Shown piece by piece: positions 1 to 64,000 of a stretch of 64,000 nt of DNA. The notes beneath the pieces were generated by a model that saw nothing but the letters and a program-made list of their open reading frames with translations, made no database searches and was not told the origin of the DNA. Source of the DNA: Puniceicoccaceae bacterium K14 (lineage in GTDB: Bacteria > Verrucomicrobiota > Verrucomicrobiia > Opitutales > Opitutaceae); assembly GCA_022538095.1 (NCBI GenBank), contig JAKYXN010000001.1, forward strand, positions 62,001-126,000, given 5' to 3'. Position 1 is the first letter of the stretch. Each line of letters opens with the position of its first letter. Position numbers and translations under genes: made by a program.

Positions 1-238
1 GGATCGGGTTGCCATCTTTGTCTTCGAGTTTTTCCAAGAAAACCTCGATTTCTTCGCCGATTTGCAATTCGCCAAGATCTGGAAATTCCATTGCAGGAAT
101 TACACCTTCAGATTTTCCACCGATATCAACGACAACTTCGTTTTGACGAATCTCAGCAATGCCACCTTTAATAATCGATCCCTCTCTAAGAGTATCGAAA
201 GTAGTAGTGGCTAGAAGTTCTTCCATTATAGAACTCAT
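1..238 (-). CDS. rpsA: 30S ribosomal protein S1, N-terminal part (cut by window edge)
   Basis: Only the first 79 codons are in the window; the gene continues past base 1. The visible part starts MSSIMEELLA and then carries the first S1/OB-type RNA-binding domain (REGSIIKGGIAEI, then VVVDIGGKSEGVIP and EEIEVFLEKLED). S1 binds mRNA on the 30S subunit and supports initiation on messages with weak Shine-Dalgarno sites, which fits the many genes here without a clear one. The ATG at 238 follows AGAAAGAAGC, a modest ribosome-binding site; a second in-frame ATG lies at 226. The short acidic leader before the S1 domain is usual for RpsA. Other multi-S1-domain proteins cannot be strictly excluded from a fragment. 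Confidence 0.85.
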   Translation of the reverse strand, partial: MSSIMEELLATTTFDTLREGSIIKGGIAEIRQNEVVVDIGGKSEGVIPAMEFPDLGELQIGEEIEVFLEKLEDKDGNPI

Positions 239-455
239 GATATATGTTGCTTCTTTCTATCGTGGCGCTTCCTTACCGCCGACAAATTGAAGCGAATATG
301 TTGTGCCATCGAAATGGCGGGTTTGTTTTTATACGACTCACCCGGAAGCACGCGACTGGAGTGAGCTTAGAAAAAGTAGTCGCAAAGGACCAAACTCTCG
401 ATTCCGAAAGATAAGAGCAAGCGAAAATATGTAATTAAATTCCTAATTTGCTCAC

Positions 456-495
456 GAAAAAGCCCCTTCCTCCATAAGAACGGGAAAAAGGGGCC
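456..495 (-). terminator. Rho-independent terminator after hisG
   Basis: On the minus strand a stem of GCCCCTT with AAGGGGC (arms 488-494 and 462-468) is followed by five T. It lies 24 bases beyond the hisG stop. The rest of 239-518 holds no gene that I can support and presumably contains the rpsA promoter and leader. Confidence 0.8.
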
Positions 496-518
496 AAAAA
501 TTTCAAATGGACCAGTGA

Positions 519-1403
519 TTAGTACACCACTTTGTTCAATGGGTACTCAATGATGCCTTCTGCTCCGATTTCTTTCAGTTTAGGAATAAGATCACGCACA
601 TCCTTCTCACTAAGAACCACTTCAATCGCAACCCACTCATCCTCCGAGAGACTATTTACAGTCGGTTTTCTAAGTGCAGGAAGAATTCCTAAAACCTCAT
701 CGAGCTTTTCGCGCGGCGAGTTTAACTTGAGACCAACCTTATCTGCTGCTGACAACGCTGCTGACAACATCAATGCGATATTTTCGATCTTTTTGCGCTT
801 CTCTGGATTCTCCCAGCTTTTCTTGTTCGCGATAAGCTTGGTGTTCGTCTTTAAGAGAGTTTCGACGATGCGAAGCTTGTTTGCTCGCAACGAATTTCCA
901 GTTTCGGTGAGATCCACGATAGCATCAACCATATCGGGAACCTTAACCTCAGTCGCTCCCCAAGAAAATTCAGTCTCCGCCTCAACCCCGTGTTTCGCGA
1001 GAAAATCGTTTGTCAAGTTAGTGACCTCAGTAGCTATTCTCTTACCCTGCAAGTCCTTAACCGTTTTTATGGGAGAAGACTCCGGCACGCATAGTACCCA
1101 GTAAGAAGGTCTGTTTGAAGCACGACTATAAACAAGGTCACAGACTTCAACAACGTCAGATCGATTTTCTACGACCCAATCGTATCCACAAAGCCCGCAA
1201 TCAAAATACCCATGCTCAACATAGCGACTAATTTCCTGGCCGCGAATAAAACGGCCATCAATCTCGTTATCGTCAATTGAAGGACGATAGGAACGAGAAC
1301 TTTTGCTAATGCTCCAGCCAGCCTTGGCGAACAACTTAATCGTTGCATCTTCCAAGCTCCCTTTCGGGAAACCGAACATGATTAAAGATTGATCTTGTGA
1401 CAC
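519..1403 (-). CDS. hisG: ATP phosphoribosyltransferase, long form
   Basis: HisG condenses ATP with PRPP in the first step of histidine synthesis. At 294 residues this is the long, self-contained form with a C-terminal ACT-like regulatory domain (about residues 215-294, ending EYPLNKVVY), so no HisZ is needed. The N-terminal part has the typical [15 protein letters not shown] start and the PRPP-binding stretch [13 protein letters not shown]. The start is uncertain: a GTG at 1403 gives [14 protein letters not shown], while the ATG at 1380 starts exactly at the conserved core; neither has a strong Shine-Dalgarno site. It stands alone with its own terminator and no other his gene nearby, which is common outside enterobacteria. 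Confidence 0.95.
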
Positions 1404-1467
1404 TCTTTAAGTCCAAAAACAATCCCAGGAACTAGCACAAGATAAAACATTCACAACTTTCTGCCAT

Positions 1468-1495
1468 ATTTTACATTTTTACATTTTACATTTGT
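1468..1495. promoter_or_regulatory. AT-rich direct repeats between hisG and the response regulator
   Basis: Three copies of TTACAT start at 1471, 1479 and 1486 in the divergent intergenic region 1404-1652. OmpR-family regulators bind tandem half-sites, so this could be an operator, but the spacing (8 and 7 bases) is not the classical 10-11. I see no convincing -35/-10 pair. Confidence 0.25.
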
Positions 1496-1652
1496 TAAAA
1501 ATGGATATGTTTTCACTTCAGCGGATGATACAGTCATGTACTATGGACCTCCACAAGAATAACCCGGAGTACCGATCGGATCAGACGTAACCCATAAGAC
1601 CAAGGTGATCTACGACTTGCCTGAACCAACAAACCAACAACAATTATAGCCA

Positions 1653-2402
1653 ATGACATCTAAGCCTAAACCACTGGTACTTATAGTTGAAGACGAGGCC
1701 GAACTCGCAAACGTAATATCGGAACACCTCGAAGCGGCAGGCATGCAAACGCAAATTTGCAATCGTTGCGCCCTCGCAATGAGATTCCTCAAAAACAACT
1801 TCGCGAATATCCTTCTCCTAGACCTAACCCTTCCAGATCAAAATGGATTTGCGTTCATGGAAGACCTGAAACGCGAGGACATCAATATTCCGACTATCTT
1901 CCTAACCGGTAACGATTCAGAAATATCCAAAGTGAAGGGGCTCGAGCTTGGAGCAGACGACTACGTCACCAAGCCCTTCAGTGCACCTGAACTCGTTGCC
2001 CGTATTCACGCTGTACTCCGCCGAGCTGAGGTTGCCCACGATTTCAATGTAACGAAAAACGTTCGTCTCACCGACTCGCCATTCGATTTCAATACAGCGA
2101 CAGTTAACCCGACAAGCCTGGTAATCACCTTCAAAGACGGTGAGGTCGTAAACATAGGACGCAAGGAGCTCGGAATCCTTTCGTACTTCCATGAGAATCC
2201 AGAGACGATCATCACTCGAAAAAACTTGATTCACTCAGTTTGGGGAATTCATGCAGATATTCGCAGTCGCTCGCTTGACCAATATATTGTAAAGATTCGC
2301 GACCTCTTCAAACGCAAGGAAGTGCCGCTAGACAATTTAAAGACAATCCACGGTATCGGCTACCAATATGAGCCGATGACTAGCAGTGCGAGCCAAGTTT
2401 AA
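1653..2402 (+). CDS. OmpR/PhoB-type response regulator, orphan
   Basis: A two-domain transcription regulator of 249 residues. The receiver domain (about 8-125) has the acidic pair at E13/D14, the phospho-acceptor D57 in LLLDLTLPD, T85 and K107 in DDYVTKPF. The C-terminal winged-helix domain (about 150-242) ends with the usual IHGIGYQYE strand. No histidine kinase gene lies next to it, so its partner is unknown. It diverges from hisG and ends at a strong bidirectional terminator. The sequence does not show what it controls. Confidence 0.9.
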   Translation: MTSKPKPLVLIVEDEAELANVISEHLEAAGMQTQICNRCALAMRFLKNNFANILLLDLTLPDQNGFAFMEDLKREDINIPTIFLTGNDSEISKVKGLELGADDYVTKPFSAPELVARIHAVLRRAEVAHDFNVTKNVRLTDSPFDFNTATVNPTSLVITFKDGEVVNIGRKELGILSYFHENPETIITRKNLIHSVWGIHADIRSRSLDQYIVKIRDLFKRKEVPLDNLKTIHGIGYQYEPMTSSASQV

Positions 2403-2425
2403 AGTACTGACCAAATTTAAAAAAT

Positions 2426-2458
2426 AAAAAGCCCAACGTCGTCACGTTGGGCTTTTTT
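2426..2458. terminator. Bidirectional terminator between convergent genes
   Basis: A perfect 9-bp stem (GCCCAACGT at 2431-2439 with ACGTTGGGC at 2444-2452) has a 4-base loop, six T after it on the plus strand and a T-run on the minus strand. It serves the response regulator from the left and the 49-codon gene from the right. Confidence 0.9.
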
Positions 2459-2518
2459 ATTGCTTTAGATGGATTAGGATGGCGATGACGCCTGATCGCT
2501 CGAAAGCGATGAGCAAAT

Positions 2519-2668
2519 TCAATAGTAACTGTCTTCTTCAGGATCCGTACCGTAATGAAAACCATCTTGGTTTTCATAAGCTACAGGGGCTTGCTCGATG
2601 CCAACAAGCATCAACCAAGATCCTACGACTAGCGCGACAGCATATGCAGAGAGAAGAAGAGTTATCAT
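2519..2668 (-). CDS. 49-residue single-pass membrane peptide
   Basis: A short gene with its own signals. A GAGGGG Shine-Dalgarno site precedes the ATG by four bases, and a strong terminator lies about 66 bases past the stop. The product starts MITLLLSAYAVALVV, with one hydrophobic helix over about residues 2-23, followed by a polar acidic tail rich in Glu, Asp and Tyr that ends EEDSYY. I do not recognise the family. Small peptides of this shape are often subunits or regulators of membrane complexes, but nothing here names a partner. The upstream neighbour on the same strand, the secreted ClpP-like protease, is separated from it by a terminator, so it may need its own promoter in 2669-2714. 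Confidence 0.6.
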   Translation of the reverse strand: MITLLLSAYAVALVVGSWLMLVGIEQAPVAYENQDGFHYGTDPEEDSYY

Positions 2669-2710
2669 TATGCCCCTCTAATCGACATCAGAGGAGAAAA
2701 CCTTGATGTC

Positions 2711-2743
2711 AAAAAAGCGCTCAATTTACACTGAGCGCTTTCC
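2711..2743 (-). terminator. Terminator of the ClpP-like protease gene
   Basis: Stem AAGCGCTCA (2715-2723) with TGAGCGCTT (2732-2740). Read on the minus strand it is followed by a run of T. It lies 37 bases past the stop of the protease gene. Confidence 0.85.
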
Positions 2744-2776
2744 GCATATAACAACACATGTAAAACCTAATGCCGA

Positions 2777-4213
2777 TTACGGAGCTCGGTAGTAATTGCT
2801 TTTGTCATACAAAAAGTAGAAATCAAATGCCTCCAAACGCGGAAGCATCACATACGGCCTCCCATCTTCATCATGCAACTCACCTAGTACAGCCTGCGTC
2901 CTAGAATCATTGCTCGCAAACCGGTCCGGGTTTCTGTCAACCGACGTTTCCCATATTCGATTCACTACATTATCCACCCAACCTAGCCTAACCGCTTCGT
3001 CTCCGAATTCGCTCCAATCACCAGAAGACTTTTCCTCGTACATCATCTCTATGAATTTATTCAAAGGCACGCCCATTTTCTTCGCCACAGGTTTTGCCAA
3101 TCGTCGCCACCATTCATCAGCTTCATCAGCATACTCCTTTTGCTCCGTTAAATTCCCCACAACCCCGTACCACGAAAGTTGATGATGAAGAATCACTGCA
3201 TTTGGATACGCGTACGATTTCTCCGCGAGAGTTGTAATCACCGCAGCCATACTTGCCGCGTAGGCCTTTACAACCACGTACACTGGAGCTTCGCTTCCCT
3301 CCATTGCTTTTAGAATCTGATAACCAGCCATAACCGAACCACCTGGAGATGAATCAATTACGATAAAGATGGGGTGCTCTGTGCTCTGGTTATTGAAGTA
3401 GTTAATTCGCTCAATCACATAGTCCGAAATCCCGCCCCAGATCACTCCGTTTAGAGAAATTCGTCGGTCGCTGACTCTCAAAACACCATCAATAAATGGT
3501 TCCTCTAAATACAAAGACGCGTCGTCTACAACCACCTGATCTCCTATGATTTCCGATTTCTCACGGATTGCCAATTGAGCCTGGAGCGAAGCTACTTCTC
3601 CCTCCAGTCGCGTTCGTTCTAGCTTAAGCCTTGTTTCTTCCAATCTCAGCCCCTGTAGTTCCTTCTCCATTTCCTTTTGGAGGATCGAATTCTCCTTTTC
3701 CAAACGCTTTTCTTTCAAACTAAGTTCTGCAAACTCTTCTTGAAGCTCTTTACGAGCCACTGCCGCCTTCAACGTAACTGCTTTATTAACGCTATCTATT
3801 TCCGCCTGCAATTTGTCTGTCTCTGCATTAAGAGCAGCCAATTCGGAACTCATACGCTCGCGTACCAAAGAGTTTTCTAACGAAAGCTTATCCTTCTCTG
3901 CCCGCAACCCTGCCAAATCTCGCTTTGCTTTTGCTGCGGCCAATGCGTTTTTCGCCTCAATTAGATCACGTTCCAGGCGAAGTTCCTTCAACTCCTTTTC
4001 GCGTGGATCCTCAACATCCGTCTCAGTTACGACGACCTCGCTAGAGTTTTGAGATTTCTCGACAACGTCTCCTGATTCACCTGCCACAACAATTGCCGGC
4101 AATTCGTTTTCATCAGCAAACGTAGAAGCAATTCCACAAATCCCAATAAAAAAAACAGAAACAACAGTAGCCAACCGACTCCGTCCAACAGTTTGCATAT
4201 AACCTAATTTCAT
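2777..4213 (-). CDS. Secreted ClpP-fold serine protease with long N-terminal coiled coil
   Basis: A 478-residue exported protein. A signal peptide covers about residues 10-33 (hydrophobic ATVVSVFFIGICGIAS, then ADEN). Residues about 70-220 are a heptad-rich coiled coil dominated by Leu, Glu, Lys and Arg. Residues about 235-430 form a ClpP/crotonase-type protease domain: SSPGGSVMAG is the oxyanion strand, AYAASMAA holds the likely nucleophile Ser321, LHHQ the likely His343 or His344, and GDWSEFGDEA the likely Asp399, followed by GWVDNV as in ClpP. Typical ClpP is cytoplasmic and about 200 residues with no coiled coil. Here export implies an envelope role independent of Clp ATPases; the substrate is unknown. 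The gene is monocistronic, diverges from hemF, and has its own terminator. Confidence 0.8.
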   Translation of the reverse strand: MKLGYMQTVGRSRLATVVSVFFIGICGIASTFADENELPAIVVAGESGDVVEKSQNSSEVVVTETDVEDPREKELKELRLERDLIEAKNALAAAKAKRDLAGLRAEKDKLSLENSLVRERMSSELAALNAETDKLQAEIDSVNKAVTLKAAVARKELQEEFAELSLKEKRLEKENSILQKEMEKELQGLRLEETRLKLERTRLEGEVASLQAQLAIREKSEIIGDQVVVDDASLYLEEPFIDGVLRVSDRRISLNGVIWGGISDYVIERINYFNNQSTEHPIFIVIDSSPGGSVMAGYQILKAMEGSEAPVYVVVKAYAASMAAVITTLAEKSYAYPNAVILHHQLSWYGVVGNLTEQKEYADEADEWWRRLAKPVAKKMGVPLNKFIEMMYEEKSSGDWSEFGDEAVRLGWVDNVVNRIWETSVDRNPDRFASNDSRTQAVLGELHDEDGRPYVMLPRLEAFDFYFLYDKSNYYRAP

Positions 4214-4414
4214 AAAGTATGGATTTAAAAATCTGCTCTAATGTTCTAGCAACCCACCTAAAAAGCAAGTCGCCTCGAAAAACTCGAACCCCGCAACATA
4301 TTAAGAACAATAGCTACGCTAATCCGTTCCAACAAAGCAACTTTCTATCCAATCTAGGACTTTAAACCAAAAAAGAACTAGCCCTTAAAAACAATAGCCC
4401 TAGAAACGACAAGC

Positions 4415-5344
4415 GTGAGCTTAGAAAAACTCAGTAGCATCGAATCCTTTTTAAAACGCCTCCAACTGCAACTTTGCAGTCAGCTAGAATCAATCGAGCC
4501 ATCCGGCCACAAGTTCATAGCTGACCATTGGACTCGCCCTGAAGGCGGAGGAGGAACATCTATGGTCCTTGAAGGCGGAGAAGTTCTCGAAAAAGCAGGC
4601 GTTAACTTTTCCCACGTCGAAGGCACCAATCTGCCACCATCAGCTTCTGCCAATCGACCTGAACTGGCAGGTCGCTCATTCCACGCAACTGGAGTCTCAA
4701 TAGTAATACATCCAAAAAACCCCTACGCTCCAACTTCTCACGCTAATGTTCGTTTTTTCGTCGCTCCTGCCCGCAACGAAGATGAAGAGGATATTTGGTG
4801 GTTTGGAGGCGGTTTCGACTTAACGCCCTACTACGGATTCGTTGAAGATGCCATCGAATGGCACAAAATCGCTCAAGCCTCATGTGCCCCATTTGGAGAA
4901 GCGCTTTATTCAGAATTTAAGAAGACATGCGATCGCTACTTCTATTTGAAACACAGGAATGAAGCCCGAGGGATTGGCGGAATATTCTTCGATGATTTTA
5001 CTGAAGGCGGTTTCGATAACGCGTTCGGTCTCATGAAGAGCGTGGGCGAACACTACGGAAAAGCCTACCTACCAATACTTGATCGTCGCAAAGCCACTCC
5101 TTATGGGGACCGCGAAAAAGATTTCCAAAAATACCGTCGCGGACGCTACGTAGAATTTAATCTCGTCTTTGATCGCGGTACGCACTTCGGACTACAAAGT
5201 AACGGACGCACGGAATCAATTCTCATGTCCCTCCCCCCGGAGGTAACTTGGAAATACAATTGGACACCAGAAGTCGGAAGCCGCGAAGCGGATCTTTACG
5301 AAACCTTCCTACAGCCTCAAGATTGGGTGAACTTCAAGGTCTGA
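4415..5344 (+). CDS. hemF: Oxygen-dependent coproporphyrinogen III oxidase
   Basis: HemF decarboxylates two propionates of coproporphyrinogen III to give protoporphyrinogen IX, using O2. The 309-residue length is normal. Family signatures are present: [56 protein letters not shown], and the C-terminal [20 protein letters not shown] with [10 protein letters not shown]. It starts at GTG 4415 without a clear Shine-Dalgarno site. First gene of the run hemF-hemE-hemN-protoporphyrinogen oxidase; the 201-base gap to the divergent protease gene should hold the promoter. Confidence 0.97.
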
Positions 5345-5429
5345 TCCCTCTCAAAAAACAAACTAGGGGAAAATTCTTCACAAAGGCCCTCGACAATTAA
5401 TTACTTTTTTATCTTTATTTAATTCTCTA

Positions 5430-6476
5430 ATGACTTCGAAACAACGCTTCCTTGCAGCACTCGATTGCGAACCACTCGACAGACCACCGATTTGGGTAAT
5501 GCGCCAAGCCGGACGATACTTGCCTGAATACCGTGCCCTCAAAGAGAAATACACATTTCTCGAAATGGTCAAAAGCCCAGAGCTCGCCTTGGAAGTGACT
5601 TTGCAACCGTTGCGTCGCTTCAATTTAGACGCGGCCATTCTTTTTTCCGACATCCTCGTAATTCCCGAAGCACTTGGTCAAGGCTACCACTTCCGCGACC
5701 AAGGAGGAATCGGCATGGACTACCGGCTAGATTCCGCAGATCAAATCGCCGCCCTAGACGGCTCAAATATCTGCGAAAAACTTTCTTACGTCGCCGATGC
5801 GTTAAAACTAATAGACCAAGAAATCGGGAAAGAAAAAATGCTTCTTGGCTTTGGCGGCTCTCCTTGGACGCTAGCTACGTATATGGTCGAAGGCGGGAGC
5901 TCGAAAAATTTCGATCGAATCAAAGAACTCTACTACTCCGACAACGCTCTCTTCGAATCGCTGATGGAGAAAATTACTCTCTCACTCATCGAGTATTTTA
6001 GAATGCAAGCTCGCTCTGGAGCACAAGCCATCCAGATTTTCGACTCATGGGGCGGCATCATTTCCGGCACAGACTACGAGAACGCCTCTCTGAAATGGAT
6101 ACGTAGAATCATCCAGGAGCTCAAAGATGAAATCGCAATTATCCTTTATGCAAAAGGAACGACTCCTCACTTAGTTCGCCAAGCAAACTGCGGTCCTAAA
6201 GCCATTGCAATTGATTGGACTATTCCGATCGATGAAGCAGCCGATCAATTAAATTCCAATGTAGCGATCCAAGGAAATTTAGACCCCGTCTTGTTAAATA
6301 CAACTCCAGAAATCGTTACTAGAGAAGCAACGAAAATTCTTCACGCAATGTCTAATCGCCCAGGTCACATATTCAATCTAGGGCACGGAATTCTGCCAAC
6401 TGCACGTATTGAAAATATGAAAGCGTTAGTGGATACGGTAACGCAATTCAAGCAACATGAACACGCTATCGGTTAA
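5430..6476 (+). CDS. hemE: Uroporphyrinogen III decarboxylase
   Basis: HemE removes four acetate carboxyls from uroporphyrinogen III to make coproporphyrinogen III, the substrate of both HemF and HemN beside it. At 348 residues it is full length. It has the signature RPPIWVMRQAGRYLPEYR, the substrate-binding Asp region FSDILVIPEALG, GFGGSPWTLATYMVEGG, FDSWGG and the terminal FNLGHGILP. Its last 20 bases overlap the start of hemN, which points to translational coupling. Confidence 0.97.
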   Translation: MTSKQRFLAALDCEPLDRPPIWVMRQAGRYLPEYRALKEKYTFLEMVKSPELALEVTLQPLRRFNLDAAILFSDILVIPEALGQGYHFRDQGGIGMDYRLDSADQIAALDGSNICEKLSYVADALKLIDQEIGKEKMLLGFGGSPWTLATYMVEGGSSKNFDRIKELYYSDNALFESLMEKITLSLIEYFRMQARSGAQAIQIFDSWGGIISGTDYENASLKWIRRIIQELKDEIAIILYAKGTTPHLVRQANCGPKAIAIDWTIPIDEAADQLNSNVAIQGNLDPVLLNTTPEIVTREATKILHAMSNRPGHIFNLGHGILPTARIENMKALVDTVTQFKQHEHAIG

Positions 6477-7827
6477 CCTCGATCTAGTAAGGAAATATGG
6501 CGGACAAGGCCCGCGCTATACGTCATATCCAACTGCACTCAAATTCACCGAAGAATTTGAAAGCGACCGACTCATAGCAGAACTCAAAGAGAAAGCCCAA
6601 TCACCGCAGAAGCTTTCATTGTACTGTCACTTACCTTTTTGCGAAAGCATGTGCTGGTTTTGCGGCTGCACAAAAATAGTATCCAAGGATCACTCAAAAG
6701 CAGAACCCTATCTCGATTACCTGCAAAAAGAGATAGACCTCTACAAGGATTTCATCAATCCAAAGTCGCAAGCAGTTCAACTTCACTTGGGAGGAGGAAC
6801 ACCCAATTATCTATCACCCGACCAAATTGATCGTCTAACAGATATCCTTAGCCAGAATTTCCACTTTCATGAAAAGGCTGAACGTTCTGTCGAACTAGAT
6901 CCCAGACGGCTCACTCAAGAGCACATTTTCGCATTTCGCAAGATGGGTATCACCCGAGCATCTTTTGGCGTGCAAGACCTCAACCCGATCGTTCAAAAAG
7001 CCATAAATCGTATCCAACCAGAGCGTACCTGCTACGAAGCTGTAAAATGGATTCGAGATGAGAATTTCGAGTCGCTTAACATCGACCTCATTTACGGACT
7101 TCCCTTCCAAACAGTCTCAAGCTTCGAAAAGACCGTCAAGAAGGTCATCAAGTGGAATCCAGACCGATTTGCTATTTTCAACTACGCACACGTTCCTTGG
7201 ATGATGAAAGGCCAGACGCTCATCAAAGAGTCAGACATGCCTACTCCAGAAACCAAGCTTGAGATGCTAAAGATGGTTACCGAGTTATTAACGTCACATG
7301 GCTACGAATACATTGGCATGGATCACTTCGCAAAAAGTGATGACGAGCTTGCAAAAGCTCAAAAGGCAAAAACCCTTCAACGAAATTTCCAGGGCTACAG
7401 CACGTGGGCCGATACCGATATATACGCATTTGGACTCTCAAGTATTTCGCAATCCGACAGCCATTACCGGCAAAACCACAAAGCTCTCCCTGACTACTAC
7501 AAGGCCTTGGACAGAAACGAGCTGCCGATTGCCAAGGCACTTTACACTACGGAAGACGATCGCATTCGCAGGGAAACGATAATGCGTCTCATGTGTGACC
7601 TAGAGCTAAACTACGCAAAACTATCGAATAAGCTCGGAATCGATTTTACCGATTACTTCAGTTCGGAACTCGAATCCTTCAAAGAGGCCGAGTCCGATGG
7701 AATGGTTTCCATTAATAATGACGTTCTCACAGTTAGCGATATGGGCAGGTTGATCATTCGAAATCTTGCCATGAAATTCGACGCCTATTCGAAGCAAAAC
7801 CTGGACCGCTTTTCGAAGACTATTTAG
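6457..7827 (+). CDS. hemN: Oxygen-independent coproporphyrinogen III dehydrogenase
   Basis: A radical-SAM enzyme that does the HemF reaction without oxygen. In 456 residues it shows RYTSYPTA near the N-terminus, and the cluster-binding motif FCESMCWFCGC with Cys62, Cys66 and Cys69 plus the extra Cys71 that separates true HemN from HemW-type look-alikes. LHLGGGTPNYL and NIDLIYGLPFQT follow. The ATG lies inside the 3' end of hemE (20-base overlap). With hemF in the same operon, the cell can finish haem with or without oxygen. Confidence 0.96.
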   Translation: MNTLSVNLDLVRKYGGQGPRYTSYPTALKFTEEFESDRLIAELKEKAQSPQKLSLYCHLPFCESMCWFCGCTKIVSKDHSKAEPYLDYLQKEIDLYKDFINPKSQAVQLHLGGGTPNYLSPDQIDRLTDILSQNFHFHEKAERSVELDPRRLTQEHIFAFRKMGITRASFGVQDLNPIVQKAINRIQPERTCYEAVKWIRDENFESLNIDLIYGLPFQTVSSFEKTVKKVIKWNPDRFAIFNYAHVPWMMKGQTLIKESDMPTPETKLEMLKMVTELLTSHGYEYIGMDHFAKSDDELAKAQKAKTLQRNFQGYSTWADTDIYAFGLSSISQSDSHYRQNHKALPDYYKALDRNELPIAKALYTTEDDRIRRETIMRLMCDLELNYAKLSNKLGIDFTDYFSSELESFKEAESDGMVSINNDVLTVSDMGRLIIRNLAMKFDAYSKQNLDRFSKTI

Positions 7828-7859
7828 TCGCTAGATATTTGCTCCGCAAAACAAATACG

Positions 7860-9221
7860 ATGCAAGACGCCATCATTATTGGAGCTGGAATCACAGGACT
7901 AACAGCCGCTTACCTCCTCAAAAAACGTAGCCAGAAAATTGTTGTTCTCGAAAAGTTAGCCAAAACTGGGGGTCCAATATCTACGATCCGAGAAAAAGGG
8001 TTCCTAGTAGAAACGGGTCCCAATTCTTTGCTCCTACCGGACCGCTGGTGCGAGAGTTTCTTAAGTGAACTCGATCTAACGGAGGAATTACTCGAAAGCA
8101 ATTCCTATGCTAAAAAGCGCTATATCGTTAAGAATGGAAGGCCCATCGCAGTCCCCTCGACTCCCGTGCAAGCGATTTCTACACCGCTGTTCTCCCTCAA
8201 AGCTAAACTGGGATTCCTCGCGGAACCCTTCCGTAGACCAATCTCGAAAGAAGCCGCGGAGAGCGAAACGGTGGCATCATTCGTATCCAGACGAATGGGA
8301 TATGAATTTCTCGACTATGCCATAGATCCTTTTGTTAGTGGCGTCTACGCAGGCAACGCCCATGAATTAATCCTCAAACACGCATTCCCGCTAATGAGGA
8401 GCTTCGAGGACGAAGGTAAATCTATCATACGCGGTGCAATCAAACGAAAAAAGCGGCAAAAAGCAGATGGCTCTGCTTACAAAAAACGGTCGATTACATT
8501 CAAGCAAGGCCTCGCCACCCTCCCCCAAACACTTACCTCAATACTTGGCGACGCTATCCACAAGGAATCCTCGGTTAAGAGCATTCAAAAAGAGAACCAA
8601 GGATGGACCCTAACATGGGAGAAAAACGGGCAACTCTTCAAACAATCGTGTAGAAAGCTCATCGTATCCATCCCATCCCACGCCGTAAAAAGGCTTCCTT
8701 GGCCCAGTGAAATCCAAACGACTCTCGACAGCTCTCCCGACCTAGTTTTTCCCGCTGTGCACAGCCTATCTCTTGGCTTCAAGCGTTCAGACATAAAGCA
8801 CCCTCTCGACGGATTCGGAGCACTCGTTCCAAGCAAAGAAAAACGAGACATTCTCGGAGTTCTCTTTTGCTCTAGTATTTACGGCAACCGAGCACCCCAA
8901 AATAATTGCTTGCTCACCGTAATGATCGGCGGACGTCGAAGACCCGATCAAGCAAATCTTGACGAAATAGAACTCGAAAAAATTGCCCTCAGAGAACTAA
9001 AAAGCCTGATAGGTCTAAGCGGAGAACCGGTATTCAAAAGTCTAAGCAGTTGGCCACGTGCAATCCCGCAATACGACCAAGCCTTCACACCTTGGAAAGA
9101 CGCAATCGACAAAATCGAGGATAGCAACCCAGGCTTATATTTCGGGGGAAATTGCATCGATGGCATTGCAATGGGGGCCAGTATTCTAAGCGGAAAACGC
9201 CTCAGCGAAATAAAAGCTTAG
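7860..9221 (+). CDS. hemY: Protoporphyrinogen oxidase, HemY/PPOX type
   Basis: An FAD flavoprotein that oxidises protoporphyrinogen IX (or, in coproporphyrin-route bacteria, coproporphyrinogen III). The N-terminus AIIIGAGITGLTAAYLL is the dinucleotide-binding Rossmann motif, followed by LEKLAKTGGPIST and ETGPNSLL. The C-terminus has the FAD motif YFGGNCIDGIAMGASILSG. The ATG at 7860 is chosen because it starts right at the Rossmann strand; an in-frame TTG at 7839 would add seven residues. Because HemF and HemN feed it, the protoporphyrin branch is the likely route. No ferrochelatase follows. It closes the operon, 32 bases after hemN. Confidence 0.92.
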   Translation: MQDAIIIGAGITGLTAAYLLKKRSQKIVVLEKLAKTGGPISTIREKGFLVETGPNSLLLPDRWCESFLSELDLTEELLESNSYAKKRYIVKNGRPIAVPSTPVQAISTPLFSLKAKLGFLAEPFRRPISKEAAESETVASFVSRRMGYEFLDYAIDPFVSGVYAGNAHELILKHAFPLMRSFEDEGKSIIRGAIKRKKRQKADGSAYKKRSITFKQGLATLPQTLTSILGDAIHKESSVKSIQKENQGWTLTWEKNGQLFKQSCRKLIVSIPSHAVKRLPWPSEIQTTLDSSPDLVFPAVHSLSLGFKRSDIKHPLDGFGALVPSKEKRDILGVLFCSSIYGNRAPQNNCLLTVMIGGRRRPDQANLDEIELEKIALRELKSLIGLSGEPVFKSLSSWPRAIPQYDQAFTPWKDAIDKIEDSNPGLYFGGNCIDGIAMGASILSGKRLSEIKA

Positions 9222-9515
9222 GCACAGCCGAGATAGTTTCCCTACAAGAAGCATAAAACTCGCTATGAAACCCTACAACGCATTGAAGGGTCCACTAAAA
9301 GACTCTAAATATCCGGGTGGCAAAAAAAGTAGGATAGACAAACTTTCGCAAATCGAGGACTGAATTTTAAGATTAGCCATTCACCAATCGAAACATACCT
9401 GTATAAAACTCACAAATTGAGGATTACCCCCATGCCTCAAGTTGACTCGTCAAACTGATTCCTTTTCAATTACCCATTGAGGTTGCACTAAAAAGCCAAT
9501 TGATGAGGATAAAAT
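9222..9515. other. Intergenic stretch between the haem operon and malic enzyme
   Basis: No supported gene. A 32-codon reading frame (9265-9363, plus strand, starting MKPYNALKGP) exists but has no ribosome-binding site and no recognisable product, so it is not called. No clear terminator follows the haem operon. The promoter of the malic enzyme gene should be here. Confidence 0.5.
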
Positions 9516-11225
9516 TTGATCCGAACGCATATGACAAAAGAATCTCAGAAACGCCCACTTTACATTCCCTACGCAGGCCCAGTCCTCCTAGAGACTCCGC
9601 TTCTAAATAAGGGAAGCGCTTTTACTACTGAAGAGCGAAAAGACTTTAACCTCGAAGGATTACTTCCCCATTACATCGAAACGATAGAGGAACAGCATGA
9701 TCGGGCATACGAACAGTTTTGCAGCCACGACTCGGATATGGCACGCCACATTTTTTTGCGCAGTATTCAAGACACAAACGAAACTCTCTACTTTAGTCTA
9801 ATTACGCGGCACCTCGAAGAGATGATGCCGATTATTTATACGCCCACAGTCGGAGAAGCCTGTCAAAATTTTTCCCAGATTTACCGACGAAAACGAGGCC
9901 TTTTTATTTCCTACCAAGATCGCGATATACTCGATCGTATCCTGAGGAATGCTACAAAGCAGAACATAAAAGTCATCGTAGTAACAGACGGAGAGAGAGT
10001 CCTCGGATTGGGAGATCAAGGGATAGGCGGTATGGGTATCTCGATTGGAAAGCTAGCCTTGTACAGCGCCTGCGGCGGTATTAGTCCTGCGCATACTCTA
10101 CCCATCACTCTAGACGTTGGTTGTAACAACGAAGAGTTAATCAACGACCCTATGTATATGGGCATGAAACAGCCGCGAATCGATGGAGAGGAATACGATG
10201 CGTTCCTCGAGACATTCATCGCAGCCGTTCACGATCGGTGGCCCGCCGCCTTGATTCAATTCGAAGACTTTGCCCAACCTCACGCGATGCCCCTTCTCAA
10301 GCGTTACCAAAATCGCGTTTGCTGCTTCAACGACGATATCCAGGGGACTGCTGCCGTTACCGTCGGTACTCTCATAGCGGCCTGCCGCTCCAAGGATGAA
10401 CAGCTAAAAGATCAACGAGTCGTTTTTGTCGGATCGGGATCTGCCGGTTGCGGAATTGCGGAACATGTCGTCGCTCAAATGAAAATGGAAGGAGCTTCCG
10501 AGGAACAAGCTCGTAGTCAGATTTTTATGATAGATCGGCACGGACTGTTGACCGATGACTTAGAAGGCCTTGTGGATTTCCAAAAACCGCTCACGCAAAA
10601 ATTGGAAATAGTCGCAGCTTGGAAAAATAGTAATGGGAAGATCGGCTTACTCGAGACGATCAATGGAGCTAAGCCAACCGTTTTGATCGGAGTTTCTGGT
10701 CAACCTGGCCTTTTCACCGAAGAAGCGATTCGGGCTATGGCAAGCCATGTCGATCACCCAATAATCTTCCCCCTCTCGAACCCTACCTCGCAAGTAGAAG
10801 CCTTTCCAAAAGATGTCGTCGCGTGGAGCGATGGAAAAGCGATCATCGCCACCGGAAGCCCTTTTGGTCCTGTAGAATTCAAAGGATCCACCTATGAAAT
10901 CGCTCAATGCAACAACAGTTACATTTTTCCAGGGATCGGGCTCGGCGTACTCGCCGTCAAAGCACGCCGCGTAACAAATAACATGCTGATGGCATCTAGT
11001 GCATCCCTCGCAAGTGCATCCCCTCGAATATCAGACAAAAATGGGTCTCTTCTGCCAAAAATTAGCGACATACGCAGCGTTAGCAAAATTATCGCCAAGG
11101 ACGTCGCCAAACAAGCAATCGAAGACGGCGTTGCTCTCGCAATTCCCGAAGAAGCCATAGGTCAAGCCATTGAAGCCAATTTTTGGTTTCCGGAATACCG
11201 CCGATATGAACGAACGTCGCTTTAA
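9516..11225 (+). CDS. maeA: NAD-dependent malic enzyme
   Basis: Oxidatively decarboxylates malate to pyruvate. At 569 residues it is the large SfcA/eukaryote-like form rather than the MaeB type. Motifs in order: [42 protein letters not shown] with GGMGI, the metal-binding stretch [24 protein letters not shown], and the NAD fold [14 protein letters not shown]. The start matters: TTG at 9516 has GAGG seven bases upstream, while the ATG at 9531 has none, so I prefer TTG; the two differ by five residues. It is a single gene between the haem operon and dnaE. Confidence 0.95.
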
Positions 11226-11279
11226 GAGAACCCGTATTGGCAACAACATCTCGATAACTTGAGAACAAGTATTTGTTAC

Positions 11280-11305
11280 GGAGAGTTGAAACGACTCAAT
11301 TCTCC
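11280..11305. terminator. Hairpin between malic enzyme and dnaE
   Basis: Inverted repeat GGAGAGTTGA / TCAATTCTCC with a 6-base loop, 19 bases before the dnaE start. No T-run follows, so it could be a weak terminator of the malic enzyme gene or part of the dnaE leader. Confidence 0.35.
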
Positions 11306-11323
11306 GTTGCATAATGCTTTCTT

Positions 11324-14300
11324 ATGTCAGTTGCCGAAGGTCCTTTTGTCCATTTACACAATCATACCCACTATTCTCTACTAGACGGCTGTGCCAAGCC
11401 AGCCCGTGCTGCCAAACGTTGCGTTGAACTCGGCATGCCCGCGTTGGCGATGACGGACCACGGCAACCTCTTTGGAGCCATTGACTTTTACCGCTCCTGT
11501 AAAAAGGAAGGCATCAAACCTCTAATTGGCTGCGAACTCTATTATGTAAACGACCACAAGCAAAACGAGCGCCCCAAACGAGAACGAAAACGGACAGATG
11601 ACATTGGCGACATCCCGGAAGATTACGTTCCCTCACCCGAGGATTTTCCCAAATACCAAATTCACCACAAAGGCGTTATCGCAAAAGATTTTGAGGGCTA
11701 CCAAAATCTCTGTAAGCTTGTATCCAATGCTCACACCAACGGAGTCTACTATAAACCGAGGGCAGATATCGATACACTCGCGAAGTACTCCAAGGGCTTA
11801 ATCGGGCTTAGCGGCTGTATCAACGGTGTTGCCTCACAGTACTTAATCTATGGTGACTACGAAAATGCACGCAAAGCAACCGCCACATTTCGCGATATCT
11901 TCGGAAAAGAAAATTACTTCATAGAACTTCAGGATCACGGGATGCCCGTTCAACGGCGCATAATTCCCGGGCTCTTAAAACTTGCTAAGGAATTCGACCT
12001 TAAAGTCATCTGCGCAAACGATTCTCATTACGTTTACAAAGAAGACGCAGACCCTCATGATGCTCTGCTCTGTATTCAAACAGGTAAGATCATATCCGAT
12101 GAGAATCGAATGAAGTATCCTTCTCAGGAGTTCTATTTGAAAAGCCGTGCAGAGATGTACGAGATCTTCAAAGAGGTTCCAGAATCTTTAGATAATACTG
12201 TCCACGTAGCAGACCTAGTAGACCTTAAAATACCATTCGACGAAGACCATTACCCCGTTTTTGAATGCCCTCCTGAACTAACGACTAAAGCTAACGACAA
12301 CGGGGATTTCGACCGTATCCTCGATATCTACGAAGTCGAAAAAACAAAGGTAAACAAGCAGAATGGAGAGGACGAAGTTTGTGAACTTTCAGCGGATAAA
12401 AGAGCCGAATATAAGAGCAACGGAATAATACTGCTCGAACTCTGTAAGCAAGGACTCAAAGAGCGTTATGGAGTCGACTACGATGACCGAGAGTCATTTG
12501 TTCCTACTGAAGGACAACAGGAAGATTTTGCTGATTTCGTTTGCGGACAACTCGACTACCAAATTGCCATCATTGCCGGGACAGGCTTTATTGATTACTT
12601 TTTGATCGTTTGGGATTTTATCAACTTCGCTCGCGGCGAGGGAATCCCAGTGGGACCGGGTCGTGGATCGGGAGCCGGTTGCATTGTTGCATACGTATTG
12701 AAGATTACCGACATCGACCCTCTGCGGTTTGGTCTACTGTTCGAACGAATGCTCAACCTCGAACGGGTTTCTCCACCAGACTTCGATATCGACTTCTGTA
12801 TGCGTCGACGTGAAGACGTAGTGAATTATGTAAGAGAAAAATACGGACACGATCACGTTGCAAACATCATCACCTTCGGTACTTTTGGAGCCAAAATGTG
12901 TATCCGAGATATGGCTCGGGTTAACAACCTGCAGTTCGCCGACGCAGATAAGTTGGCAAAGATGATCCCCGATGAACTCAATATTTCCTTAGATGGTTCG
13001 ATTGAAAAATCGAGTGAACTGCGAAACGAAATCGCCACCAACAAAGTCGCCCAAAAGATCGTTGAACACGGTAAGGTTATCGAGGGAATGGTCCGAAATA
13101 CAGGTAAACACGCCTGCGGAATTATTATTGGCGACCAGCCAATTCACAACCTCGTTCCTGTCACATTACAAGAAGGCGACCTAACCACGCAGTACCCTAA
13201 AGGGCCTTCTGAGGACCTTGGTCTCCTTAAGATGGACTTCCTGGGGCTAAAAACGCTCACAGTAATTTCCGATGCTGAAACTCACGTTAAGCGAATCTAC
13301 AATAAGCCAGATTTCGACATCGAAAAAGTCACCCTGGAGGACACAAAAACATTCGAGCTCTTAAATCAAGGTAACACAGTTGGAGTCTTTCAGTTGGAGT
13401 CTACTGGGATGCAGGCTTTATGTAAGCAAATCGGCCTTTCTGTATTCGAAGAAATCATCGCTCTTGTTGCCCTTTATCGTCCTGGGCCAATGCAGTTCAT
13501 TCCCCAATTCATCAAAGGAAAAAAGGATTCTAGCACGGTTCAAATCCCCCACCCACTCCTCAAGGATCTCGTTTCAGAAACCTACGGAGTCCTCGTTTAC
13601 CAAGAGCAAGTAATGGAATCCGCTCGTATCATCGCAGGTTATACACTCGGTGGAGCAGATATTTTGCGACGTGCTATGGGCAAGAAAATTGCCTCTGTCA
13701 TGGAAGCTCAAAAAGAAGTTTTCGTGAAAGGTGCGGCGGATACTCATGGAATGAGTCGAGGCAAAGCTTTGGAGATTTTTGCGATTCTGGAAAAATTCGC
13801 CGCCTACGGATTCAACAAATCCCACTCCGCCGCATACGCAATGCTCTCATACAGAACAGCGTATTTAAAGGCTAACTACCCAGTAGAATTCATGGCGTCA
13901 CTTTTATCAAGTGAGCTCGGCAACGCAGATAAAGTGTCACACTTTATCGATGAGGCCAGTGCAATGGGAATCCAAGTCATGAGCCCGGATATCAATTCAT
14001 CCTACGAAAGCTTCACTCCGGTAGTCGAAAATCAAGAAGATGCTAAATCAGACAAACCAGGGAGTATTCGCTTTGGGCTTGGAGCGATTAAGGGGGTTGG
14101 CGATGCAGCGGCTAAAAAAATTATCGAGGAAAGAGACGCAAACGGTCCATTCAAAGACCTGGAAGAATTTCTAGAACGAATAGACTCCAAGGCAATCAAC
14201 CGACGCGTCATGGAATGCTTAGTTAAAACGGGTGCCTTCGATTTTACAGGCGAACCGCGCGGGTGCATTTTTCTCAGAATCGAAGAAGCGATGAACTATG

Positions 14301-15118
14301 CCGCTTCTATGCAGCGCGATAAGGAAGCGGGCCAAAACTCGTTCTTCGATATGTTTGCTGAAGAAACTTCTCCTAGTGAAACAGGCGAAGCAGCTCCCAA
14401 GAAATTCGACCTGAGTAAAGACTTTACCAAACATGAGCTTCTTCAGTATGAAAAAGAATTACTAGGTTTCTACGTATCCGGCCACCCACTAGATGATTAC
14501 AAAGGCATCGCCGAAGCACTCACCAATTTCAACATCAGTAAACTCGATAATTTAGGCGACAGAGTTGAGATACAAGCCTGTGGCATTGCACAAAGTGTCG
14601 TGACCAAGCTCTCGCGGAAGGACAATCGTCCCTGGTCATTTTTCAACTTAAGTACCTTACAAGGTAGCATAACCTTAAACTGTTATGCAGATGCCTACGA
14701 AGCCTACGGCCACAACCTGGGCAATGAAAAACTCGTTCTCATAAAAGGAAGCGTTTTCCGAAACGAGGAAGGCGTACGCTTAAGCGTACAAGAAATTTAT
14801 CCGCTAGAATCTCAAGTTCCCCAACTCATTAAACATGTGACCTGGGTCCTTGACCCTGAAAAGAACTGCGATGAATTTTTCTACTTGTATCGAGAAGCAC
14901 TCGATAAATCACGCGGAAACACTCCAAGTGACATAGCCTTTAAGGTTGGTGACAACTCCCTTGTTTCAGCTCCGACCGCCAGTTCACTCGGCTGGAAAAT
15001 TAATACATCTGACTGGGGAAAACTTAAATCCCACTCTTCAGTTGTAGGGTGCCTTATCGAGACACCCCCAGTCGAATTAAAGCAAAAAGAACGCCGTTGG
15101 GCGAAAAAACGGGCCTAG
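11324..15118 (+). CDS. dnaE: DNA polymerase III alpha subunit
   Basis: The replicative polymerase, 1264 residues, in the DnaE1 size range. The N-terminal PHP domain starts [15 protein letters not shown]. The palm has [18 protein letters not shown] and the metal-binding PPDFDIDF (about residues 484-491). [25 protein letters not shown] and [30 protein letters not shown] follow, then the helix-hairpin-helix ([14 protein letters not shown]) and an OB-fold region near the C-terminus. It ends three bases before the convergent rfbA, with no room for a terminator between them. Confidence 0.98.
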
Positions 15119-15121
15119 CCC

Positions 15122-16003
15122 TTACTTAAGTAAACGCTTTAAATAGGTAGCGTATCCAGTCTTACCCAAATACTTGATACGCTCCTCGAGAACGTCTATC
15201 GCAAGCCATCCTTGATCAAAACCAATCTCTTCGAGACAAGCGATTTTCAACCCTTGGCGACTTTCAATTACCTCGACAAACTGTCCGGCTTCCAAGAGTG
15301 CACTATGCGTTCCAGTATCCAACCAAGCTGTACCTCGACCAAGCAACTCCACATTTAAGTCACCCGCTTCCAAATACATGCGATTGAGGTCCGTTATCTC
15401 AAGCTCTCCCCTTGGAGATGGCTTAATAGCCTTTGCATATTCGCAAACTTTCTCATCGTAGAAATATAAACCAGGAACTGCGTAATTTGACTTTGGTTCA
15501 TCTGGCTTTTCTTCGATTGAAATCACTTTCCCATCTGGGTCGAATTCCACAACACCGTATGCCGTCGGATCAGCCACTTGGTATCCGAAGATACTGGCTC
15601 CTGCGGTTCTATTATCAGCGGAGCTCAAAGTCTTCACGAGATCATGCCCATAAAATAAATTATCACCCAGAACAAGAGCGGCACTGCTGCCATCAAGAAA
15701 TTCTTCGCCAATTAGAAATGCTTGGGCAAGCCCTTCCGGCTTTGCTTGGACTTCATACGTGAAGTTAACTCCAAACGCAGAACCGTCCCCCAATAACCTT
15801 TGAAACAGAGGCGTATCTTGCGGAGTCGAAATAATTAAAATATCGCGAATCCCTGCCAACATCAGAATAGATATTGGATAGTAGATCATCGGCTTATCAT
15901 ATACCGGCATTAGTTGCTTAGAAATAGCGATTGTACACGGGTACAAGCGAGTGCCGGAGCCACCTGCGAGAACGATGCCTTTGCGTGGTTTGGAAGTGCT
16001 CAT
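15122..16003 (-). CDS. rfbA: Glucose-1-phosphate thymidylyltransferase
   Basis: RfbA/RmlA makes dTDP-glucose from dTTP and glucose-1-phosphate, the first step to dTDP-L-rhamnose. The 293 residues include the nucleotide-binding [44 protein letters not shown] and [24 protein letters not shown]. It is the last gene of the minus-strand group wza-like, UER1-like, rfbB, rfbA, with a 24-base gap to rfbB. Confidence 0.97.
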
Positions 16004-16027
16004 ATAGTAGAGAGTTTAAATTTATGT

Positions 16028-17134
16028 CTAAGAATTGCCAAGACGCTCCCGGGCGTAATTACCATCAGTGATATCCTTACACCATTGCTTATTCGCCAAA
16101 TACCATTCGACAGTTTTCTTAATCCCTGTATCAAAGGTCTCCCTCGGTGACCACCCACACTTTTCTTCGATATAATCGCAATTAATCGCGTAACGACGAT
16201 CATGACCCGGGCGGTCTTTAACATACTTTATCAAATCTTCGTACTTCGCAATTTTCCCTGATTCAACATTTGGATTCTCAGAAATTGGAGCAAGCTCATC
16301 CAACAAGGCGCAGATTCGTTTTACAATCTGGATATTTTCCATTTCGCTGCGTCCACCTATACAATACGTTTCACCAAGAGCCCCTTTTTGCAATGCATCC
16401 ATTATGCCCCATGCGTGATCTTCAACAAAGAGCCAATCTCGAATATTCTTTCCGTCCCCATAAATTGGCAACGCTTTGCCATCCAGAGCATTGAGAATCA
16501 CTAGAGGAATTAGTTTTTCTGGAAATTGGTAAGGTCCGTAGTTATTTGAACAATTCGTAGTTACAACAGGCATACCATATGTGTGATGATACGCTCTAAC
16601 TAAGAAATCGCTAGAAGCCTTAGAAGCTGAATAAGGACTATTCGGAGCATACGGTGTTGTTTCACAGAATGCCGGATCTTCCTTGCTCAGAGAACCATAC
16701 ACTTCATCGGTCGACACGTGAAGAAAACGGAAAACGGCCTGTTTTTCTTCGTTCAAACTGAGCCAGCGTTTTTTCGCCGCTTCCAAAAGGCGCAAAGTCC
16801 CAGTCACGTTTGTCTCGATAAAAGGCTCGGGCCCATCTATCGACCGATCCACGTGGCTCTCTGCTGCAAAGTGAGCTAGAGCCATGACATCTTCGTCCTG
16901 AAGAAGCTCTTCGATCAAAGCTTGATCCAAGATATTTGCATGGACAAATTGATACCTTGAATCGCCCTCCAAATCGGAAAGGTTCGCAGGATTCCCTGCG
17001 TAAGTAAGCGCGTCCAAATTGATGATCTTATCGAAGCCATTGTCCTTGAGAAAAGAACAGTCTTCAGAAAGAGCCAAACGTATAAAATTAGAGCCAATGA
17101 AGCCGCAGCCTCCGGTTACAAGAATTGATGGCAT
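16028..17134 (-). CDS. rfbB: dTDP-glucose 4,6-dehydratase
   Basis: RfbB/RmlB converts dTDP-glucose to dTDP-4-keto-6-deoxyglucose. It is an extended SDR of 368 residues: GGCGFIGSNF at the NAD site, HFAAESHVDRSI, the catalytic HVSTDEVYGSL and YSASKASSDFLVRAYHHTYG (the Tyr and Lys of YxxxK), then NNYGPYQFPEKLIPL and DGKNIRDWLFVEDH. It sits 12 bases after the UER1-like gene and 24 before rfbA, so these are probably cotranscribed. Confidence 0.97.
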   Translation of the reverse strand: MPSILVTGGCGFIGSNFIRLALSEDCSFLKDNGFDKIINLDALTYAGNPANLSDLEGDSRYQFVHANILDQALIEELLQDEDVMALAHFAAESHVDRSIDGPEPFIETNVTGTLRLLEAAKKRWLSLNEEKQAVFRFLHVSTDEVYGSLSKEDPAFCETTPYAPNSPYSASKASSDFLVRAYHHTYGMPVVTTNCSNNYGPYQFPEKLIPLVILNALDGKALPIYGDGKNIRDWLFVEDHAWGIMDALQKGALGETYCIGGRSEMENIQIVKRICALLDELAPISENPNVESGKIAKYEDLIKYVKDRPGHDRRYAINCDYIEEKCGWSPRETFDTGIKKTVEWYLANKQWCKDITDGNYARERLGNS

Positions 17135-17146
17135 AGTCTGTGGGAT

Positions 17147-18064
17147 TTACTTTTTCCAGTTTTTGAGGGACCAATCCAATGCATCGTGGACAGGTCTCAT
17201 TTTGATACCAACGCTATCAAGCTTGGTTGTATCCAAAACACAATTAGAACGGGGAGTCTTTGCGGCCTTCGCCATGAAGTCCTCTTCAGAATCAAAGAAC
17301 TTATAGTTCTTGTTGTTAACTCCGTGCTTGATGATTAGATCTACAACTTCCGATGTCGTTACAGAACCCGGGTTCGTTACATTATAAATCCCATAGGGTA
17401 CTTTCTTCTCGAAGCATTCCCAACAAGCTGTAACGAAATCACTCAACTGACTCAGTGAATTACGAGCCTGCAATAGGTTTTCGTAGCGTTGTAATTTTGT
17501 GAGGTAATTTCGCGGGCTATCCTCTTCATTAAAAGGAATTCGCAAGCGCCAAATATAACCATTTGCTCCTTCAGGATTCTCCCAGGCTGGCCATTCGCCT
17601 TCACCTCGAGGACTTTCTTGCCAACCAAGAACCTCTTCTCCTAATGCTTTCGTTCCGCTATAGAAGGAACAAGGAGGTTTACGGAAAGAGAAATTGGGAG
17701 CATCATCCTCTCTCCAACCTCCACCACCAGGACGCTCCCCTCCAAATATACATCCACTAGATACATGGCCCCAAGGAATGCCTAATTCTTGACAAACTTC
17801 CTGGAAAACACCGGGAAGAACTGCATTTCCATCGAGACAGTTAGCTTTGTCCAATTCGCAAGCGTCTACATTGGGCTTGCCGGTATAGCCTGCGCAATTG
17901 ACCAACATAGTTGGTTTCAACTCCTTAAGCTTTGCCACAACAGTGGCCTTGTTTGAACCGCTAAGCTCTCGACCGCTCATTGCGGACCAAGCCACTGATT
18001 TCTTATCGAGAAGGTCTTTGAACAATCCTCCTACGTATCCGGTACTTCCTAAGAATATTACCAT
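17147..18064 (-). CDS. dTDP-4-keto-rhamnose epimerase/reductase, plant UER1/NRS-ER-like
   Basis: A 305-residue extended SDR in the position of rfbD. It has GSTGYVGG (residues 6-13), NCAGYTGKPNVDACE, the catalytic pair Tyr135/Lys139 (FYSGTKA) and the late motifs SPRNYLTKLQRYENLL, YNVTNPGSVTTSEV and TPRSNCVLDTTKL. From memory these resemble the C-terminal half of plant RHM and UER1/NRS-ER, which does both the 3,5-epimerisation and the 4-reduction, better than bacterial RmlD. No rfbC lies in the cluster, which agrees with a bifunctional enzyme. Alternatives are a plain RmlD with rfbC elsewhere in the genome, or a reductase for another deoxysugar. Confidence 0.75.
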   Translation of the reverse strand: MVIFLGSTGYVGGLFKDLLDKKSVAWSAMSGRELSGSNKATVVAKLKELKPTMLVNCAGYTGKPNVDACELDKANCLDGNAVLPGVFQEVCQELGIPWGHVSSGCIFGGERPGGGGWREDDAPNFSFRKPPCSFYSGTKALGEEVLGWQESPRGEGEWPAWENPEGANGYIWRLRIPFNEEDSPRNYLTKLQRYENLLQARNSLSQLSDFVTACWECFEKKVPYGIYNVTNPGSVTTSEVVDLIIKHGVNNKNYKFFDSEEDFMAKAAKTPRSNCVLDTTKLDSVGIKMRPVHDALDWSLKNWKK

Positions 18065-18152
18065 TTAAATTTTCCTAATATAGATTAAAAACGAATTTCG
18101 TGCTACGCAGTCAATAGCTTCAGAATAATTTATGAACAAACGTACTATCGAA

Positions 18153-18827
18153 TTAGAACCACACTACTTTTTGCGGTACATAAACACGGTCCCCTGGTTC
18201 CAGGAAGAACACTTCTGTAGTTCGACCTTCTAAAACTTTCTTTAGATTCAGCGTAAAATTTTTCGACTCACCGTTCTTAACTCTAGAAACGACAACTGCA
18301 GTCATGTTAGCTGTCCCGAAATCAAATCCGCCAGCTTCCATTACCGATTCCAAAGCTGTAATTCTACGGTCCGCCATAATTTTTCCAGGCCGTACCACTG
18401 CCCCAGTAACAAAAATCGGATATTGCGATGAAGTCACAGTGACCATTACTTCATTTGAAACGAGCTCCGATGAATACAGCCCAAGCAATTTTTCCTCAAG
18501 CTCGACCGGAGTCAGCCCAACCGCCTCAACTTCTCCAACCAAAGATAGCGTAATACGCCCATCTCTACGGATCGTTTGTTGTTCATTTAATTCAGGAGCA
18601 CCTGGAAAAGTAATTCGAAGAACATCACCCTCGAAAAGGGTCAACGAGTCGGTACTCTCCATGCCAGTTGGACTCGTTGTCTGCGCGGCTTCCTGAGTGC
18701 TCGAAGATCCGCACCCACTAAACATCAGTAACGCGATTCCATTGGCCAATAGAAAAACTATTTTTGCCCAACTTAGACTGAGCATTGAGTTTGAATTAAG
18801 GAAGTTTCTGTTGTTCATATTATTCAT
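18153..18827 (-). CDS. Polysaccharide export outer-membrane lipoprotein, Wza-like
   Basis: 224 residues. The signal sequence ends in a lipobox LMFSGC with Cys39 as the lipidation site. Then comes a poly-export domain (LFEGDVLRITFPGAPELNEQQTI with RRDGRITLSLVGEVEA), and an SLBB-like segment with FVTGAVVRPGK and FLEPGDRVYVP. Such proteins form the outer-membrane channel for capsule or exopolysaccharide. It is shorter than Wza (about 380 residues), with one SLBB unit, as in many EpsA/GumB types. It is the first gene of the dTDP-rhamnose group (88-base gap to the next), linking rhamnose to an exported glycan. No Wzc-like kinase or glycosyltransferase is nearby. Confidence 0.85.
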   Translation of the reverse strand: MNNMNNRNFLNSNSMLSLSWAKIVFLLANGIALLMFSGCGSSSTQEAAQTTSPTGMESTDSLTLFEGDVLRITFPGAPELNEQQTIRRDGRITLSLVGEVEAVGLTPVELEEKLLGLYSSELVSNEVMVTVTSSQYPIFVTGAVVRPGKIMADRRITALESVMEAGGFDFGTANMTAVVVSRVKNGESKNFTLNLKKVLEGRTTEVFFLEPGDRVYVPQKVVWF

Positions 18828-18966
18828 CGCAATAATTTACTGTATCGGTTGTTTTCCGCCCGGTATGAGACCCTATAGAAGCAATGCCATCAAGCCAAAT
18901 TGACTCTACTTTGATAGGTTACACTACATAGTTCGGCAAAGATTCCCGATAAGTTACTTAAAAATA

Positions 18967-18986
18967 ACATATATTTGATAATATGT
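18967..18986 (-). terminator. Weak AT-rich hairpin after the 2754-residue repeat protein gene
   Basis: Inverted repeat ACATAT / ATATGT followed on the minus strand by TTATTTTT. Its stem is short and AT-rich, so it is a poor terminator. The remainder of 18828-19051 shows no gene. Confidence 0.3.
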
Positions 18987-19051
18987 GCCTTTATGACTTT
19001 CGAACTCGGTGTTCGTTTTACAATTTCAAAGTCGCTACCTTAATACCTAGT

Positions 19052-22000
19052 TCAATCATTCGGAACTTCATAAACTTCGACTAAAGCAACGCCATTCGTT
19101 AGGTCTGCACTACTGGCGACAGCAGTGTAAACACCTGGCTCAAGCCACAAAACTAAGGCTGAACTCTTAGACTCAGAGTCTAAATCAAAGGCACCGACTT
19201 TACTTGAAGCATCGCTCACTGCCTCCGAGTTCTCCGTCCAATCGTCGTTGTTTGCGACCAACGTTGGGCCCATTTCCGAATCCATTTTGTAAAGGTGAAT
19301 TTGTGGATCTCTTAATGTTCCATCAACTGAATACGCCTCCAATTCTTCACCTACAGATCGGGTCAAATATTGCTTCGGAACTTCCCCTGTAACGACAAAT
19401 CCTGCGATCACAACATCTCCATCAGATCCAATTTCACCTCTCATCGAGATATTAACAAGGGTAGTATCATCCTCAGGCCTCTCATCAAAGCCATCTAAAT
19501 CATAAATCTCAATTAAAGCGGTGCCAGTACCTCCACCAAGGTGAGCCGAATAAACACCCGCAGGAAGATCCAACTTTAAAGCTGCATCACGACCATCAGT
19601 AGGTAGATCGAATGCACCGGCAAATTCACTCGCTCGCTTAATCTCATCCGAATTCTCCGCTGAACCCCAATCATCGTTATTTCCAGACAATGAGAATCCT
19701 TTGCTGCCATTGAACTTGTACAAATACAATACTGGATTGCTAATTTCACCCGTCACGCCTTGATCCACGAGTGCTGGTCCCACACCACGAATCAAGATTT
19801 GCTTTGTCCCTTCGCCACTGATGACAAATCCTGCGATCATCGTGCTCGCTCCTTCACCAGCTTCGGCCCTCATTGAAGTATTAGCCAATTTGCCAGCCAC
19901 ACTTCCGAGCTCGTCATCCTCAATTTCACCGATCACATCAAACGATACTCCGGCGAAAGACGCCCCCCCTCGAACCATCGCTGAATCCGTTATCTCCAGC
20001 TCAACACTAATATCATTTTCTAGATCTGATTGGATTTGCCCATTTTCATCGATCTCAACTTCGCCTCCGGCGGACTCCCCATCTTGTTCTGTATGAACAA
20101 ATGCCTTACCGCTTGGCCCAGCTATTACAATAATTTCACCATCAGCCGAATTCACCATATTTGCACTATATTTGCCTTTGAATTCCGAAGGCTCTTCATC
20201 TGCTAAATCTTGCTTTGCATCTGCAGTAGAAGAAAAGTCATTCAGACTGATAGTGACCCCCCCATCGGATATTACACCAACAAATTCGCCCACTCCATCT
20301 ACCGAAAATCCAAACGCCCCATTTTCATCAATCGCGATAGTTTCGAATGCAACGGAACCGAATCCATCAATTGCTCCAAGAAAATCTGCGGTATTGTCAA
20401 GGTACTCCACCAAGGCAAATCCACCTGTATGCTCTCCGGCAAACTCACCGAAGTAATAATATGGATACGGATTGTATGTTACCGTGATGGTGTCGCTATC
20501 GACTTCGTCAACTGCGACAGTCAACCCATTTGAAATTACTCTTACCCAATACTCTCCACTTTTGGTGATATTCGACAGATCCAAAGTACTCGACGTCGCT
20601 CCATCGACGGGAGATGAAACATCTCCCTTTGCTCCTTCATACCATTGATACGTAAGATTTTCGCCAGAAGCCTCAACACTCAACACACCCTCTCCTTTAC
20701 CAGTGAACTCAATATCTACAGATTGGAAACCGATTTCGATGTCCTCTTCGACAATAAGCGAAAAAACAGTAGATGAGCTTTTGTCGCCGTCGCTTACGGT
20801 TATTTGAACATTGGCTGTACCTGATTGCTCTGCAGCAGGACTCAGTGAGAAAGTACGATCATTCCCAGATCCAGATAGACTCATACTTCCTTCCGGCAAC
20901 AAGGTCGCATTATTAGAAGAAATCGATACGATCAACTCTGTAACAAAATTATCAGTATCGTTAATTGTAAATCCAATTGGACCCGCTATTGAATTCTCTG
21001 CAATCGTCTGGTCATTGATATCACTTATCGTCGGAGCTACATTCTCCTCAAGAGTCACATTAACCGCCTCACTCGACACTACTTCTGTACTCACACTATT
21101 TGTAGAAGACCAAACTTTTACCCAATAGTTAGAAGCTTCAAGAACTGTACCAATTACCAAGGTTCGGGATTCAGCACCTTCTACCGGATTGGATTCATCT
21201 AAACGACTGCCTTCATACCACTGATACGCCAGCCCGTCTCCTTGTGCCGTGACGCTAAGCTCCGTACTGCTCAACCGACTGACCACAACATTTGAAGGTT
21301 GCTCAACGATCGAAGTGCTTTGCTCGACCAAAACACCAAAGGCAGTTGAAGTGCTTTTCTGACCATCGTTCACGATAACTTGCACCCTTGCACTTCCGGA
21401 CTCTCCAACAACCGGAGATAACATGATTTCCCGCTCGTTTCCAGTACCCGATAATTCAATCATACCGTCTGGGAAGAGTGACTGATTATCTGAGGAAACT
21501 GTAATTGTAAGCTCAGAAAAGTAGTTATCAACATCCGCGATCACGAAACTCAATGGATCAATTTCAACCCCCTGACCAGTTAGCAGGTCTTCAATATCGG
21601 ATACAGTGGGTGCAACATTCGCTTCCAGTCCCACTACTGCCGCTGCACTGTGCACCGCTTCAGTGCTCGCAACATTGGACTCAGACCAAACCTTCACCCA
21701 GTAACTTGATGTATCCAATACAGGGTTGATCGTCAAAACAGGACTCTCTTCCCCTGAAAGTGGATTAGACTCATCCGAGCTACTTCCTTCAAACCATTGG
21801 AAAGCAAGGCCGTTTCCTTCGGCTAAGACGCTCAATACAGCTCCATCAAGCCTTTTTACAACAACACTCTCTGGCTGCTCAACTAACACCGTGCTTTTTT
21901 CGACGACAATCTCAAACGAAGATGTTGAACTGTTAGTACCGTCGCTCACTACTAACTGGACGATTCCAGTCCCATACCCATTTTGGTCAGGAGACAAAGT

Positions 22001-25000
22001 TAATTCGATTTCGTTACCTTCGCGGGATATTTCAATAGCACTCTCTGGGAATAGTGACTCATTATCTGATAGCACAGTAACCGTTAGCTCAGAAAGATAG
22101 TTATCTACATCACCTATGCTAAAACTCAGCGGCCCCACATCGATCCCTTGTGCACTCACTTGATCATCTATTTCCGAAATAGTAGGTGATATGTTGTGTT
22201 CAAATGTAACATACGCTTCTTCCGTATAAATAGGATCCGTATTTACAACATTCGACTCAGACCAAATCTTCACCCAATATGAAGACTCATCCTCTACCGA
22301 ATTTAAAGTTAGCGTCGCAGAGCCTCCTTCCTCGATAAGTGAGCTTTCATCCCCACTGACGCCCTCGTACCATTGGTAGGCCAAACCTTCTCCTGAGGCG
22401 ACAACACTCAAGTAAGCATTATCTAACCTTTGGATGCGAATATTTTCAGGTTGATCGATAATCGATAAATTTTGCTCTACGATTACATCAAATGAACTTG
22501 AAGCGCTTTTCTGTCCGTCACTAATTGTTAACTGAATACGCGCTTTACCGAATTCACCTGAAACTGGATGCAAATTGATTGTGCGGTCTATGTCCTCTCC
22601 GACTATTTCAACACTACCTTCAGGTAGTAAATTTGAATTATCAGAAGAGATAAGGACAATTAGCTCAGATACATAATTATCCGAATCATCAATACTAAAT
22701 TCAATAGACAAAATTTCACTATCCTCACTAGTCACTTGATCCTCAATTCCTGATATCGTAGGAGCCAAGTTTTCACGTATAGTAATCAACGCCTCATCGC
22801 TGTATGCCGCATCCGTTTCCAGCACATTGCTTCCTGACCAAACCTTTACCCAATAAGACGAATCTTCAACCACAGAGTCGATCACGATGTAAGAATCCGT
22901 AGCACCTGACACAGGTGACGATTCATCGGAGCTAAGCCCCTTGTACCACTGATAAGAGAGATTCTCTCCAAATGCGACGACGCTTAACTCCACGCTTCCC
23001 AACCTCAACACACTTACATCTAGAGGCTCTTCCAATATAAAAACGTCCCTTTCTACCATGAGTGAGAATTTTTTCTTGGACAGGCTTTTCCCATCGCTCG
23101 CGGAAACTTCTATCTCGACTTCTCCATAAGCATCTTGCTCTGGAGTCAAATAGAGATGAACAATTCCATCGACCGTTTCCATATGAATTCCAGATTCTGC
23201 CAAAATCGCCACATCTCCGGTCTCTACAGAGATTTCCAGCTCCCCACTGGAAACTTCTCTATCTTCGATAATTAATTCGATCGGACCAATACTTCCATTT
23301 AGCACGACAAATTGATCTTCAATATCCTGAATCTCAGGAGCTTCATTTTCGATAACACTAAATAGGAATGTGGATACATTTTCTTTCACCCCATCACTCA
23401 CAAGAATCGAAATTTCACTGATACCAACGACTCCTTCATTTGGAGTAAACTCAACCGTTTTTCGCCCCAACTCTCCGGTGACCAAGATACCGCCCACAGC
23501 AATTAAATCAATATTCGAAGAACGAATCGTCACGCTCAAATCCTCGACAGCTACATCATCATCAGAAATATCGAAAGTAACGGGATTCACATCAAATCCC
23601 TCATATACAGCCACATGAGAGTTTTCTGAAACGAGTGGAGCTCCGCTTTCAATAACAGTCAACTTAAACACTTTAGTCTGAGTACTTCCTCCGTCTGAGA
23701 CACTCACAGAAATTATCGATTCACCACTAACATTTTCTTTAGGGGTTAAGCTTAGCGTTCGACTTGAACCATCTCCACTTATAGAGATTCCCTCTTGCGA
23801 TATTACATTTGCATTAGAAGAAATTGCAGAAACGAGTAACTCGCTAGCAGGAGATATATCATCTGAAATTGAAAAGGAGATTGAGTCAACCACTTCCCCA
23901 CCAATCAGATAAAGATCATCAAAATTCGTCATCGTAGGAGCCCCGTTTTTAGCAACTTTGAATTGGAAGGAAGAAGTTGATGTGCTTACTCCGTCACTAA
24001 CAATAACTGAAACAGTCGATTCACCAAAATAATCAACAGTAGGAAGAAGTCTTAGAATTCGAGACTCACCCACGCCTTCGATATCAATATTTTCGTTATT
24101 CAGTACATTCTGATTTGTGGATACAGCCATCGCAACTAACCCTTCAACAGGCATTTCTAGGTCATTGATATTAAAAGGAATCTCAATATACTCCTCTCCC
24201 GACAATATTAGATTATCCTCAATAAATACGTCTTCGAAATCACTAATGTAGGGAACTTCATCTTCGATGACCTCGTATTCAAATGTTTTGGATACACTGT
24301 AAACGCCATCACTCAAGTGAACGGTAATTTCTGTTACACCATACGAGTCTTCCAGCGGAGTTATCAATAACGATCGGTCAACTCCATCTCCAGATATCGA
24401 TACATCCTCTGCCAATATCAAATCCGGGTTCGATGAAGAAATACTCAAGATCAAGTCACTCAATGCTGTTTCAGCGTCGCTCACCTTAAATTCAACCAAG
24501 GTTGGCGCCTCGATCGCTAGAATACTAACATCACTAAATTCGCTTAACGTAGGATTAGAGTTATCATTTATCGTTAGCGTAAACGAAGTAGAAGAGCCGT
24601 TCAAACCATCGCTTGCCCTAATAGTTATCTCAGCAATTCCAAATACATCACTTGCTGGGATAATTCCGAGAGAATACACGCCATTTGAGCCGACGAGCGC
24701 CAGTCCGTCTGCTGGAATCAAGTCCTCGTTATTTGTGGAAACTGAAATTTCGATTTCTGATAGCGAAGTATCTTCATCGTCGACAGAGAAGGTTGTTACT
24801 GGAACATCCTCACCACCAAGAATTACAATTTCTTCAATATCGCTAATCTCGGGCGCCTCATTCGATTGAATAGTAATCTCGAAGCTTTCTGTTACATATG
24901 AGTTTCCATCGCTTAGACTAACAATTATCGTAGTTGCTCCGATAGCTCCTGGCAATTCGTCAAAATCCAATTGGCGAATACTCCCGTCACCGATAATCTG

Positions 25001-27316
25001 CATAGAGCCTTCAGATACTATTTCTGGGTTCGATGAGGAAACAGTGACAGATAGATCATTTACCGATGTATCTATATCCAAAATACTAAATTCCACCGAC
25101 CCTATCTCAATACCCTCAAATAAGTTTAGATCATCAATCGTCGACAGTACAGGAGATTCGTCATCAACAATCGTTAATTCAAATGTCTCGCTCGTTGTAT
25201 TGAATCCATCTGAAACCAAAACTGTTATTGTCGTAGTTCCATCGACACTGCTAACCGGGTTTAACACAAGAGTTCGTGTGCCTTGATCCCCGCTAAATTC
25301 GATATCGTTGTCACTTAACAATAATTGATTTGAAGAAATTCCTGTAACAATAAGAGCCCCTAAAGGAGTTTCTAAGTCTTCAATGGAAAACTCCAAAGAA
25401 TCTATTTCTCTACCAACTATCGAATCAACGTCTTCTATTTCAGATATAGTAGGAGAACTGTTTGCGTTAACATTCAATTCAAATTTTTCTTCTACTGAAT
25501 GTAGTCCATCACTTACATGAACGCTAATTTCAACAATGCCAGAAAGACTATTATCGTAGTCAATTGTAATCGACTTCACACTACCAGTACCAGATAAGGT
25601 GATATCATCGGCCGCAACAAGTGATTCATTATTAGATGAAAAAGTTATAATCAAATCTTCAGTTTCAGTGTCCAAGTCACTGACTTGAAAATAAACTAGG
25701 CTCGCCAAATTTCCCTGAGTCACTGAAGTGTCAGGGATAAAACTGATTACAGGGTGTTCTGAGTCTGTGATCGTCAGATTAAACGATTCTTCAACCAAAT
25801 TTATTCCATCATAAATGCTTACAATTATCTGAGTAACGCCAATAGCTCCCACTTCAGGCGTAATCAAAAGAGATCTATTATCGCCACTCTCCTCCACAAC
25901 AATGGAAGAACCTACTACTAAATCTTCATTGGAAGAACTTACAGAAACGACCAACTCGCTTAGCAACGTGTCTTCATCCTGAATATCTAAACTTATCGGA
26001 TCTATAGATTCCGTATTCAAAATAGAGATATCTTCTATATCAGCAATCGTTGGAGCTTGATTCGGACTATCGATACTCAAACCAGAATACACCGCAGTTG
26101 TAGCAGATTCCAAATTGTGAGCAGTCGTCGCCAAGCCAACATACACGTCTTCTTCCGGATCAAATTCGTTGTCTTGCGCGTAATCAATCCATTCTTCGCC
26201 GTCTAAAGAGTATGATGCCGTAAAATCATTACCAATCCTCTTAATTTTTAACTTAATGGGGAATGATACACCATAACGGGATGCTGTGCCTGTCTCGCCA
26301 CCAGTCTCTGATCTCTCACCAAAATGCACACTCGTTCCAGCCGGTCTAATATATGCATAAACGTTTGTAGCATCAACAGCCAAGTCGCTCCTCACCATGA
26401 TGCCTGCTTTCGCGTAATTGTTTGTTTCTACAAGAGATTGAACTTCTGTGTAAATTTCAAAATCGCCGCTAACTTGAGTCCACAAAAACTTGAATGAATC
26501 AGATGTACCCCAAATATCAGCACCACCAGCAACTACCGTAATAGTTCCATCATCCACAGCCAAACTTCCTTCAGAGCCAACTGCTCCAACATTCGACGAC
26601 TGTAATTCTAAGCCTGAAACATCAGAGATGATTTCGTTGACGCGCACAACAACATCTTCACTGACTGATGTTTCTCCATTCGAATTTATTGCCTTCACGA
26701 ATATAATTTTTTCTCCATCTGAAGAAAAACTAACCTCCGCGCTCCACGGTTCTTCAATGACTTCTTCGACAAGGGAGCCATCTACGTAGAACTCAACGCT
26801 AGCCAACTCAGAAATGTCTCCTGTAAACGAAACACTTAAAGAAATAGTTTCGTTAAGTCCATAGCCGTCCTCGTCAAAGTTGCTCACAATCGCTATATCT
26901 GGCGCAGGCAGCGGAGCCTCTGCCATGACAATATTGGTATAGTCCGAACGACCGATACTATTGTATGCATAAACTCTATACCAATAACTATTGCTTCCTG
27001 TTATCGTTTCATCTGTATAGGCCGTAACGTTTGCATCAACTTCTGCAAGTTCCACATAATTCTCTCCATCAGTAGACCTTTCAATAACGAATCCACTTTC
27101 GTTATTCGAATTATCCGACCACGCCAGCTCAAATTCGGCACCCCACGATGTAGAAGCCAACGTTATAATAAAAGCCATTGAAAACACGGAACGAGAAAGA
27201 AATCTCACGTTTCGCTTTAGAATTGTTGGCCAAGCTAATATCCGCGATTCAACTGCGCCCCACTTAGCACGCACCCCTCGAATCGCTTTTTTGGTGAATA
27301 TTGGTTCTTTCTCCAT
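19052..27316 (-). CDS. Giant secreted repeat protein: FN3, LamG-like, cadherin-like and Ig-like repeats
   Basis: 2754 residues. A long N-region precedes the hydrophobic export segment (about 41-58, ending at TSWGAEFEL). Then follow an FN3 domain (about 59-135), an Ig-like Big_3-type domain (138-228), and a LamG/DUF1349-like domain (235-415). Next are about 14 cadherin-like units of some 100 residues (417-2280), each with a DxDxxxSEL-like core and a VSDG strand before the next APTISDIED linker; from about 1432 five Ig-like units with YQWYEG and SYWVKVWS alternate with them. The C-terminus has two copies of a beta domain (near 2482 and 2625, with SMRGE and GFVVTGE) seen in Verrucomicrobia. Very acidic, as in Ca2+-binding adhesins. 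No sorting motif ends it. Probable surface adhesion or matrix protein; ligand unknown. Confidence 0.8.
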   Translation of the reverse strand: MEKEPIFTKKAIRGVRAKWGAVESRILAWPTILKRNVRFLSRSVFSMAFIITLASTSWGAEFELAWSDNSNNESGFVIERSTDGENYVELAEVDANVTAYTDETITGSNSYWYRVYAYNSIGRSDYTNIVMAEAPLPAPDIAIVSNFDEDGYGLNETISLSVSFTGDISELASVEFYVDGSLVEEVIEEPWSAEVSFSSDGEKIIFVKAINSNGETSVSEDVVVRVNEIISDVSGLELQSSNVGAVGSEGSLAVDDGTITVVAGGADIWGTSDSFKFLWTQVSGDFEIYTEVQSLVETNNYAKAGIMVRSDLAVDATNVYAYIRPAGTSVHFGERSETGGETGTASRYGVSFPIKLKIKRIGNDFTASYSLDGEEWIDYAQDNEFDPEEDVYVGLATTAHNLESATTAVYSGLSIDSPNQAPTIADIEDISILNTESIDPISLDIQDEDTLLSELVVSVSSSNEDLVVGSSIVVEESGDNRSLLITPEVGAIGVTQIIVSIYDGINLVEESFNLTITDSEHPVISFIPDTSVTQGNLASLVYFQVSDLDTETEDLIITFSSNNESLVAADDITLSGTGSVKSITIDYDNSLSGIVEISVHVSDGLHSVEEKFELNVNANSSPTISEIEDVDSIVGREIDSLEFSIEDLETPLGALIVTGISSNQLLLSDNDIEFSGDQGTRTLVLNPVSSVDGTTTITVLVSDGFNTTSETFELTIVDDESPVLSTIDDLNLFEGIEIGSVEFSILDIDTSVNDLSVTVSSSNPEIVSEGSMQIIGDGSIRQLDFDELPGAIGATTIIVSLSDGNSYVTESFEITIQSNEAPEISDIEEIVILGGEDVPVTTFSVDDEDTSLSEIEISVSTNNEDLIPADGLALVGSNGVYSLGIIPASDVFGIAEITIRASDGLNGSSTSFTLTINDNSNPTLSEFSDVSILAIEAPTLVEFKVSDAETALSDLILSISSSNPDLILAEDVSISGDGVDRSLLITPLEDSYGVTEITVHLSDGVYSVSKTFEYEVIEDEVPYISDFEDVFIEDNLILSGEEYIEIPFNINDLEMPVEGLVAMAVSTNQNVLNNENIDIEGVGESRILRLLPTVDYFGESTVSVIVSDGVSTSTSSFQFKVAKNGAPTMTNFDDLYLIGGEVVDSISFSISDDISPASELLVSAISSNANVISQEGISISGDGSSRTLSLTPKENVSGESIISVSVSDGGSTQTKVFKLTVIESGAPLVSENSHVAVYEGFDVNPVTFDISDDDVAVEDLSVTIRSSNIDLIAVGGILVTGELGRKTVEFTPNEGVVGISEISILVSDGVKENVSTFLFSVIENEAPEIQDIEDQFVVLNGSIGPIELIIEDREVSSGELEISVETGDVAILAESGIHMETVDGIVHLYLTPEQDAYGEVEIEVSASDGKSLSKKKFSLMVERDVFILEEPLDVSVLRLGSVELSVVAFGENLSYQWYKGLSSDESSPVSGATDSYIVIDSVVEDSSYWVKVWSGSNVLETDAAYSDEALITIRENLAPTISGIEDQVTSEDSEILSIEFSIDDSDNYVSELIVLISSDNSNLLPEGSVEIVGEDIDRTINLHPVSGEFGKARIQLTISDGQKSASSSFDVIVEQNLSIIDQPENIRIQRLDNAYLSVVASGEGLAYQWYEGVSGDESSLIEEGGSATLTLNSVEDESSYWVKIWSESNVVNTDPIYTEEAYVTFEHNISPTISEIDDQVSAQGIDVGPLSFSIGDVDNYLSELTVTVLSDNESLFPESAIEISREGNEIELTLSPDQNGYGTGIVQLVVSDGTNSSTSSFEIVVEKSTVLVEQPESVVVKRLDGAVLSVLAEGNGLAFQWFEGSSSDESNPLSGEESPVLTINPVLDTSSYWVKVWSESNVASTEAVHSAAAVVGLEANVAPTVSDIEDLLTGQGVEIDPLSFVIADVDNYFSELTITVSSDNQSLFPDGMIELSGTGNEREIMLSPVVGESGSARVQVIVNDGQKSTSTAFGVLVEQSTSIVEQPSNVVVSRLSSTELSVTAQGDGLAYQWYEGSRLDESNPVEGAESRTLVIGTVLEASNYWVKVWSSTNSVSTEVVSSEAVNVTLEENVAPTISDINDQTIAENSIAGPIGFTINDTDNFVTELIVSISSNNATLLPEGSMSLSGSGNDRTFSLSPAAEQSGTANVQITVSDGDKSSSTVFSLIVEEDIEIGFQSVDIEFTGKGEGVLSVEASGENLTYQWYEGAKGDVSSPVDGATSSTLDLSNITKSGEYWVRVISNGLTVAVDEVDSDTITVTYNPYPYYYFGEFAGEHTGGFALVEYLDNTADFLGAIDGFGSVAFETIAIDENGAFGFSVDGVGEFVGVISDGGVTISLNDFSSTADAKQDLADEEPSEFKGKYSANMVNSADGEIIVIAGPSGKAFVHTEQDGESAGGEVEIDENGQIQSDLENDISVELEITDSAMVRGGASFAGVSFDVIGEIEDDELGSVAGKLANTSMRAEAGEGASTMIAGFVISGEGTKQILIRGVGPALVDQGVTGEISNPVLYLYKFNGSKGFSLSGNNDDWGSAENSDEIKRASEFAGAFDLPTDGRDAALKLDLPAGVYSAHLGGGTGTALIEIYDLDGFDERPEDDTTLVNISMRGEIGSDGDVVIAGFVVTGEVPKQYLTRSVGEELEAYSVDGTLRDPQIHLYKMDSEMGPTLVANNDDWTENSEAVSDASSKVGAFDLDSESKSSALVLWLEPGVYTAVASSADLTNGVALVEVYEVPND
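20450..26075 (-). repeat. Tandem protein-coding repeats (14 cadherin-like, 5 Ig-like units)
   Basis: Units 1-10 (about 26070 down to 23030) are cadherin-like only, roughly 300 bases each, and strongly diverged. Units 11-14 (about 23030 down to 20450) form a higher-order repeat of about 570 bases, one Ig-like plus one cadherin-like unit, with a final fifth Ig-like unit. The higher-order copies are more alike, for instance DNYxSEL and ExVAPT recur nearly unchanged, which points to recent duplication of the pair. Confidence 0.75.
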
Positions 27317-27480
27317 AATTTTGAAGAAAGATTTCGCCGCGTTTAAGCCCCTACTGAAGGGGCAGGGAGCAGTTTGAAGGGTATCCGTAACCCACTAGGT
27401 ATGAGAGACCATTATCCGATAGGAGATGTGGAAACACGAACGCAATTCGTGCTGAGTAATTCGCTTAGCTCAAAACGAGA
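27317..27480 (-). promoter_or_regulatory. Possible structured leader of the 2754-residue protein gene
   Basis: Upstream of the giant gene the minus strand can fold into several hairpins: CACGAA/TTCGTG near 27431-27451, GGGT/ACCC near 27380-27395, and GCCCCT/AGGGGC at 27347-27363, 31 bases before the start codon. I do not recognise a known riboswitch; it lacks the conserved blocks of the cyclic-di-GMP-I class. It may simply be promoter plus 5' UTR. Confidence 0.3.
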
Positions 27481-27530
27481 AATGCTTATTAAGGCCTGTG
27501 TGCATGTGAGCTCACACCCTCTGTCAAAAC

Positions 27531-27570
27531 AAAAAAAGACCTATGCACATGAAATGCATAGGCCTTTTTA
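27531..27570 (-). terminator. Terminator after tRNA-Arg
   Basis: Stem CCTATGCA (27540-27547) with TGCATAGG (27555-27562), followed on the minus strand by a run of T. It is four bases past the encoded CCA end of the tRNA gene. Confidence 0.85.
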
Positions 27571-27573
27571 AAG

Positions 27574-27650
27574 TGGCACATCGCGAGGGAGTCGAACCCC
27601 CAACCTCCTGATCCGTAGTCAGGTGCTCTATCCAATTGAGCTAGCGATGC
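27574..27650 (-). tRNA. tRNA-Arg (anticodon ACG)
   Basis: Reading the minus strand from 27650, a full cloverleaf is present: acceptor GCATCGC pairs with GCGATGT (one G-U pair), D-arm with AGCTC and GAGC, anticodon stem CCTGA/TCAGG around loop CTACGGA (anticodon ACG, read as ICG), and T-arm with GTTCGACTC. The 3' CCA is encoded. No integration scar is seen beside it. Confidence 0.95.
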
Positions 27651-27726
27651 ATAACTTTCAATACGCCGTTTAGCGATTGAGGGCAGGACAAAAGAATCAA
27701 TCGCGTAACTTGACAAGCACTTTTTC

Positions 27727-27766
27727 AAAAAAAATGCCGCGGAAAGGAAAACCCCTCCGCGGCAGA
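27727..27766 (-). terminator. Terminator after hpf
   Basis: A 9-bp GC-rich stem TGCCGCGGA (27735-27743) with TCCGCGGCA (27756-27764) is followed on the minus strand by eight T. It lies 18 bases past the hpf stop. Confidence 0.92.
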
Positions 27767-27781
27767 AAATATTCTATTCCA

Positions 27782-28168
27782 TTACTCCCCAGCAGCAACC
27801 TTCGGCAAGTCCGCCGGTATGTCTACTTGGTGAGTGTTCTTACGCTTCACACGCTTCAACCTCGACTTCCGCCGGAGCATTCGATCGAGCTTGTCTACCA
27901 ATAAATCAATCGCCTTATGGCAATCGCGATCAGTAACCGACACATTCAATAGAGGTCCATTCATCACGATGTGCCCCTTCGCAATAAACATGTGTTCGCT
28001 CCCTCCTTTTCCTTGTTCGTATTCTAATTCAACCTTGACCCGTATTATTCGCTCTTCATGCCTGAATAGCTTCTCAACCTTTTCACGAACTAATTGCTTC
28101 AACGACTCGGTCAAATCCATGTGGATGCCGGTAATAATAAGATCGTGTGTGTTGGCTTCAGTATGCAT
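27782..28168 (-). CDS. hpf: Ribosome hibernation promoting factor, short form
   Basis: A 128-residue HPF/RaiA (YfiA) protein that binds the 30S A/P sites and promotes inactive ribosomes in stationary phase. It shows the fold's pattern: IITGIHMDLTESLKQLVREKVEKL, KVELEYEQ, HIVMNGPLLNVSV, DCHKAIDLLVDKLDRMLRRKSR. It lacks the extra C-terminal dimerisation domain of long HPF, so it would need RMF or another factor for 100S dimers. The ATG at 28168 has AGAGGAG about ten bases upstream. Monocistronic, with its own terminator, and divergent from the SDR gene. Confidence 0.92.
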   Translation of the reverse strand: MHTEANTHDLIITGIHMDLTESLKQLVREKVEKLFRHEERIIRVKVELEYEQGKGGSEHMFIAKGHIVMNGPLLNVSVTDRDCHKAIDLLVDKLDRMLRRKSRLKRVKRKNTHQVDIPADLPKVAAGE

Positions 28169-28208
28169 ATATATATAACTCCTCTGTTTTTAGGTTTAAC
28201 AATGTTCA

Positions 28209-29027
28209 ATGTCACCAGCTTCGAGAACTAACAAAAAGATCTCTGAATACTCTCTCTCCATCGTAACGGGAGGCTCTTCTGGAATCGGTAAAACCGTCAT
28301 TGAACGTATTTTGAAGGTAGAGTCAGGGTCACGGATTTGCAACATTTCTCGAACAAAACCTCCTCTTTTTTTTAACGACACTAATACCCAACACCTTGAG
28401 TGCGACCTAAGCTCCAGAAAGGATAGAGCAACTGCCTTATCCCGCCTATTAAATTTACTTAACGATGAAGAGGACAAAGGCCCAATTCTCCTAGTCAACA
28501 ATGCGGGCTTCGGATTGTATGACACGGTATCTGCTAAGCCTTCATCAGAACACCTCGAGCTCCTCGAAGTCAATATCGCCGCCCTTGTCGATATCACTGT
28601 TACGCTATTGCCAATTCTCAAAAAACGAGGAGGCAGTATAATAAACATCGCCTCCACTTCCGCGTTCCAGGCTACTCCTTATCTAGCAAGCTACGGCGCC
28701 TCGAAATCATTTGTCCTCAATTGGACTTTAGCATTAAACGAAGAATTTAGGAACACCAACATCAACGCTCTGGCCGTCTGCCCAGGCCCAACTCGGACAA
28801 ACTTCTTCAGACGAGCGGGGCTTACCCAACGCGTGATCCCAGATGGATATAGCAGCTCATCCGAAGAGGTAGTCGAAGCAACATTCAAAGCCCTCGCAAA
28901 AGGCAAATCTCTAGTGACCACAGGCCTAAAAAGCAAACTAGTGAGCGCCTTTTCCTCACGGCTTCCCAAAACCTTAGGAACTCGCTTAGCCGGCAAAATA
29001 ATCAACAAGTATCGTCCTGCTAAGTAA
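28209..29027 (+). CDS. Short-chain dehydrogenase/reductase
   Basis: A classical SDR of 272 residues. The NAD(P) motif TGGSSGIG is at 20-27, LVNNAGFG near 95-102, a catalytic Ser in IASTSAF (149-151), and Tyr162/Lys166 in SYGASK. PGPTRTNFF follows. The form TGGSSGIG with NISR after strand 2 resembles the DltE/YqjQ-type SDRs of unknown substrate. It stands directly before the RluA-type gene (26-base gap) and may share its transcript; the two have no evident functional link. Confidence 0.85.
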   Translation: MSPASRTNKKISEYSLSIVTGGSSGIGKTVIERILKVESGSRICNISRTKPPLFFNDTNTQHLECDLSSRKDRATALSRLLNLLNDEEDKGPILLVNNAGFGLYDTVSAKPSSEHLELLEVNIAALVDITVTLLPILKKRGGSIINIASTSAFQATPYLASYGASKSFVLNWTLALNEEFRNTNINALAVCPGPTRTNFFRRAGLTQRVIPDGYSSSSEEVVEATFKALAKGKSLVTTGLKSKLVSAFSSRLPKTLGTRLAGKIINKYRPAK

Positions 29028-29053
29028 CTGACTACCCACAATATTTTATCATT

Positions 29054-29842
29054 ATGCCCGAAACCGACTGGGGGTGGCTCATAGACAAGCCCGAATTGAA
29101 ATCATGGATCGAACTAGAAGACAGCGATGTCCTCTTAGTAAATAAGCCTGCTCTCGTGGTTTGCCACCCGTCCAAAAAGGGCCCTTGGTCCTCACTCGCC
29201 GGGGCCTGCGGCGAGTATCTAAACCAGGATAAGACTTTCCTTGTCTCACGCCTTGATCGCGAAACGAGCGGAATCGTCCTATTCGCCAAACGAAAACCCG
29301 TCACACGCCTCCTACAAATGGCTCTCGAACGCAGAGCTGTATCCAAAACTTACTTAGCGATTCTCGAAGGAGAACTCAATTGGCCCATCACCGTGGACGC
29401 TCCGATCGGTCCAGATAAAAATAGCCTCGTCCGCTCAAAGAACTGCATACGATGGGATGGACGCAAGCAAGAAGCCTCCACCGCATACTCCCCCCTACGA
29501 TCAGGCAACGGGTACACTCTCGCAAAAGTCACGCCCATCACCGGGAGAAAGCACCAAATCCGAGCACATGCTCAGCACATGGGATATCCAATTGTTGGCG
29601 ACAAATTGTACGGACCGGATGAAACTCTATTCCTTGATTTCATCGACGACGGTTGGACCGAAAAACTGGAAAAAGAACTCACCATCAATCGTCACTGCCT
29701 ACACGCCTACCGCATGACCTTCCATCTCGAACACGGAGATCACACTTTTATGGCACCACTGAGCCAAGATCTCAGAGAATTCTGTTGTGAGCGGATGGAC
29801 ATGACTCAGGAAGAAATAGACCAACTACTCACAACTGTATAA
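29054..29842 (+). CDS. RluA-family RNA pseudouridine synthase
   Basis: Isomerises uridine to pseudouridine in rRNA or tRNA. The 262 residues contain the catalytic motif SRLDRETSGIVLFAK with Asp68, LLVNKPALVVCHP before it, and the later TGRKHQIRAHAQHMGYPIVGDKLYG. There is no N-terminal S4 domain, as in RluA and the TruC-like members; the exact target base cannot be read from sequence. Confidence 0.9.
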   Translation: MPETDWGWLIDKPELKSWIELEDSDVLLVNKPALVVCHPSKKGPWSSLAGACGEYLNQDKTFLVSRLDRETSGIVLFAKRKPVTRLLQMALERRAVSKTYLAILEGELNWPITVDAPIGPDKNSLVRSKNCIRWDGRKQEASTAYSPLRSGNGYTLAKVTPITGRKHQIRAHAQHMGYPIVGDKLYGPDETLFLDFIDDGWTEKLEKELTINRHCLHAYRMTFHLEHGDHTFMAPLSQDLREFCCERMDMTQEEIDQLLTTV

Positions 29843-29955
29843 ACGCGTAATACTAGGACAAAATTGAGTAATCCCCTCTAAGAGAACACCTGATTTGTAA
29901 ATATTTAGCAAATTAGCGCTTTATTTACGCCTTTAAATAGGTAGGTTTCTCCAAA

Positions 29956-30072
29956 ATGCGCCTCACTTCTTTTAGCATCGTTAGTTTGATGATCTCAGCT
30001 ATCTTTATTTGGATCTATGTCCTCAATGCGTTTTGGACGATAGCAAGCGATTTAGCTACGCTATACATATAA
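29956..30072 (+). CDS. 38-residue hydrophobic peptide
   Basis: A short frame in the 298-base gap between the pseudouridine synthase and MFS genes. It starts MRLTSFSIVSLMISAIFIWI, with one hydrophobic helix over residues 6-30, and ends in TLYI. A weak AGG-rich site (TAGGTAGG) lies about 9 bases upstream. No family is recognised. It may be a real small membrane protein or a chance frame; the coherent helix slightly favours the former. Confidence 0.4.
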   Translation: MRLTSFSIVSLMISAIFIWIYVLNAFWTIASDLATLYI

Positions 30073-30140
30073 GTATAATATCCGAAACGATGCCCAATTC
30101 CAATTGCCTCTCAATTCGAATTGGATCTTAAGTCTCAGGC

Positions 30141-31505
30141 GTGGCTACAACCAACGCTTTTAAACCATTTTCAGTTGCCAACATTCGGCTCTTCGTAGCG
30201 TTCCGAATTTTCTTCAACGCACGCTATTACTACCCAATCTTCACCGTTCTCTTTCTCGATTTCGGACTAAGCATTGCCGACTTCGCTATCCTCAACGCCG
30301 TTTGGGCTGCGACTATTGTACTGCTAGAAGTCCCATCTGGAGCTCTTGCAGACACGATTGGTCGAAAAAACCTCGTCCTCGCATCAGCTATTATAATGGT
30401 TATAGAGGTCGGGATTCTCTGCCTCGCGCCCATCGGAAACAAAGAAGTCGTATTTTATTTGTTTCTCCTCAATCGAATCCTAAGCGGCACCGCAGAAGCC
30501 GCAGCCAGCGGAGCCGACGAAGCCCTCGCCTACGATTCGCTCAAGGAAATCGGCCAAGAAGAATCTTGGGGCTCAGTTCTCGAGTCACAAATGAAACTCC
30601 AATCCATCGCGTTCGTTATTGCGATGAGCCTCGGGGCCTTCCTCTACGATGCATCAAGCCTAAACACTTTCTTAAACTTCATCGGAATCAGTTGGGAAGT
30701 CCCCAGCGAAACCGCACTTAAACTCCCCCTATTTCTCACACTCGCCCACAGCTTTGTAGCCCTCGGCACAGCCTGGGCAATGAAAGACCCCAAGCTCACA
30801 AATACCGAATTAGAAACAGAAATAGAAACCACCCAGACCTTAGGGTTCGCATTCAAAAAAACAATTTCAGCGGGGAAGTGGATCTTAAAGACACCAGCGG
30901 CTCTCACAATTATACTAGCTGGCATGCTAATCGATCACGTTGGGCGCATGGTAGTCACGCTAAACAGTCAGTATTTCCGCGAGATACAACTGCCTGAAGC
31001 CTCCTTCGGCCTAATCGGTTCTGGCCTCTCACTCATGGGTATTATAATTCCTACAATAGCTAAGAAATTGACAGTAAAATTCTCCCAACTCTTTAACTTC
31101 ATCCTTGTTGCTTCTTTAGCCTTTACCGCGTTCTCCTTAATGACTCTTTTCATCCCTTTTTGGGGAGCACTGCCGATAGCCTTACTCTATATTTGTTTTT
31201 TCCTTACAGGCTTCTTTGTCAGTCACTACCTCAATAAAGTAACTTCCTCAGAAATGCGAGCCACGGTCCTAAGCTTTCGAGGACTTTCCTACAATCTAGC
31301 ATATGGAACAATCGGCGTTCTATACGCTAGACTTATCGGTGTACTCAGGGCAAACGCTCCAGAGAGCATCGCCCTCGAGGTTGCAAAAGAATCCTACCTA
31401 TTCCGCGAGGCTACGAACTGGTTTCCTGGATACTTTGTTATCCTTTTTTCAGCAACGCTAGGGATTGCAATTTGGTTAAACCGAAAACGCTCAACTAGCC
31501 TTTAA
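30141..31505 (+). CDS. Major facilitator superfamily transporter
   Basis: 454 residues with about 12 hydrophobic helices. The loop 2-3 signature appears as GALADTIGRKNLVLAS, and the second half has the FVSHYLNKVTSSEMRATVLSFRGLSYN stretch, as in a group of MFS proteins that includes drug and sugar efflux carriers. Substrate unknown. It starts at GTG 30141 without a clear ribosome-binding site, and its last 15 bases overlap the 3' end of the convergent unknown gene. Confidence 0.85.
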   Translation: MATTNAFKPFSVANIRLFVAFRIFFNARYYYPIFTVLFLDFGLSIADFAILNAVWAATIVLLEVPSGALADTIGRKNLVLASAIIMVIEVGILCLAPIGNKEVVFYLFLLNRILSGTAEAAASGADEALAYDSLKEIGQEESWGSVLESQMKLQSIAFVIAMSLGAFLYDASSLNTFLNFIGISWEVPSETALKLPLFLTLAHSFVALGTAWAMKDPKLTNTELETEIETTQTLGFAFKKTISAGKWILKTPAALTIILAGMLIDHVGRMVVTLNSQYFREIQLPEASFGLIGSGLSLMGIIIPTIAKKLTVKFSQLFNFILVASLAFTAFSLMTLFIPFWGALPIALLYICFFLTGFFVSHYLNKVTSSEMRATVLSFRGLSYNLAYGTIGVLYARLIGVLRANAPESIALEVAKESYLFREATNWFPGYFVILFSATLGIAIWLNRKRSTSL

Positions 31506-32468
31506 GTCATCCACTTTTGCCTCAAGCCCCAAGTCGCCAACTTCCATGAACCAGTTGGGCAATTCGGAAACAATCCCCAATGCGACTCCCCCAAACAGAA
31601 TCTGCATAAACGCGGCATTTTCATCGCCAATTTCACTAGAGTTACTCTCTAAGCGATCTGAAACCTTATCGAGAATATCCAAAGTATTCTTCAGGCGCAC
31701 AAGCTGGGTCTTCTGTTCTGTGTCGTTAATCGTTACCCCACTCCCACTCTTAAAACGTAGCTTACGGGTAAGCTCAATTTTCAATTCTCCTAGCCACTCT
31801 TTCATGTGCATTTTAAAGAACGACTTGTATTCGTCTACCGAAGACAAATAGCTGCGATAAAAAGCCCCAAAATTTTCTACAGTAAGTGAATTGTATAAAA
31901 GCCGAACCTGAACCACCTTTTCATCCCCCTCTTCGAGCGAGCATTCCTGAACACCTTCTTGAATACCTTCTAAAACAGAGCTATCGAGAGCTTTGTGCAA
32001 GTACGGCTCTATCTCCTTGAACCCGACAAAGCCTAGATCTCGCTTTAGGAAATACCAATAGGCCTGACAAGCGCTCAGATATCGACTCCCACTAGCCCCA
32101 GAGGTTTTCGATGAACCCACATAGGATTTATCAATCTCTCTTAAAGCCAAGCGAGCATGTACAACTAGCTCTTTTAATCGCACACGACCAGAATTGATAG
32201 TTTCTCCAAAAAATTCGCGACATTCCTTATCAAGAGCCAACGCTTCTTCTCGAAAAACTGTCTCACTGTTTTTCGCCGCATCTTTAACACACAACTGGGT
32301 TTTGATAATTTCTTCGTGCCTTTGGTGCTTCGAAGCCACATCCCGAGCCATTAACAACAAAACTCCTCCCACGGTCACTGCAAACGCCATGATGGCGATC
32401 ACACCCAAATAATCTGTGAGTGATTCGCTAATAATATTTGCGAACAAAAGTGCGTGAAAAGAATTCAT
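31491..32468 (-). CDS. Unknown membrane-anchored protein with helical cytoplasmic region
   Basis: 325 residues from the ATG at 32468, which has AGGTGG nine bases upstream; an in-frame ATG at 32591 would add 41 residues. One or two N-terminal hydrophobic segments (NSFHALLFANII, then YLGVIAIMAFAVTVGGVLLLM) are followed by a mostly helical charged region to about 290 and a short hydrophobic stretch near 300 (ILFGGVALGIVSEL). No enzyme motif is seen. The architecture resembles membrane-anchored sensors or scaffolds, but I do not recognise the family. It follows an 81-codon gene on the same strand and its end overlaps the MFS gene. Confidence 0.6.
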   Translation of the reverse strand: MNSFHALLFANIISESLTDYLGVIAIMAFAVTVGGVLLLMARDVASKHQRHEEIIKTQLCVKDAAKNSETVFREEALALDKECREFFGETINSGRVRLKELVVHARLALREIDKSYVGSSKTSGASGSRYLSACQAYWYFLKRDLGFVGFKEIEPYLHKALDSSVLEGIQEGVQECSLEEGDEKVVQVRLLYNSLTVENFGAFYRSYLSSVDEYKSFFKMHMKEWLGELKIELTRKLRFKSGSGVTINDTEQKTQLVRLKNTLDILDKVSDRLESNSSEIGDENAAFMQILFGGVALGIVSELPNWFMEVGDLGLEAKVDDLKAS

Positions 32469-32591
32469 CCCTAGAAGCCACCTATCATGTGCGACATCTT
32501 TTCTTACGACACTCCAGTTAGAGCCTTGATCATTAATGCCAAATAAAAATGAGAATAAGACCCTAGAAGCGGATAAACTACACAGTATCAC

Positions 32592-32837
32592 CTATACTTT
32601 AACATTTAGAGCCAATCCAACCGCCTTTCTCGGCTCTCGAAATATCTGAGAACCGGCTTCGCACATACACTCGCCTTCAGTTAATTCCACCCTGCGTGAG
32701 CTGGTTATCACTTCGGAAACCACCCGCTCAACCGGTTTCTCAGGTGCATTTATACCATTCAAGCCTGCCGACAGCATCGAAGTATATGAATTCCTATCCA
32801 GATTGAGCGTCGTCATGACCCAGTCAGAATAGCACAT
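32592..32837 (-). CDS. 81-residue protein of unknown function
   Basis: A short gene whose start is supported by AGAAGAGG five bases before the ATG at 32837. The product (MCYSDWVMTTLNLDRNSYTS at the start, NVKV at the end) is soluble and polar, with two Cys in GECMCEAGS and no recognised domain. It lies on the same strand as the unknown membrane protein gene, 123 bases before its preferred start, so the pair may be cotranscribed. Confidence 0.45.
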   Translation of the reverse strand: MCYSDWVMTTLNLDRNSYTSMLSAGLNGINAPEKPVERVVSEVITSSRRVELTEGECMCEAGSQIFREPRKAVGLALNVKV

Positions 32838-32938
32838 TCGTGCCTCTTCTGGGAATCCAGCGAGGTACTCAATCGGAATTATTCAATTCTCTACCGACCC
32901 ATGAATTCCGTCAGCTTCTCTGAGCGAAGGCCCTTAAG

Positions 32939-35473
32939 CTAACGCCAATCATGCTTAGGATAACGCCCCTTAAGCTCTTTCTTAATTCCCGGATAAGACT
33001 GCGTCCAAAAGGAATCCAAATCATGGGTTAATTGCACGGGGCGAGAATTCGGAGCCAACATCTCAAACATCGGCTTAAGCTTTCCGCCACAAAAACCATA
33101 GCCGCTCTCAAAATCATAAAATTCCTGAATTTTTGCCGAAATCACCGGTAGCTCCCCTTCCCGATAGCGTATCTTCGCGCGTCGCCCATTTGGCATCTGT
33201 ATCTGCAAAGGCAATTCTGTATCCAGCAAGCTCATTGTTTCTGGGCCCACCCAATTCTTGATACTGCCCAAAACCTCCTGCTTTTTCAAATCTCGCAAGC
33301 TGCGTGCCCCGTGACAGCACTCCTCAAGGATTAAGCCCCTCGCCTCCGGACCAATCGGATCAATTTCATACTCAGGAAAATACGCAGCAATCAGGTTCAC
33401 ACGTACAATCAGAGTCTCTACACTCTCGTCCCACTTATCCAGCTTCGCCTTTCCTGCAACAATCAACCCAGCTAAAACCGTTGCAGCGTGCTCTAGAGGT
33501 ACATCCAAGCTCTCCCTCATTTCAACGTTCAGTTTTTGGTAACGAGCAAACTTACGGAACACAACCCGCTTCTGCTTCTCGTCAAAGACCGTCTCCTCTC
33601 CGGAACTAAAAGAATTTGGATACAATTCTTCCAACCATTCACGCTCAATTTGAGAGCATAAATTTAGTACCGTATTGACTTCTCCACTTTGCCTCCCGAT
33701 CTCATTAGCTTCGAAAGCAACAAACAACTCTGCATGCTTCGCTAAACTCTCCTTCGATAAATTCCCCCGTTTGCCGTCTGCCATATCGCAGCGCATCGTA
33801 CCGCGATCCAAACGCTTGCAAACCCGATCCGGAAAACCAATCAGCAAACACTTTCGCACCATCGCTTCATCCGCAGGTAACGCATCAGGGCCAACCAACC
33901 CTTCTGCCTGCGCATATTGGTAAAGCTGATTTGCTACCTTATTCACCTGCCTCGCCGTGTTCGCATGCACACCAATATCATCACAATAACGTCGATCAAA
34001 TTTGCTAGTCACCGCTCCAGACCATATCCGCATCAACGCGATTACATCGCTCCCATCCACTTCACCAACCACATCTGCTCTTCGCTGCACCACTCGCTTA
34101 TCCACCTTTCGTAGCAAAAGGTTACGCGACTGAGAAAGCGCAGCAGCCACGCAAATTTCATCGACGCATTCGTAATCCTTCGCCGCAAGCAACATCGCAG
34201 CATAACGCGGATGCAAAGGAAAAGAGCTCATACGCTTTCCACGTGGCGTCATCGCCCCCTTTTCATCAATCGCTCCCAGTTCACGAAGTAACTCAATAGC
34301 TACTCCTAATCGGCTCTCGTCTGGTCGCTCAAACCACGGAAACAAATCCAAGCTATCAATACCAGTCGCTTTGAGCGTCAACAAAGTTTCAGCCAAATCT
34401 ACACGGGCCATTTCCGGCTCATCAAATGCCTCACGACTTCCATGATCCTTCGCCGTCCACAAACGTACACACAACCCCTCAGCAGTTCTCCCTGCTCGTC
34501 CTGATCGCTGCTTCGCAGACGCGTCACTAATCTTCTCAATCCACAACGTATTGATGCCGCGAGCTGGATCATAGCGAGCCACCCGAGCCTGCCCGCTATC
34601 GATCACGACCCGGGCATTGTCAATCGTCAACGAGGTTTCCGCCACATTGGTAGACACAATCACTTTTCTGCGAGAGCTCTTCTCCAAAGCTCGATCCTGA
34701 TCTTTCGTACTCAATTCCCCATGCAGAGGCATCAATTCAAAATCACGAGCCGACAAACGGGCACCGAGAGCACTGATCGTTCTGCCAATCTCAAACGCGC
34801 CTGGCATAAAAATAAGGACGTGCCCCTCTCGCACTTCTTCGACCGCCTTTAAAGTCTCGCTAGCAGCAATTTCCCAAATAGGAGTCTTACTATTCGCTGT
34901 GCGCGTATCGATGTATCGGATACTCACCGGAAAGGTTCGGCCCTCCGAACGTACTAACTCACAGTTTCCGAGATAAGATTGTAACGCATCCGAATCTAAA
35001 GTCGCTGACATTACTATGATTTTTAGGTCCGGTCGCGAAGTTTTCTGAATCATCAACGCCCTCGCCAGCGATAAGTCAGCGTGGATGCTTCTCTCATGAA
35101 ACTCATCAAACACAATACAATCCACCCCTCGAAGCTCGGGGTCGCCAATCATCCGCCTCAGAAGAATTCCTTCAGTTACAAAACGTACTTTTGTCCGAGT
35201 TGAAACCATTGTCTCATGACGTATTTGAAAACCTATAGAACCACCAACAGATTCTCCCAACTCGTAAGCTACTCTCTTAGCCAACATCCGAGCCGCAATT
35301 CTCCGTGGTTGCAGAACGATCGCTTCCCCATTCTCCAACAACCCGGCAGCCAATAGAAATTGAGGTATCTGCGTCGATTTACCCGACCCCGTCGGAGCCT
35401 CGATAATAACTCGGTTCGTCCGCTCAAGAGCAGAAACGAACTGATCTTCTAATTCATTAATAGGAAGCGACAT
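32939..35473 (-). CDS. hrpB: ATP-dependent helicase HrpB
   Basis: A DEAH-type helicase of 844 residues, the usual HrpB length. From the ATG at 35473 the order is IIEAPTGSGKSTQIP (Walker A), LQPRRIAARMLAKRV, VFDEFHERS (motif II, DEFH), VMSATLDS, VSTNVAETSLTIDN and QRSGRAGRT. The C-terminal half has the HrpB-specific domain ending in LTHDLDSFWTQSYPGIKKEL with GRYPKHDW, which separates it from HrpA. The start at 35473 is favoured by GGGGAG four bases upstream; the frame is open 57 codons further, giving an extension not found in the family. Its cellular role in bacteria is poorly defined. Confidence 0.95.
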   Translation of the reverse strand: MSLPINELEDQFVSALERTNRVIIEAPTGSGKSTQIPQFLLAAGLLENGEAIVLQPRRIAARMLAKRVAYELGESVGGSIGFQIRHETMVSTRTKVRFVTEGILLRRMIGDPELRGVDCIVFDEFHERSIHADLSLARALMIQKTSRPDLKIIVMSATLDSDALQSYLGNCELVRSEGRTFPVSIRYIDTRTANSKTPIWEIAASETLKAVEEVREGHVLIFMPGAFEIGRTISALGARLSARDFELMPLHGELSTKDQDRALEKSSRRKVIVSTNVAETSLTIDNARVVIDSGQARVARYDPARGINTLWIEKISDASAKQRSGRAGRTAEGLCVRLWTAKDHGSREAFDEPEMARVDLAETLLTLKATGIDSLDLFPWFERPDESRLGVAIELLRELGAIDEKGAMTPRGKRMSSFPLHPRYAAMLLAAKDYECVDEICVAAALSQSRNLLLRKVDKRVVQRRADVVGEVDGSDVIALMRIWSGAVTSKFDRRYCDDIGVHANTARQVNKVANQLYQYAQAEGLVGPDALPADEAMVRKCLLIGFPDRVCKRLDRGTMRCDMADGKRGNLSKESLAKHAELFVAFEANEIGRQSGEVNTVLNLCSQIEREWLEELYPNSFSSGEETVFDEKQKRVVFRKFARYQKLNVEMRESLDVPLEHAATVLAGLIVAGKAKLDKWDESVETLIVRVNLIAAYFPEYEIDPIGPEARGLILEECCHGARSLRDLKKQEVLGSIKNWVGPETMSLLDTELPLQIQMPNGRRAKIRYREGELPVISAKIQEFYDFESGYGFCGGKLKPMFEMLAPNSRPVQLTHDLDSFWTQSYPGIKKELKGRYPKHDWR

Positions 35474-35790
35474 AAGCTCCCCATCAATCCGCAATAATTC
35501 TACAAATGCAAACCCAGATTCAATCACCAAATATTGATCCTTTTCAATTTTCCCCGTACATCTATTCAGATTGGCCCGCCAAACCTGAAAAACATAATCA
35601 GTCCTTACCGGAACGAGTATTAGCGCTCCAAGCGAAGTTGACACGTTTCACGATCCCGGTGCACGATTGAGTCCGCATTCTCATATGCTGCTAGCTTGCC
35701 GCAGCCACCCTGGAAAATCGTCCTTAGTCCTTCTTATTATATTGCCCATAAAATCAGACCACCAAATTCTCTGATAACGATTTTTACTTA
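35474..35790. other. Gap between hrpB and the IS5-family element
   Basis: Besides the open but probably untranslated in-frame extension of hrpB (to 35644), I see no gene, hairpin or repeat here. Confidence 0.5.
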
Positions 35791-35811
35791 GGGCGTGTTC
35801 GTGAATAATCA
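35791..35811 (+). repeat. Left terminal inverted repeat of the IS5-family element
   Basis: 21 bases from GGGCGTGTTC to AATAATCA, perfectly complementary to 36709-36729. Confidence 0.95.
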
Positions 35812-35815
35812 GTCG

Positions 35816-36579
35816 TTAGCGTAACCATATCATAATGCATGCGAGAGTGAGCATAGCGGCAAAGGTGTGGTAAAGCTTTTCATAGCGCGTTGCGATTCGG
35901 CGGAAGCGCTTCAACTTTCCGAAGAGATTCTCTATTTTGTGGCGTTGCTGATAGATGTGCTGGTCAAAGTCAGGCTTTAGTGTTCTATCTGCTTTCACCG
36001 CTATGACAGCGATACCGCCGATCTCGTTCACACCGTTTCTGATGGCATCGCTGTCGTAGCCCTTGTCCATCAACGCCGCAGATCCTTTCTTCAAGTACCT
36101 CTTGAGCAAAGGCTTGCATTGATCGAAGTCCGAAACGTTCGCTCCGGTGAGAATGAACCCCAACGGATATCCCAACGCGTCGCAAGCCATGTGGATTTTC
36201 GTGGACAACCCCGCTCTGGAACGAGCGATCGCGTGGGCAAGCTGTCCGCCGACCGGGCCCGATCCATCTTGATGGACCCTGGAGCTGGAACTGTCTATCA
36301 TGAGATACTCTTCGTCGACGTGTTGCGAAGCCAAGGCTGCGAGTATGCTTTCCCATAGTCCCGAATCGCTCCATCTGCGCGATGCGTCGTAGACGCCTTT
36401 CCAGCGGCCAAAGCGAATCGGCAGGTCTCGCCAAGGAGCTGCGCAACGCAGGATCCAAAGAATTCCCTCTATCTTAAGTCTCACGCAGCTTGGCTTTCGT
36501 CCACATCGAGAGCGACCAGTCAAGGAATCTCGATGGTCGTTAATTTTTTAAGGATGTCCCATTTCCGGGCATCGATCAT
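35816..36579 (-). CDS. IS5-family transposase, reading frame split near the N-terminus
   Basis: A DDE transposase. The main frame (36523-35816, 235 residues) has ILRCAAPWRDLPIRFGRW, the first Asp in LMIDSSSSRVHQDG, the second in LMDKGYDSDA, and the Glu in HKIENLFGKLKRFRRIATRYEK. It lacks a proper N-terminus. A short upstream frame starts at ATG 36579 with AGGAAG before it (MIDARKWDILKK) and stops at 36520. A -1 shift on the six-A run (36544-36549) after that KK joins the two into about 254 residues through INDHRDS. Either this is a programmed frameshift, known from several IS families, or the copy is a broken transposase. The rest is intact. Confidence 0.85.
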
Positions 36580-36708
36580 ATCTCTATCTTCCTCGTTCAC
36601 AAAGAGATAAAGAATCAAGCTGGCGGACTTGTCAATGCATTTGTAATTAAATTACAAATACTTCAATAAAGTATGATGTGCGTTGAGAAACCCTTTACTC
36701 ATCCCACA

Positions 36709-36729
36709 TGATTATTCACGAACACGCCC
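36709..36729 (-). repeat. Right terminal inverted repeat of the IS5-family element
   Basis: 21 bases, the exact reverse complement of 35791-35811, followed by TAAG. Confidence 0.95.
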
Positions 36730-36734
36730 TAAGT

Positions 36735-37395
36735 TTGTACAAAGTTCGTAGATCTAACCAATTTCCTTAAGTACGAGCATCAAAGCCAACAATTTTTGAG
36801 CGATGGCAACGACCGCTTCTCTCTTAGCAGCCCTTCCTCCCTTAACTACTAAAGATAAGCCATGTCTACGTATAGACCAAAATGTCCGAGAGTGTATTGG
36901 GCCCATTGTAGGAGAAAACGGCGCACATCTCGATTCCCTGTTTTACTAATTGAGAGTCCTTGTCGCTCTGCCAAAATAGGTCACGTCGCGGACCTAGGCC
37001 AAGTTAAGCGACCGACATCGCTTGAATTTTCGAAGCATTCTGGATCTCTTATCGCTAGCACGTAACCTAAAGAGGTTATTAGGCCAACGCCGGGAATCTG
37101 TTCTAATGCTTTCTTTAGAGAGTAGTGATTAGTTACAATTTTGATGATTAGTTTGTCCAGAGAGATAAGACCATCGGATACTTCTAAGAACGTTTCGATC
37201 AATCCGAGAAATGAACACCCTTTGAGTTCTTGCCGACAATAGGTTTTTAAGGACGGAGTTGAGCACAATCGAAACGTACTATTTTTTTAATACAGTCGCA
37301 TCGGATAAGATCTTTCCATCTTTATCAGTGATCCATAAGTGAAGTGTGTTTTTGATCTCCAAGTTCGGCACCATCGTATTGAGTTGTTTTTTCAT
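36735..37395 (-). pseudogene. Degraded IS110-family transposase
   Basis: Pieces of an IS110 transposase in order on the minus strand. 37395-37279 gives NLEIKNTLHLWITDKDGK, like the N-terminal GLDVHKNTL region but with the catalytic Asp replaced. 37268-36981 gives the helix-hairpin-helix region ALEQIPGVGLITSLGYVLAI. Then LGLGPRRDLFWQSDKD appears one frame off, and LSISKTGNRDVRRFLLQWAQ returns to the first frame, with stop codons between. The tail GGRAAKREAVVAIAQKLLAL matches the family's C-terminus, followed by another stop and YELC. Two compensating frameshifts, several stops and a missing middle show it is dead. No terminal sequences of the old element are recognisable. Confidence 0.8.
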
Positions 37396-37815
37396 ACAAA
37401 TTACTGAATCGCTGGGACGGCCTCAACCTTCTCATTAACCATCACAGGAACCGCCAATCCGTTCAAATTGAGGGCGACGTTTAGTAAATGGAAATACCTG
37501 AGCTCAATACACCTCGTCCTCAAGGCCCGTAAACGCGTTAAAAAATCCAACCACTCGCTAGATTGGACACAAACTCAGCCCTTTCGCCTAACTTGAGAAC
37601 AAGCGCTTTTCGAATCCTCAAGATCACGCACATACGCTCACAAAGCTAGATTCAGAAATGAATCGAAGCCGGAAAACCATCTGATTTCAGACAAAATCGG
37701 AGTACAAGCGGCCTCATGTTCGCTGCACTGTCAGCTAAAACTTCGGCACTAAACTATTCAGATACAGAGTCGAACTCGTTAGAATATCCAATTATCAAAA
37801 ACTGCGAGTATCTTC
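37396..37815. other. Intergenic stretch between the IS110 remnant and the sulfatase gene
   Basis: 420 bases without a supportable gene. A short minus-strand frame near 37410-37480 (NVALNLNGLAVPVMVNEKV) looks protein-like but has no start signal, so it may be a remnant of a gene end. I see no clear terminator for the sulfatase gene. Confidence 0.4.
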
Positions 37816-39321
37816 TCAAGGCATGTGGTCGAAGATAGCTTTCAGGTTATCCTTCTGGTTCCGAGTATCTCCGTTATAATAGGGGCGGATTTCCTCCAAC
37901 ATTTGTTCCAATCCAGATGGATCCTGACGCAGAAGACCATAGTCAGAATTCTCTGGCCAGGGAATCGCCTCGTGCTGACGCCAATTTGCTCCATCTATCG
38001 CTTCAAGATTAGGATAAGATCCAAAATTTACCTTCGCGACAGTCTCAACCTTATCAGTCTCGCTCGTATCCACCGGTATTTCCGTCAAGTCATCGCATAA
38101 TTCAAAACTCCACTTTTTGTCATCAGCCGCTGAATACATAAACTTGTGTTTTCCATCGGTCGCCATGTAATTACCCATCCACTTTGCCTGAAACTGAGAA
38201 AAAACGGTCCGATTGCGATGTTTCCCGTCAGCAAGTTCGAATAGATTGCAACCTTGCCGTTCACCCATGCCATCGTTCGGAATCACTCCAGCCAAATCAA
38301 AACAAGTCTTCGAGATATCGATCAAGCTCGCTGCCGTATCCACTTTCAGACCTGCCCGCTCGGAGCCGGGAAAGCGAACAAGCAATGGAATACGAGTGGC
38401 GGCTTCAAGCATACAGCGTTTGCCTACGCAACCATAATCACCCATCATTTCACCATGATCCGAAGAGAAGATTACAATCGTATTGTCGATCTCCGGTCCA
38501 AGCGATTTTAACACACGCCCGATTTGATAGTCCACGAAGGAAATTGCCCCAAAATATGCAGCCTTCATACTGCGCCAAAGCAAGTCGTCTCCCACCGCTC
38601 GATCCTTGTATTTATAACGATTTTGCAAAATATTCACACGGGATTGATACTCACGAAAATCATCAGGGAGATACGGTTTATCCATTTCTTCCATACGATA
38701 TAAAAAGCTCCAAGGCATCGGATTTTCAAATGGAGGGTGAGGCTTTATAAAATGGCAATTGAGTAAAAAAGGACGAGTACGATCTCGTTCTTCAAGAAAA
38801 GATATAGACCGATCCGCAACCCACGAAGTTTCATGCAGCTCAGCAGGCAATTGAGAAGGTTGAGGCATGTAATAATAATCGCCTCGCAGACCATGCGGAG
38901 CCAACACATGGCCATAACCTTGATCTTTTAAAAACGCTTGGTAGTCACCATGTTCTTCCTCTTCGGAAATGTCTCGCGTTTCAAAACCCCAGGAGCGTCG
39001 AAAATTTGGTGTGAAGTGCATCTTTCCGACTCCATGAGTCTGATAGCCTGCAGACGAAAGTGCCTCCATGTAACTTGTGGCTCGATCCGGCATCGCAAAA
39101 TTGTCCCAGCAGCCAGTCTGGGCTGGATAGAGTCCCGTTGCCATAGAGCATCGAGCTGGTACGCAAACGGGAGACGGCGTGTAAGCTCTGGTAAAGGCCA
39201 CTCCTTCATCAACAAGCCGATCTAGAACCGGTGTTCGAATCGATCCATTTCCAAGTCCTCCGATCGTATCGGCTCGCTGCTGATCCGTTAGAAATACTAA
39301 TACATTTGGACGCTTCTTCAT
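37816..39321 (-). CDS. Sulfatase of the formylglycine type, without signal peptide
   Basis: Removes sulfate esters, most likely from a sugar given its context. In 501 residues it shows VLVFLTDQQRADT (metal-binding Asp13), the formylglycine motif CVPAR (Cys53 to Arg57) in PSPVCVPARCSMATGLYP, GKMHF, FLLNCHFIKPHPPF, and IVIFSSDHGEMMGDYGCVGKRCM (metal Asp-His and a Lys). Start: the ATG at 39321 has a perfect GGAGGT eight bases upstream; an upstream TTG at 39327 does not fit as well. No signal peptide is visible, unusual for polysaccharide sulfatases, so it probably acts in the cytoplasm. Third gene of the set GH3, serine hydrolase, sulfatase, 23 bases after the hydrolase gene. The Cys-type motif needs FGE or anSME maturation, not found here. 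Confidence 0.93.
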   Translation of the reverse strand: MKKRPNVLVFLTDQQRADTIGGLGNGSIRTPVLDRLVDEGVAFTRAYTPSPVCVPARCSMATGLYPAQTGCWDNFAMPDRATSYMEALSSAGYQTHGVGKMHFTPNFRRSWGFETRDISEEEEHGDYQAFLKDQGYGHVLAPHGLRGDYYYMPQPSQLPAELHETSWVADRSISFLEERDRTRPFLLNCHFIKPHPPFENPMPWSFLYRMEEMDKPYLPDDFREYQSRVNILQNRYKYKDRAVGDDLLWRSMKAAYFGAISFVDYQIGRVLKSLGPEIDNTIVIFSSDHGEMMGDYGCVGKRCMLEAATRIPLLVRFPGSERAGLKVDTAASLIDISKTCFDLAGVIPNDGMGERQGCNLFELADGKHRNRTVFSQFQAKWMGNYMATDGKHKFMYSAADDKKWSFELCDDLTEIPVDTSETDKVETVAKVNFGSYPNLEAIDGANWRQHEAIPWPENSDYGLLRQDPSGLEQMLEEIRPYYNGDTRNQKDNLKAIFDHMP

Positions 39322-39344
39322 AATCAATTACCTCCGTATCTATT

Positions 39345-40403
39345 TTATCGATCTAATAGACGAGCAAACACACCGTCGTACAATGAAACATCGATAACAC
39401 TGTCTTCCGCCAATCTTACCAGAACGAGTTTTCTCTCCGGTTCGATTATACAAATATTGTTTTTGTTACCTTGAGCGGCAAATGCGCGCGACGAGAGTGT
39501 AGGCCAGAGCAATTTCCCATTTTTCCCTTCACCATTGACCCACCAATTCAATCCGTAGTTCCCGGGTAAAACATCGGCGTACCATTCTTCCGAATTAAAC
39601 GGTTTTACGGTGGCTGGAACTCGAACTGAACATGCGTAATCGATATAACGCTTGCTGATCAATTGCCTTCCCCTCCACTCGCCTCCGTTTGCAAATAGCC
39701 AACCGAAACGAGCAATAGCCCGCGCATTAGTGCTAATACCATTTTCCGGCATTCCAGCCCCTCCGTTTAATTCAATGCTATTCAACTCATGGATAGTCCC
39801 CCAATAAAAAGCATCGTCTGGAATCCCGATTGGATCCCCGATCCTTCGCTTGAACAAAGTCTTCAAGGGTTCGTTGGCAATTTTCGTCAAAATCAACGCA
39901 AGTAAATCCGACTGAACGGAATAGTGCATAGCCGTCCCAACCTCAAAGTCAGGATCGTCGGCTTCAATTTCACCTCGCTGCAAATCCAACCCACTGGTGA
40001 AAGTAGCCAAATGCTCTAACGTTACTTTAGGATACTTCTCCGCGAGTTCCGGTAAATAAATCGCTGCCAAGTCGCTCGGGCTACACTTCCCATCATCCCA
40101 CAATAGACCAAGGCAAGTACTTAGAAATGACTTGGTGCAGGACCAAACAGGATGGATTCGATCGATATCATTTCCGCTCCAAATCACGTATCCACGACTG
40201 ACTAACAACGTCTGGGAAACCCCCTCATCACCTACCACTGATTTCAAATACGCCAAAGCATTCTCCACCTTTCGGGAATCGAAACCTTGTGACTCAGGCG
40301 TAGCTCGTTGCCAGCTACCATCTGGAAAAACAACGCGTTCTCGAGAAAAAGTAAATATTGGAAGAGCTGCCATAAAAAAAATGATTAGACTCAAAAATTT
40401 CAT
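39345..40403 (-). CDS. Secreted serine hydrolase, class C beta-lactamase-like
   Basis: A 352-residue protein of the beta-lactamase/DD-peptidase/esterase (family VIII-type) fold. Start at ATG 40403, giving a signal peptide (MKFLSLIIFFMAALPIFTFS); 18 further codons upstream are open. The catalytic SxxK motif is Ser88-Cys-Thr-Lys91 in PVWSCTKSFLST. Further segments include FTSGLDLQRGE and GYLNWW-like GNYGLNWWVNG. Members include esterases and peptidases. Because it sits between a GH3 and a sulfatase gene, a deacetylase or esterase acting on the same glycan is possible, but the substrate is not shown. Confidence 0.85.
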   Translation of the reverse strand: MKFLSLIIFFMAALPIFTFSRERVVFPDGSWQRATPESQGFDSRKVENALAYLKSVVGDEGVSQTLLVSRGYVIWSGNDIDRIHPVWSCTKSFLSTCLGLLWDDGKCSPSDLAAIYLPELAEKYPKVTLEHLATFTSGLDLQRGEIEADDPDFEVGTAMHYSVQSDLLALILTKIANEPLKTLFKRRIGDPIGIPDDAFYWGTIHELNSIELNGGAGMPENGISTNARAIARFGWLFANGGEWRGRQLISKRYIDYACSVRVPATVKPFNSEEWYADVLPGNYGLNWWVNGEGKNGKLLWPTLSSRAFAAQGNKNNICIIEPERKLVLVRLAEDSVIDVSLYDGVFARLLDR

Positions 40404-40458
40404 AATTAGTAATTGTTCCTTCAATTTAGCCTTACAGTTACACCGCACTTCGCGCAAA

Positions 40459-42120
40459 TTACCGCTGGGCTACGGCTCCCGCGTTGACCACAGAACAACA
40501 AGTATCCAAATCTACAGGACTCACACCCGGAGCTTTCGCATTGCCGAGCAAAAGGTCGCAAACAGCATCAACGCAAAACGGTACAGAACTGTAAGCGTTG
40601 AAAAGCGCTGGCGCGCGATCGAAGTAGAATTTGGACAAAAAGGGCGACCCGAAGTTTATCACTACCGACTTCTCGCGACCTACAGTCAAAGCGGCCCACA
40701 CCGAGTGGCTTTCTTCTCCGCTAAAATCCATCAAACCTAGCGGTCGATGGAACTGTCGCTCCACAAGATATATAATCCGGTCATAATCCCGAGCAATCGC
40801 AGCTATGGAACCGCTATTGCAATTACGACGAAAGTCGATCGAAAATCCACTCGCTTCCAGAGATTCTGCCAAGCGAGCGAATCGCCGGTACGCCTTGTCG
40901 TAAGGCGTCACCGCGATCAAACAAAGACGCTTATCCTTGCTTACATCGAGAGGCAAGCTCCCAGCTTCGCAATTCACCTCAGTCAAGCCCTCTACCGCCA
41001 CGCGTTTTCCCAGCTCGAGCGCGAAACCTTTCGCCTGTTCAGCAATGGGAGCTTCTACTTGAGGCGAACACGCATAATCTTCTTTCAGCGTCCAGATTCT
41101 AGCCAAGGCATCATTCAATCGCTCCTCGGTTACTTCCTCGGCCGCCATCGCTGCTTCCATCCGATCAAGATAACTTAAACTGTTGAACAAAACCATGTCC
41201 GAACCTACAGCCATGGAACGAACGCACACATCGTCTTTGTTACCCCATTTCAAAATTCCGGCCATGCCAAAAGCATCCGAAACCACAAGGCCGTCAAATC
41301 CCATGCGCCTCTTCAACAAATCCATCGTAACCGCATAGGACAGAGTACTGGGCAGTCCATTTTCCTCAGCTCCTTGAAAAGCGGGAAGCGTGAAATGACC
41401 AGTCATCATCGAGCCGACTCCATCAGAAATGATTTTTTCGAAAAGATGTCCATAAATCTTCCACCAAACATCTTCAGACATTCCATTTTCTGTCGTCACC
41501 AAATGCTGATCACGAAAATCTGCCCCGTCTCCAGGAAAAGTCTTTGCGCAAGCTGCCATCCCGTTTTCCTGCATTCCCTTGATCAACCGCCGCCCCAAAC
41601 GAATTACCTTTTCGACCGAGTCTCCCATTCCGCGATTGCCGATATTCGCACTCAAAGGATGCAAGTTCAAATCCACCAGAGGCGAGTAATTCCAATTAAT
41701 CCCTACCAAGGCTCCCTCAAGAGCGCAGGCCTTGCCATAATCATAAGCGAGCGATTCGTCATCCGTTGCTGCCAAACACAGCGGAAAAGGTAACGGAGTC
41801 AACCCCGGCAAGACATCCCCACATCCGTTCTCTAGGTCAGCCGCGATTAGCAAAGGGATTCTAGAGCAAGCCTTTAAATCTGCCACAATTTCAGCCACGA
41901 AACCATAACTATTCGAACCGTCGGCGATGACTTCTCCACCAACAAAAAAGCCACCCACTGGAAAACGTTCCATAAACTCGCGTGCCCCCAGCTGCTGAAT
42001 CAAGGGCATAACCGCAGACAAATTCAACACCGAAGTCTGCCCGACTTGCTCCCGAATCGAGAGCGTTTTCCAAGAATTCAAGGTGAAACGCGAAGAAGGA
42101 TTTTTAGACAATAACGACAT
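40459..42120 (-). CDS. Glycoside hydrolase family 3, NagZ-like, cytoplasmic
   Basis: 553 residues from the ATG at 42120; an ATG at 42201 would add 27 residues. A GH3 catalytic barrel is followed by a C-terminal sandwich-like domain. The catalytic nucleophile is the Asp in LVVSDAFGM (Asp282). The active-site loop is KTFPGDGADFRDQH (Lys193 to His206); it differs from KHFPGHG of NagZ but keeps the Asp-x-His dyad used by N-acetylglucosaminidase-type GH3. No signal peptide, so it acts inside the cell, probably on imported oligosaccharides. First gene of the minus-strand set, 55 bases before the hydrolase gene, divergent from araC-type regulator. Confidence 0.88.
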   Translation of the reverse strand: MSLLSKNPSSRFTLNSWKTLSIREQVGQTSVLNLSAVMPLIQQLGAREFMERFPVGGFFVGGEVIADGSNSYGFVAEIVADLKACSRIPLLIAADLENGCGDVLPGLTPLPFPLCLAATDDESLAYDYGKACALEGALVGINWNYSPLVDLNLHPLSANIGNRGMGDSVEKVIRLGRRLIKGMQENGMAACAKTFPGDGADFRDQHLVTTENGMSEDVWWKIYGHLFEKIISDGVGSMMTGHFTLPAFQGAEENGLPSTLSYAVTMDLLKRRMGFDGLVVSDAFGMAGILKWGNKDDVCVRSMAVGSDMVLFNSLSYLDRMEAAMAAEEVTEERLNDALARIWTLKEDYACSPQVEAPIAEQAKGFALELGKRVAVEGLTEVNCEAGSLPLDVSKDKRLCLIAVTPYDKAYRRFARLAESLEASGFSIDFRRNCNSGSIAAIARDYDRIIYLVERQFHRPLGLMDFSGEESHSVWAALTVGREKSVVINFGSPFLSKFYFDRAPALFNAYSSVPFCVDAVCDLLLGNAKAPGVSPVDLDTCCSVVNAGAVAQR

Positions 42121-42269
42121 AGTGTTGGTAATTACTTTTAACGAAAGAATACGAGAGCTCCCATGGCTCGAAACACGGACGCCAACACGGAGCGCAAACA
42201 AAGAAGGTAATTAAGCTCTTTATTTAACCATCGACATTATAGACAATTCTTACGACAAACGAAAGCCCC
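42121..42269. promoter_or_regulatory. Divergent promoter region of the sulfatase set and the AraC set
   Basis: 149 bases between two outward-facing transcription units. It includes GAGAGCTCCCATGGCTC, an imperfect inverted repeat, and an AT-rich stretch near 42209-42230. AraC-type regulators usually control the neighbouring divergent promoter, so the operator is expected here; I cannot point to a specific half-site. Confidence 0.45.
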
Positions 42270-43103
42270 ATGCCATTCAAAAACATGTCCAGATTGCTCA
42301 GAATGAATCTCATCCACGAGCAAGTATCCATCGGCCAAGCCCTCTATCCGCCTAAAGGAGTCTTTGGCCCTAAACAACTAAAAGAGTATCAACTCTTTGT
42401 GTTAGTATCCGGTAATTCGATCTTGAATACTGAAGGATCCGACCATTCAGTCGCTCCAGGAGAAGTCCGTTTGTTGATGCCCGGCATGCAATTGCTGCGA
42501 TTCGACGAAGACCGCAGCAGCCAGCAAATTTGGTGTTCCGTGAGTCCAGACGCCCTGACGCCTGCACAGCGAAAACGCTTGGAAGCGGCCCCTCGCCAAG
42601 CGAAAGCGACAACCCGCTTGCTCACTCTTCTCGAACTGGCCATTTCACTCCCCTACGGAGCTGGAAAAGACTCACCCGATCTGCTACTCTCGCTCGCCAC
42701 TTCAGCCATCCTAGAATACCTTCACTCTTGCGCGCCAATCCAAAACGATAAAATCTCCGAACCCAATCCGCTCCGACTCGCTCTCGAATACATAGAACAA
42801 CATTATCAATCCAAGATCGATCTTTCGACCTTGGCCAAAGCCTCCGGCGCTTCGATCGCTCATATCACACGCATGTTCACCTCTCATTTGGAAACACCGC
42901 CCATGCGCTACGTTTGGTCATACCGCGCCCGGCGCGGGGCGCTGCTCCTTCAAGAGACGGGATTATCCGTTTCCGAAATCGCCCACATAACCGGATTCCA
43001 AACACCTTTCCATTTTTCGCGTTGGATCAAGAAAACCCACAATCTATCGCCGCGAGCCCTTCGTCAAAGCAACTGGAGGCCCTCTCAACCCCTAACAGGG
43101 TAA
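42270..43103 (+). CDS. AraC-family transcription regulator
   Basis: 277 residues. The N-terminal half (about 1-150) looks like a cupin-type sensor region (FVLVSGNSILNTEG, APGEVRLLMPGMQLLRF). The C-terminal two helix-turn-helix units (about 170-270) have IDLSTLAKASGASIAHITRMF and the second SVSEIAHITGFQTPFHFSRWIKK. It sits between the divergent GH3 set and the symporter/lyase genes and probably activates both in response to an uptake product. Sixty-eight bases separate its start from the longest possible frame of GH3. Confidence 0.92.
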   Translation: MPFKNMSRLLRMNLIHEQVSIGQALYPPKGVFGPKQLKEYQLFVLVSGNSILNTEGSDHSVAPGEVRLLMPGMQLLRFDEDRSSQQIWCSVSPDALTPAQRKRLEAAPRQAKATTRLLTLLELAISLPYGAGKDSPDLLLSLATSAILEYLHSCAPIQNDKISEPNPLRLALEYIEQHYQSKIDLSTLAKASGASIAHITRMFTSHLETPPMRYVWSYRARRGALLLQETGLSVSEIAHITGFQTPFHFSRWIKKTHNLSPRALRQSNWRPSQPLTG

Positions 43104-43180
43104 GTAAGCTCTCAACTGACAGTCACACAAAACCGAGCTAAAGCAATATTCATACTCTCCAGCCCTTTTTTTAATACTCC

Positions 43181-44935
43181 ATGCATATCGCCGACTACGT
43201 TCTTGTAATATTGTACCTCATCCTGATGGTTGTCATCGGATTTCAAAATCGCAGTTCCAGTTCCAATCTGAGCGACTACATCCGCATGGGCGGCAAAAGT
43301 CCTTGGTGGCTAGCAGGCTGCAGCATCTTCATGATGGGCTTCAGCACCATCACTTTCACCGGTATAAGCGGTAGCGCTTACTTGGCGGGATGGAGCGTAC
43401 TTATCTGGTTCTGGGGAAATTCATTGGCCCTCTTTATTCAAGCGGGTTACTTTGCTCCGCTCTTTCGCAGGTCGCGCGCCTACACGCCCTTTGATATCGT
43501 AAAAAGTCGGTTCGGCCCGGTCGCCGAACAAGTCCTCGTCTACGCGGGCACGTTGCCAACTTTTTTCTGGGGCGGCATGTTTCTATACGGCCTCGCGACT
43601 TTCTGTAGTGCCGTATTCGGCATCCCTATTTGGATACTCATCCTCGTCATTGGCAGCGTAGTCGTCTTTTACTCGGTCTCTGGCGGGTCGTGGAGCGTGC
43701 AAATAACAGACAGCCTGCAAGCAATTATTTTGCTGCCAGTCACGATTGTATTCACAATATTATGTATCGTAAAAGCGGGCGGCTTCAGCGGCTTGTTCGA
43801 AGCGATCGAATCCGCGCAACTCACCAAAGACTTTGCCCTTCTAAAACCAAGCGACCACCACTATCAAAACGATGCCAAGGTGCCCAGTGGCTACTTCACA
43901 GCAGCTTGGCTCAGCGCCGTATTCGTGTCCTCCGTATTGCGTGCCTGCACGCTTGAATCGTCCTTTCGTTACTTGAGTGTTAAAAACGAACTAGGCGCCC
44001 GCAAGGCAGCCTTGCTAGCAGGCGGACTCACCCTAGCCGGTTCGATCATCTGGTTTATCCCACCTATCGTCGGTCGTCTCTATTTTTCCGAAGCAATCGA
44101 AGCAGTTCAGGGACTCAACAACAACGCCGACGCCGCCTACGCGGTTACCGCGATGAACATCCTTCCTCCCGGCTTCGTAGGACTGATCGTCATCGCTATG
44201 CTCGCTGCCACAATGAGTACCATGGACAGCGTACTAACCGGAGTTGCAGGCCAAATCGTACGCAACATTATCCCAGCCGCTCGCCGCCGACTCGGCCTCG
44301 CAACTCAAAACGAGCAAACACAACTTAAAACAACTCGATTTGTTAATCTCCTGCTAGGTGCCCTTGCCATTTGTGTTGCCTTTATAATTCACATCAACGG
44401 CGGAAATTCTGGCATTTTCGATATTGTGATGCAGGTCAATGCCCTTATCTCTCCAATCTATCTACCAATGGCGCTCGCCTTAATCACCAAGAAGATCGCT
44501 CCATGGGGACTGATATCTGGAATGGCTCTCGGTACCGCTTGTTCAACTACGTTTTTCATATTAACGAAACAAGATATAGAAGTACTCTGGCATACCATGT
44601 ATTTCGCCATCGCTATTTCTAGCCTCCTCCCGCCGATAATCTCCTCCTTCTTCTACGAAAAATCAAATGCTCGCTTCCGAGCGAACGTCGAATCGTTTTT
44701 CGAACTCATATCAACACCGATAGAAAGCGAAGAATTGGAAGGCGAAGAGCTCGACGGCACGATGCTCATCACCGTAGGTCGTTACGTGATCGGGGTCGGA
44801 ACCATTATCGGCTTGCTAACTCTCATCGGAGAATCCTTTCGAGACTACGCGACATCCCTTTCCGTGGCAGTCTTCCTCATAGCTCTTGGATCCATTATGT
44901 ATGCGAAGGGAAAGAAGTGCCCCACAGCGCAATAA
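43181..44935 (+). CDS. Sodium/solute symporter (SSS family)
   Basis: 584 residues with about 13-14 hydrophobic helices. The N-terminus MHIADYVLVILYLILMVVIG and SDYIRMGGKSPWWLAGCSIFM are typical of SSS members, with FSTITFTGISG (Na+ site region), GGSWSVQITDSLQAIILLPV and MLAATMSTMDSVLTGV. This SGLT-like carrier probably takes up the sugar or oligosaccharide released by the neighbouring lyase. Its 3' end and the longest frame of the lyase overlap by 19 bases. Confidence 0.93.
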   Translation: MHIADYVLVILYLILMVVIGFQNRSSSSNLSDYIRMGGKSPWWLAGCSIFMMGFSTITFTGISGSAYLAGWSVLIWFWGNSLALFIQAGYFAPLFRRSRAYTPFDIVKSRFGPVAEQVLVYAGTLPTFFWGGMFLYGLATFCSAVFGIPIWILILVIGSVVVFYSVSGGSWSVQITDSLQAIILLPVTIVFTILCIVKAGGFSGLFEAIESAQLTKDFALLKPSDHHYQNDAKVPSGYFTAAWLSAVFVSSVLRACTLESSFRYLSVKNELGARKAALLAGGLTLAGSIIWFIPPIVGRLYFSEAIEAVQGLNNNADAAYAVTAMNILPPGFVGLIVIAMLAATMSTMDSVLTGVAGQIVRNIIPAARRRLGLATQNEQTQLKTTRFVNLLLGALAICVAFIIHINGGNSGIFDIVMQVNALISPIYLPMALALITKKIAPWGLISGMALGTACSTTFFILTKQDIEVLWHTMYFAIAISSLLPPIISSFFYEKSNARFRANVESFFELISTPIESEELEGEELDGTMLITVGRYVIGVGTIIGLLTLIGESFRDYATSLSVAVFLIALGSIMYAKGKKCPTAQ

Positions 44936-44952
44936 CACCACATATTAGACAA

Positions 44953-47049
44953 ATGAACCTGTCCAACAACATGCTATGTAAGAGAGCTCTCGTCCGCTCT
45001 CGGATTGTTCCTCTCATTTTTCTATCCTGGGCTACTCTTTGTGCTGCTCCCAATTCAAAACAAAACTGGCACGAACCTATCAGCGAAGAGCAGCTCGCCA
45101 CACTAGAACACCCGCGATTATTGGCCACTTCTCAACGTTTAGCTAAGATCAAAGAATTCTATAATTCCGAAGCGGGCCACCCGACTCGACTCGAATTCGA
45201 AGCTTACCTTAAGAAGTGCAAGATTCCAGAAAAGGCCGCGTTTCTCAAAGACGCTACCGATGGACAACGCCAAGGCCTCTGGAACATCCCAACGCTCTCT
45301 CTTCACTATTTAATAACTGGGAGCGAATCTTCCCGCGATGCCACCATCGCCTACCTCGAGTGGCTAAACAACTTTGAACACTGGGAAGAAGGCAAGGAAG
45401 TCGACAGCGGAATGAGCGCCGCAAACATAATGGTAGGAGCGGCCATTGGCTTCGACAGCGTCTACCACGACCTCGAGCCCGACTTCCGCGAAACCTTCCG
45501 CAAAAAGATCTGGCATCACGCCACCGAACTCTACCGCCGAGGACACCAAGGCGAAAACCCAGCTTCTGGATACTGGATAAACGATCCGTTCAACAACCAT
45601 CGCTGGCACCGTAATGCAGGCCTGACCTTGAGCGTGCTCGCCGCCACAACCGGAACCAGCGAGGAGATCGATTTCATCAAAAAAGTATTACAAGAGCTCG
45701 ACTACATTTATTCAGCTCTCCCTGCCGACGGTAGTAGTCACGAGTCACCAAGTTACATGGTCTTCGGTCTCCCCTATCTAATGCTGGCCCTGGATGCAGC
45801 CGACCGCAACTTAGGTCAAGACTACCTAGAAGAAAGCTCATTCATTAATAATGTATCTAATTTTCGCATACAATCTCTTGCTCCCAATTTGAAACACGCC
45901 TTCACTTACGGCGACGACTCAGGTAAAGGATACTACAACAACGCGTTTTACCTCCCCGTCGCCAAACACAACCAAAGCGACCACCAAGTTGCCCTCGACG
46001 CCTACCGGAAGAACTTCGCAAGCCCCTTTAGTATTCCTTGGATGCGCCTGCTTTGGAGGGACAGCGAATTACCGAGAGGCAGCGTTGAAAACATCGCTCA
46101 CGAAACCTTCTTCGAAGATCTCGGTCTGCTCTTTGTAAGGGATGGTTGGGAGGCCCAAGACACCGCTCTCATGTTTAAATCAAGCCCCCTTGGCGGGCAT
46201 TCACTCAACGCATTCCGAGACAACAACGGAAAAGGATTCGTCAACGTCGCCCACAGCGATCCCGATGCCAACATGTTCGTCCTTTGGAACAAAGGCGCAT
46301 TCGTGGCGGAAAACGATCGCTACAGCAAGCACAAGCAATCCGCCAATCACAACACCATACTCGTAGACGGCATAGGCCAAACTTCTATCGGTAAAGAAGA
46401 AGGCGCAGTCTGGTCTCAGCCACCCGCAAATGGGGTTTCCATGCAAGATACCGCTTTCGTAACCGCTTACAAGAGCCTAGACGGGATCGTTGCTATCGAA
46501 GGTGAAGCCGCTAACGCCTACAGCCATGTTGATCTGGATACTTTTCGCCGTACCCTCATTTGGAACGAAGGAAACTACATCCTAGTAATCGACTCCATAG
46601 AATCACCCGAGCCGCACGAATTTTCCTGGCTTATACAAAGCCCAAGACTAACGGCTTTCGAAGAGTATCCAAACAACGGCACGCTCTTTCCTGGGCCGAG
46701 TGAAACACCTTTTGTCATTTCATCAAATGCACCTTACGAATCAGAAATAGTGCAATCAACAGCTGACAATCGCGGCAAACCTCTCGGCTGGCAACAGCTT
46801 CGCCTGAGCGCCAACACATCTAATTGGTTTCTCGTCAGTCTCTATCAACCTTGGGATGCCGGCTCAACGCTCTCAGTTAAATACAACAAAAAATCTAAGT
46901 CCGCTACAATTACCATAAAGAAAGATGACGAAAAAGATGCCTTTAAATGGAAAGCCGCCAAAGACGAAAATCACAGTAGCCAACTCTCTTTGAAAAACCG
47001 AAACGGCAACAGAGTTATCCTAGACGGATCCGAGCGTAAGCATCATTGA
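44953..47049 (+). CDS. Secreted heparinase II/III-family polysaccharide lyase
   Basis: A 698-residue protein from the ATG at 44953 (ATG 44971 is also possible). The signal peptide LVRSRIVPLIFLSWATLCAA ends before APNSKQNW. The N-terminal half is the alpha/alpha toroid, and the second half (from about 400) is the beta-sandwich with LMFKSSPLGGHSLNAFRDNNG and HNTILVDGIGQ, characteristic of the heparinase II/III-like family; NNHRWHRNAGL is in the toroid. It cleaves uronate-containing glycans by beta-elimination; the precise substrate (for example alginate- or glycosaminoglycan-like) is not readable. Placed after AraC and the symporter, it is the extracytoplasmic first step of the pathway. Confidence 0.87.
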   Translation: MNLSNNMLCKRALVRSRIVPLIFLSWATLCAAPNSKQNWHEPISEEQLATLEHPRLLATSQRLAKIKEFYNSEAGHPTRLEFEAYLKKCKIPEKAAFLKDATDGQRQGLWNIPTLSLHYLITGSESSRDATIAYLEWLNNFEHWEEGKEVDSGMSAANIMVGAAIGFDSVYHDLEPDFRETFRKKIWHHATELYRRGHQGENPASGYWINDPFNNHRWHRNAGLTLSVLAATTGTSEEIDFIKKVLQELDYIYSALPADGSSHESPSYMVFGLPYLMLALDAADRNLGQDYLEESSFINNVSNFRIQSLAPNLKHAFTYGDDSGKGYYNNAFYLPVAKHNQSDHQVALDAYRKNFASPFSIPWMRLLWRDSELPRGSVENIAHETFFEDLGLLFVRDGWEAQDTALMFKSSPLGGHSLNAFRDNNGKGFVNVAHSDPDANMFVLWNKGAFVAENDRYSKHKQSANHNTILVDGIGQTSIGKEEGAVWSQPPANGVSMQDTAFVTAYKSLDGIVAIEGEAANAYSHVDLDTFRRTLIWNEGNYILVIDSIESPEPHEFSWLIQSPRLTAFEEYPNNGTLFPGPSETPFVISSNAPYESEIVQSTADNRGKPLGWQQLRLSANTSNWFLVSLYQPWDAGSTLSVKYNKKSKSATITIKKDDEKDAFKWKAAKDENHSSQLSLKNRNGNRVILDGSERKHH

Positions 47050-47466
47050 TAACGCAGCGGAAGTTTTCAACTTTGCGAGAATAGATCTCTGCCGTATTTC
47101 CTTGCACCGGGTTTTCCGCCGCAAGCGCAGTCTGGTATTTTAATATACTCTCAGTCAGTGGCCATTAAATGCTGTCATTTGATCAGTCAGGCCTTGGCGA
47201 GATAACACACGCCAATTTCAACCTACGGTGACCCTAGATTGCGCAATTGAGGTCAGGCTGTGTTTTGCTTTCCCCCTGATGTGCGCGAATTTGCACGAAT
47301 TATACTACGCTGAAGGGCATTCACCCAATGGGTGAATGCTAAACGCAAAGACCTGGATCTGTAAGGATTTGATTTGTCAGATTGCTTCGCCCTCTCCGGC
47401 AAGCCTCCGTCGTGGGGAAACCAACTACCGATAGTACGATGACTGCTGTTAGAACTTATCACAACC
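47050..47466. other. Intergenic stretch with a perfect hairpin
   Basis: 417 bases between two convergent genes. It contains GCATTCACCC / GGGTGAATGC with a 3-base loop at 47317-47339, with no T-run, so it is not a typical terminator. A smaller CTTGC/GCAAG stem is near 47102-47126. A 69-codon minus frame (47253-47462) has no start signal and is not called. Confidence 0.6.
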
Positions 47467-49005
47467 TTAGTCTATGACTTTTCCGACTGACAACCACTGC
47501 CAATTGTCCGTACGAAATGGAGTGACTGGAAGCCCGTTGCCGTCGTAAAGGTTCACGACCGGATTCTTCGCCCACCCGTAACGAACGGCGACAGGATCCT
47601 CAAGGCTTTGGGCCCAAACCTCTACCGTATCCTTCGCCACGATTTTCGCCTCGGCCCAGATAAATTTTTTATCTGCCCCGGCGATACAGAATCCTTGGAT
47701 ATCTTTTGTATCAAAAGCGTAGAGACCTTGATCACTCAAATGGTCGAACTTTATCCTTATCCTATTTCCATCGGTTTGCATTTCTCTATACCTAGGACTC
47801 AGATACGATATATCAAATCCATAGTCGTTCGCCAATGGCCAGCGAACGAGTCGACTGGCTACAGTCTTCTTGTCACGAGGGTGAATATCTCGACCCTCGC
47901 CAATGTCTATAATCACAGCTTGTCCTGAGTTTTCGATTACATCCATTGCCTGTGTTTGGGCATCTCTTAATTCAGCCCAACTGTCTTCTCCTGGCTCGTT
48001 CGGCTCGCTACCGAAATCTGCCAATTGAACCCAGTAGAACGGAAAGGCTCCTTGCCCCCAGATTTCTCGCCATGTTTCCACGAGGAGAGGAAAAAGGTGT
48101 AGATACTGTTCACCCCTAGCTGCGTTGCTTTCGCCTTGGTACCAAATAACTCCCTTCATCCCGTATCCAGCGATCGGATTCACCATGCCATTAAAAATAT
48201 TGGCTGGACGGTGTTGTCCAGTCGCGGGGTGAACGGTCTCGCCCCAGTCCAAAGCTGGCTCAGGGCGTCCTTCAGCTACCCACGCGTTGTATTTAGCGAG
48301 GTAGGCCTTGTAGGCTTCTTCATCGAATGATGCCACGCGTTTGTCCCAGTGCGCAAGCATGGGCTGGTACCGTTCGTGTGATTCCAAGGTATTTCGGGGC
48401 ACCCAGCTTTCAGCAGAGGAACCGCCCCAAGCATTGTCGATCAGACCAATAGGAACATCCAAGGCCTCGTGCAGCATTTTGCCGTAGAAGTAGCCAATAG
48501 CTGAAAAGTCTCCCACAGTTTCTGGCGAGCAGACATTCCAGCATCCGTCGAAATTTTCTTGCGGTAAAGCTGTACCGTTTCGAGAGACGGTAAGAAAACG
48601 TATTCTTGGTCGATTGGCTGATACTATCTCTACCTCCGCTCCATACGAGCGAGTTACTGGCCACTGCATGTTAGACTGGCCGGAACAGAGCCAAACCTCA
48701 CCGGAGAGGACATCGTCAACTAGAACCTCGCTACTGCCCGAAATACGTAAAGTGTGCGGACCGCCAGCCGGAAGAGCTGGGAGCTTCGTCGTCCAATTGC
48801 CCTCTGCATCAGCAGTCGTAGAGAGTTGAATACCGGCAAGACTAAGTGCCAGTTCTTCGTGTGGTTCAGCCCAACCCCAAATTGGGTTTTCCTGATTTCG
48901 CTGCAGCACCATATGGTCGGTGAAGGCGCTTGGCAACGTCACTTCGGCACTTAATGATAATGTTAGGAGACTTGTGACGGCCGTTATAAACTGGGAAGTT
49001 CTCAT
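47467..49005 (-). CDS. Secreted sialate O-acetylesterase-like SGNH enzyme
   Basis: A SASA-type esterase of 512 residues. From the ATG at 49005 a signal peptide (MRTSQFITAVTSLLTLSLSA) is clear. An N-terminal beta domain (DHMVLQRNQENPIWGWAEP) precedes the SGNH fold: VWLCSGQSNMQWP with Ser111, IDNAWGGSSAESW, IWYQGESN, and the Asp-His pair in DIHPRDK. In polysaccharide-degrading loci such enzymes remove acetyl groups from xylan, alginate or pectin-like chains, not only sialate. Single gene, convergent to the lyase; upstream of the 3305-residue gene's end. Confidence 0.92.
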   Translation of the reverse strand: MRTSQFITAVTSLLTLSLSAEVTLPSAFTDHMVLQRNQENPIWGWAEPHEELALSLAGIQLSTTADAEGNWTTKLPALPAGGPHTLRISGSSEVLVDDVLSGEVWLCSGQSNMQWPVTRSYGAEVEIVSANRPRIRFLTVSRNGTALPQENFDGCWNVCSPETVGDFSAIGYFYGKMLHEALDVPIGLIDNAWGGSSAESWVPRNTLESHERYQPMLAHWDKRVASFDEEAYKAYLAKYNAWVAEGRPEPALDWGETVHPATGQHRPANIFNGMVNPIAGYGMKGVIWYQGESNAARGEQYLHLFPLLVETWREIWGQGAFPFYWVQLADFGSEPNEPGEDSWAELRDAQTQAMDVIENSGQAVIIDIGEGRDIHPRDKKTVASRLVRWPLANDYGFDISYLSPRYREMQTDGNRIRIKFDHLSDQGLYAFDTKDIQGFCIAGADKKFIWAEAKIVAKDTVEVWAQSLEDPVAVRYGWAKNPVVNLYDGNGLPVTPFRTDNWQWLSVGKVID

Positions 49006-49211
49006 TCGGATAATGTGAAAGCGGGCAAACATGACGACTGGTGCAGATAACCAGTTTTTTCAAGGAATTGGATTTATTGGAAGGTATCTAAATAATTATC
49101 CTCTTAGTTTCATAAATCCAGCAGATAAATTTCATCCTTTTCTCTTTATAAATAGCTATCAACGTATTTTAAATAAAATGACAATAACACTAGAAGTATG
49201 CTTACTTTTAA

Positions 49212-49249
49212 GGAGTGAGGAGAGATAAAAATTTTCATCTCACCTCTCC
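49212..49249 (-). terminator. Imperfect hairpin after the 3305-residue protein gene
   Basis: GAGAT/ATCTC next to the loop, with outer GGAG-rich pairing, 45 bases past the stop. Only CTTAAAAG follows on the minus strand, so it is a weak candidate. The rest of 49033-49293 shows no gene; a 65-codon plus frame there is unsupported. Confidence 0.35.
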
Positions 49250-49293
49250 GTGCACTCAGTGGTTCTTGAAACATCTTCTAGGTTATATATCTC

Positions 49294-52200
49294 CTACGGA
49301 AACAGGGGAGACGGCTCCATGCTAGGAGTTGTATCAGCGCCAACCGGTCCGGCGATAGCACTCTCAGTAAAGAGGTCATACATCGATTCCCAAACCGAAA
49401 CACCTTCTAGGCTATCCCAGTAATTTCCATTGTTTGGACTTGGAGCGACCCAACAGTGCCGGAATTCAATGTTATCGAACACTTGACCGCTATTCTTCCC
49501 TCGGATCTGATTCGCACTATGGCGAGGGTGTTTTTCCGTAATATATAAGCCTTCAAGCACCAAGCCGCCATCCATCGGCCAGTCTTTTCCAGTATTGGGA
49601 GCCAACCAAACCGTACCATTGATACCAACAGCGTTGGCGCCTTCCACATCCAATCGTGTCCAGCGGATCGAACTCGGAGCGCTTACCGAACGAACATTGA
49701 AAACATCGCAATGCGGATCTTGGTTTTCCCACCAAGTATTATCGCTTTTGCTGCCGCTCGGAGCATCGCCTTGGACGCTGGCAATCGCAGTGTACAAGAA
49801 GTCTCCATAGAGAACCTGATCGCCGGGTGAATAAATGGTGGAAGCGCTGTAGTCAGTCGTCCCATCGAGAAAATTCTGAAAGTCGCCAATGTCTATAAAC
49901 TCGACCTCGAACTGCCCATGCAGCCGGAAGGCATCTTGGCTGAGCTCACGTATTCGCCCTCTTCTTACAATCAGACCACTTTGCGAAGAGAAGGAAGCCC
50001 CTTCGCCGCTTAGCCCGACCTGTACGGCCGCACCAGCGCCATCGTAATTACCACGCCCTACGATATCAAAATCCTCAATGATACAATTATCAGCGTTCGC
50101 ATCGACAAATATATGGTAGTGAGCGCCTGACAAGATCGAGCTTTCATCGAATCTCACATTTCGAAGGGTCGCCCCATCTCCCACCATTCGAACCGCATAT
50201 CCTTCCAACAACCAATTATCCAATACAGCTCCCGCCCCAACAGTTACGATGCTTCCGTTTAGCGTACAGCCTGAAGGCAAAGGATCGATTCCTACCGTGT
50301 AGGCTGGATTCGCTGGACCTCCGATCGCAGTGCTGAATTCAAGCGCCGCCAAGTTTTCCTTGAGGTTCGTTTCACTGTCGGAACTAGCAATGGCTGGAAA
50401 AACGAATGTGCGGTTTGCCTCGAGCAATTGAGGGTCTGGAGCATAGTCTGAGAAGTTCGAAAACAAGTCGGAGTAGCGCGGCTCCTGTCGACAGGTCGCA
50501 AAACCGTCATTCCCAAATCCTACGGCTAGATAGTGGCCCTTGCTCCAACCACTGGCAGTGTCGGCCGTCCCAGAAGAGCTTTGATACTCAATTCCAAAGT
50601 CAATCGACTGAATGTCTGTATCCGTTATCGGCGACCCTTTATCGATCACGCACCATCCTCGGGTAGCAAGGTTACCATCGTCGTCCTCGATCCAAGCATC
50701 CACTAAAACCCCATTCAACCTAAAGCCCCTCACGTCTGGCTTTCCTGCAAGGCGAGCCCGCCCCATCGCTAGATGCGGCGTCGTCAACCAGCCACCAGAC
50801 CAGCCGATCCGCAATTTGGAGGTCTCTCCATTAGGATGCTTTTCCACAATATCCGGGCGATGGTCAGCCACCGGATAATGCCCCGAAGCGAGCAAGGCAC
50901 TGTTCATGTGAATCAAGCCAGCGACAGGTCCGCCATAGAGAGTGTCTCTTGCCGGGTGCGAAGTGTCGCTGACGCCATCATTCTCACCCTTCACGTGACC
51001 GATATCGTAAGGCGACATGTGGATAGGCCCCTCGTTGAACGGGCTCTGCGAATAGCTCCCGTTAGACTTAATATCCGAAACAGCCGCGAGGTAGTCAGAC
51101 ACCTTGGAGCTAAAGGACCAAGGACTCTCCTGCAATACCACTGCAGCCCGGCTGTAGTCGACAATCTCGTCCAAGGACCAAGCCACAGTCTTGGAATTGC
51201 CGAATCTTCCGGCCACTGCCGCTGGCTTCGCAACCGTACTTCCATCGGCCAAGAGGCCGGTAAGCGCGGCGCCCAAGAGATTGTCGTTAGCATAAGACGA
51301 CGAAGTACCAGAGGAAAATTGCAAGGAAGCGACCCCAATCGATTGGCCTCGATCCGCATCGGTGATCGCCAAAGCAAGGTGGCCTGCCTTGTCGCTGGGG
51401 AAGTAGGCGGAGCTTTCCGAAATCAGAGCGTCAAGCCCTTCTCCGGAAACCTCCATCGGAATGACTAAGGTCGGCACGCCACCAAAATTGCGGTTCACTG
51501 TATTAGCGATCAAACGCCACGCCGAGGGCCAAGTTGAGAGAAAGGCAGAGCTGTTGTTCGGGTCATTATATCCCAAGGCGCCGTTATCGACCTTATATAC
51601 TCTACCGTGTCCTGCGAGTTGAGGGCTAGTGTCATTGAAATCGGCTGCGAAGAAAGCCACCCAAACACATTCCTCATTCTCTACAGCCGGCTTTGGGAAC
51701 GAGCCTAAATCGCCTTGGTAAGACCAGTGATACTTATTTGACTGCCCGTGCTGATAGGAAATGATCCCCACCCCGAAGGTATTGGTCAATGCACTTGTAC
51801 CAATGCCGTCCTTGAAACGAAGCTGCGGAGCCTCGATACCCGCTTTGGCAACGTGGTTCACCGTACCGGACCAAGCCCCGTCAGAAGCAACTGTACCCAC
51901 GTCCTCCCAAACGTAAGCGTTTCCGTCCCAAGCGAGGACTTGCACGATGCCGCCGACCGTTTGCGACCCGCCATCGGTACAGACGCCCCGCCAGACGATG
52001 GGGGCGGAGTTGAATCCACGAGCGAAGCCTGCATCGAAGATCGTGACGCGCTCTCCATTTTGGACGTCCATTCCCACGAACTCTTCGGCGCCGAGAAGAG
52101 CGGCGTCCAAACCGCTTACTCCCGAACCGCTAGTCGTAACGGCAATTGCCACGCTTTGGTCGGATTCGTTGCCCGCCGGATCGTAAGCGGTGACAGTGAA

Positions 52201-55200
52201 ACTGTAGGTCGTGCCGGAATTCAAGCCGTTCACGGTCACGCTAGTCCCGTCCACGCTAATAGAATCGCTTCCATCCGTGTAAACGTAGTACGCCACAATA
52301 CCGCTATCCTCGGTAGACTCGGACCAGCTCAAGTCCACGGAAGTATTCGTGATATTAGACGAAGATAAGCCCTCTGGCACGCTAGGAGGTGTCGTATCCA
52401 TAATCGTTTCACCAAAAACCAATAGGTCGTCGAATTGGGCACTGTCGTTACGGGAACCGAAACCGACGCGACCGCCGCTAAAAGCGGTGTCGCTAAGCGA
52501 AGCTACCTCAGCGCCATTGAGCGATACAATGATCGACGCGCCACTGCGCTCGACTGTCACCAGATAGTCTACGTCCGAGGCTATGCTCAAGTCGGGCAAG
52601 TCATAAATCTGCGAATGTGCACCGTCCTCGACTTTGATGATGCCTAGAGTATCGGGATCGTCGCTCTCGTTGAGCGACACGTAATAGAAGTTGCTCGCAT
52701 CTTGATAGTTAAAAACGAAAGCGGCGTCGTTCCAAACGGAAGCCGTTCCAAAGATATTGACGATCGCACTCGCCGTGTAATCGCCATTGAACGCGGTACG
52801 GTGTAGGCTAAGGTAGCCAAGCTGGCCAGCTCCTGCATTCGTTGCTCCATCGTGCATGAGCTGGTAGCGTCCATCCTCGACGCTCCAAACCTGACCTGCT
52901 ACGACCTCGAAATTGCTGGCGTCGGAGGAGAAGTCCTCGCTGACAGCAGCCCCGGAAGTCTGGGAAGGAACGATTACGCTAACCGAAGCCGTTGCATCGG
53001 GATTTACCCCGTTGCTAGCTGTGACTTCCCAGAGTAAGACTTGAGGTGAAACGCCTGCAGTTACCGTGTAGCCGTCACTGTTGATTTCGGAAGTTACGTC
53101 TACACCATCCAGCGAAAGCACGCCCGCCAGAACAGGCACTGGGTTGCCCTCCGTTGCTCCATAAGCCAGCGAGTAAGTGTAAGAGCCACCTAAAGCATCC
53201 ACTTCTTCGATACTTGGTTCCGTGATGAAACTCGGAGCGGAGGGTCCCGACGAATCGTGGTTGCGATAATGCGTCCACATCTCCTTGGCAAAATCCGGTA
53301 ACGCGTTACTGCCCGTGCCACCATCGGTCAGAGCCATGATTCGGTCACAATAGTCAATGAATGCATCGTGGTTCCAAAGTGTTTCCGCATCCATCAAGCG
53401 AACCGCCAAGGCTGAGCCCACATGGACGCCCGTATTGATATCGCGATATTTGGCCTCTAAGTGAGCGTTGTCCTGCGTGGGCCGATAGGTGTGACGGAGA
53501 CCCCACTCAGGAATTCCAACGTCGCTCGCAGCATAAGCAGTCGCTTTTCCGTCCGCAAGGTCACGCGAATCGGGATTCCAAGCCGCACTGTTGGTCAAAT
53601 CGACTTCAGTCTGACTTACGTAGAAGCAATTTTGGAACTCCTGAAACTCAGTACCTACTCCGCTCGAAGTACCATCGTGCTGCCCCCATAAGCCAACGCT
53701 TTGCATGTGAGCGTCGTCGAGCATCAGACCCGCAAAAAGAATCGGCCATTTGCGCCCGAGTCCGTGACCACCATTGGCCCTCCAACCCCCGCCGTTGTCA
53801 GCGATGCCTGTGGAATCGATTCCGTACTGCACAAGATTGATCAACAACTGCTCTTTGTCCGGATTTCCCGGTAACTGCTCGAAATCGAGATGCACGGCCA
53901 ACGCGCTCTGCAACATGATATGGCCCATGTCCCGCCCATAGTTAGGCATGTGTTCCGATGGGTGCACGAAAGCCCCGAGGAACTCGAAAACATGGTCGAT
54001 CCACGGGCGGCGCATCTGGTCCTCCAGTGTTGAGATGTCGGGAAGATTCAGGGATGGAACATCCAGCTCGAGCAATAAATCAGTATCCAAATCTTCAATG
54101 CCATACTTCACGCTATTGTCATTGCCAACGTAGGGCGAGCGGAAGCTATTGTCCGGAGGCGTCTGCTCGAGAACGGTGAGAATCCCAGCGGAGCGAGTCG
54201 CCGGACGCGGCGTACCGGTAGCGTTGTTGAACGAAGGGCATCCGGACTCAGCATCCGAAGACGAATTGTAAAGCCAGCTAACTTGCGAAACAAGCGAGTC
54301 GTGCGGCGCAAGCGAAAGCGGGTTCGAAACGGAAAGGGCTTGTCCATTGGGACGCCCCACGTTGAGGCTCGCATTGTACGAATTCAAGCCGTCGTCATAG
54401 CCCTGCTCTTGACGGTCGTGGCCTAGCAGAGGATTCAGCATAGAGCCATTTTGCCCTACCCGCGGCGTGTAGCTACTGGAGTTCAGGCTATTGCTTATAT
54501 CAATCACGTTCGCTGGTCCGACGATCCAGAAGTCGCCCGTAATGAAGGTGCCATAGACCACTTCACGATCAAAAGTCCAAGTGATTCCGTTTGACGTGAT
54601 TTCATCCGTCGCGCCCCAAACGGTGCCAAGCTCGGGGTCCCCTCCTGCGATCTCGTAAGTCGCGGAAACCACATCGCTATCTTCCATGCCGTTTTTGAAA
54701 GCGATCGCCTTAAGCTCCACCGCCGAATCCAATGCGATTGGATCCGAGTAAAACTGCCCCAAGAAACGGCTCGGCATCGTACCATCCAAGGTATAACGTA
54801 TGGTAGCGTCGGCAGTGGAAGAGCTGATACTCACGCTTTGAGCAGTGGCGTAGCTACCAGACGGTAGCGAGAAAGTGGGAGTCGCAACCTGTCCTACTGC
54901 GGCCAAAAACTCGTCTGCACCTACATCCGGACTCCCGTCTCGAGGATCGCCTTCGAAATCGTAAGTTGGAGCGTAATCAATCGTGCCCGCATCGACCGCC
55001 GAGCTCGTCGAGAGCAAACGAAAATCGTAATTCGCATGGTCGACGAAATGGGCTGCATAGTCCGTAGTCTCGATGTTGTTGGACAAAACGGTTCCAGAGC
55101 TTCCGTTGATTTCAACAGTCAAGTTGTTATGGCTGTAGTTTCCGCTGCTAGCTTGCCCCGACAGCGGTTCGACGCTTATCCAAGGCGTACCATTTCCGAT

Positions 55201-58200
55201 CCCGTTAGGGTTGAGGACTACGGTATTGTTGATGATCCGGCTATCGCGGGCACCGTAGAGCGTAATTCCGTGCCAATGAGTAACGGCCACGATATTATTC
55301 TCAATCACCCAATTGTCATACCAACCGCCGAAACAGGCAATTCCCTGTGAGTTGGCCAAGAACGGGTTGCCAACCTCAGAGGCATTCATAAAAGTGTTAC
55401 CTCGCAAGATCACGTTCTGCGACGCAAAGCCTTGTAGCAAATCGCTATGGTTTCCGTTGGTCTGGTAAGCATCGGCGATATAGTTATTCTCGATCAGTAA
55501 ATCCTTGCCGCGAGCCCGTAAGCCATCGCCGCAAAAGCGCTGTACAGTATTGCCTCGAAGAGTCAGGTTGTGAGTGTCGTCGGTCATATGAATACCGAAG
55601 TTCACGTTTCTCACCTGGCAATCTTCAATAGTGATATAATGGCTTCCTTGCCGGATGTAGAATCCATTCCAAGCTTCGTAATTCCAATTGTCTGCAGTCC
55701 ACGCGGATGAATCGTCGATCGAGTAAATATCGCAATCCTGAAAAAGAATATTCGAACTGCCATTCGCTACTAGCACCAACGAGTTGCCCCATTGGGGATA
55801 GACGGGATGCTCCAAGACTGCCGTCCAAGGTGGGAGTACGCTCGTGTGTATATCCACTCCTTTTAGCGCCCACCCCGAAGCTCCATTAAAATCGATGCGA
55901 TTCAAGACTGGCCGATGACCGGGCTCCGCCATAATCGTAACGCGCCTTGTATTTGAACCGCTAATAACTGGGAATCCATGATCTCCCGTCCGTAGGTAGA
56001 GGGTGTCGCCAGACTCAAAAACCTTACCGGCTGCGAATACTTCTGCCAACGTGCTCCAAGGCTCAGAGGCCGTGCCTTGACCGCCCATGCTCCCCGTAAC
56101 AGGATCTACATAATATACATTGCCATCACTTCCCGAGGCCGTCGTCACCTCTATCTCCTCGCTCATACTAGACTCGTTTCCAGCGGCATCGTAAGCACTA
56201 ACCGCAAAAGAGTATCCAACATTAGGTGACAAACCAGCAATCGTCACGCTGGATCCCGCCACTACAAGCGGTGCAGCTCCATCGGTGTAAATCTTGTAAC
56301 CAACGACCTCCAGATTGTCGGTAGCCGGGTTCCAACTTAAATCCACGCTCGTGCTAGCCACTTCCGTTGCGAACACTCCGTCTGGAGCACTGGGAGCTTC
56401 GGTATCGGCTATGCCACTCTGGCCAATTAAAAGCGTCAAGCGAGGCTGGTTTGCCACAACGGAATTATCAGCGCTACCAAAAGTCCAAAAACGATAGTCA
56501 AATTCATCCGTATGAGCGGAATTGAGGCGGAGAAAGACATAATCCCCACCGCTCGCACCCAAGGAATACTGGGCTCGAATATAATCGAGCAGCTTCGACT
56601 CTCCGGCCGAGTCCGTTGAGGTGAAAGTTGCGTTCGGCGTGGACGAGGTCGCTATTGCATCATCGATTGCGGTGGCCGCACTATCTCCGCCAAACGGTCC
56701 CGTATAAAAGTCGCTGCTCGAGACGACTGTACTAGAAGTACGATAGTCCAGACCATAAAGGTCCACAGGACCGACCAGCGGCGTATTGTTTTTAGTCTCC
56801 AAAAACGCGGCAAAACTGGCTCCAACAATCGTCTCGTCAGCATCCAGTACAGGCAGGGCAAACGGGAAGATCGCGTTGCCCTCGACGTTGGCGCTCGAGC
56901 CCCCGACGCGGATCGTTCCTTGTCCCGACCATTTTGCGCTACCGTCGCTATGAATTTCTCTGTCATCGCCACTGGCCACTATCTCCGTAGAGATCGATTG
57001 TCCACTGGATGTCGTCGTTACCGCAACCGAATCGCTCGGTGCCGACTCGTTGCCGTGAGCGTCGTAGGCGCTAACCGTAAAACTGTAGTTATTATTCGGC
57101 GACAATCCAACAGTAGTAATCTTTGTCCCGACCACATTTACTGGCGATCCCCCATCAGTGTAAACCGTGTAGCCGACTACACCAATATTGTCTGCCGAGG
57201 CGTTCCACGACAATTCTACGCTGGTAGCAGTTACCGACTCTACCGACACGGCACTCGGAACACCTGGAGCTTCTCTATCGACATTAGCTACCGAAACTGC
57301 GCTCGTATCGCGAAACCCACCCTCATTAGTCGTAGCTGTGATCGTCGCGCTACCTTCGTTAACAGCAGTCACTTGCCCAGTCTCGTCAACAGTTGCTACC
57401 TCTGAGTCACTAGTACTCCAAGTCACAGAAGTATCTGTCGCATCTACTGGAGTAACTTCGGCAGACAAACTACCACTTTCGCCCACCGACAATGACAAGT
57501 CGCTCGGCAACACACTCACGCCGCTCACTCGTATCATAACATTGACTACGCTTGCATCAGAAAAGCCGCCATCTTGCGTGGTAACGCTAATCATAGCGCT
57601 ACCAACGACAGCCCCTGTGACGAATCCATTTTGATCAACGCTCGCCACAGCGCTATCGCTTGAGGACCAAGTGACTGATTTGTTCGTTGCATTCGATGGA
57701 AAAACCGTTTCCGAAAGGCTAGCAGTTTCTCCCACCGTCAGGTTCAAGACTTCTGGCGATAAGCTCACTCTATCAACCAGCACGACTACGAGGACCTCGC
57801 TCGTGTCGGAATAGCCTCCGTCCACCGTCGAAACCGTGATAATCGATTGCCCTTCTCCGACCGCGACAACCACCCCGTCCGCATTCACTGTAGCGACATT
57901 CGCATCACTCGAAGACCACGTTAAAGATTGAAACGAAGCCTCGGACGGGGTAAGCACCGCAGTCAAATCTGCCGACTCATTAACCAAAATCTGGATTGCA
58001 TCGGGAGAGAGATTCACTCCAGTCACCGGATTCTGGCTCTGACCAGTCATGCTCACAAGCAAATCGTCAAACTGCCCCCCATCATTTTTAGAACCGAAAC
58101 CAACTTGCCCACCGCTAGGAGTAGAGTCGGCAATCACTGCCACTTCAACCCCATCCAAGCGGACAATTACTGTCGCCCCTAAACGTTCAACTTCCACGAC

Positions 58201-59211
58201 GTAATCCTGATCCGAAACAATAGACAAAGAACCTAGATCATACAATTCGGAAGGTACGCCATTCACGACCTGAAAGATGCCTTTTGTATTAGAATCATCA
58301 CTTTCATTTAAGGAAACGTAAGAAAAATTTTGAAGATCGATAAAATCGAATACAAACGCATTATCATTCCAATTCGAAGCTGTACCCGTAATTCGCAGCA
58401 CAGCGCTGGCTAAGTAGTCGCCGCTGAAAACCGATTTATGAATACTGAGATTGCCCAACAGACCTGCAACAGTCGAGTTCCCAGGATTAGACAGTTCGTA
58501 ACGGCCATCGGACCACGCCCAATCCCCCCCTAATAATTCGACGAATTGAGAAGCATCCGCTGAAAAATCGTCTGCAATCAACGTATAAGTTTCTCTAAAA
58601 CCATCAGCAAACAAATCATCAAAATCAGCAAAACGAGAATTGGCGCCAAATCCCAACTGGCCACCAACAAACGTCGTATCAACGATTGATCCAAATTCTT
58701 CACCGTCAAGAAAAACACTTATTTCGTCACCGATACGATCAATCTCTATAAGGTAGTCCGATCCAGCGTAAAAGCGCTTCCCACCAAAACCCATAATTCG
58801 AGTACGTCTTCCATCAACAACTCTGAACACACCATTTGCAAAGGGCCATCTTAGATTACTTATCGATATATAATAAAAATTACTCGAATCCTGATACCCA
58901 AATAAAAGTGCGGCATCACACCACCGCCGTCGATGCTCACCCAAGCGTACTTTAGCACCAGCTCTGTAATCTTCTTCAAACCGTTCTTCATGCACACTAA
59001 TGCTTCTCATAAACCAATAAAAAACATCCTGGTTTCGAATCTGCCTAAAGTTCAAACCAAGTGGCTCATAGTGACCATCGCTAAGGCGCCAGTTACCCGA
59101 CACTTTAGTAAATCGATCAGCGTCAGAAGAAAAATCTTCCAGCACCTGCTCATTTGCCTGCAATGTTAAAAGCGACAAAACCAATATATAAAAAAAGCGA
59201 ATACATTTCAT
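49294..59211 (-). CDS. Giant secreted modular protein with two beta-helix regions and an esterase-like region
   Basis: 3305 residues; signal peptide MKCIRFFYILVLSLLTLQA. Modules, approximate residues: two LamG-like domains (25-390); three BIG2 Ig-like (394-648); FN3 (649-739); a DNRLRE-like beta region (741-937); FN3 (937-1024); a right-handed beta-helix (1029-1433) with YYVDPVTGS and LRTGDHGFPV; chitobiase C-terminal-like (1437-1517); an unassigned region (1520-1987) with GGHGLGRKWPILFAGLML; an Ig-like domain (1990-2083); LamG-like (2090-2272); FN3 (2274-2358); an SGNH/SASA-like region (2367-2937) with YQHGQSN and DTSHPARD; and a second beta-helix (2960-3305) with an inserted CBM-like segment (IYSPGDQVLYGDFLYTA). 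The catalogue suggests a surface-exposed or secreted polysaccharide-active machine. TonB receptor upstream, acetylesterase downstream. Exact activity unknown. Confidence 0.82.
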   Translation of the reverse strand: MKCIRFFYILVLSLLTLQANEQVLEDFSSDADRFTKVSGNWRLSDGHYEPLGLNFRQIRNQDVFYWFMRSISVHEERFEEDYRAGAKVRLGEHRRRWCDAALLFGYQDSSNFYYISISNLRWPFANGVFRVVDGRRTRIMGFGGKRFYAGSDYLIEIDRIGDEISVFLDGEEFGSIVDTTFVGGQLGFGANSRFADFDDLFADGFRETYTLIADDFSADASQFVELLGGDWAWSDGRYELSNPGNSTVAGLLGNLSIHKSVFSGDYLASAVLRITGTASNWNDNAFVFDFIDLQNFSYVSLNESDDSNTKGIFQVVNGVPSELYDLGSLSIVSDQDYVVEVERLGATVIVRLDGVEVAVIADSTPSGGQVGFGSKNDGGQFDDLLVSMTGQSQNPVTGVNLSPDAIQILVNESADLTAVLTPSEASFQSLTWSSSDANVATVNADGVVVAVGEGQSIITVSTVDGGYSDTSEVLVVVLVDRVSLSPEVLNLTVGETASLSETVFPSNATNKSVTWSSSDSAVASVDQNGFVTGAVVGSAMISVTTQDGGFSDASVVNVMIRVSGVSVLPSDLSLSVGESGSLSAEVTPVDATDTSVTWSTSDSEVATVDETGQVTAVNEGSATITATTNEGGFRDTSAVSVANVDREAPGVPSAVSVESVTATSVELSWNASADNIGVVGYTVYTDGGSPVNVVGTKITTVGLSPNNNYSFTVSAYDAHGNESAPSDSVAVTTTSSGQSISTEIVASGDDREIHSDGSAKWSGQGTIRVGGSSANVEGNAIFPFALPVLDADETIVGASFAAFLETKNNTPLVGPVDLYGLDYRTSSTVVSSSDFYTGPFGGDSAATAIDDAIATSSTPNATFTSTDSAGESKLLDYIRAQYSLGASGGDYVFLRLNSAHTDEFDYRFWTFGSADNSVVANQPRLTLLIGQSGIADTEAPSAPDGVFATEVASTSVDLSWNPATDNLEVVGYKIYTDGAAPLVVAGSSVTIAGLSPNVGYSFAVSAYDAAGNESSMSEEIEVTTASGSDGNVYYVDPVTGSMGGQGTASEPWSTLAEVFAAGKVFESGDTLYLRTGDHGFPVISGSNTRRVTIMAEPGHRPVLNRIDFNGASGWALKGVDIHTSVLPPWTAVLEHPVYPQWGNSLVLVANGSSNILFQDCDIYSIDDSSAWTADNWNYEAWNGFYIRQGSHYITIEDCQVRNVNFGIHMTDDTHNLTLRGNTVQRFCGDGLRARGKDLLIENNYIADAYQTNGNHSDLLQGFASQNVILRGNTFMNASEVGNPFLANSQGIACFGGWYDNWVIENNIVAVTHWHGITLYGARDSRIINNTVVLNPNGIGNGTPWISVEPLSGQASSGNYSHNNLTVEINGSSGTVLSNNIETTDYAAHFVDHANYDFRLLSTSSAVDAGTIDYAPTYDFEGDPRDGSPDVGADEFLAAVGQVATPTFSLPSGSYATAQSVSISSSTADATIRYTLDGTMPSRFLGQFYSDPIALDSAVELKAIAFKNGMEDSDVVSATYEIAGGDPELGTVWGATDEITSNGITWTFDREVVYGTFITGDFWIVGPANVIDISNSLNSSSYTPRVGQNGSMLNPLLGHDRQEQGYDDGLNSYNASLNVGRPNGQALSVSNPLSLAPHDSLVSQVSWLYNSSSDAESGCPSFNNATGTPRPATRSAGILTVLEQTPPDNSFRSPYVGNDNSVKYGIEDLDTDLLLELDVPSLNLPDISTLEDQMRRPWIDHVFEFLGAFVHPSEHMPNYGRDMGHIMLQSALAVHLDFEQLPGNPDKEQLLINLVQYGIDSTGIADNGGGWRANGGHGLGRKWPILFAGLMLDDAHMQSVGLWGQHDGTSSGVGTEFQEFQNCFYVSQTEVDLTNSAAWNPDSRDLADGKATAYAASDVGIPEWGLRHTYRPTQDNAHLEAKYRDINTGVHVGSALAVRLMDAETLWNHDAFIDYCDRIMALTDGGTGSNALPDFAKEMWTHYRNHDSSGPSAPSFITEPSIEEVDALGGSYTYSLAYGATEGNPVPVLAGVLSLDGVDVTSEINSDGYTVTAGVSPQVLLWEVTASNGVNPDATASVSVIVPSQTSGAAVSEDFSSDASNFEVVAGQVWSVEDGRYQLMHDGATNAGAGQLGYLSLHRTAFNGDYTASAIVNIFGTASVWNDAAFVFNYQDASNFYYVSLNESDDPDTLGIIKVEDGAHSQIYDLPDLSIASDVDYLVTVERSGASIIVSLNGAEVASLSDTAFSGGRVGFGSRNDSAQFDDLLVFGETIMDTTPPSVPEGLSSSNITNTSVDLSWSESTEDSGIVAYYVYTDGSDSISVDGTSVTVNGLNSGTTYSFTVTAYDPAGNESDQSVAIAVTTSGSGVSGLDAALLGAEEFVGMDVQNGERVTIFDAGFARGFNSAPIVWRGVCTDGGSQTVGGIVQVLAWDGNAYVWEDVGTVASDGAWSGTVNHVAKAGIEAPQLRFKDGIGTSALTNTFGVGIISYQHGQSNKYHWSYQGDLGSFPKPAVENEECVWVAFFAADFNDTSPQLAGHGRVYKVDNGALGYNDPNNSSAFLSTWPSAWRLIANTVNRNFGGVPTLVIPMEVSGEGLDALISESSAYFPSDKAGHLALAITDADRGQSIGVASLQFSSGTSSSYANDNLLGAALTGLLADGSTVAKPAAVAGRFGNSKTVAWSLDEIVDYSRAAVVLQESPWSFSSKVSDYLAAVSDIKSNGSYSQSPFNEGPIHMSPYDIGHVKGENDGVSDTSHPARDTLYGGPVAGLIHMNSALLASGHYPVADHRPDIVEKHPNGETSKLRIGWSGGWLTTPHLAMGRARLAGKPDVRGFRLNGVLVDAWIEDDDGNLATRGWCVIDKGSPITDTDIQSIDFGIEYQSSSGTADTASGWSKGHYLAVGFGNDGFATCRQEPRYSDLFSNFSDYAPDPQLLEANRTFVFPAIASSDSETNLKENLAALEFSTAIGGPANPAYTVGIDPLPSGCTLNGSIVTVGAGAVLDNWLLEGYAVRMVGDGATLRNVRFDESSILSGAHYHIFVDANADNCIIEDFDIVGRGNYDGAGAAVQVGLSGEGASFSSQSGLIVRRGRIRELSQDAFRLHGQFEVEFIDIGDFQNFLDGTTDYSASTIYSPGDQVLYGDFLYTAIASVQGDAPSGSKSDNTWWENQDPHCDVFNVRSVSAPSSIRWTRLDVEGANAVGINGTVWLAPNTGKDWPMDGGLVLEGLYITEKHPRHSANQIRGKNSGQVFDNIEFRHCWVAPSPNNGNYWDSLEGVSVWESMYDLFTESAIAGPVGADTTPSMEPSPLFP

Positions 59212-59559
59212 AATATAAATCTCTACAATTCTGGGATAAGATTTGATCCAGGTTAAAAGAGTTCAATCGAGGTGGGTTAAAATCCATCACAACAATCCTC
59301 TGAAAAGATAGAAAATACTGTGATGAGACTGGCACATTTGAGTCCTAAAACGACTAACAGAACGGCCAATACAGAGGTAATTATTAGATGGAGTAAGTTA
59401 GAGAAAAAAATCTTCTAAAACGAAGTCTTCAGCAACATCATCATCACTGACACTGTTAAGTAAAAAGAGAATACAATCTCTCAAAACAAATATAGACACA
59501 TCAAAAAAAGCCCCGCAGCGTAAGCCACGGAGCCAAGAGATCACACGGGTCTAAATCGA
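59212..59559. other. Gap between the TonB receptor and the giant gene
   Basis: 348 bases, AT-rich, no supportable gene. It contains the terminator of the receptor gene at 59503-59533 and must contain any separate promoter of the giant gene. Confidence 0.6.
59503..59533 (-). terminator. Terminator of the TonB receptor gene
   Basis: Read on the minus strand, GCTCCG pairs with CGGGGC (one G-U) and seven T follow. It lies 26 bases past the receptor stop, so the giant gene probably has its own promoter or is reached by read-through. Confidence 0.8.
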
Positions 59560-62500
59560 TTAAAAGCTAAAGGTGTTCGTCAATTGCCAAGAGGTCGTTG
59601 AAGACATACGTACAGCAGCCCAATCACCATTTGGCTGCGTAGATATTGGTATCAATTTTTTCTTTGCAAAGGCATCCTTAATGTTTAATTGGATACTCCA
59701 ATCGATCTTATCGTTCAATTCTTTGCTATAGCCTACCCACAGGTCGACGTGATCTATAGAGTCGTCATAGTATGGGTTTTGTAGATCGAATTCATAGCTC
59801 AAATCCGTTTCGCGTAATGGATACCCGATCACCGATTTATCCTCCCAACGATATGCCCCGCCTACTTTCACATTTTTCAAAATACCTTCAGTGAATCGAT
59901 AATTGCTAATAAGATTGAAACGCCATTCACGAACCTCTGGATTTGCTGTTCCCTCTAAGAGTTTGATCAAGCCAAAGTTCACGCGGAAATTCTGATTCCA
60001 ATAATTTAATAAAGTAGCATCTGGGTTAGAAGAAGACCACATACGCATCTGGCCGGCGTCCGTTTCGTTGTACCAATGGTCTACGAACTCAATAAAATCG
60101 AGCATGCTCCGTCCGCCAACATCGGTCCTGGTCACTTTGGTTTTGGAAGCATTAGCCGAAATTCTCCAATTTTTCGTTGGATTTGCCACAAACTCGAATT
60201 CAAGCCCCTTCGAGACTGCGTTTTGCGTGTAAGTCAATCCCTCGGGTGCAGTTGTTCTAACTTGACCGGACTCAGGAATACCGTCAACCGTAGCAGAGTC
60301 TCTCGGATCGTGAGTCCAACTCCATCCATTCAGAAATCCCTCAGGAAGAGCTTCCATCATCGCCCGATAGTCCGTAATGGCAGACGCTTCCAGTGCTTCT
60401 TCTCCAACTGGGAAATCATAACGCCAAGACTGGGCTGCGTTAGCAGGAATTCCATCCTTACCCCATTTTCCAGGAGCTAAATCGTATTCGTAGACATTCG
60501 TAAAATTTAGGCCAAGATTGATGGTTCTGCCTATCACCCAACTTCTCAGGCTTGTATCCGTACTTGTCAGATTCGACGCCGTTTCGTAACTGGTGATCCG
60601 CAAAGAAAATCGATTATCCTTAGTCGCTAGGAGAATACTCCTATCCACAGTATTACCAAATGGCGAAGGTAGTGGATTATTGTATATGTCCACGCGTCCC
60701 GCATCTGGTTGAAAGTTCTCAGACTCATTGTAATACAAGCTTACATTAATCGGTAGTTTTTCGCCAAAAAAGCGGTTAATGTGCATTGCGACACTATAAC
60801 TACGAGACTGGCCCGATTCGACTGTCGGAGTAAAATTAAGATTATAATCCTCATGCTCAGGATCAAAAACACGCGTTACCGCATTCGTAATCCGATTTTC
60901 AGAATTGTCGCCTAGATCCTCACGATAGGAACCATTACGTTGCCATGACGTATCCGTATCCTTTCTCCAACCATAAGTGCCAACGAGTGCTCCGTCTAGC
61001 AAGTATCCCTGCCAAATCAAAGCTTCCGACTTTACCTCGCCTTCGGAAATCGATCCAGCTGATAATAATTCTGGGGATACAAGCTTTCCTCCGTTTAATG
61101 CACTGACCACTGGAAGCGTACGCTCAACCCAACCAACATAATTGTCGGTATTTTCAGACTGAGTAGATACACTACCATCAGGTTTAGTCCATACATCACC
61201 TGCTGCGATTCCTGCCGGAGCATTCCAGGTCGCGTCAAAACTGTAATAGGTTCCGCTACTTGGATTTTGGACCGCGGTGAGACCAGGGATACCAGCACCT
61301 GAAGCACTTGCGCTTCCTAAAAGCGAACCTCCAAGGTAGTGAGTGGTATAGATACCTGTTGCGATATTTGTCCAGTCGCCATCATTGATGTCGCCAGAAT
61401 CAAATACAGCCTTCAGTCTTTCATCGTAAATATCACTGCCGATTCTCCAACGATCGAAATTGAGAGACTCTGTCGTTTGCCTATCCTCTGAAGCCATACC
61501 GGTCACAATATGTCTACCAAGGAAACGGGATAACCATCCCTCATTATCAAAATCCCGAAAATCAAGCTCGGCGTAAGCAGTCAATCGAGCAGACTCACGG
61601 TCCGACCCGTAGAGATAGTTTCTAGAGCGAGATGCGTCGGAAATAAATGGTCGCCCAACATTTGGATTGGGAGAACCGTCTCCAAGATGAGAGTTTGTAT
61701 CAATATTGATCGCAATATTATTAGGATCACCAAACAAGCCCTCTTGGCCACGATTAAAGCTTTGGTCGTACAGAGCGAGTTCGTATCCTACATTATTATT
61801 AAAAAACGTTTGCTGAAAGCTAACGTTAACCGCTTCGAAGTCACTCCATTCGCTTTTGTTAGGCCCATCCAAAAGGTGATTCCAAAAATCGAATACGGAC
61901 GAATCTTGAAGAAAGACATCTCTGTACTGTCCTGAATCCCATCCCGGTAGCTGAGCTTTGATGGCATACTGTGAATACGTATCGATTCCAGTGAGCCTTC
62001 CAAACTCTGTTCCGTCGATGGTGCCGTCAATCGTTCCATCAGGTGCAAGTCCCCCAAACGTATCCAACTCATGATCCTGAGAATAGCCAATCTGCGGAGA
62101 ATTCGCATCCGGAAACACCATCAACAATCCACCTACATTGGCTCCAAAATCACCAAGATAAGGAATGTAGTTAGCATTCAGAGCAGAGCTCCCATCTTCC
62201 AATATTTGATTCCTCATAGCTTCACCTTTACCTTCTTTATTGGCAAATTGATTCCAAGCTTCGTACGGGTCTCCAGTGTATCCACCTACCCCACCATAGA
62301 GCGGATAGCTGTAGGTTCCATCCGTATTGGCGGTTGCTCCGACATCGTTGAAAAACGGTGTGATCCGATCGATCGGCGTCAGCGTCCGCGGTCGATTACT
62401 ATCCAATTCGCCCTTTTCCCAGTTCGCATCCAACACAGTAGACATAGAGTCTGACTGGAGAAACTTAGGCTTGTAATTCATAGAGAAATAATACCGATCA

Positions 62501-63243
62501 TCATTACTCCAAGCTTCCTCTTGACGAAATTTTTCATTCTCGTCCAGCAAGGCCACGCGAACAGCAAGCTCGTCTTTTAGGACTTCTCGGTTCAAGCTCA
62601 CTTCGTAGCGGCGTGTTCCGTAGCTACCTAGCCTAAAAGTCGCCTTACCTTCATTAGTAAAGGTCGCCTTATCCAAAGAGTTATTGATAATCCCCCCGGG
62701 GCTGCCCAATCCATAGAGTATTGCATTGGGACCGCGCTGAAGCTCCACCCGACTTGTGTTGTATCCATCCCACGGCAGATCGGATATAAAGTAATTTCGC
62801 GTCCCATCTGCAGCTACCAAACCGCGGACACGAGTGTTTCCATTGGGCGAGCTAAAGTCTTCATTCGGTGTAGTGCCATTTCCAACACCTGAAAAATTTC
62901 CATTGGGTCCACCAACTTCCGTATTCGTCGCATAGGTGAGCAGCGATTCATTGTCAGTCGCTCCGACGTCCTCCAGAAATTCTTCTGTGATCACGGAAAT
63001 CGCTGAACCAACGTCCTTCAACTCGGTTTTAAGTCTCGATGCAGCCAAAGTGCTGCTCGCTCGATACCCTTGATCCTCGCTTGCTTCTACAACAAAGGGA
63101 GACAATTCGAAAACTCCCTCAGAATCCTCATCCTCTTGAGCAATCGTTAATGGGTGTGTCAATGCAGGCACAGCAAATAATGTCATTACTGCTTTCACCC
63201 CCTGCACTGATGGTAATCTTTTTAAAGTTGTTTGTATATTCAT
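59560..63243 (-). CDS. TonB-dependent outer-membrane receptor
   Basis: 1227 residues from the ATG at 63243; the frame is open 19 codons further. Signal region about 1-36 (VMTLFAVPALTHPLTIAQ). The segment EGVFELSPFVVEA is the N-terminal box common in Opitutia receptors. The plug domain (about 55-205) has SAISVITEEFLEDVGA, NTRVRGL, SRVELQRGPNAILYG and GSPGGIINNSL. The beta-barrel fills the rest and ends with the aromatic TNTFSF required for barrel assembly. It takes up oligosaccharides or siderophore-like ligands; the neighbouring LacI regulator and glycan genes favour a glycan. No SusD is present, as usual outside Bacteroidota. Confidence 0.95.
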   Translation of the reverse strand: MNIQTTLKRLPSVQGVKAVMTLFAVPALTHPLTIAQEDEDSEGVFELSPFVVEASEDQGYRASSTLAASRLKTELKDVGSAISVITEEFLEDVGATDNESLLTYATNTEVGGPNGNFSGVGNGTTPNEDFSSPNGNTRVRGLVAADGTRNYFISDLPWDGYNTSRVELQRGPNAILYGLGSPGGIINNSLDKATFTNEGKATFRLGSYGTRRYEVSLNREVLKDELAVRVALLDENEKFRQEEAWSNDDRYYFSMNYKPKFLQSDSMSTVLDANWEKGELDSNRPRTLTPIDRITPFFNDVGATANTDGTYSYPLYGGVGGYTGDPYEAWNQFANKEGKGEAMRNQILEDGSSALNANYIPYLGDFGANVGGLLMVFPDANSPQIGYSQDHELDTFGGLAPDGTIDGTIDGTEFGRLTGIDTYSQYAIKAQLPGWDSGQYRDVFLQDSSVFDFWNHLLDGPNKSEWSDFEAVNVSFQQTFFNNNVGYELALYDQSFNRGQEGLFGDPNNIAINIDTNSHLGDGSPNPNVGRPFISDASRSRNYLYGSDRESARLTAYAELDFRDFDNEGWLSRFLGRHIVTGMASEDRQTTESLNFDRWRIGSDIYDERLKAVFDSGDINDGDWTNIATGIYTTHYLGGSLLGSASASGAGIPGLTAVQNPSSGTYYSFDATWNAPAGIAAGDVWTKPDGSVSTQSENTDNYVGWVERTLPVVSALNGGKLVSPELLSAGSISEGEVKSEALIWQGYLLDGALVGTYGWRKDTDTSWQRNGSYREDLGDNSENRITNAVTRVFDPEHEDYNLNFTPTVESGQSRSYSVAMHINRFFGEKLPINVSLYYNESENFQPDAGRVDIYNNPLPSPFGNTVDRSILLATKDNRFSLRITSYETASNLTSTDTSLRSWVIGRTINLGLNFTNVYEYDLAPGKWGKDGIPANAAQSWRYDFPVGEEALEASAITDYRAMMEALPEGFLNGWSWTHDPRDSATVDGIPESGQVRTTAPEGLTYTQNAVSKGLEFEFVANPTKNWRISANASKTKVTRTDVGGRSMLDFIEFVDHWYNETDAGQMRMWSSSNPDATLLNYWNQNFRVNFGLIKLLEGTANPEVREWRFNLISNYRFTEGILKNVKVGGAYRWEDKSVIGYPLRETDLSYEFDLQNPYYDDSIDHVDLWVGYSKELNDKIDWSIQLNIKDAFAKKKLIPISTQPNGDWAAVRMSSTTSWQLTNTFSF

Positions 63244-63539
63244 TAGCATTCGTTTGGTTCTGATAGTTTGATACGAATTATTAGCTAGTTGAAGAGCCAC
63301 ATCTGTCGACAGGCGCAGAGTCGTTTTTAGTGCGAATCAAACACTAGATTGCTCAATAAGCAAAAACGCTTAGCCGAGCTAATAGACCGTAAAAATCATT
63401 ATTATGGTTTAGAGAGGTGTTGAGGTTTAATCGGGGTGAATTTCCAATGGCACGAACTCTCGTCCTAGGAAATTTGAAACAATAGAAACGGCTTGCATGC
63501 TAGCAACAACACTGCATGAACTTTCACTGTTAGGGGATC
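63244..63539. promoter_or_regulatory. Divergent promoter region with LacI-type palindromes
   Basis: Between the receptor and LacI genes. Two inverted repeats are candidates for a LacI-family operator: TAAGC-AAAAAC-GCTTA at 63357-63372 and TTGC-ATGCTA-GCAA at 63493-63506. The first is closer to the receptor start (114 bases upstream), the second lies 34 bases before the regulator. Neither is a proven site. Confidence 0.45.
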
Positions 63540-64000
63540 ATGAAAAAACGAATTACTCTAAGAGATATTGCTCAAAAAGTTGGAGTCAGCCACGTTACGA
63601 TTTCATTAGCGCTACGTGGTTCGACTGAAGTTTCTCGCAAACGACGGGAGGAGATTTGCAAAGTCGCTGAAGAAATGGGCTATCGTCCAGACCCAGTCCT
63701 AAATGCACTAAATTTTTATCGCCACTCTAAGGAGCGCCAAACCGATATCGGCACGATTGCCTTTGTCCACAATTGGCCGACGGATGACTTCCGCAGTCTT
63801 AAGATCGAACTGTTCACTCAGTACTACGAAGGAGCAGTCAAACAAGCAAAAGAACTCGGTTACAACACTGAAGAATTTTCACTGTCTACTTCGAACATGA
63901 CTCCCAAACGTTTACACTCTGTTATTTTAAATAGAGGAATCCGAGGAGTGATAATCCCTCCCATGAGAGATGCTGGAGATACAATAGACTGGGATTGGTC
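63540..64000 (+). CDS. LacI-family transcription regulator, N-terminal part (cut by window end)
   Basis: The first 153 codons. ATG at 63540 follows TTAGGGGATC, a fair ribosome-binding site. The N-terminal HTH is TLRDIAQKVGVSHVTISLAL followed by the hinge helix (AEEMGYRPDPVLNAL), then the start of the periplasmic-binding-protein-like sensor. It probably represses or activates the divergent TonB receptor gene in response to a sugar. The effector site is outside the window. Confidence 0.93.
   Translation, partial: MKKRITLRDIAQKVGVSHVTISLALRGSTEVSRKRREEICKVAEEMGYRPDPVLNALNFYRHSKERQTDIGTIAFVHNWPTDDFRSLKIELFTQYYEGAVKQAKELGYNTEEFSLSTSNMTPKRLHSVILNRGIRGVIIPPMRDAGDTIDWDW

Follow-up and report, generated by a model that had tools for sequence, protein, structure and literature searches.

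The giant gene and its surroundings

The window (the whole stretch of DNA that was analyzed, 64,000 nucleotides from Puniceicoccaceae bacterium K14) contains a giant gene on its minus strand, originally predicted to encode one chain of 3305 residues next to a TonB receptor. Both parts of this description are accurate: all 3305 codons between positions 49294 and 59211 are open, and the receptor gene lies upstream on the same strand, separated from the giant gene by 348 bp. A SASA-type carbohydrate esterase is encoded downstream. The features of the region are:

59560..63300, minus strand: TonB-dependent receptor (Plug domain, PF07715, E 8.6e-8)
49294..59211, minus strand: the whole giant gene, 3305 aa (single open frame, no internal stop)
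59155..59211, minus strand: signal-peptide-like N-terminus of the giant protein, MKCIRFFYILVLSLLTLQA (sequence inspection)
47467..49032, minus strand: SASA-type carbohydrate esterase (PF03629, E 2.4e-16)
44917..47049, plus strand: heparinase II/III-type polysaccharide lyase (PF07940; PDB PL15 oligoalginate lyase, E 9.5e-15)
37816..44935: sulfatase, beta-lactamase-like serine hydrolase, GH3, AraC regulator and sodium:solute symporter (Pfam)

The closest solved structures to the heparinase-type lyase are the PL15 oligoalginate lyase and PL35 chondroitinase. Past the window edge we found genes for a LacI regulator, a 2-hydroxyacid dehydrogenase, a second sulfatase, a rhamnosidase-like enzyme and an esterase. 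A TonB receptor, several polysaccharide-active genes and regulators thus occur together, as in a polysaccharide utilization locus; no SusD match was present among the genes scanned. Judging from this set of enzymes, the cluster probably serves the utilization of an acidic, probably sulfated polymer. An IS4/5-type transposase gene (35816-36523, minus strand) is located close to the edge of the cluster, and elsewhere in the window another giant frame (19052-27316, minus strand) encodes 2754 aa and matches Big_9 and DUF1349.

Module order of the giant protein

The modules of the giant protein are listed below from the N-terminus to the C-terminus. The unassigned mid-protein domain of the original prediction is called MID here, and the repeated module that had been described as LamG-like is called module A.

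58588..59148, minus strand: module A copy 1 ("LamG-like 1"), residues 22-208 (38% identical to copy 3; no Pfam match)
58027..58587, minus strand: module A copy 2 ("LamG-like 2"), residues 209-395 (57% identical to copy 3)
57292..58020, minus strand: three Big_2 domains, residues 398-640 (PF02368, E 4.3e-40, 3 stretches)
57013..57270, minus strand: FN3 domain 1, residues 648-733 (PF00041, 3 stretches in the protein, E 4e-30)
56416..57006, minus strand: unnamed module, residues 736-932 (phmmer matches in loci L017, L021 and L051; no Pfam match)
56131..56400, minus strand: FN3 domain 2, residues 938-1027 (PF00041; PDB 8pn5, E 1.9e-15)
54886..56130, minus strand: beta-helix region 1, residues 1028-1442 (PF13229, E 8.8e-12; GNHxDxxQ and HWHG motifs conserved)
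54664..54864, minus strand: CHB_HEX_C_1 (chitobiase-C-type) module, residues 1450-1516 (PF13290, E 5.3e-17)
53260..54612, minus strand: MID domain, residues 1534-1984, putatively polysaccharide-cleaving (relatives, AlphaFold2 model, conserved residues; no Pfam match)
52957..53241, minus strand: Ig-like linker, residues 1991-2085 (sequence inspection only; no Pfam match)
52402..52956, minus strand: module A copy 3 ("LamG-like 3"), residues 2086-2270 (comparison among the copies)
52150..52380, minus strand: FN3 domain 3, residues 2278-2354 (PF00041)
50383..52119, minus strand: putative SGNH-type esterase region, residues 2365-2943 (motifs only: Ser2491; Asp2749/His2752)
49297..50382, minus strand: C-terminal region ("second helix"), residues 2944-3305 (Beta_helix, E 0.16; CBM_5_12, E 0.12)

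The Pfam searches recovered the three BIG2 and three FN3 domains that had been predicted. The three LamG-like domains did not hold up, as no LamG family matched at E <= 10, and the giant gene was not among the matches of a PF13385 (LamG) profile search of the genome; these pieces are copies of one and the same module. Two beta-helix regions had also been proposed, and the first stands: it scores 45.4 bits against PF13229, where the gathering score is 25.9, and is thereby recognized as a right-handed beta-helix. The second region stays under this threshold (12.0 bits). Relatives of beta-helix region 1 were found in three loci (L186, L203 and L072), and its NHxDxxQ and HxHG motifs are kept in four distant relatives. 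Three elements were absent from the original domain list, namely the CHB_HEX_C_1 module, the module at residues 736-932 and a weak CBM5/12-like insert at approximately residues 3121-3148. When the protein was scanned piecewise, module A, residues 736-932, MID, the SGNH-like region and the last 362 residues had no Pfam family above the cut-off.

Some of these modules accompany MID elsewhere. Each of the three loci with a relative of the 736-932 module also contains MID, and a paralogue on contig C154 combines MID with CHB_HEX_C and module A. An apparent fusion of beta-helix region 1 with MID in loci L081 and L090 was rejected, as the identity of 25-27% was too weak. No relative with the complete module order of the giant protein was found.

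The SGNH-like region and the C-terminus

The predicted SGNH/SASA-like esterase region is borne out at the level of its motifs: HGQSN (Ser2491) and DTSHP (Asp2749/His2752) correspond to the block I serine and the block V Asp/His motifs and occur in the correct order. At the level of families it is not, since neither Pfam (up to E 10) nor the PDB gave a match. Both motifs are invariant in a paralogue that is 72% identical over this region (L010), encoded elsewhere in the genome, on contig C165. The frame of this paralogue stops directly after the region, which indicates that the final 362 residues are an extra piece particular to the giant protein; a search of 240 other genomes of the phylum gave practically no relatives of this piece. 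The paralogue is harboured by a second TonB/sulfatase/GH2 cluster (L208, C165:58000-75320), in which a short stretch resembling an N-terminal fragment of GH92 lies between the paralogue and the GH2 gene.

Profile searches with the SGNH-like region gave no clear relative in 288 other Verrucomicrobiota genomes, 246 Planctomycetota genomes, 219 genomes of the phylum to which a Thiotrichaceae locus belongs, or 11 named genomes, plasmids, genome contigs and viral contigs, and in 218 Bacteroidota genomes just a partial match of 79 residues (E 5e-4); these searches had no positive control genome, so that the negatives weigh little alone. There was no meaningful PHROG match to this region, and phages searched with the entire C-terminal 945 aa, the SGNH-like region included, yielded no clear relative. 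A phage origin of the C-terminal region was rejected for want of a significant phage match. Across all searches, the C165 paralogue is the single clear relative. The structure model of the region, built from two sequences only, is poor (pLDDT 27.9) because there are too few related sequences. On the strength of its motifs, the region may be an esterase, and we refer to it as putative.

MID is a large and widespread family

MID is the most informative part of the giant protein. When a profile was run against one genome per species, at least 276 relatives came up, a lower bound as the scan used one short pattern. The bacterial relatives among the best 80 of the 276 matches come from Verrucomicrobiota, Planctomycetota, Spirochaetota, Bacteroidota, Chloroflexota, Thermodesulfobacteriota, Pseudomonadota, Myxococcota and candidate-phylum bacteria, and the archaeal ones from small archaea (Woesearchaeota and Pacearchaeota), although many of these genomes are metagenome bins and single phylum labels may therefore be wrong. 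Viral contigs in IMG/VR contain 55 relatives, and in INPHARED 20 Mycobacterium phages carry MID, with an identity of 28-29% that extends over 97% of the domain. One locus contains a tandem pair of MID genes (L213:2984-5844, G180 C40), and two IMG/VR contigs (L163 and L164) have viral frames of approximately 4,400 aa with scattered, divergent pieces matching the MID profile. None of 26 members had a significant match in Pfam, NCBIfam had no match over the MID region of the giant protein, and there was no sequence match in the PDB. A literature search did not find a paper naming the family.

The AlphaFold2 model of MID, based on 26 sequences, has a pLDDT of 91.5 and a pTM of 0.92, and combines a helical domain with a beta domain at the N-terminus. 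Foldseek retrieved nothing significant from the PDB (best E 0.27), and only two homologues from viral predictions. The VIA list for the model (Z 2.6-3.6) contains many alpha/alpha-toroids, including GH65, GH116, GH8, GH9, PL2, PL17 and complement C3d-like domains; absence of a match in VIA carries no weight. These rankings are no more than a hint at a toroid plan.

Across 133 sequences from cells and phages, Arg1691, Asp1799 and Tyr1922 are 100% conserved by weight, and Gln1795, Asp1560, Tyr1758 and Arg1923 are 96-98% conserved. Many tryptophans are conserved as well. Conservation of polar residues across both cells and phages favours the view that MID is a carbohydrate-acting enzyme.

Genomic neighbourhoods of MID genes

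In the MID tree, the giant protein belongs to a clade of 20 members (support 100) that contains no EPS-linked or viral rows and consists of secreted, free-standing proteins plus a few fusions. The gene for one free-standing MID protein (genome G142), 55% identical to the MID of the giant protein, lies near a heparinase-type lyase gene 43.5% identical to that in the window, and near two esterase genes 33-34% identical to the one beside the cluster of the giant gene. In the verrucomicrobial genome LW23, the gene that follows MID (L052:9475-10701) is 57% identical to the beta-lactamase-like gene of the window (39345-40457), making this serine hydrolase a possible conserved partner of MID. In a spirochaete, the divergent neighbour of the MID gene is a relative of beta-helix region 1 with FN3.

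Other MID genes are found among genes for exopolysaccharide synthesis. A paralogue in the same genome (contig C297, L206:9197-11272) encodes a secreted protein of 692 aa that contains MID. It follows a GT2 gene at 26 bp, is followed by a GT1 gene at 12 bp, and belongs to a run made up of Wzz-type, glycosyltransferase (GT), Wzy, acetyltransferase and Wzx genes. Of 79 named loci, 23 have homologues of the GT, Wzy or Wzx genes of this run close to MID, a count that has no matched background, and 25 do if two loci with an acetyltransferase only are added; Wzy is directly next to MID in 7 of the 79. DUF3485 (EpsI), part of the exosortase/EPS loci described previously (PMC1569441), is the immediate neighbour of 4 of 94 MID genes. 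As 57 DUF3485 genes were counted in 119 Planctomycetota genomes, or about one per ten thousand genes, approximately 0.01 such neighbours would be expected, with the caveat that the four loci are partly non-independent.

In viral contigs, MID is flanked by genes for tail proteins (phrog_376 six times, phrog_394 five times), terminases and a portal. In phage Halley, the MID protein is gp45 (706 aa), which corresponds to phrog_34846 (E 4.8e-46) and is encoded as the last gene of the tail module, directly before the lysis genes. The name given to the Cluster J protein varies by record: it is a minor tail protein in Halley, lysin A in Redno2 and hypothetical in others. The Redno2 entry is gene 43 of that Mycobacterium phage (NC_022066 36013-37341); its name is probably wrong, because in Halley lysin A is encoded separately, two genes further downstream. 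The virion proteins of phage Omega have been listed by mass spectrometry (Cluster J paper, PMC3706429), and none of the 20 phage records that contain MID is Omega. Outside the clade of the giant protein, the viral rows of the MID tree force at least six label changes, and MID thus seems to have been exchanged repeatedly between phages and cells.

Proposed role: a secreted protein acting on polysaccharide

The explanation that we consider best, and hold with about even confidence, is that the giant protein is a secreted multi-module protein acting on polysaccharide, with MID as a putative cleaving domain and a division of labour among the modules. Its substrate, outside the cell, would be a polysaccharide that contains uronic acid and is probably sulfated and acylated, and module A, Big_2, FN3 and CHB_HEX_C at the ends and in the linkers would hold the protein on this substrate or on a surface. 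The centre of the protein would contain two enzymes, the beta-helix enzyme and MID, the latter a candidate glycosidase or lyase that would belong to a family not described before. The putative esterase near the C-terminus may strip acyl groups; the products would enter via the TonB receptor, and would be finished by the nearby heparinase-type lyase, GH3, sulfatases and esterases. The giant protein looks like a fusion of enzymes that are separate elsewhere (the beta-helix enzyme, MID and the putative esterase) on a chain of binding and spacer modules.

The original prediction had termed the protein a self-contained surface machine for an acetylated polysaccharide. The gene context gives good support to a surface-exposed or secreted protein that acts on polysaccharide. 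The specification "acetylated" is weak, because the esterase within the chain is a motif call, though a true SASA gene adjoins, and "self-contained" overstates the case, because neighbouring genes provide further steps.

A cleaving role for MID is supported by the position of the giant gene in a polysaccharide-degradation cluster, by the occurrence of MID in EPS operons and phage tail modules, by the conserved polar residues, by the homologous lyase and esterases near the free-standing MID of G142, by the relative of beta-helix region 1 adjoining the spirochaete MID gene, and by the presence of alpha/alpha-toroid glycosidases and lyases among the weak best matches of VIA. It is weakened by the fold searches, in which no known enzyme matched significantly (best Foldseek E 0.27, best VIA Z 3.6). 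A binding or structural role would, moreover, suit operons, phage tails and secretion almost equally, and the main alternative, to which we assign a distinctly smaller though appreciable likelihood, is that MID is a non-catalytic domain that binds polysaccharide or acts as a scaffold. The giant protein would then mainly be a surface adhesin in which only the helix or the esterase is catalytic. Many accessory modules of binding type flank MID in the giant protein, similar kinds of module accompany it in other proteins, and phage tails and EPS operons need binding proteins too. However, the invariant Arg, Asp and Tyr, together with the Gln and Lys, exceed what binding folds usually retain, and many MID relatives are free-standing, single-domain secreted proteins.

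We regard it as rather improbable that MID modifies a polymer (as an epimerase, a transglycosylase or an acyl-transfer type of enzyme), for instance in trimming or anchoring EPS during export. The operon links of MID to Wzy and glycosyltransferases in producers and its link to DUF3485/EpsI would fit such a role, but cleavage explains the phage tail modules and catabolic clusters more easily.

That the giant frame is an artificial join of adjacent genes or contig ends is very unlikely: the protein does contain repeated modules (FN3 and module A), and the paralogue on C165 stops at a contig edge amid near-identical FN3 repeats (74-nt exact), but the longest exact repeat inside the giant gene is 14 nt, exact sharing with the compared parts of its own genome does not exceed 16 nt, the frame is unbroken across 9.9 kb, and the 736-932 module, CHB_HEX_C and module A co-occur with MID in other proteins.

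Returning to cleavage as the preferred role, MID may found a new carbohydrate-active enzyme family with an unsolved fold arrangement, common to EPS producers (in biosynthetic operons), polysaccharide consumers (in secreted and giant enzymes) and phages (in tail modules), so that a single polysaccharide-cutting domain would circulate three ways among bacteria, archaea and viruses; we put this forward tentatively, at somewhat less than even confidence. The family, with at least 276 relatives in genomes and 55 in viral contigs, is missing from Pfam, NCBIfam and the PDB. If MID does cut polysaccharide, this would provide a function for many hypothetical genes in EPS operons and phage tail regions and for secreted proteins of Verrucomicrobiota and Planctomycetota, as well as a new tool to degrade bacterial slime or algal polymers.

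Comparison with known systems

Beta-helix region 1 matches the beta-helix of HK620-type phage tailspikes weakly (profile E 0.0014, approximately 90 residues), which is not a match at the family level. The SGNH-like region shares the GQSN and DxxH motifs, in the same order, with the SASA/SGNH carbohydrate esterases (PF03629), but differs from them in having no profile match at any level. MID shares a rough plan of toroid and beta domain with the alpha/alpha-toroid lyases and glycosidases (PL2, PL15, PL17, GH65 and GH116) at the level of rank lists, without a significant structural or sequence match to them.

Closer counterparts of MID are found in phages and in related bacteria. Gp45 of the Cluster J (Omegavirus) mycobacteriophages (phrog_34846) consists of MID along nearly its full length (28.6% identity, 97% coverage); unlike the giant protein, it is a 706-aa phage protein that ends the tail gene module. 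Cerasicoccus frondis and C. maritimus have free-standing MID proteins that are 57% and 55% identical over MID, are secreted, and belong with the giant protein to the same five-member clade (support 99), but these are single-domain proteins of 480 aa without the helix, the esterase and the linkers. Multi-module secreted proteins acting on carbohydrates are already known; this one draws attention to the large unnamed MID family.
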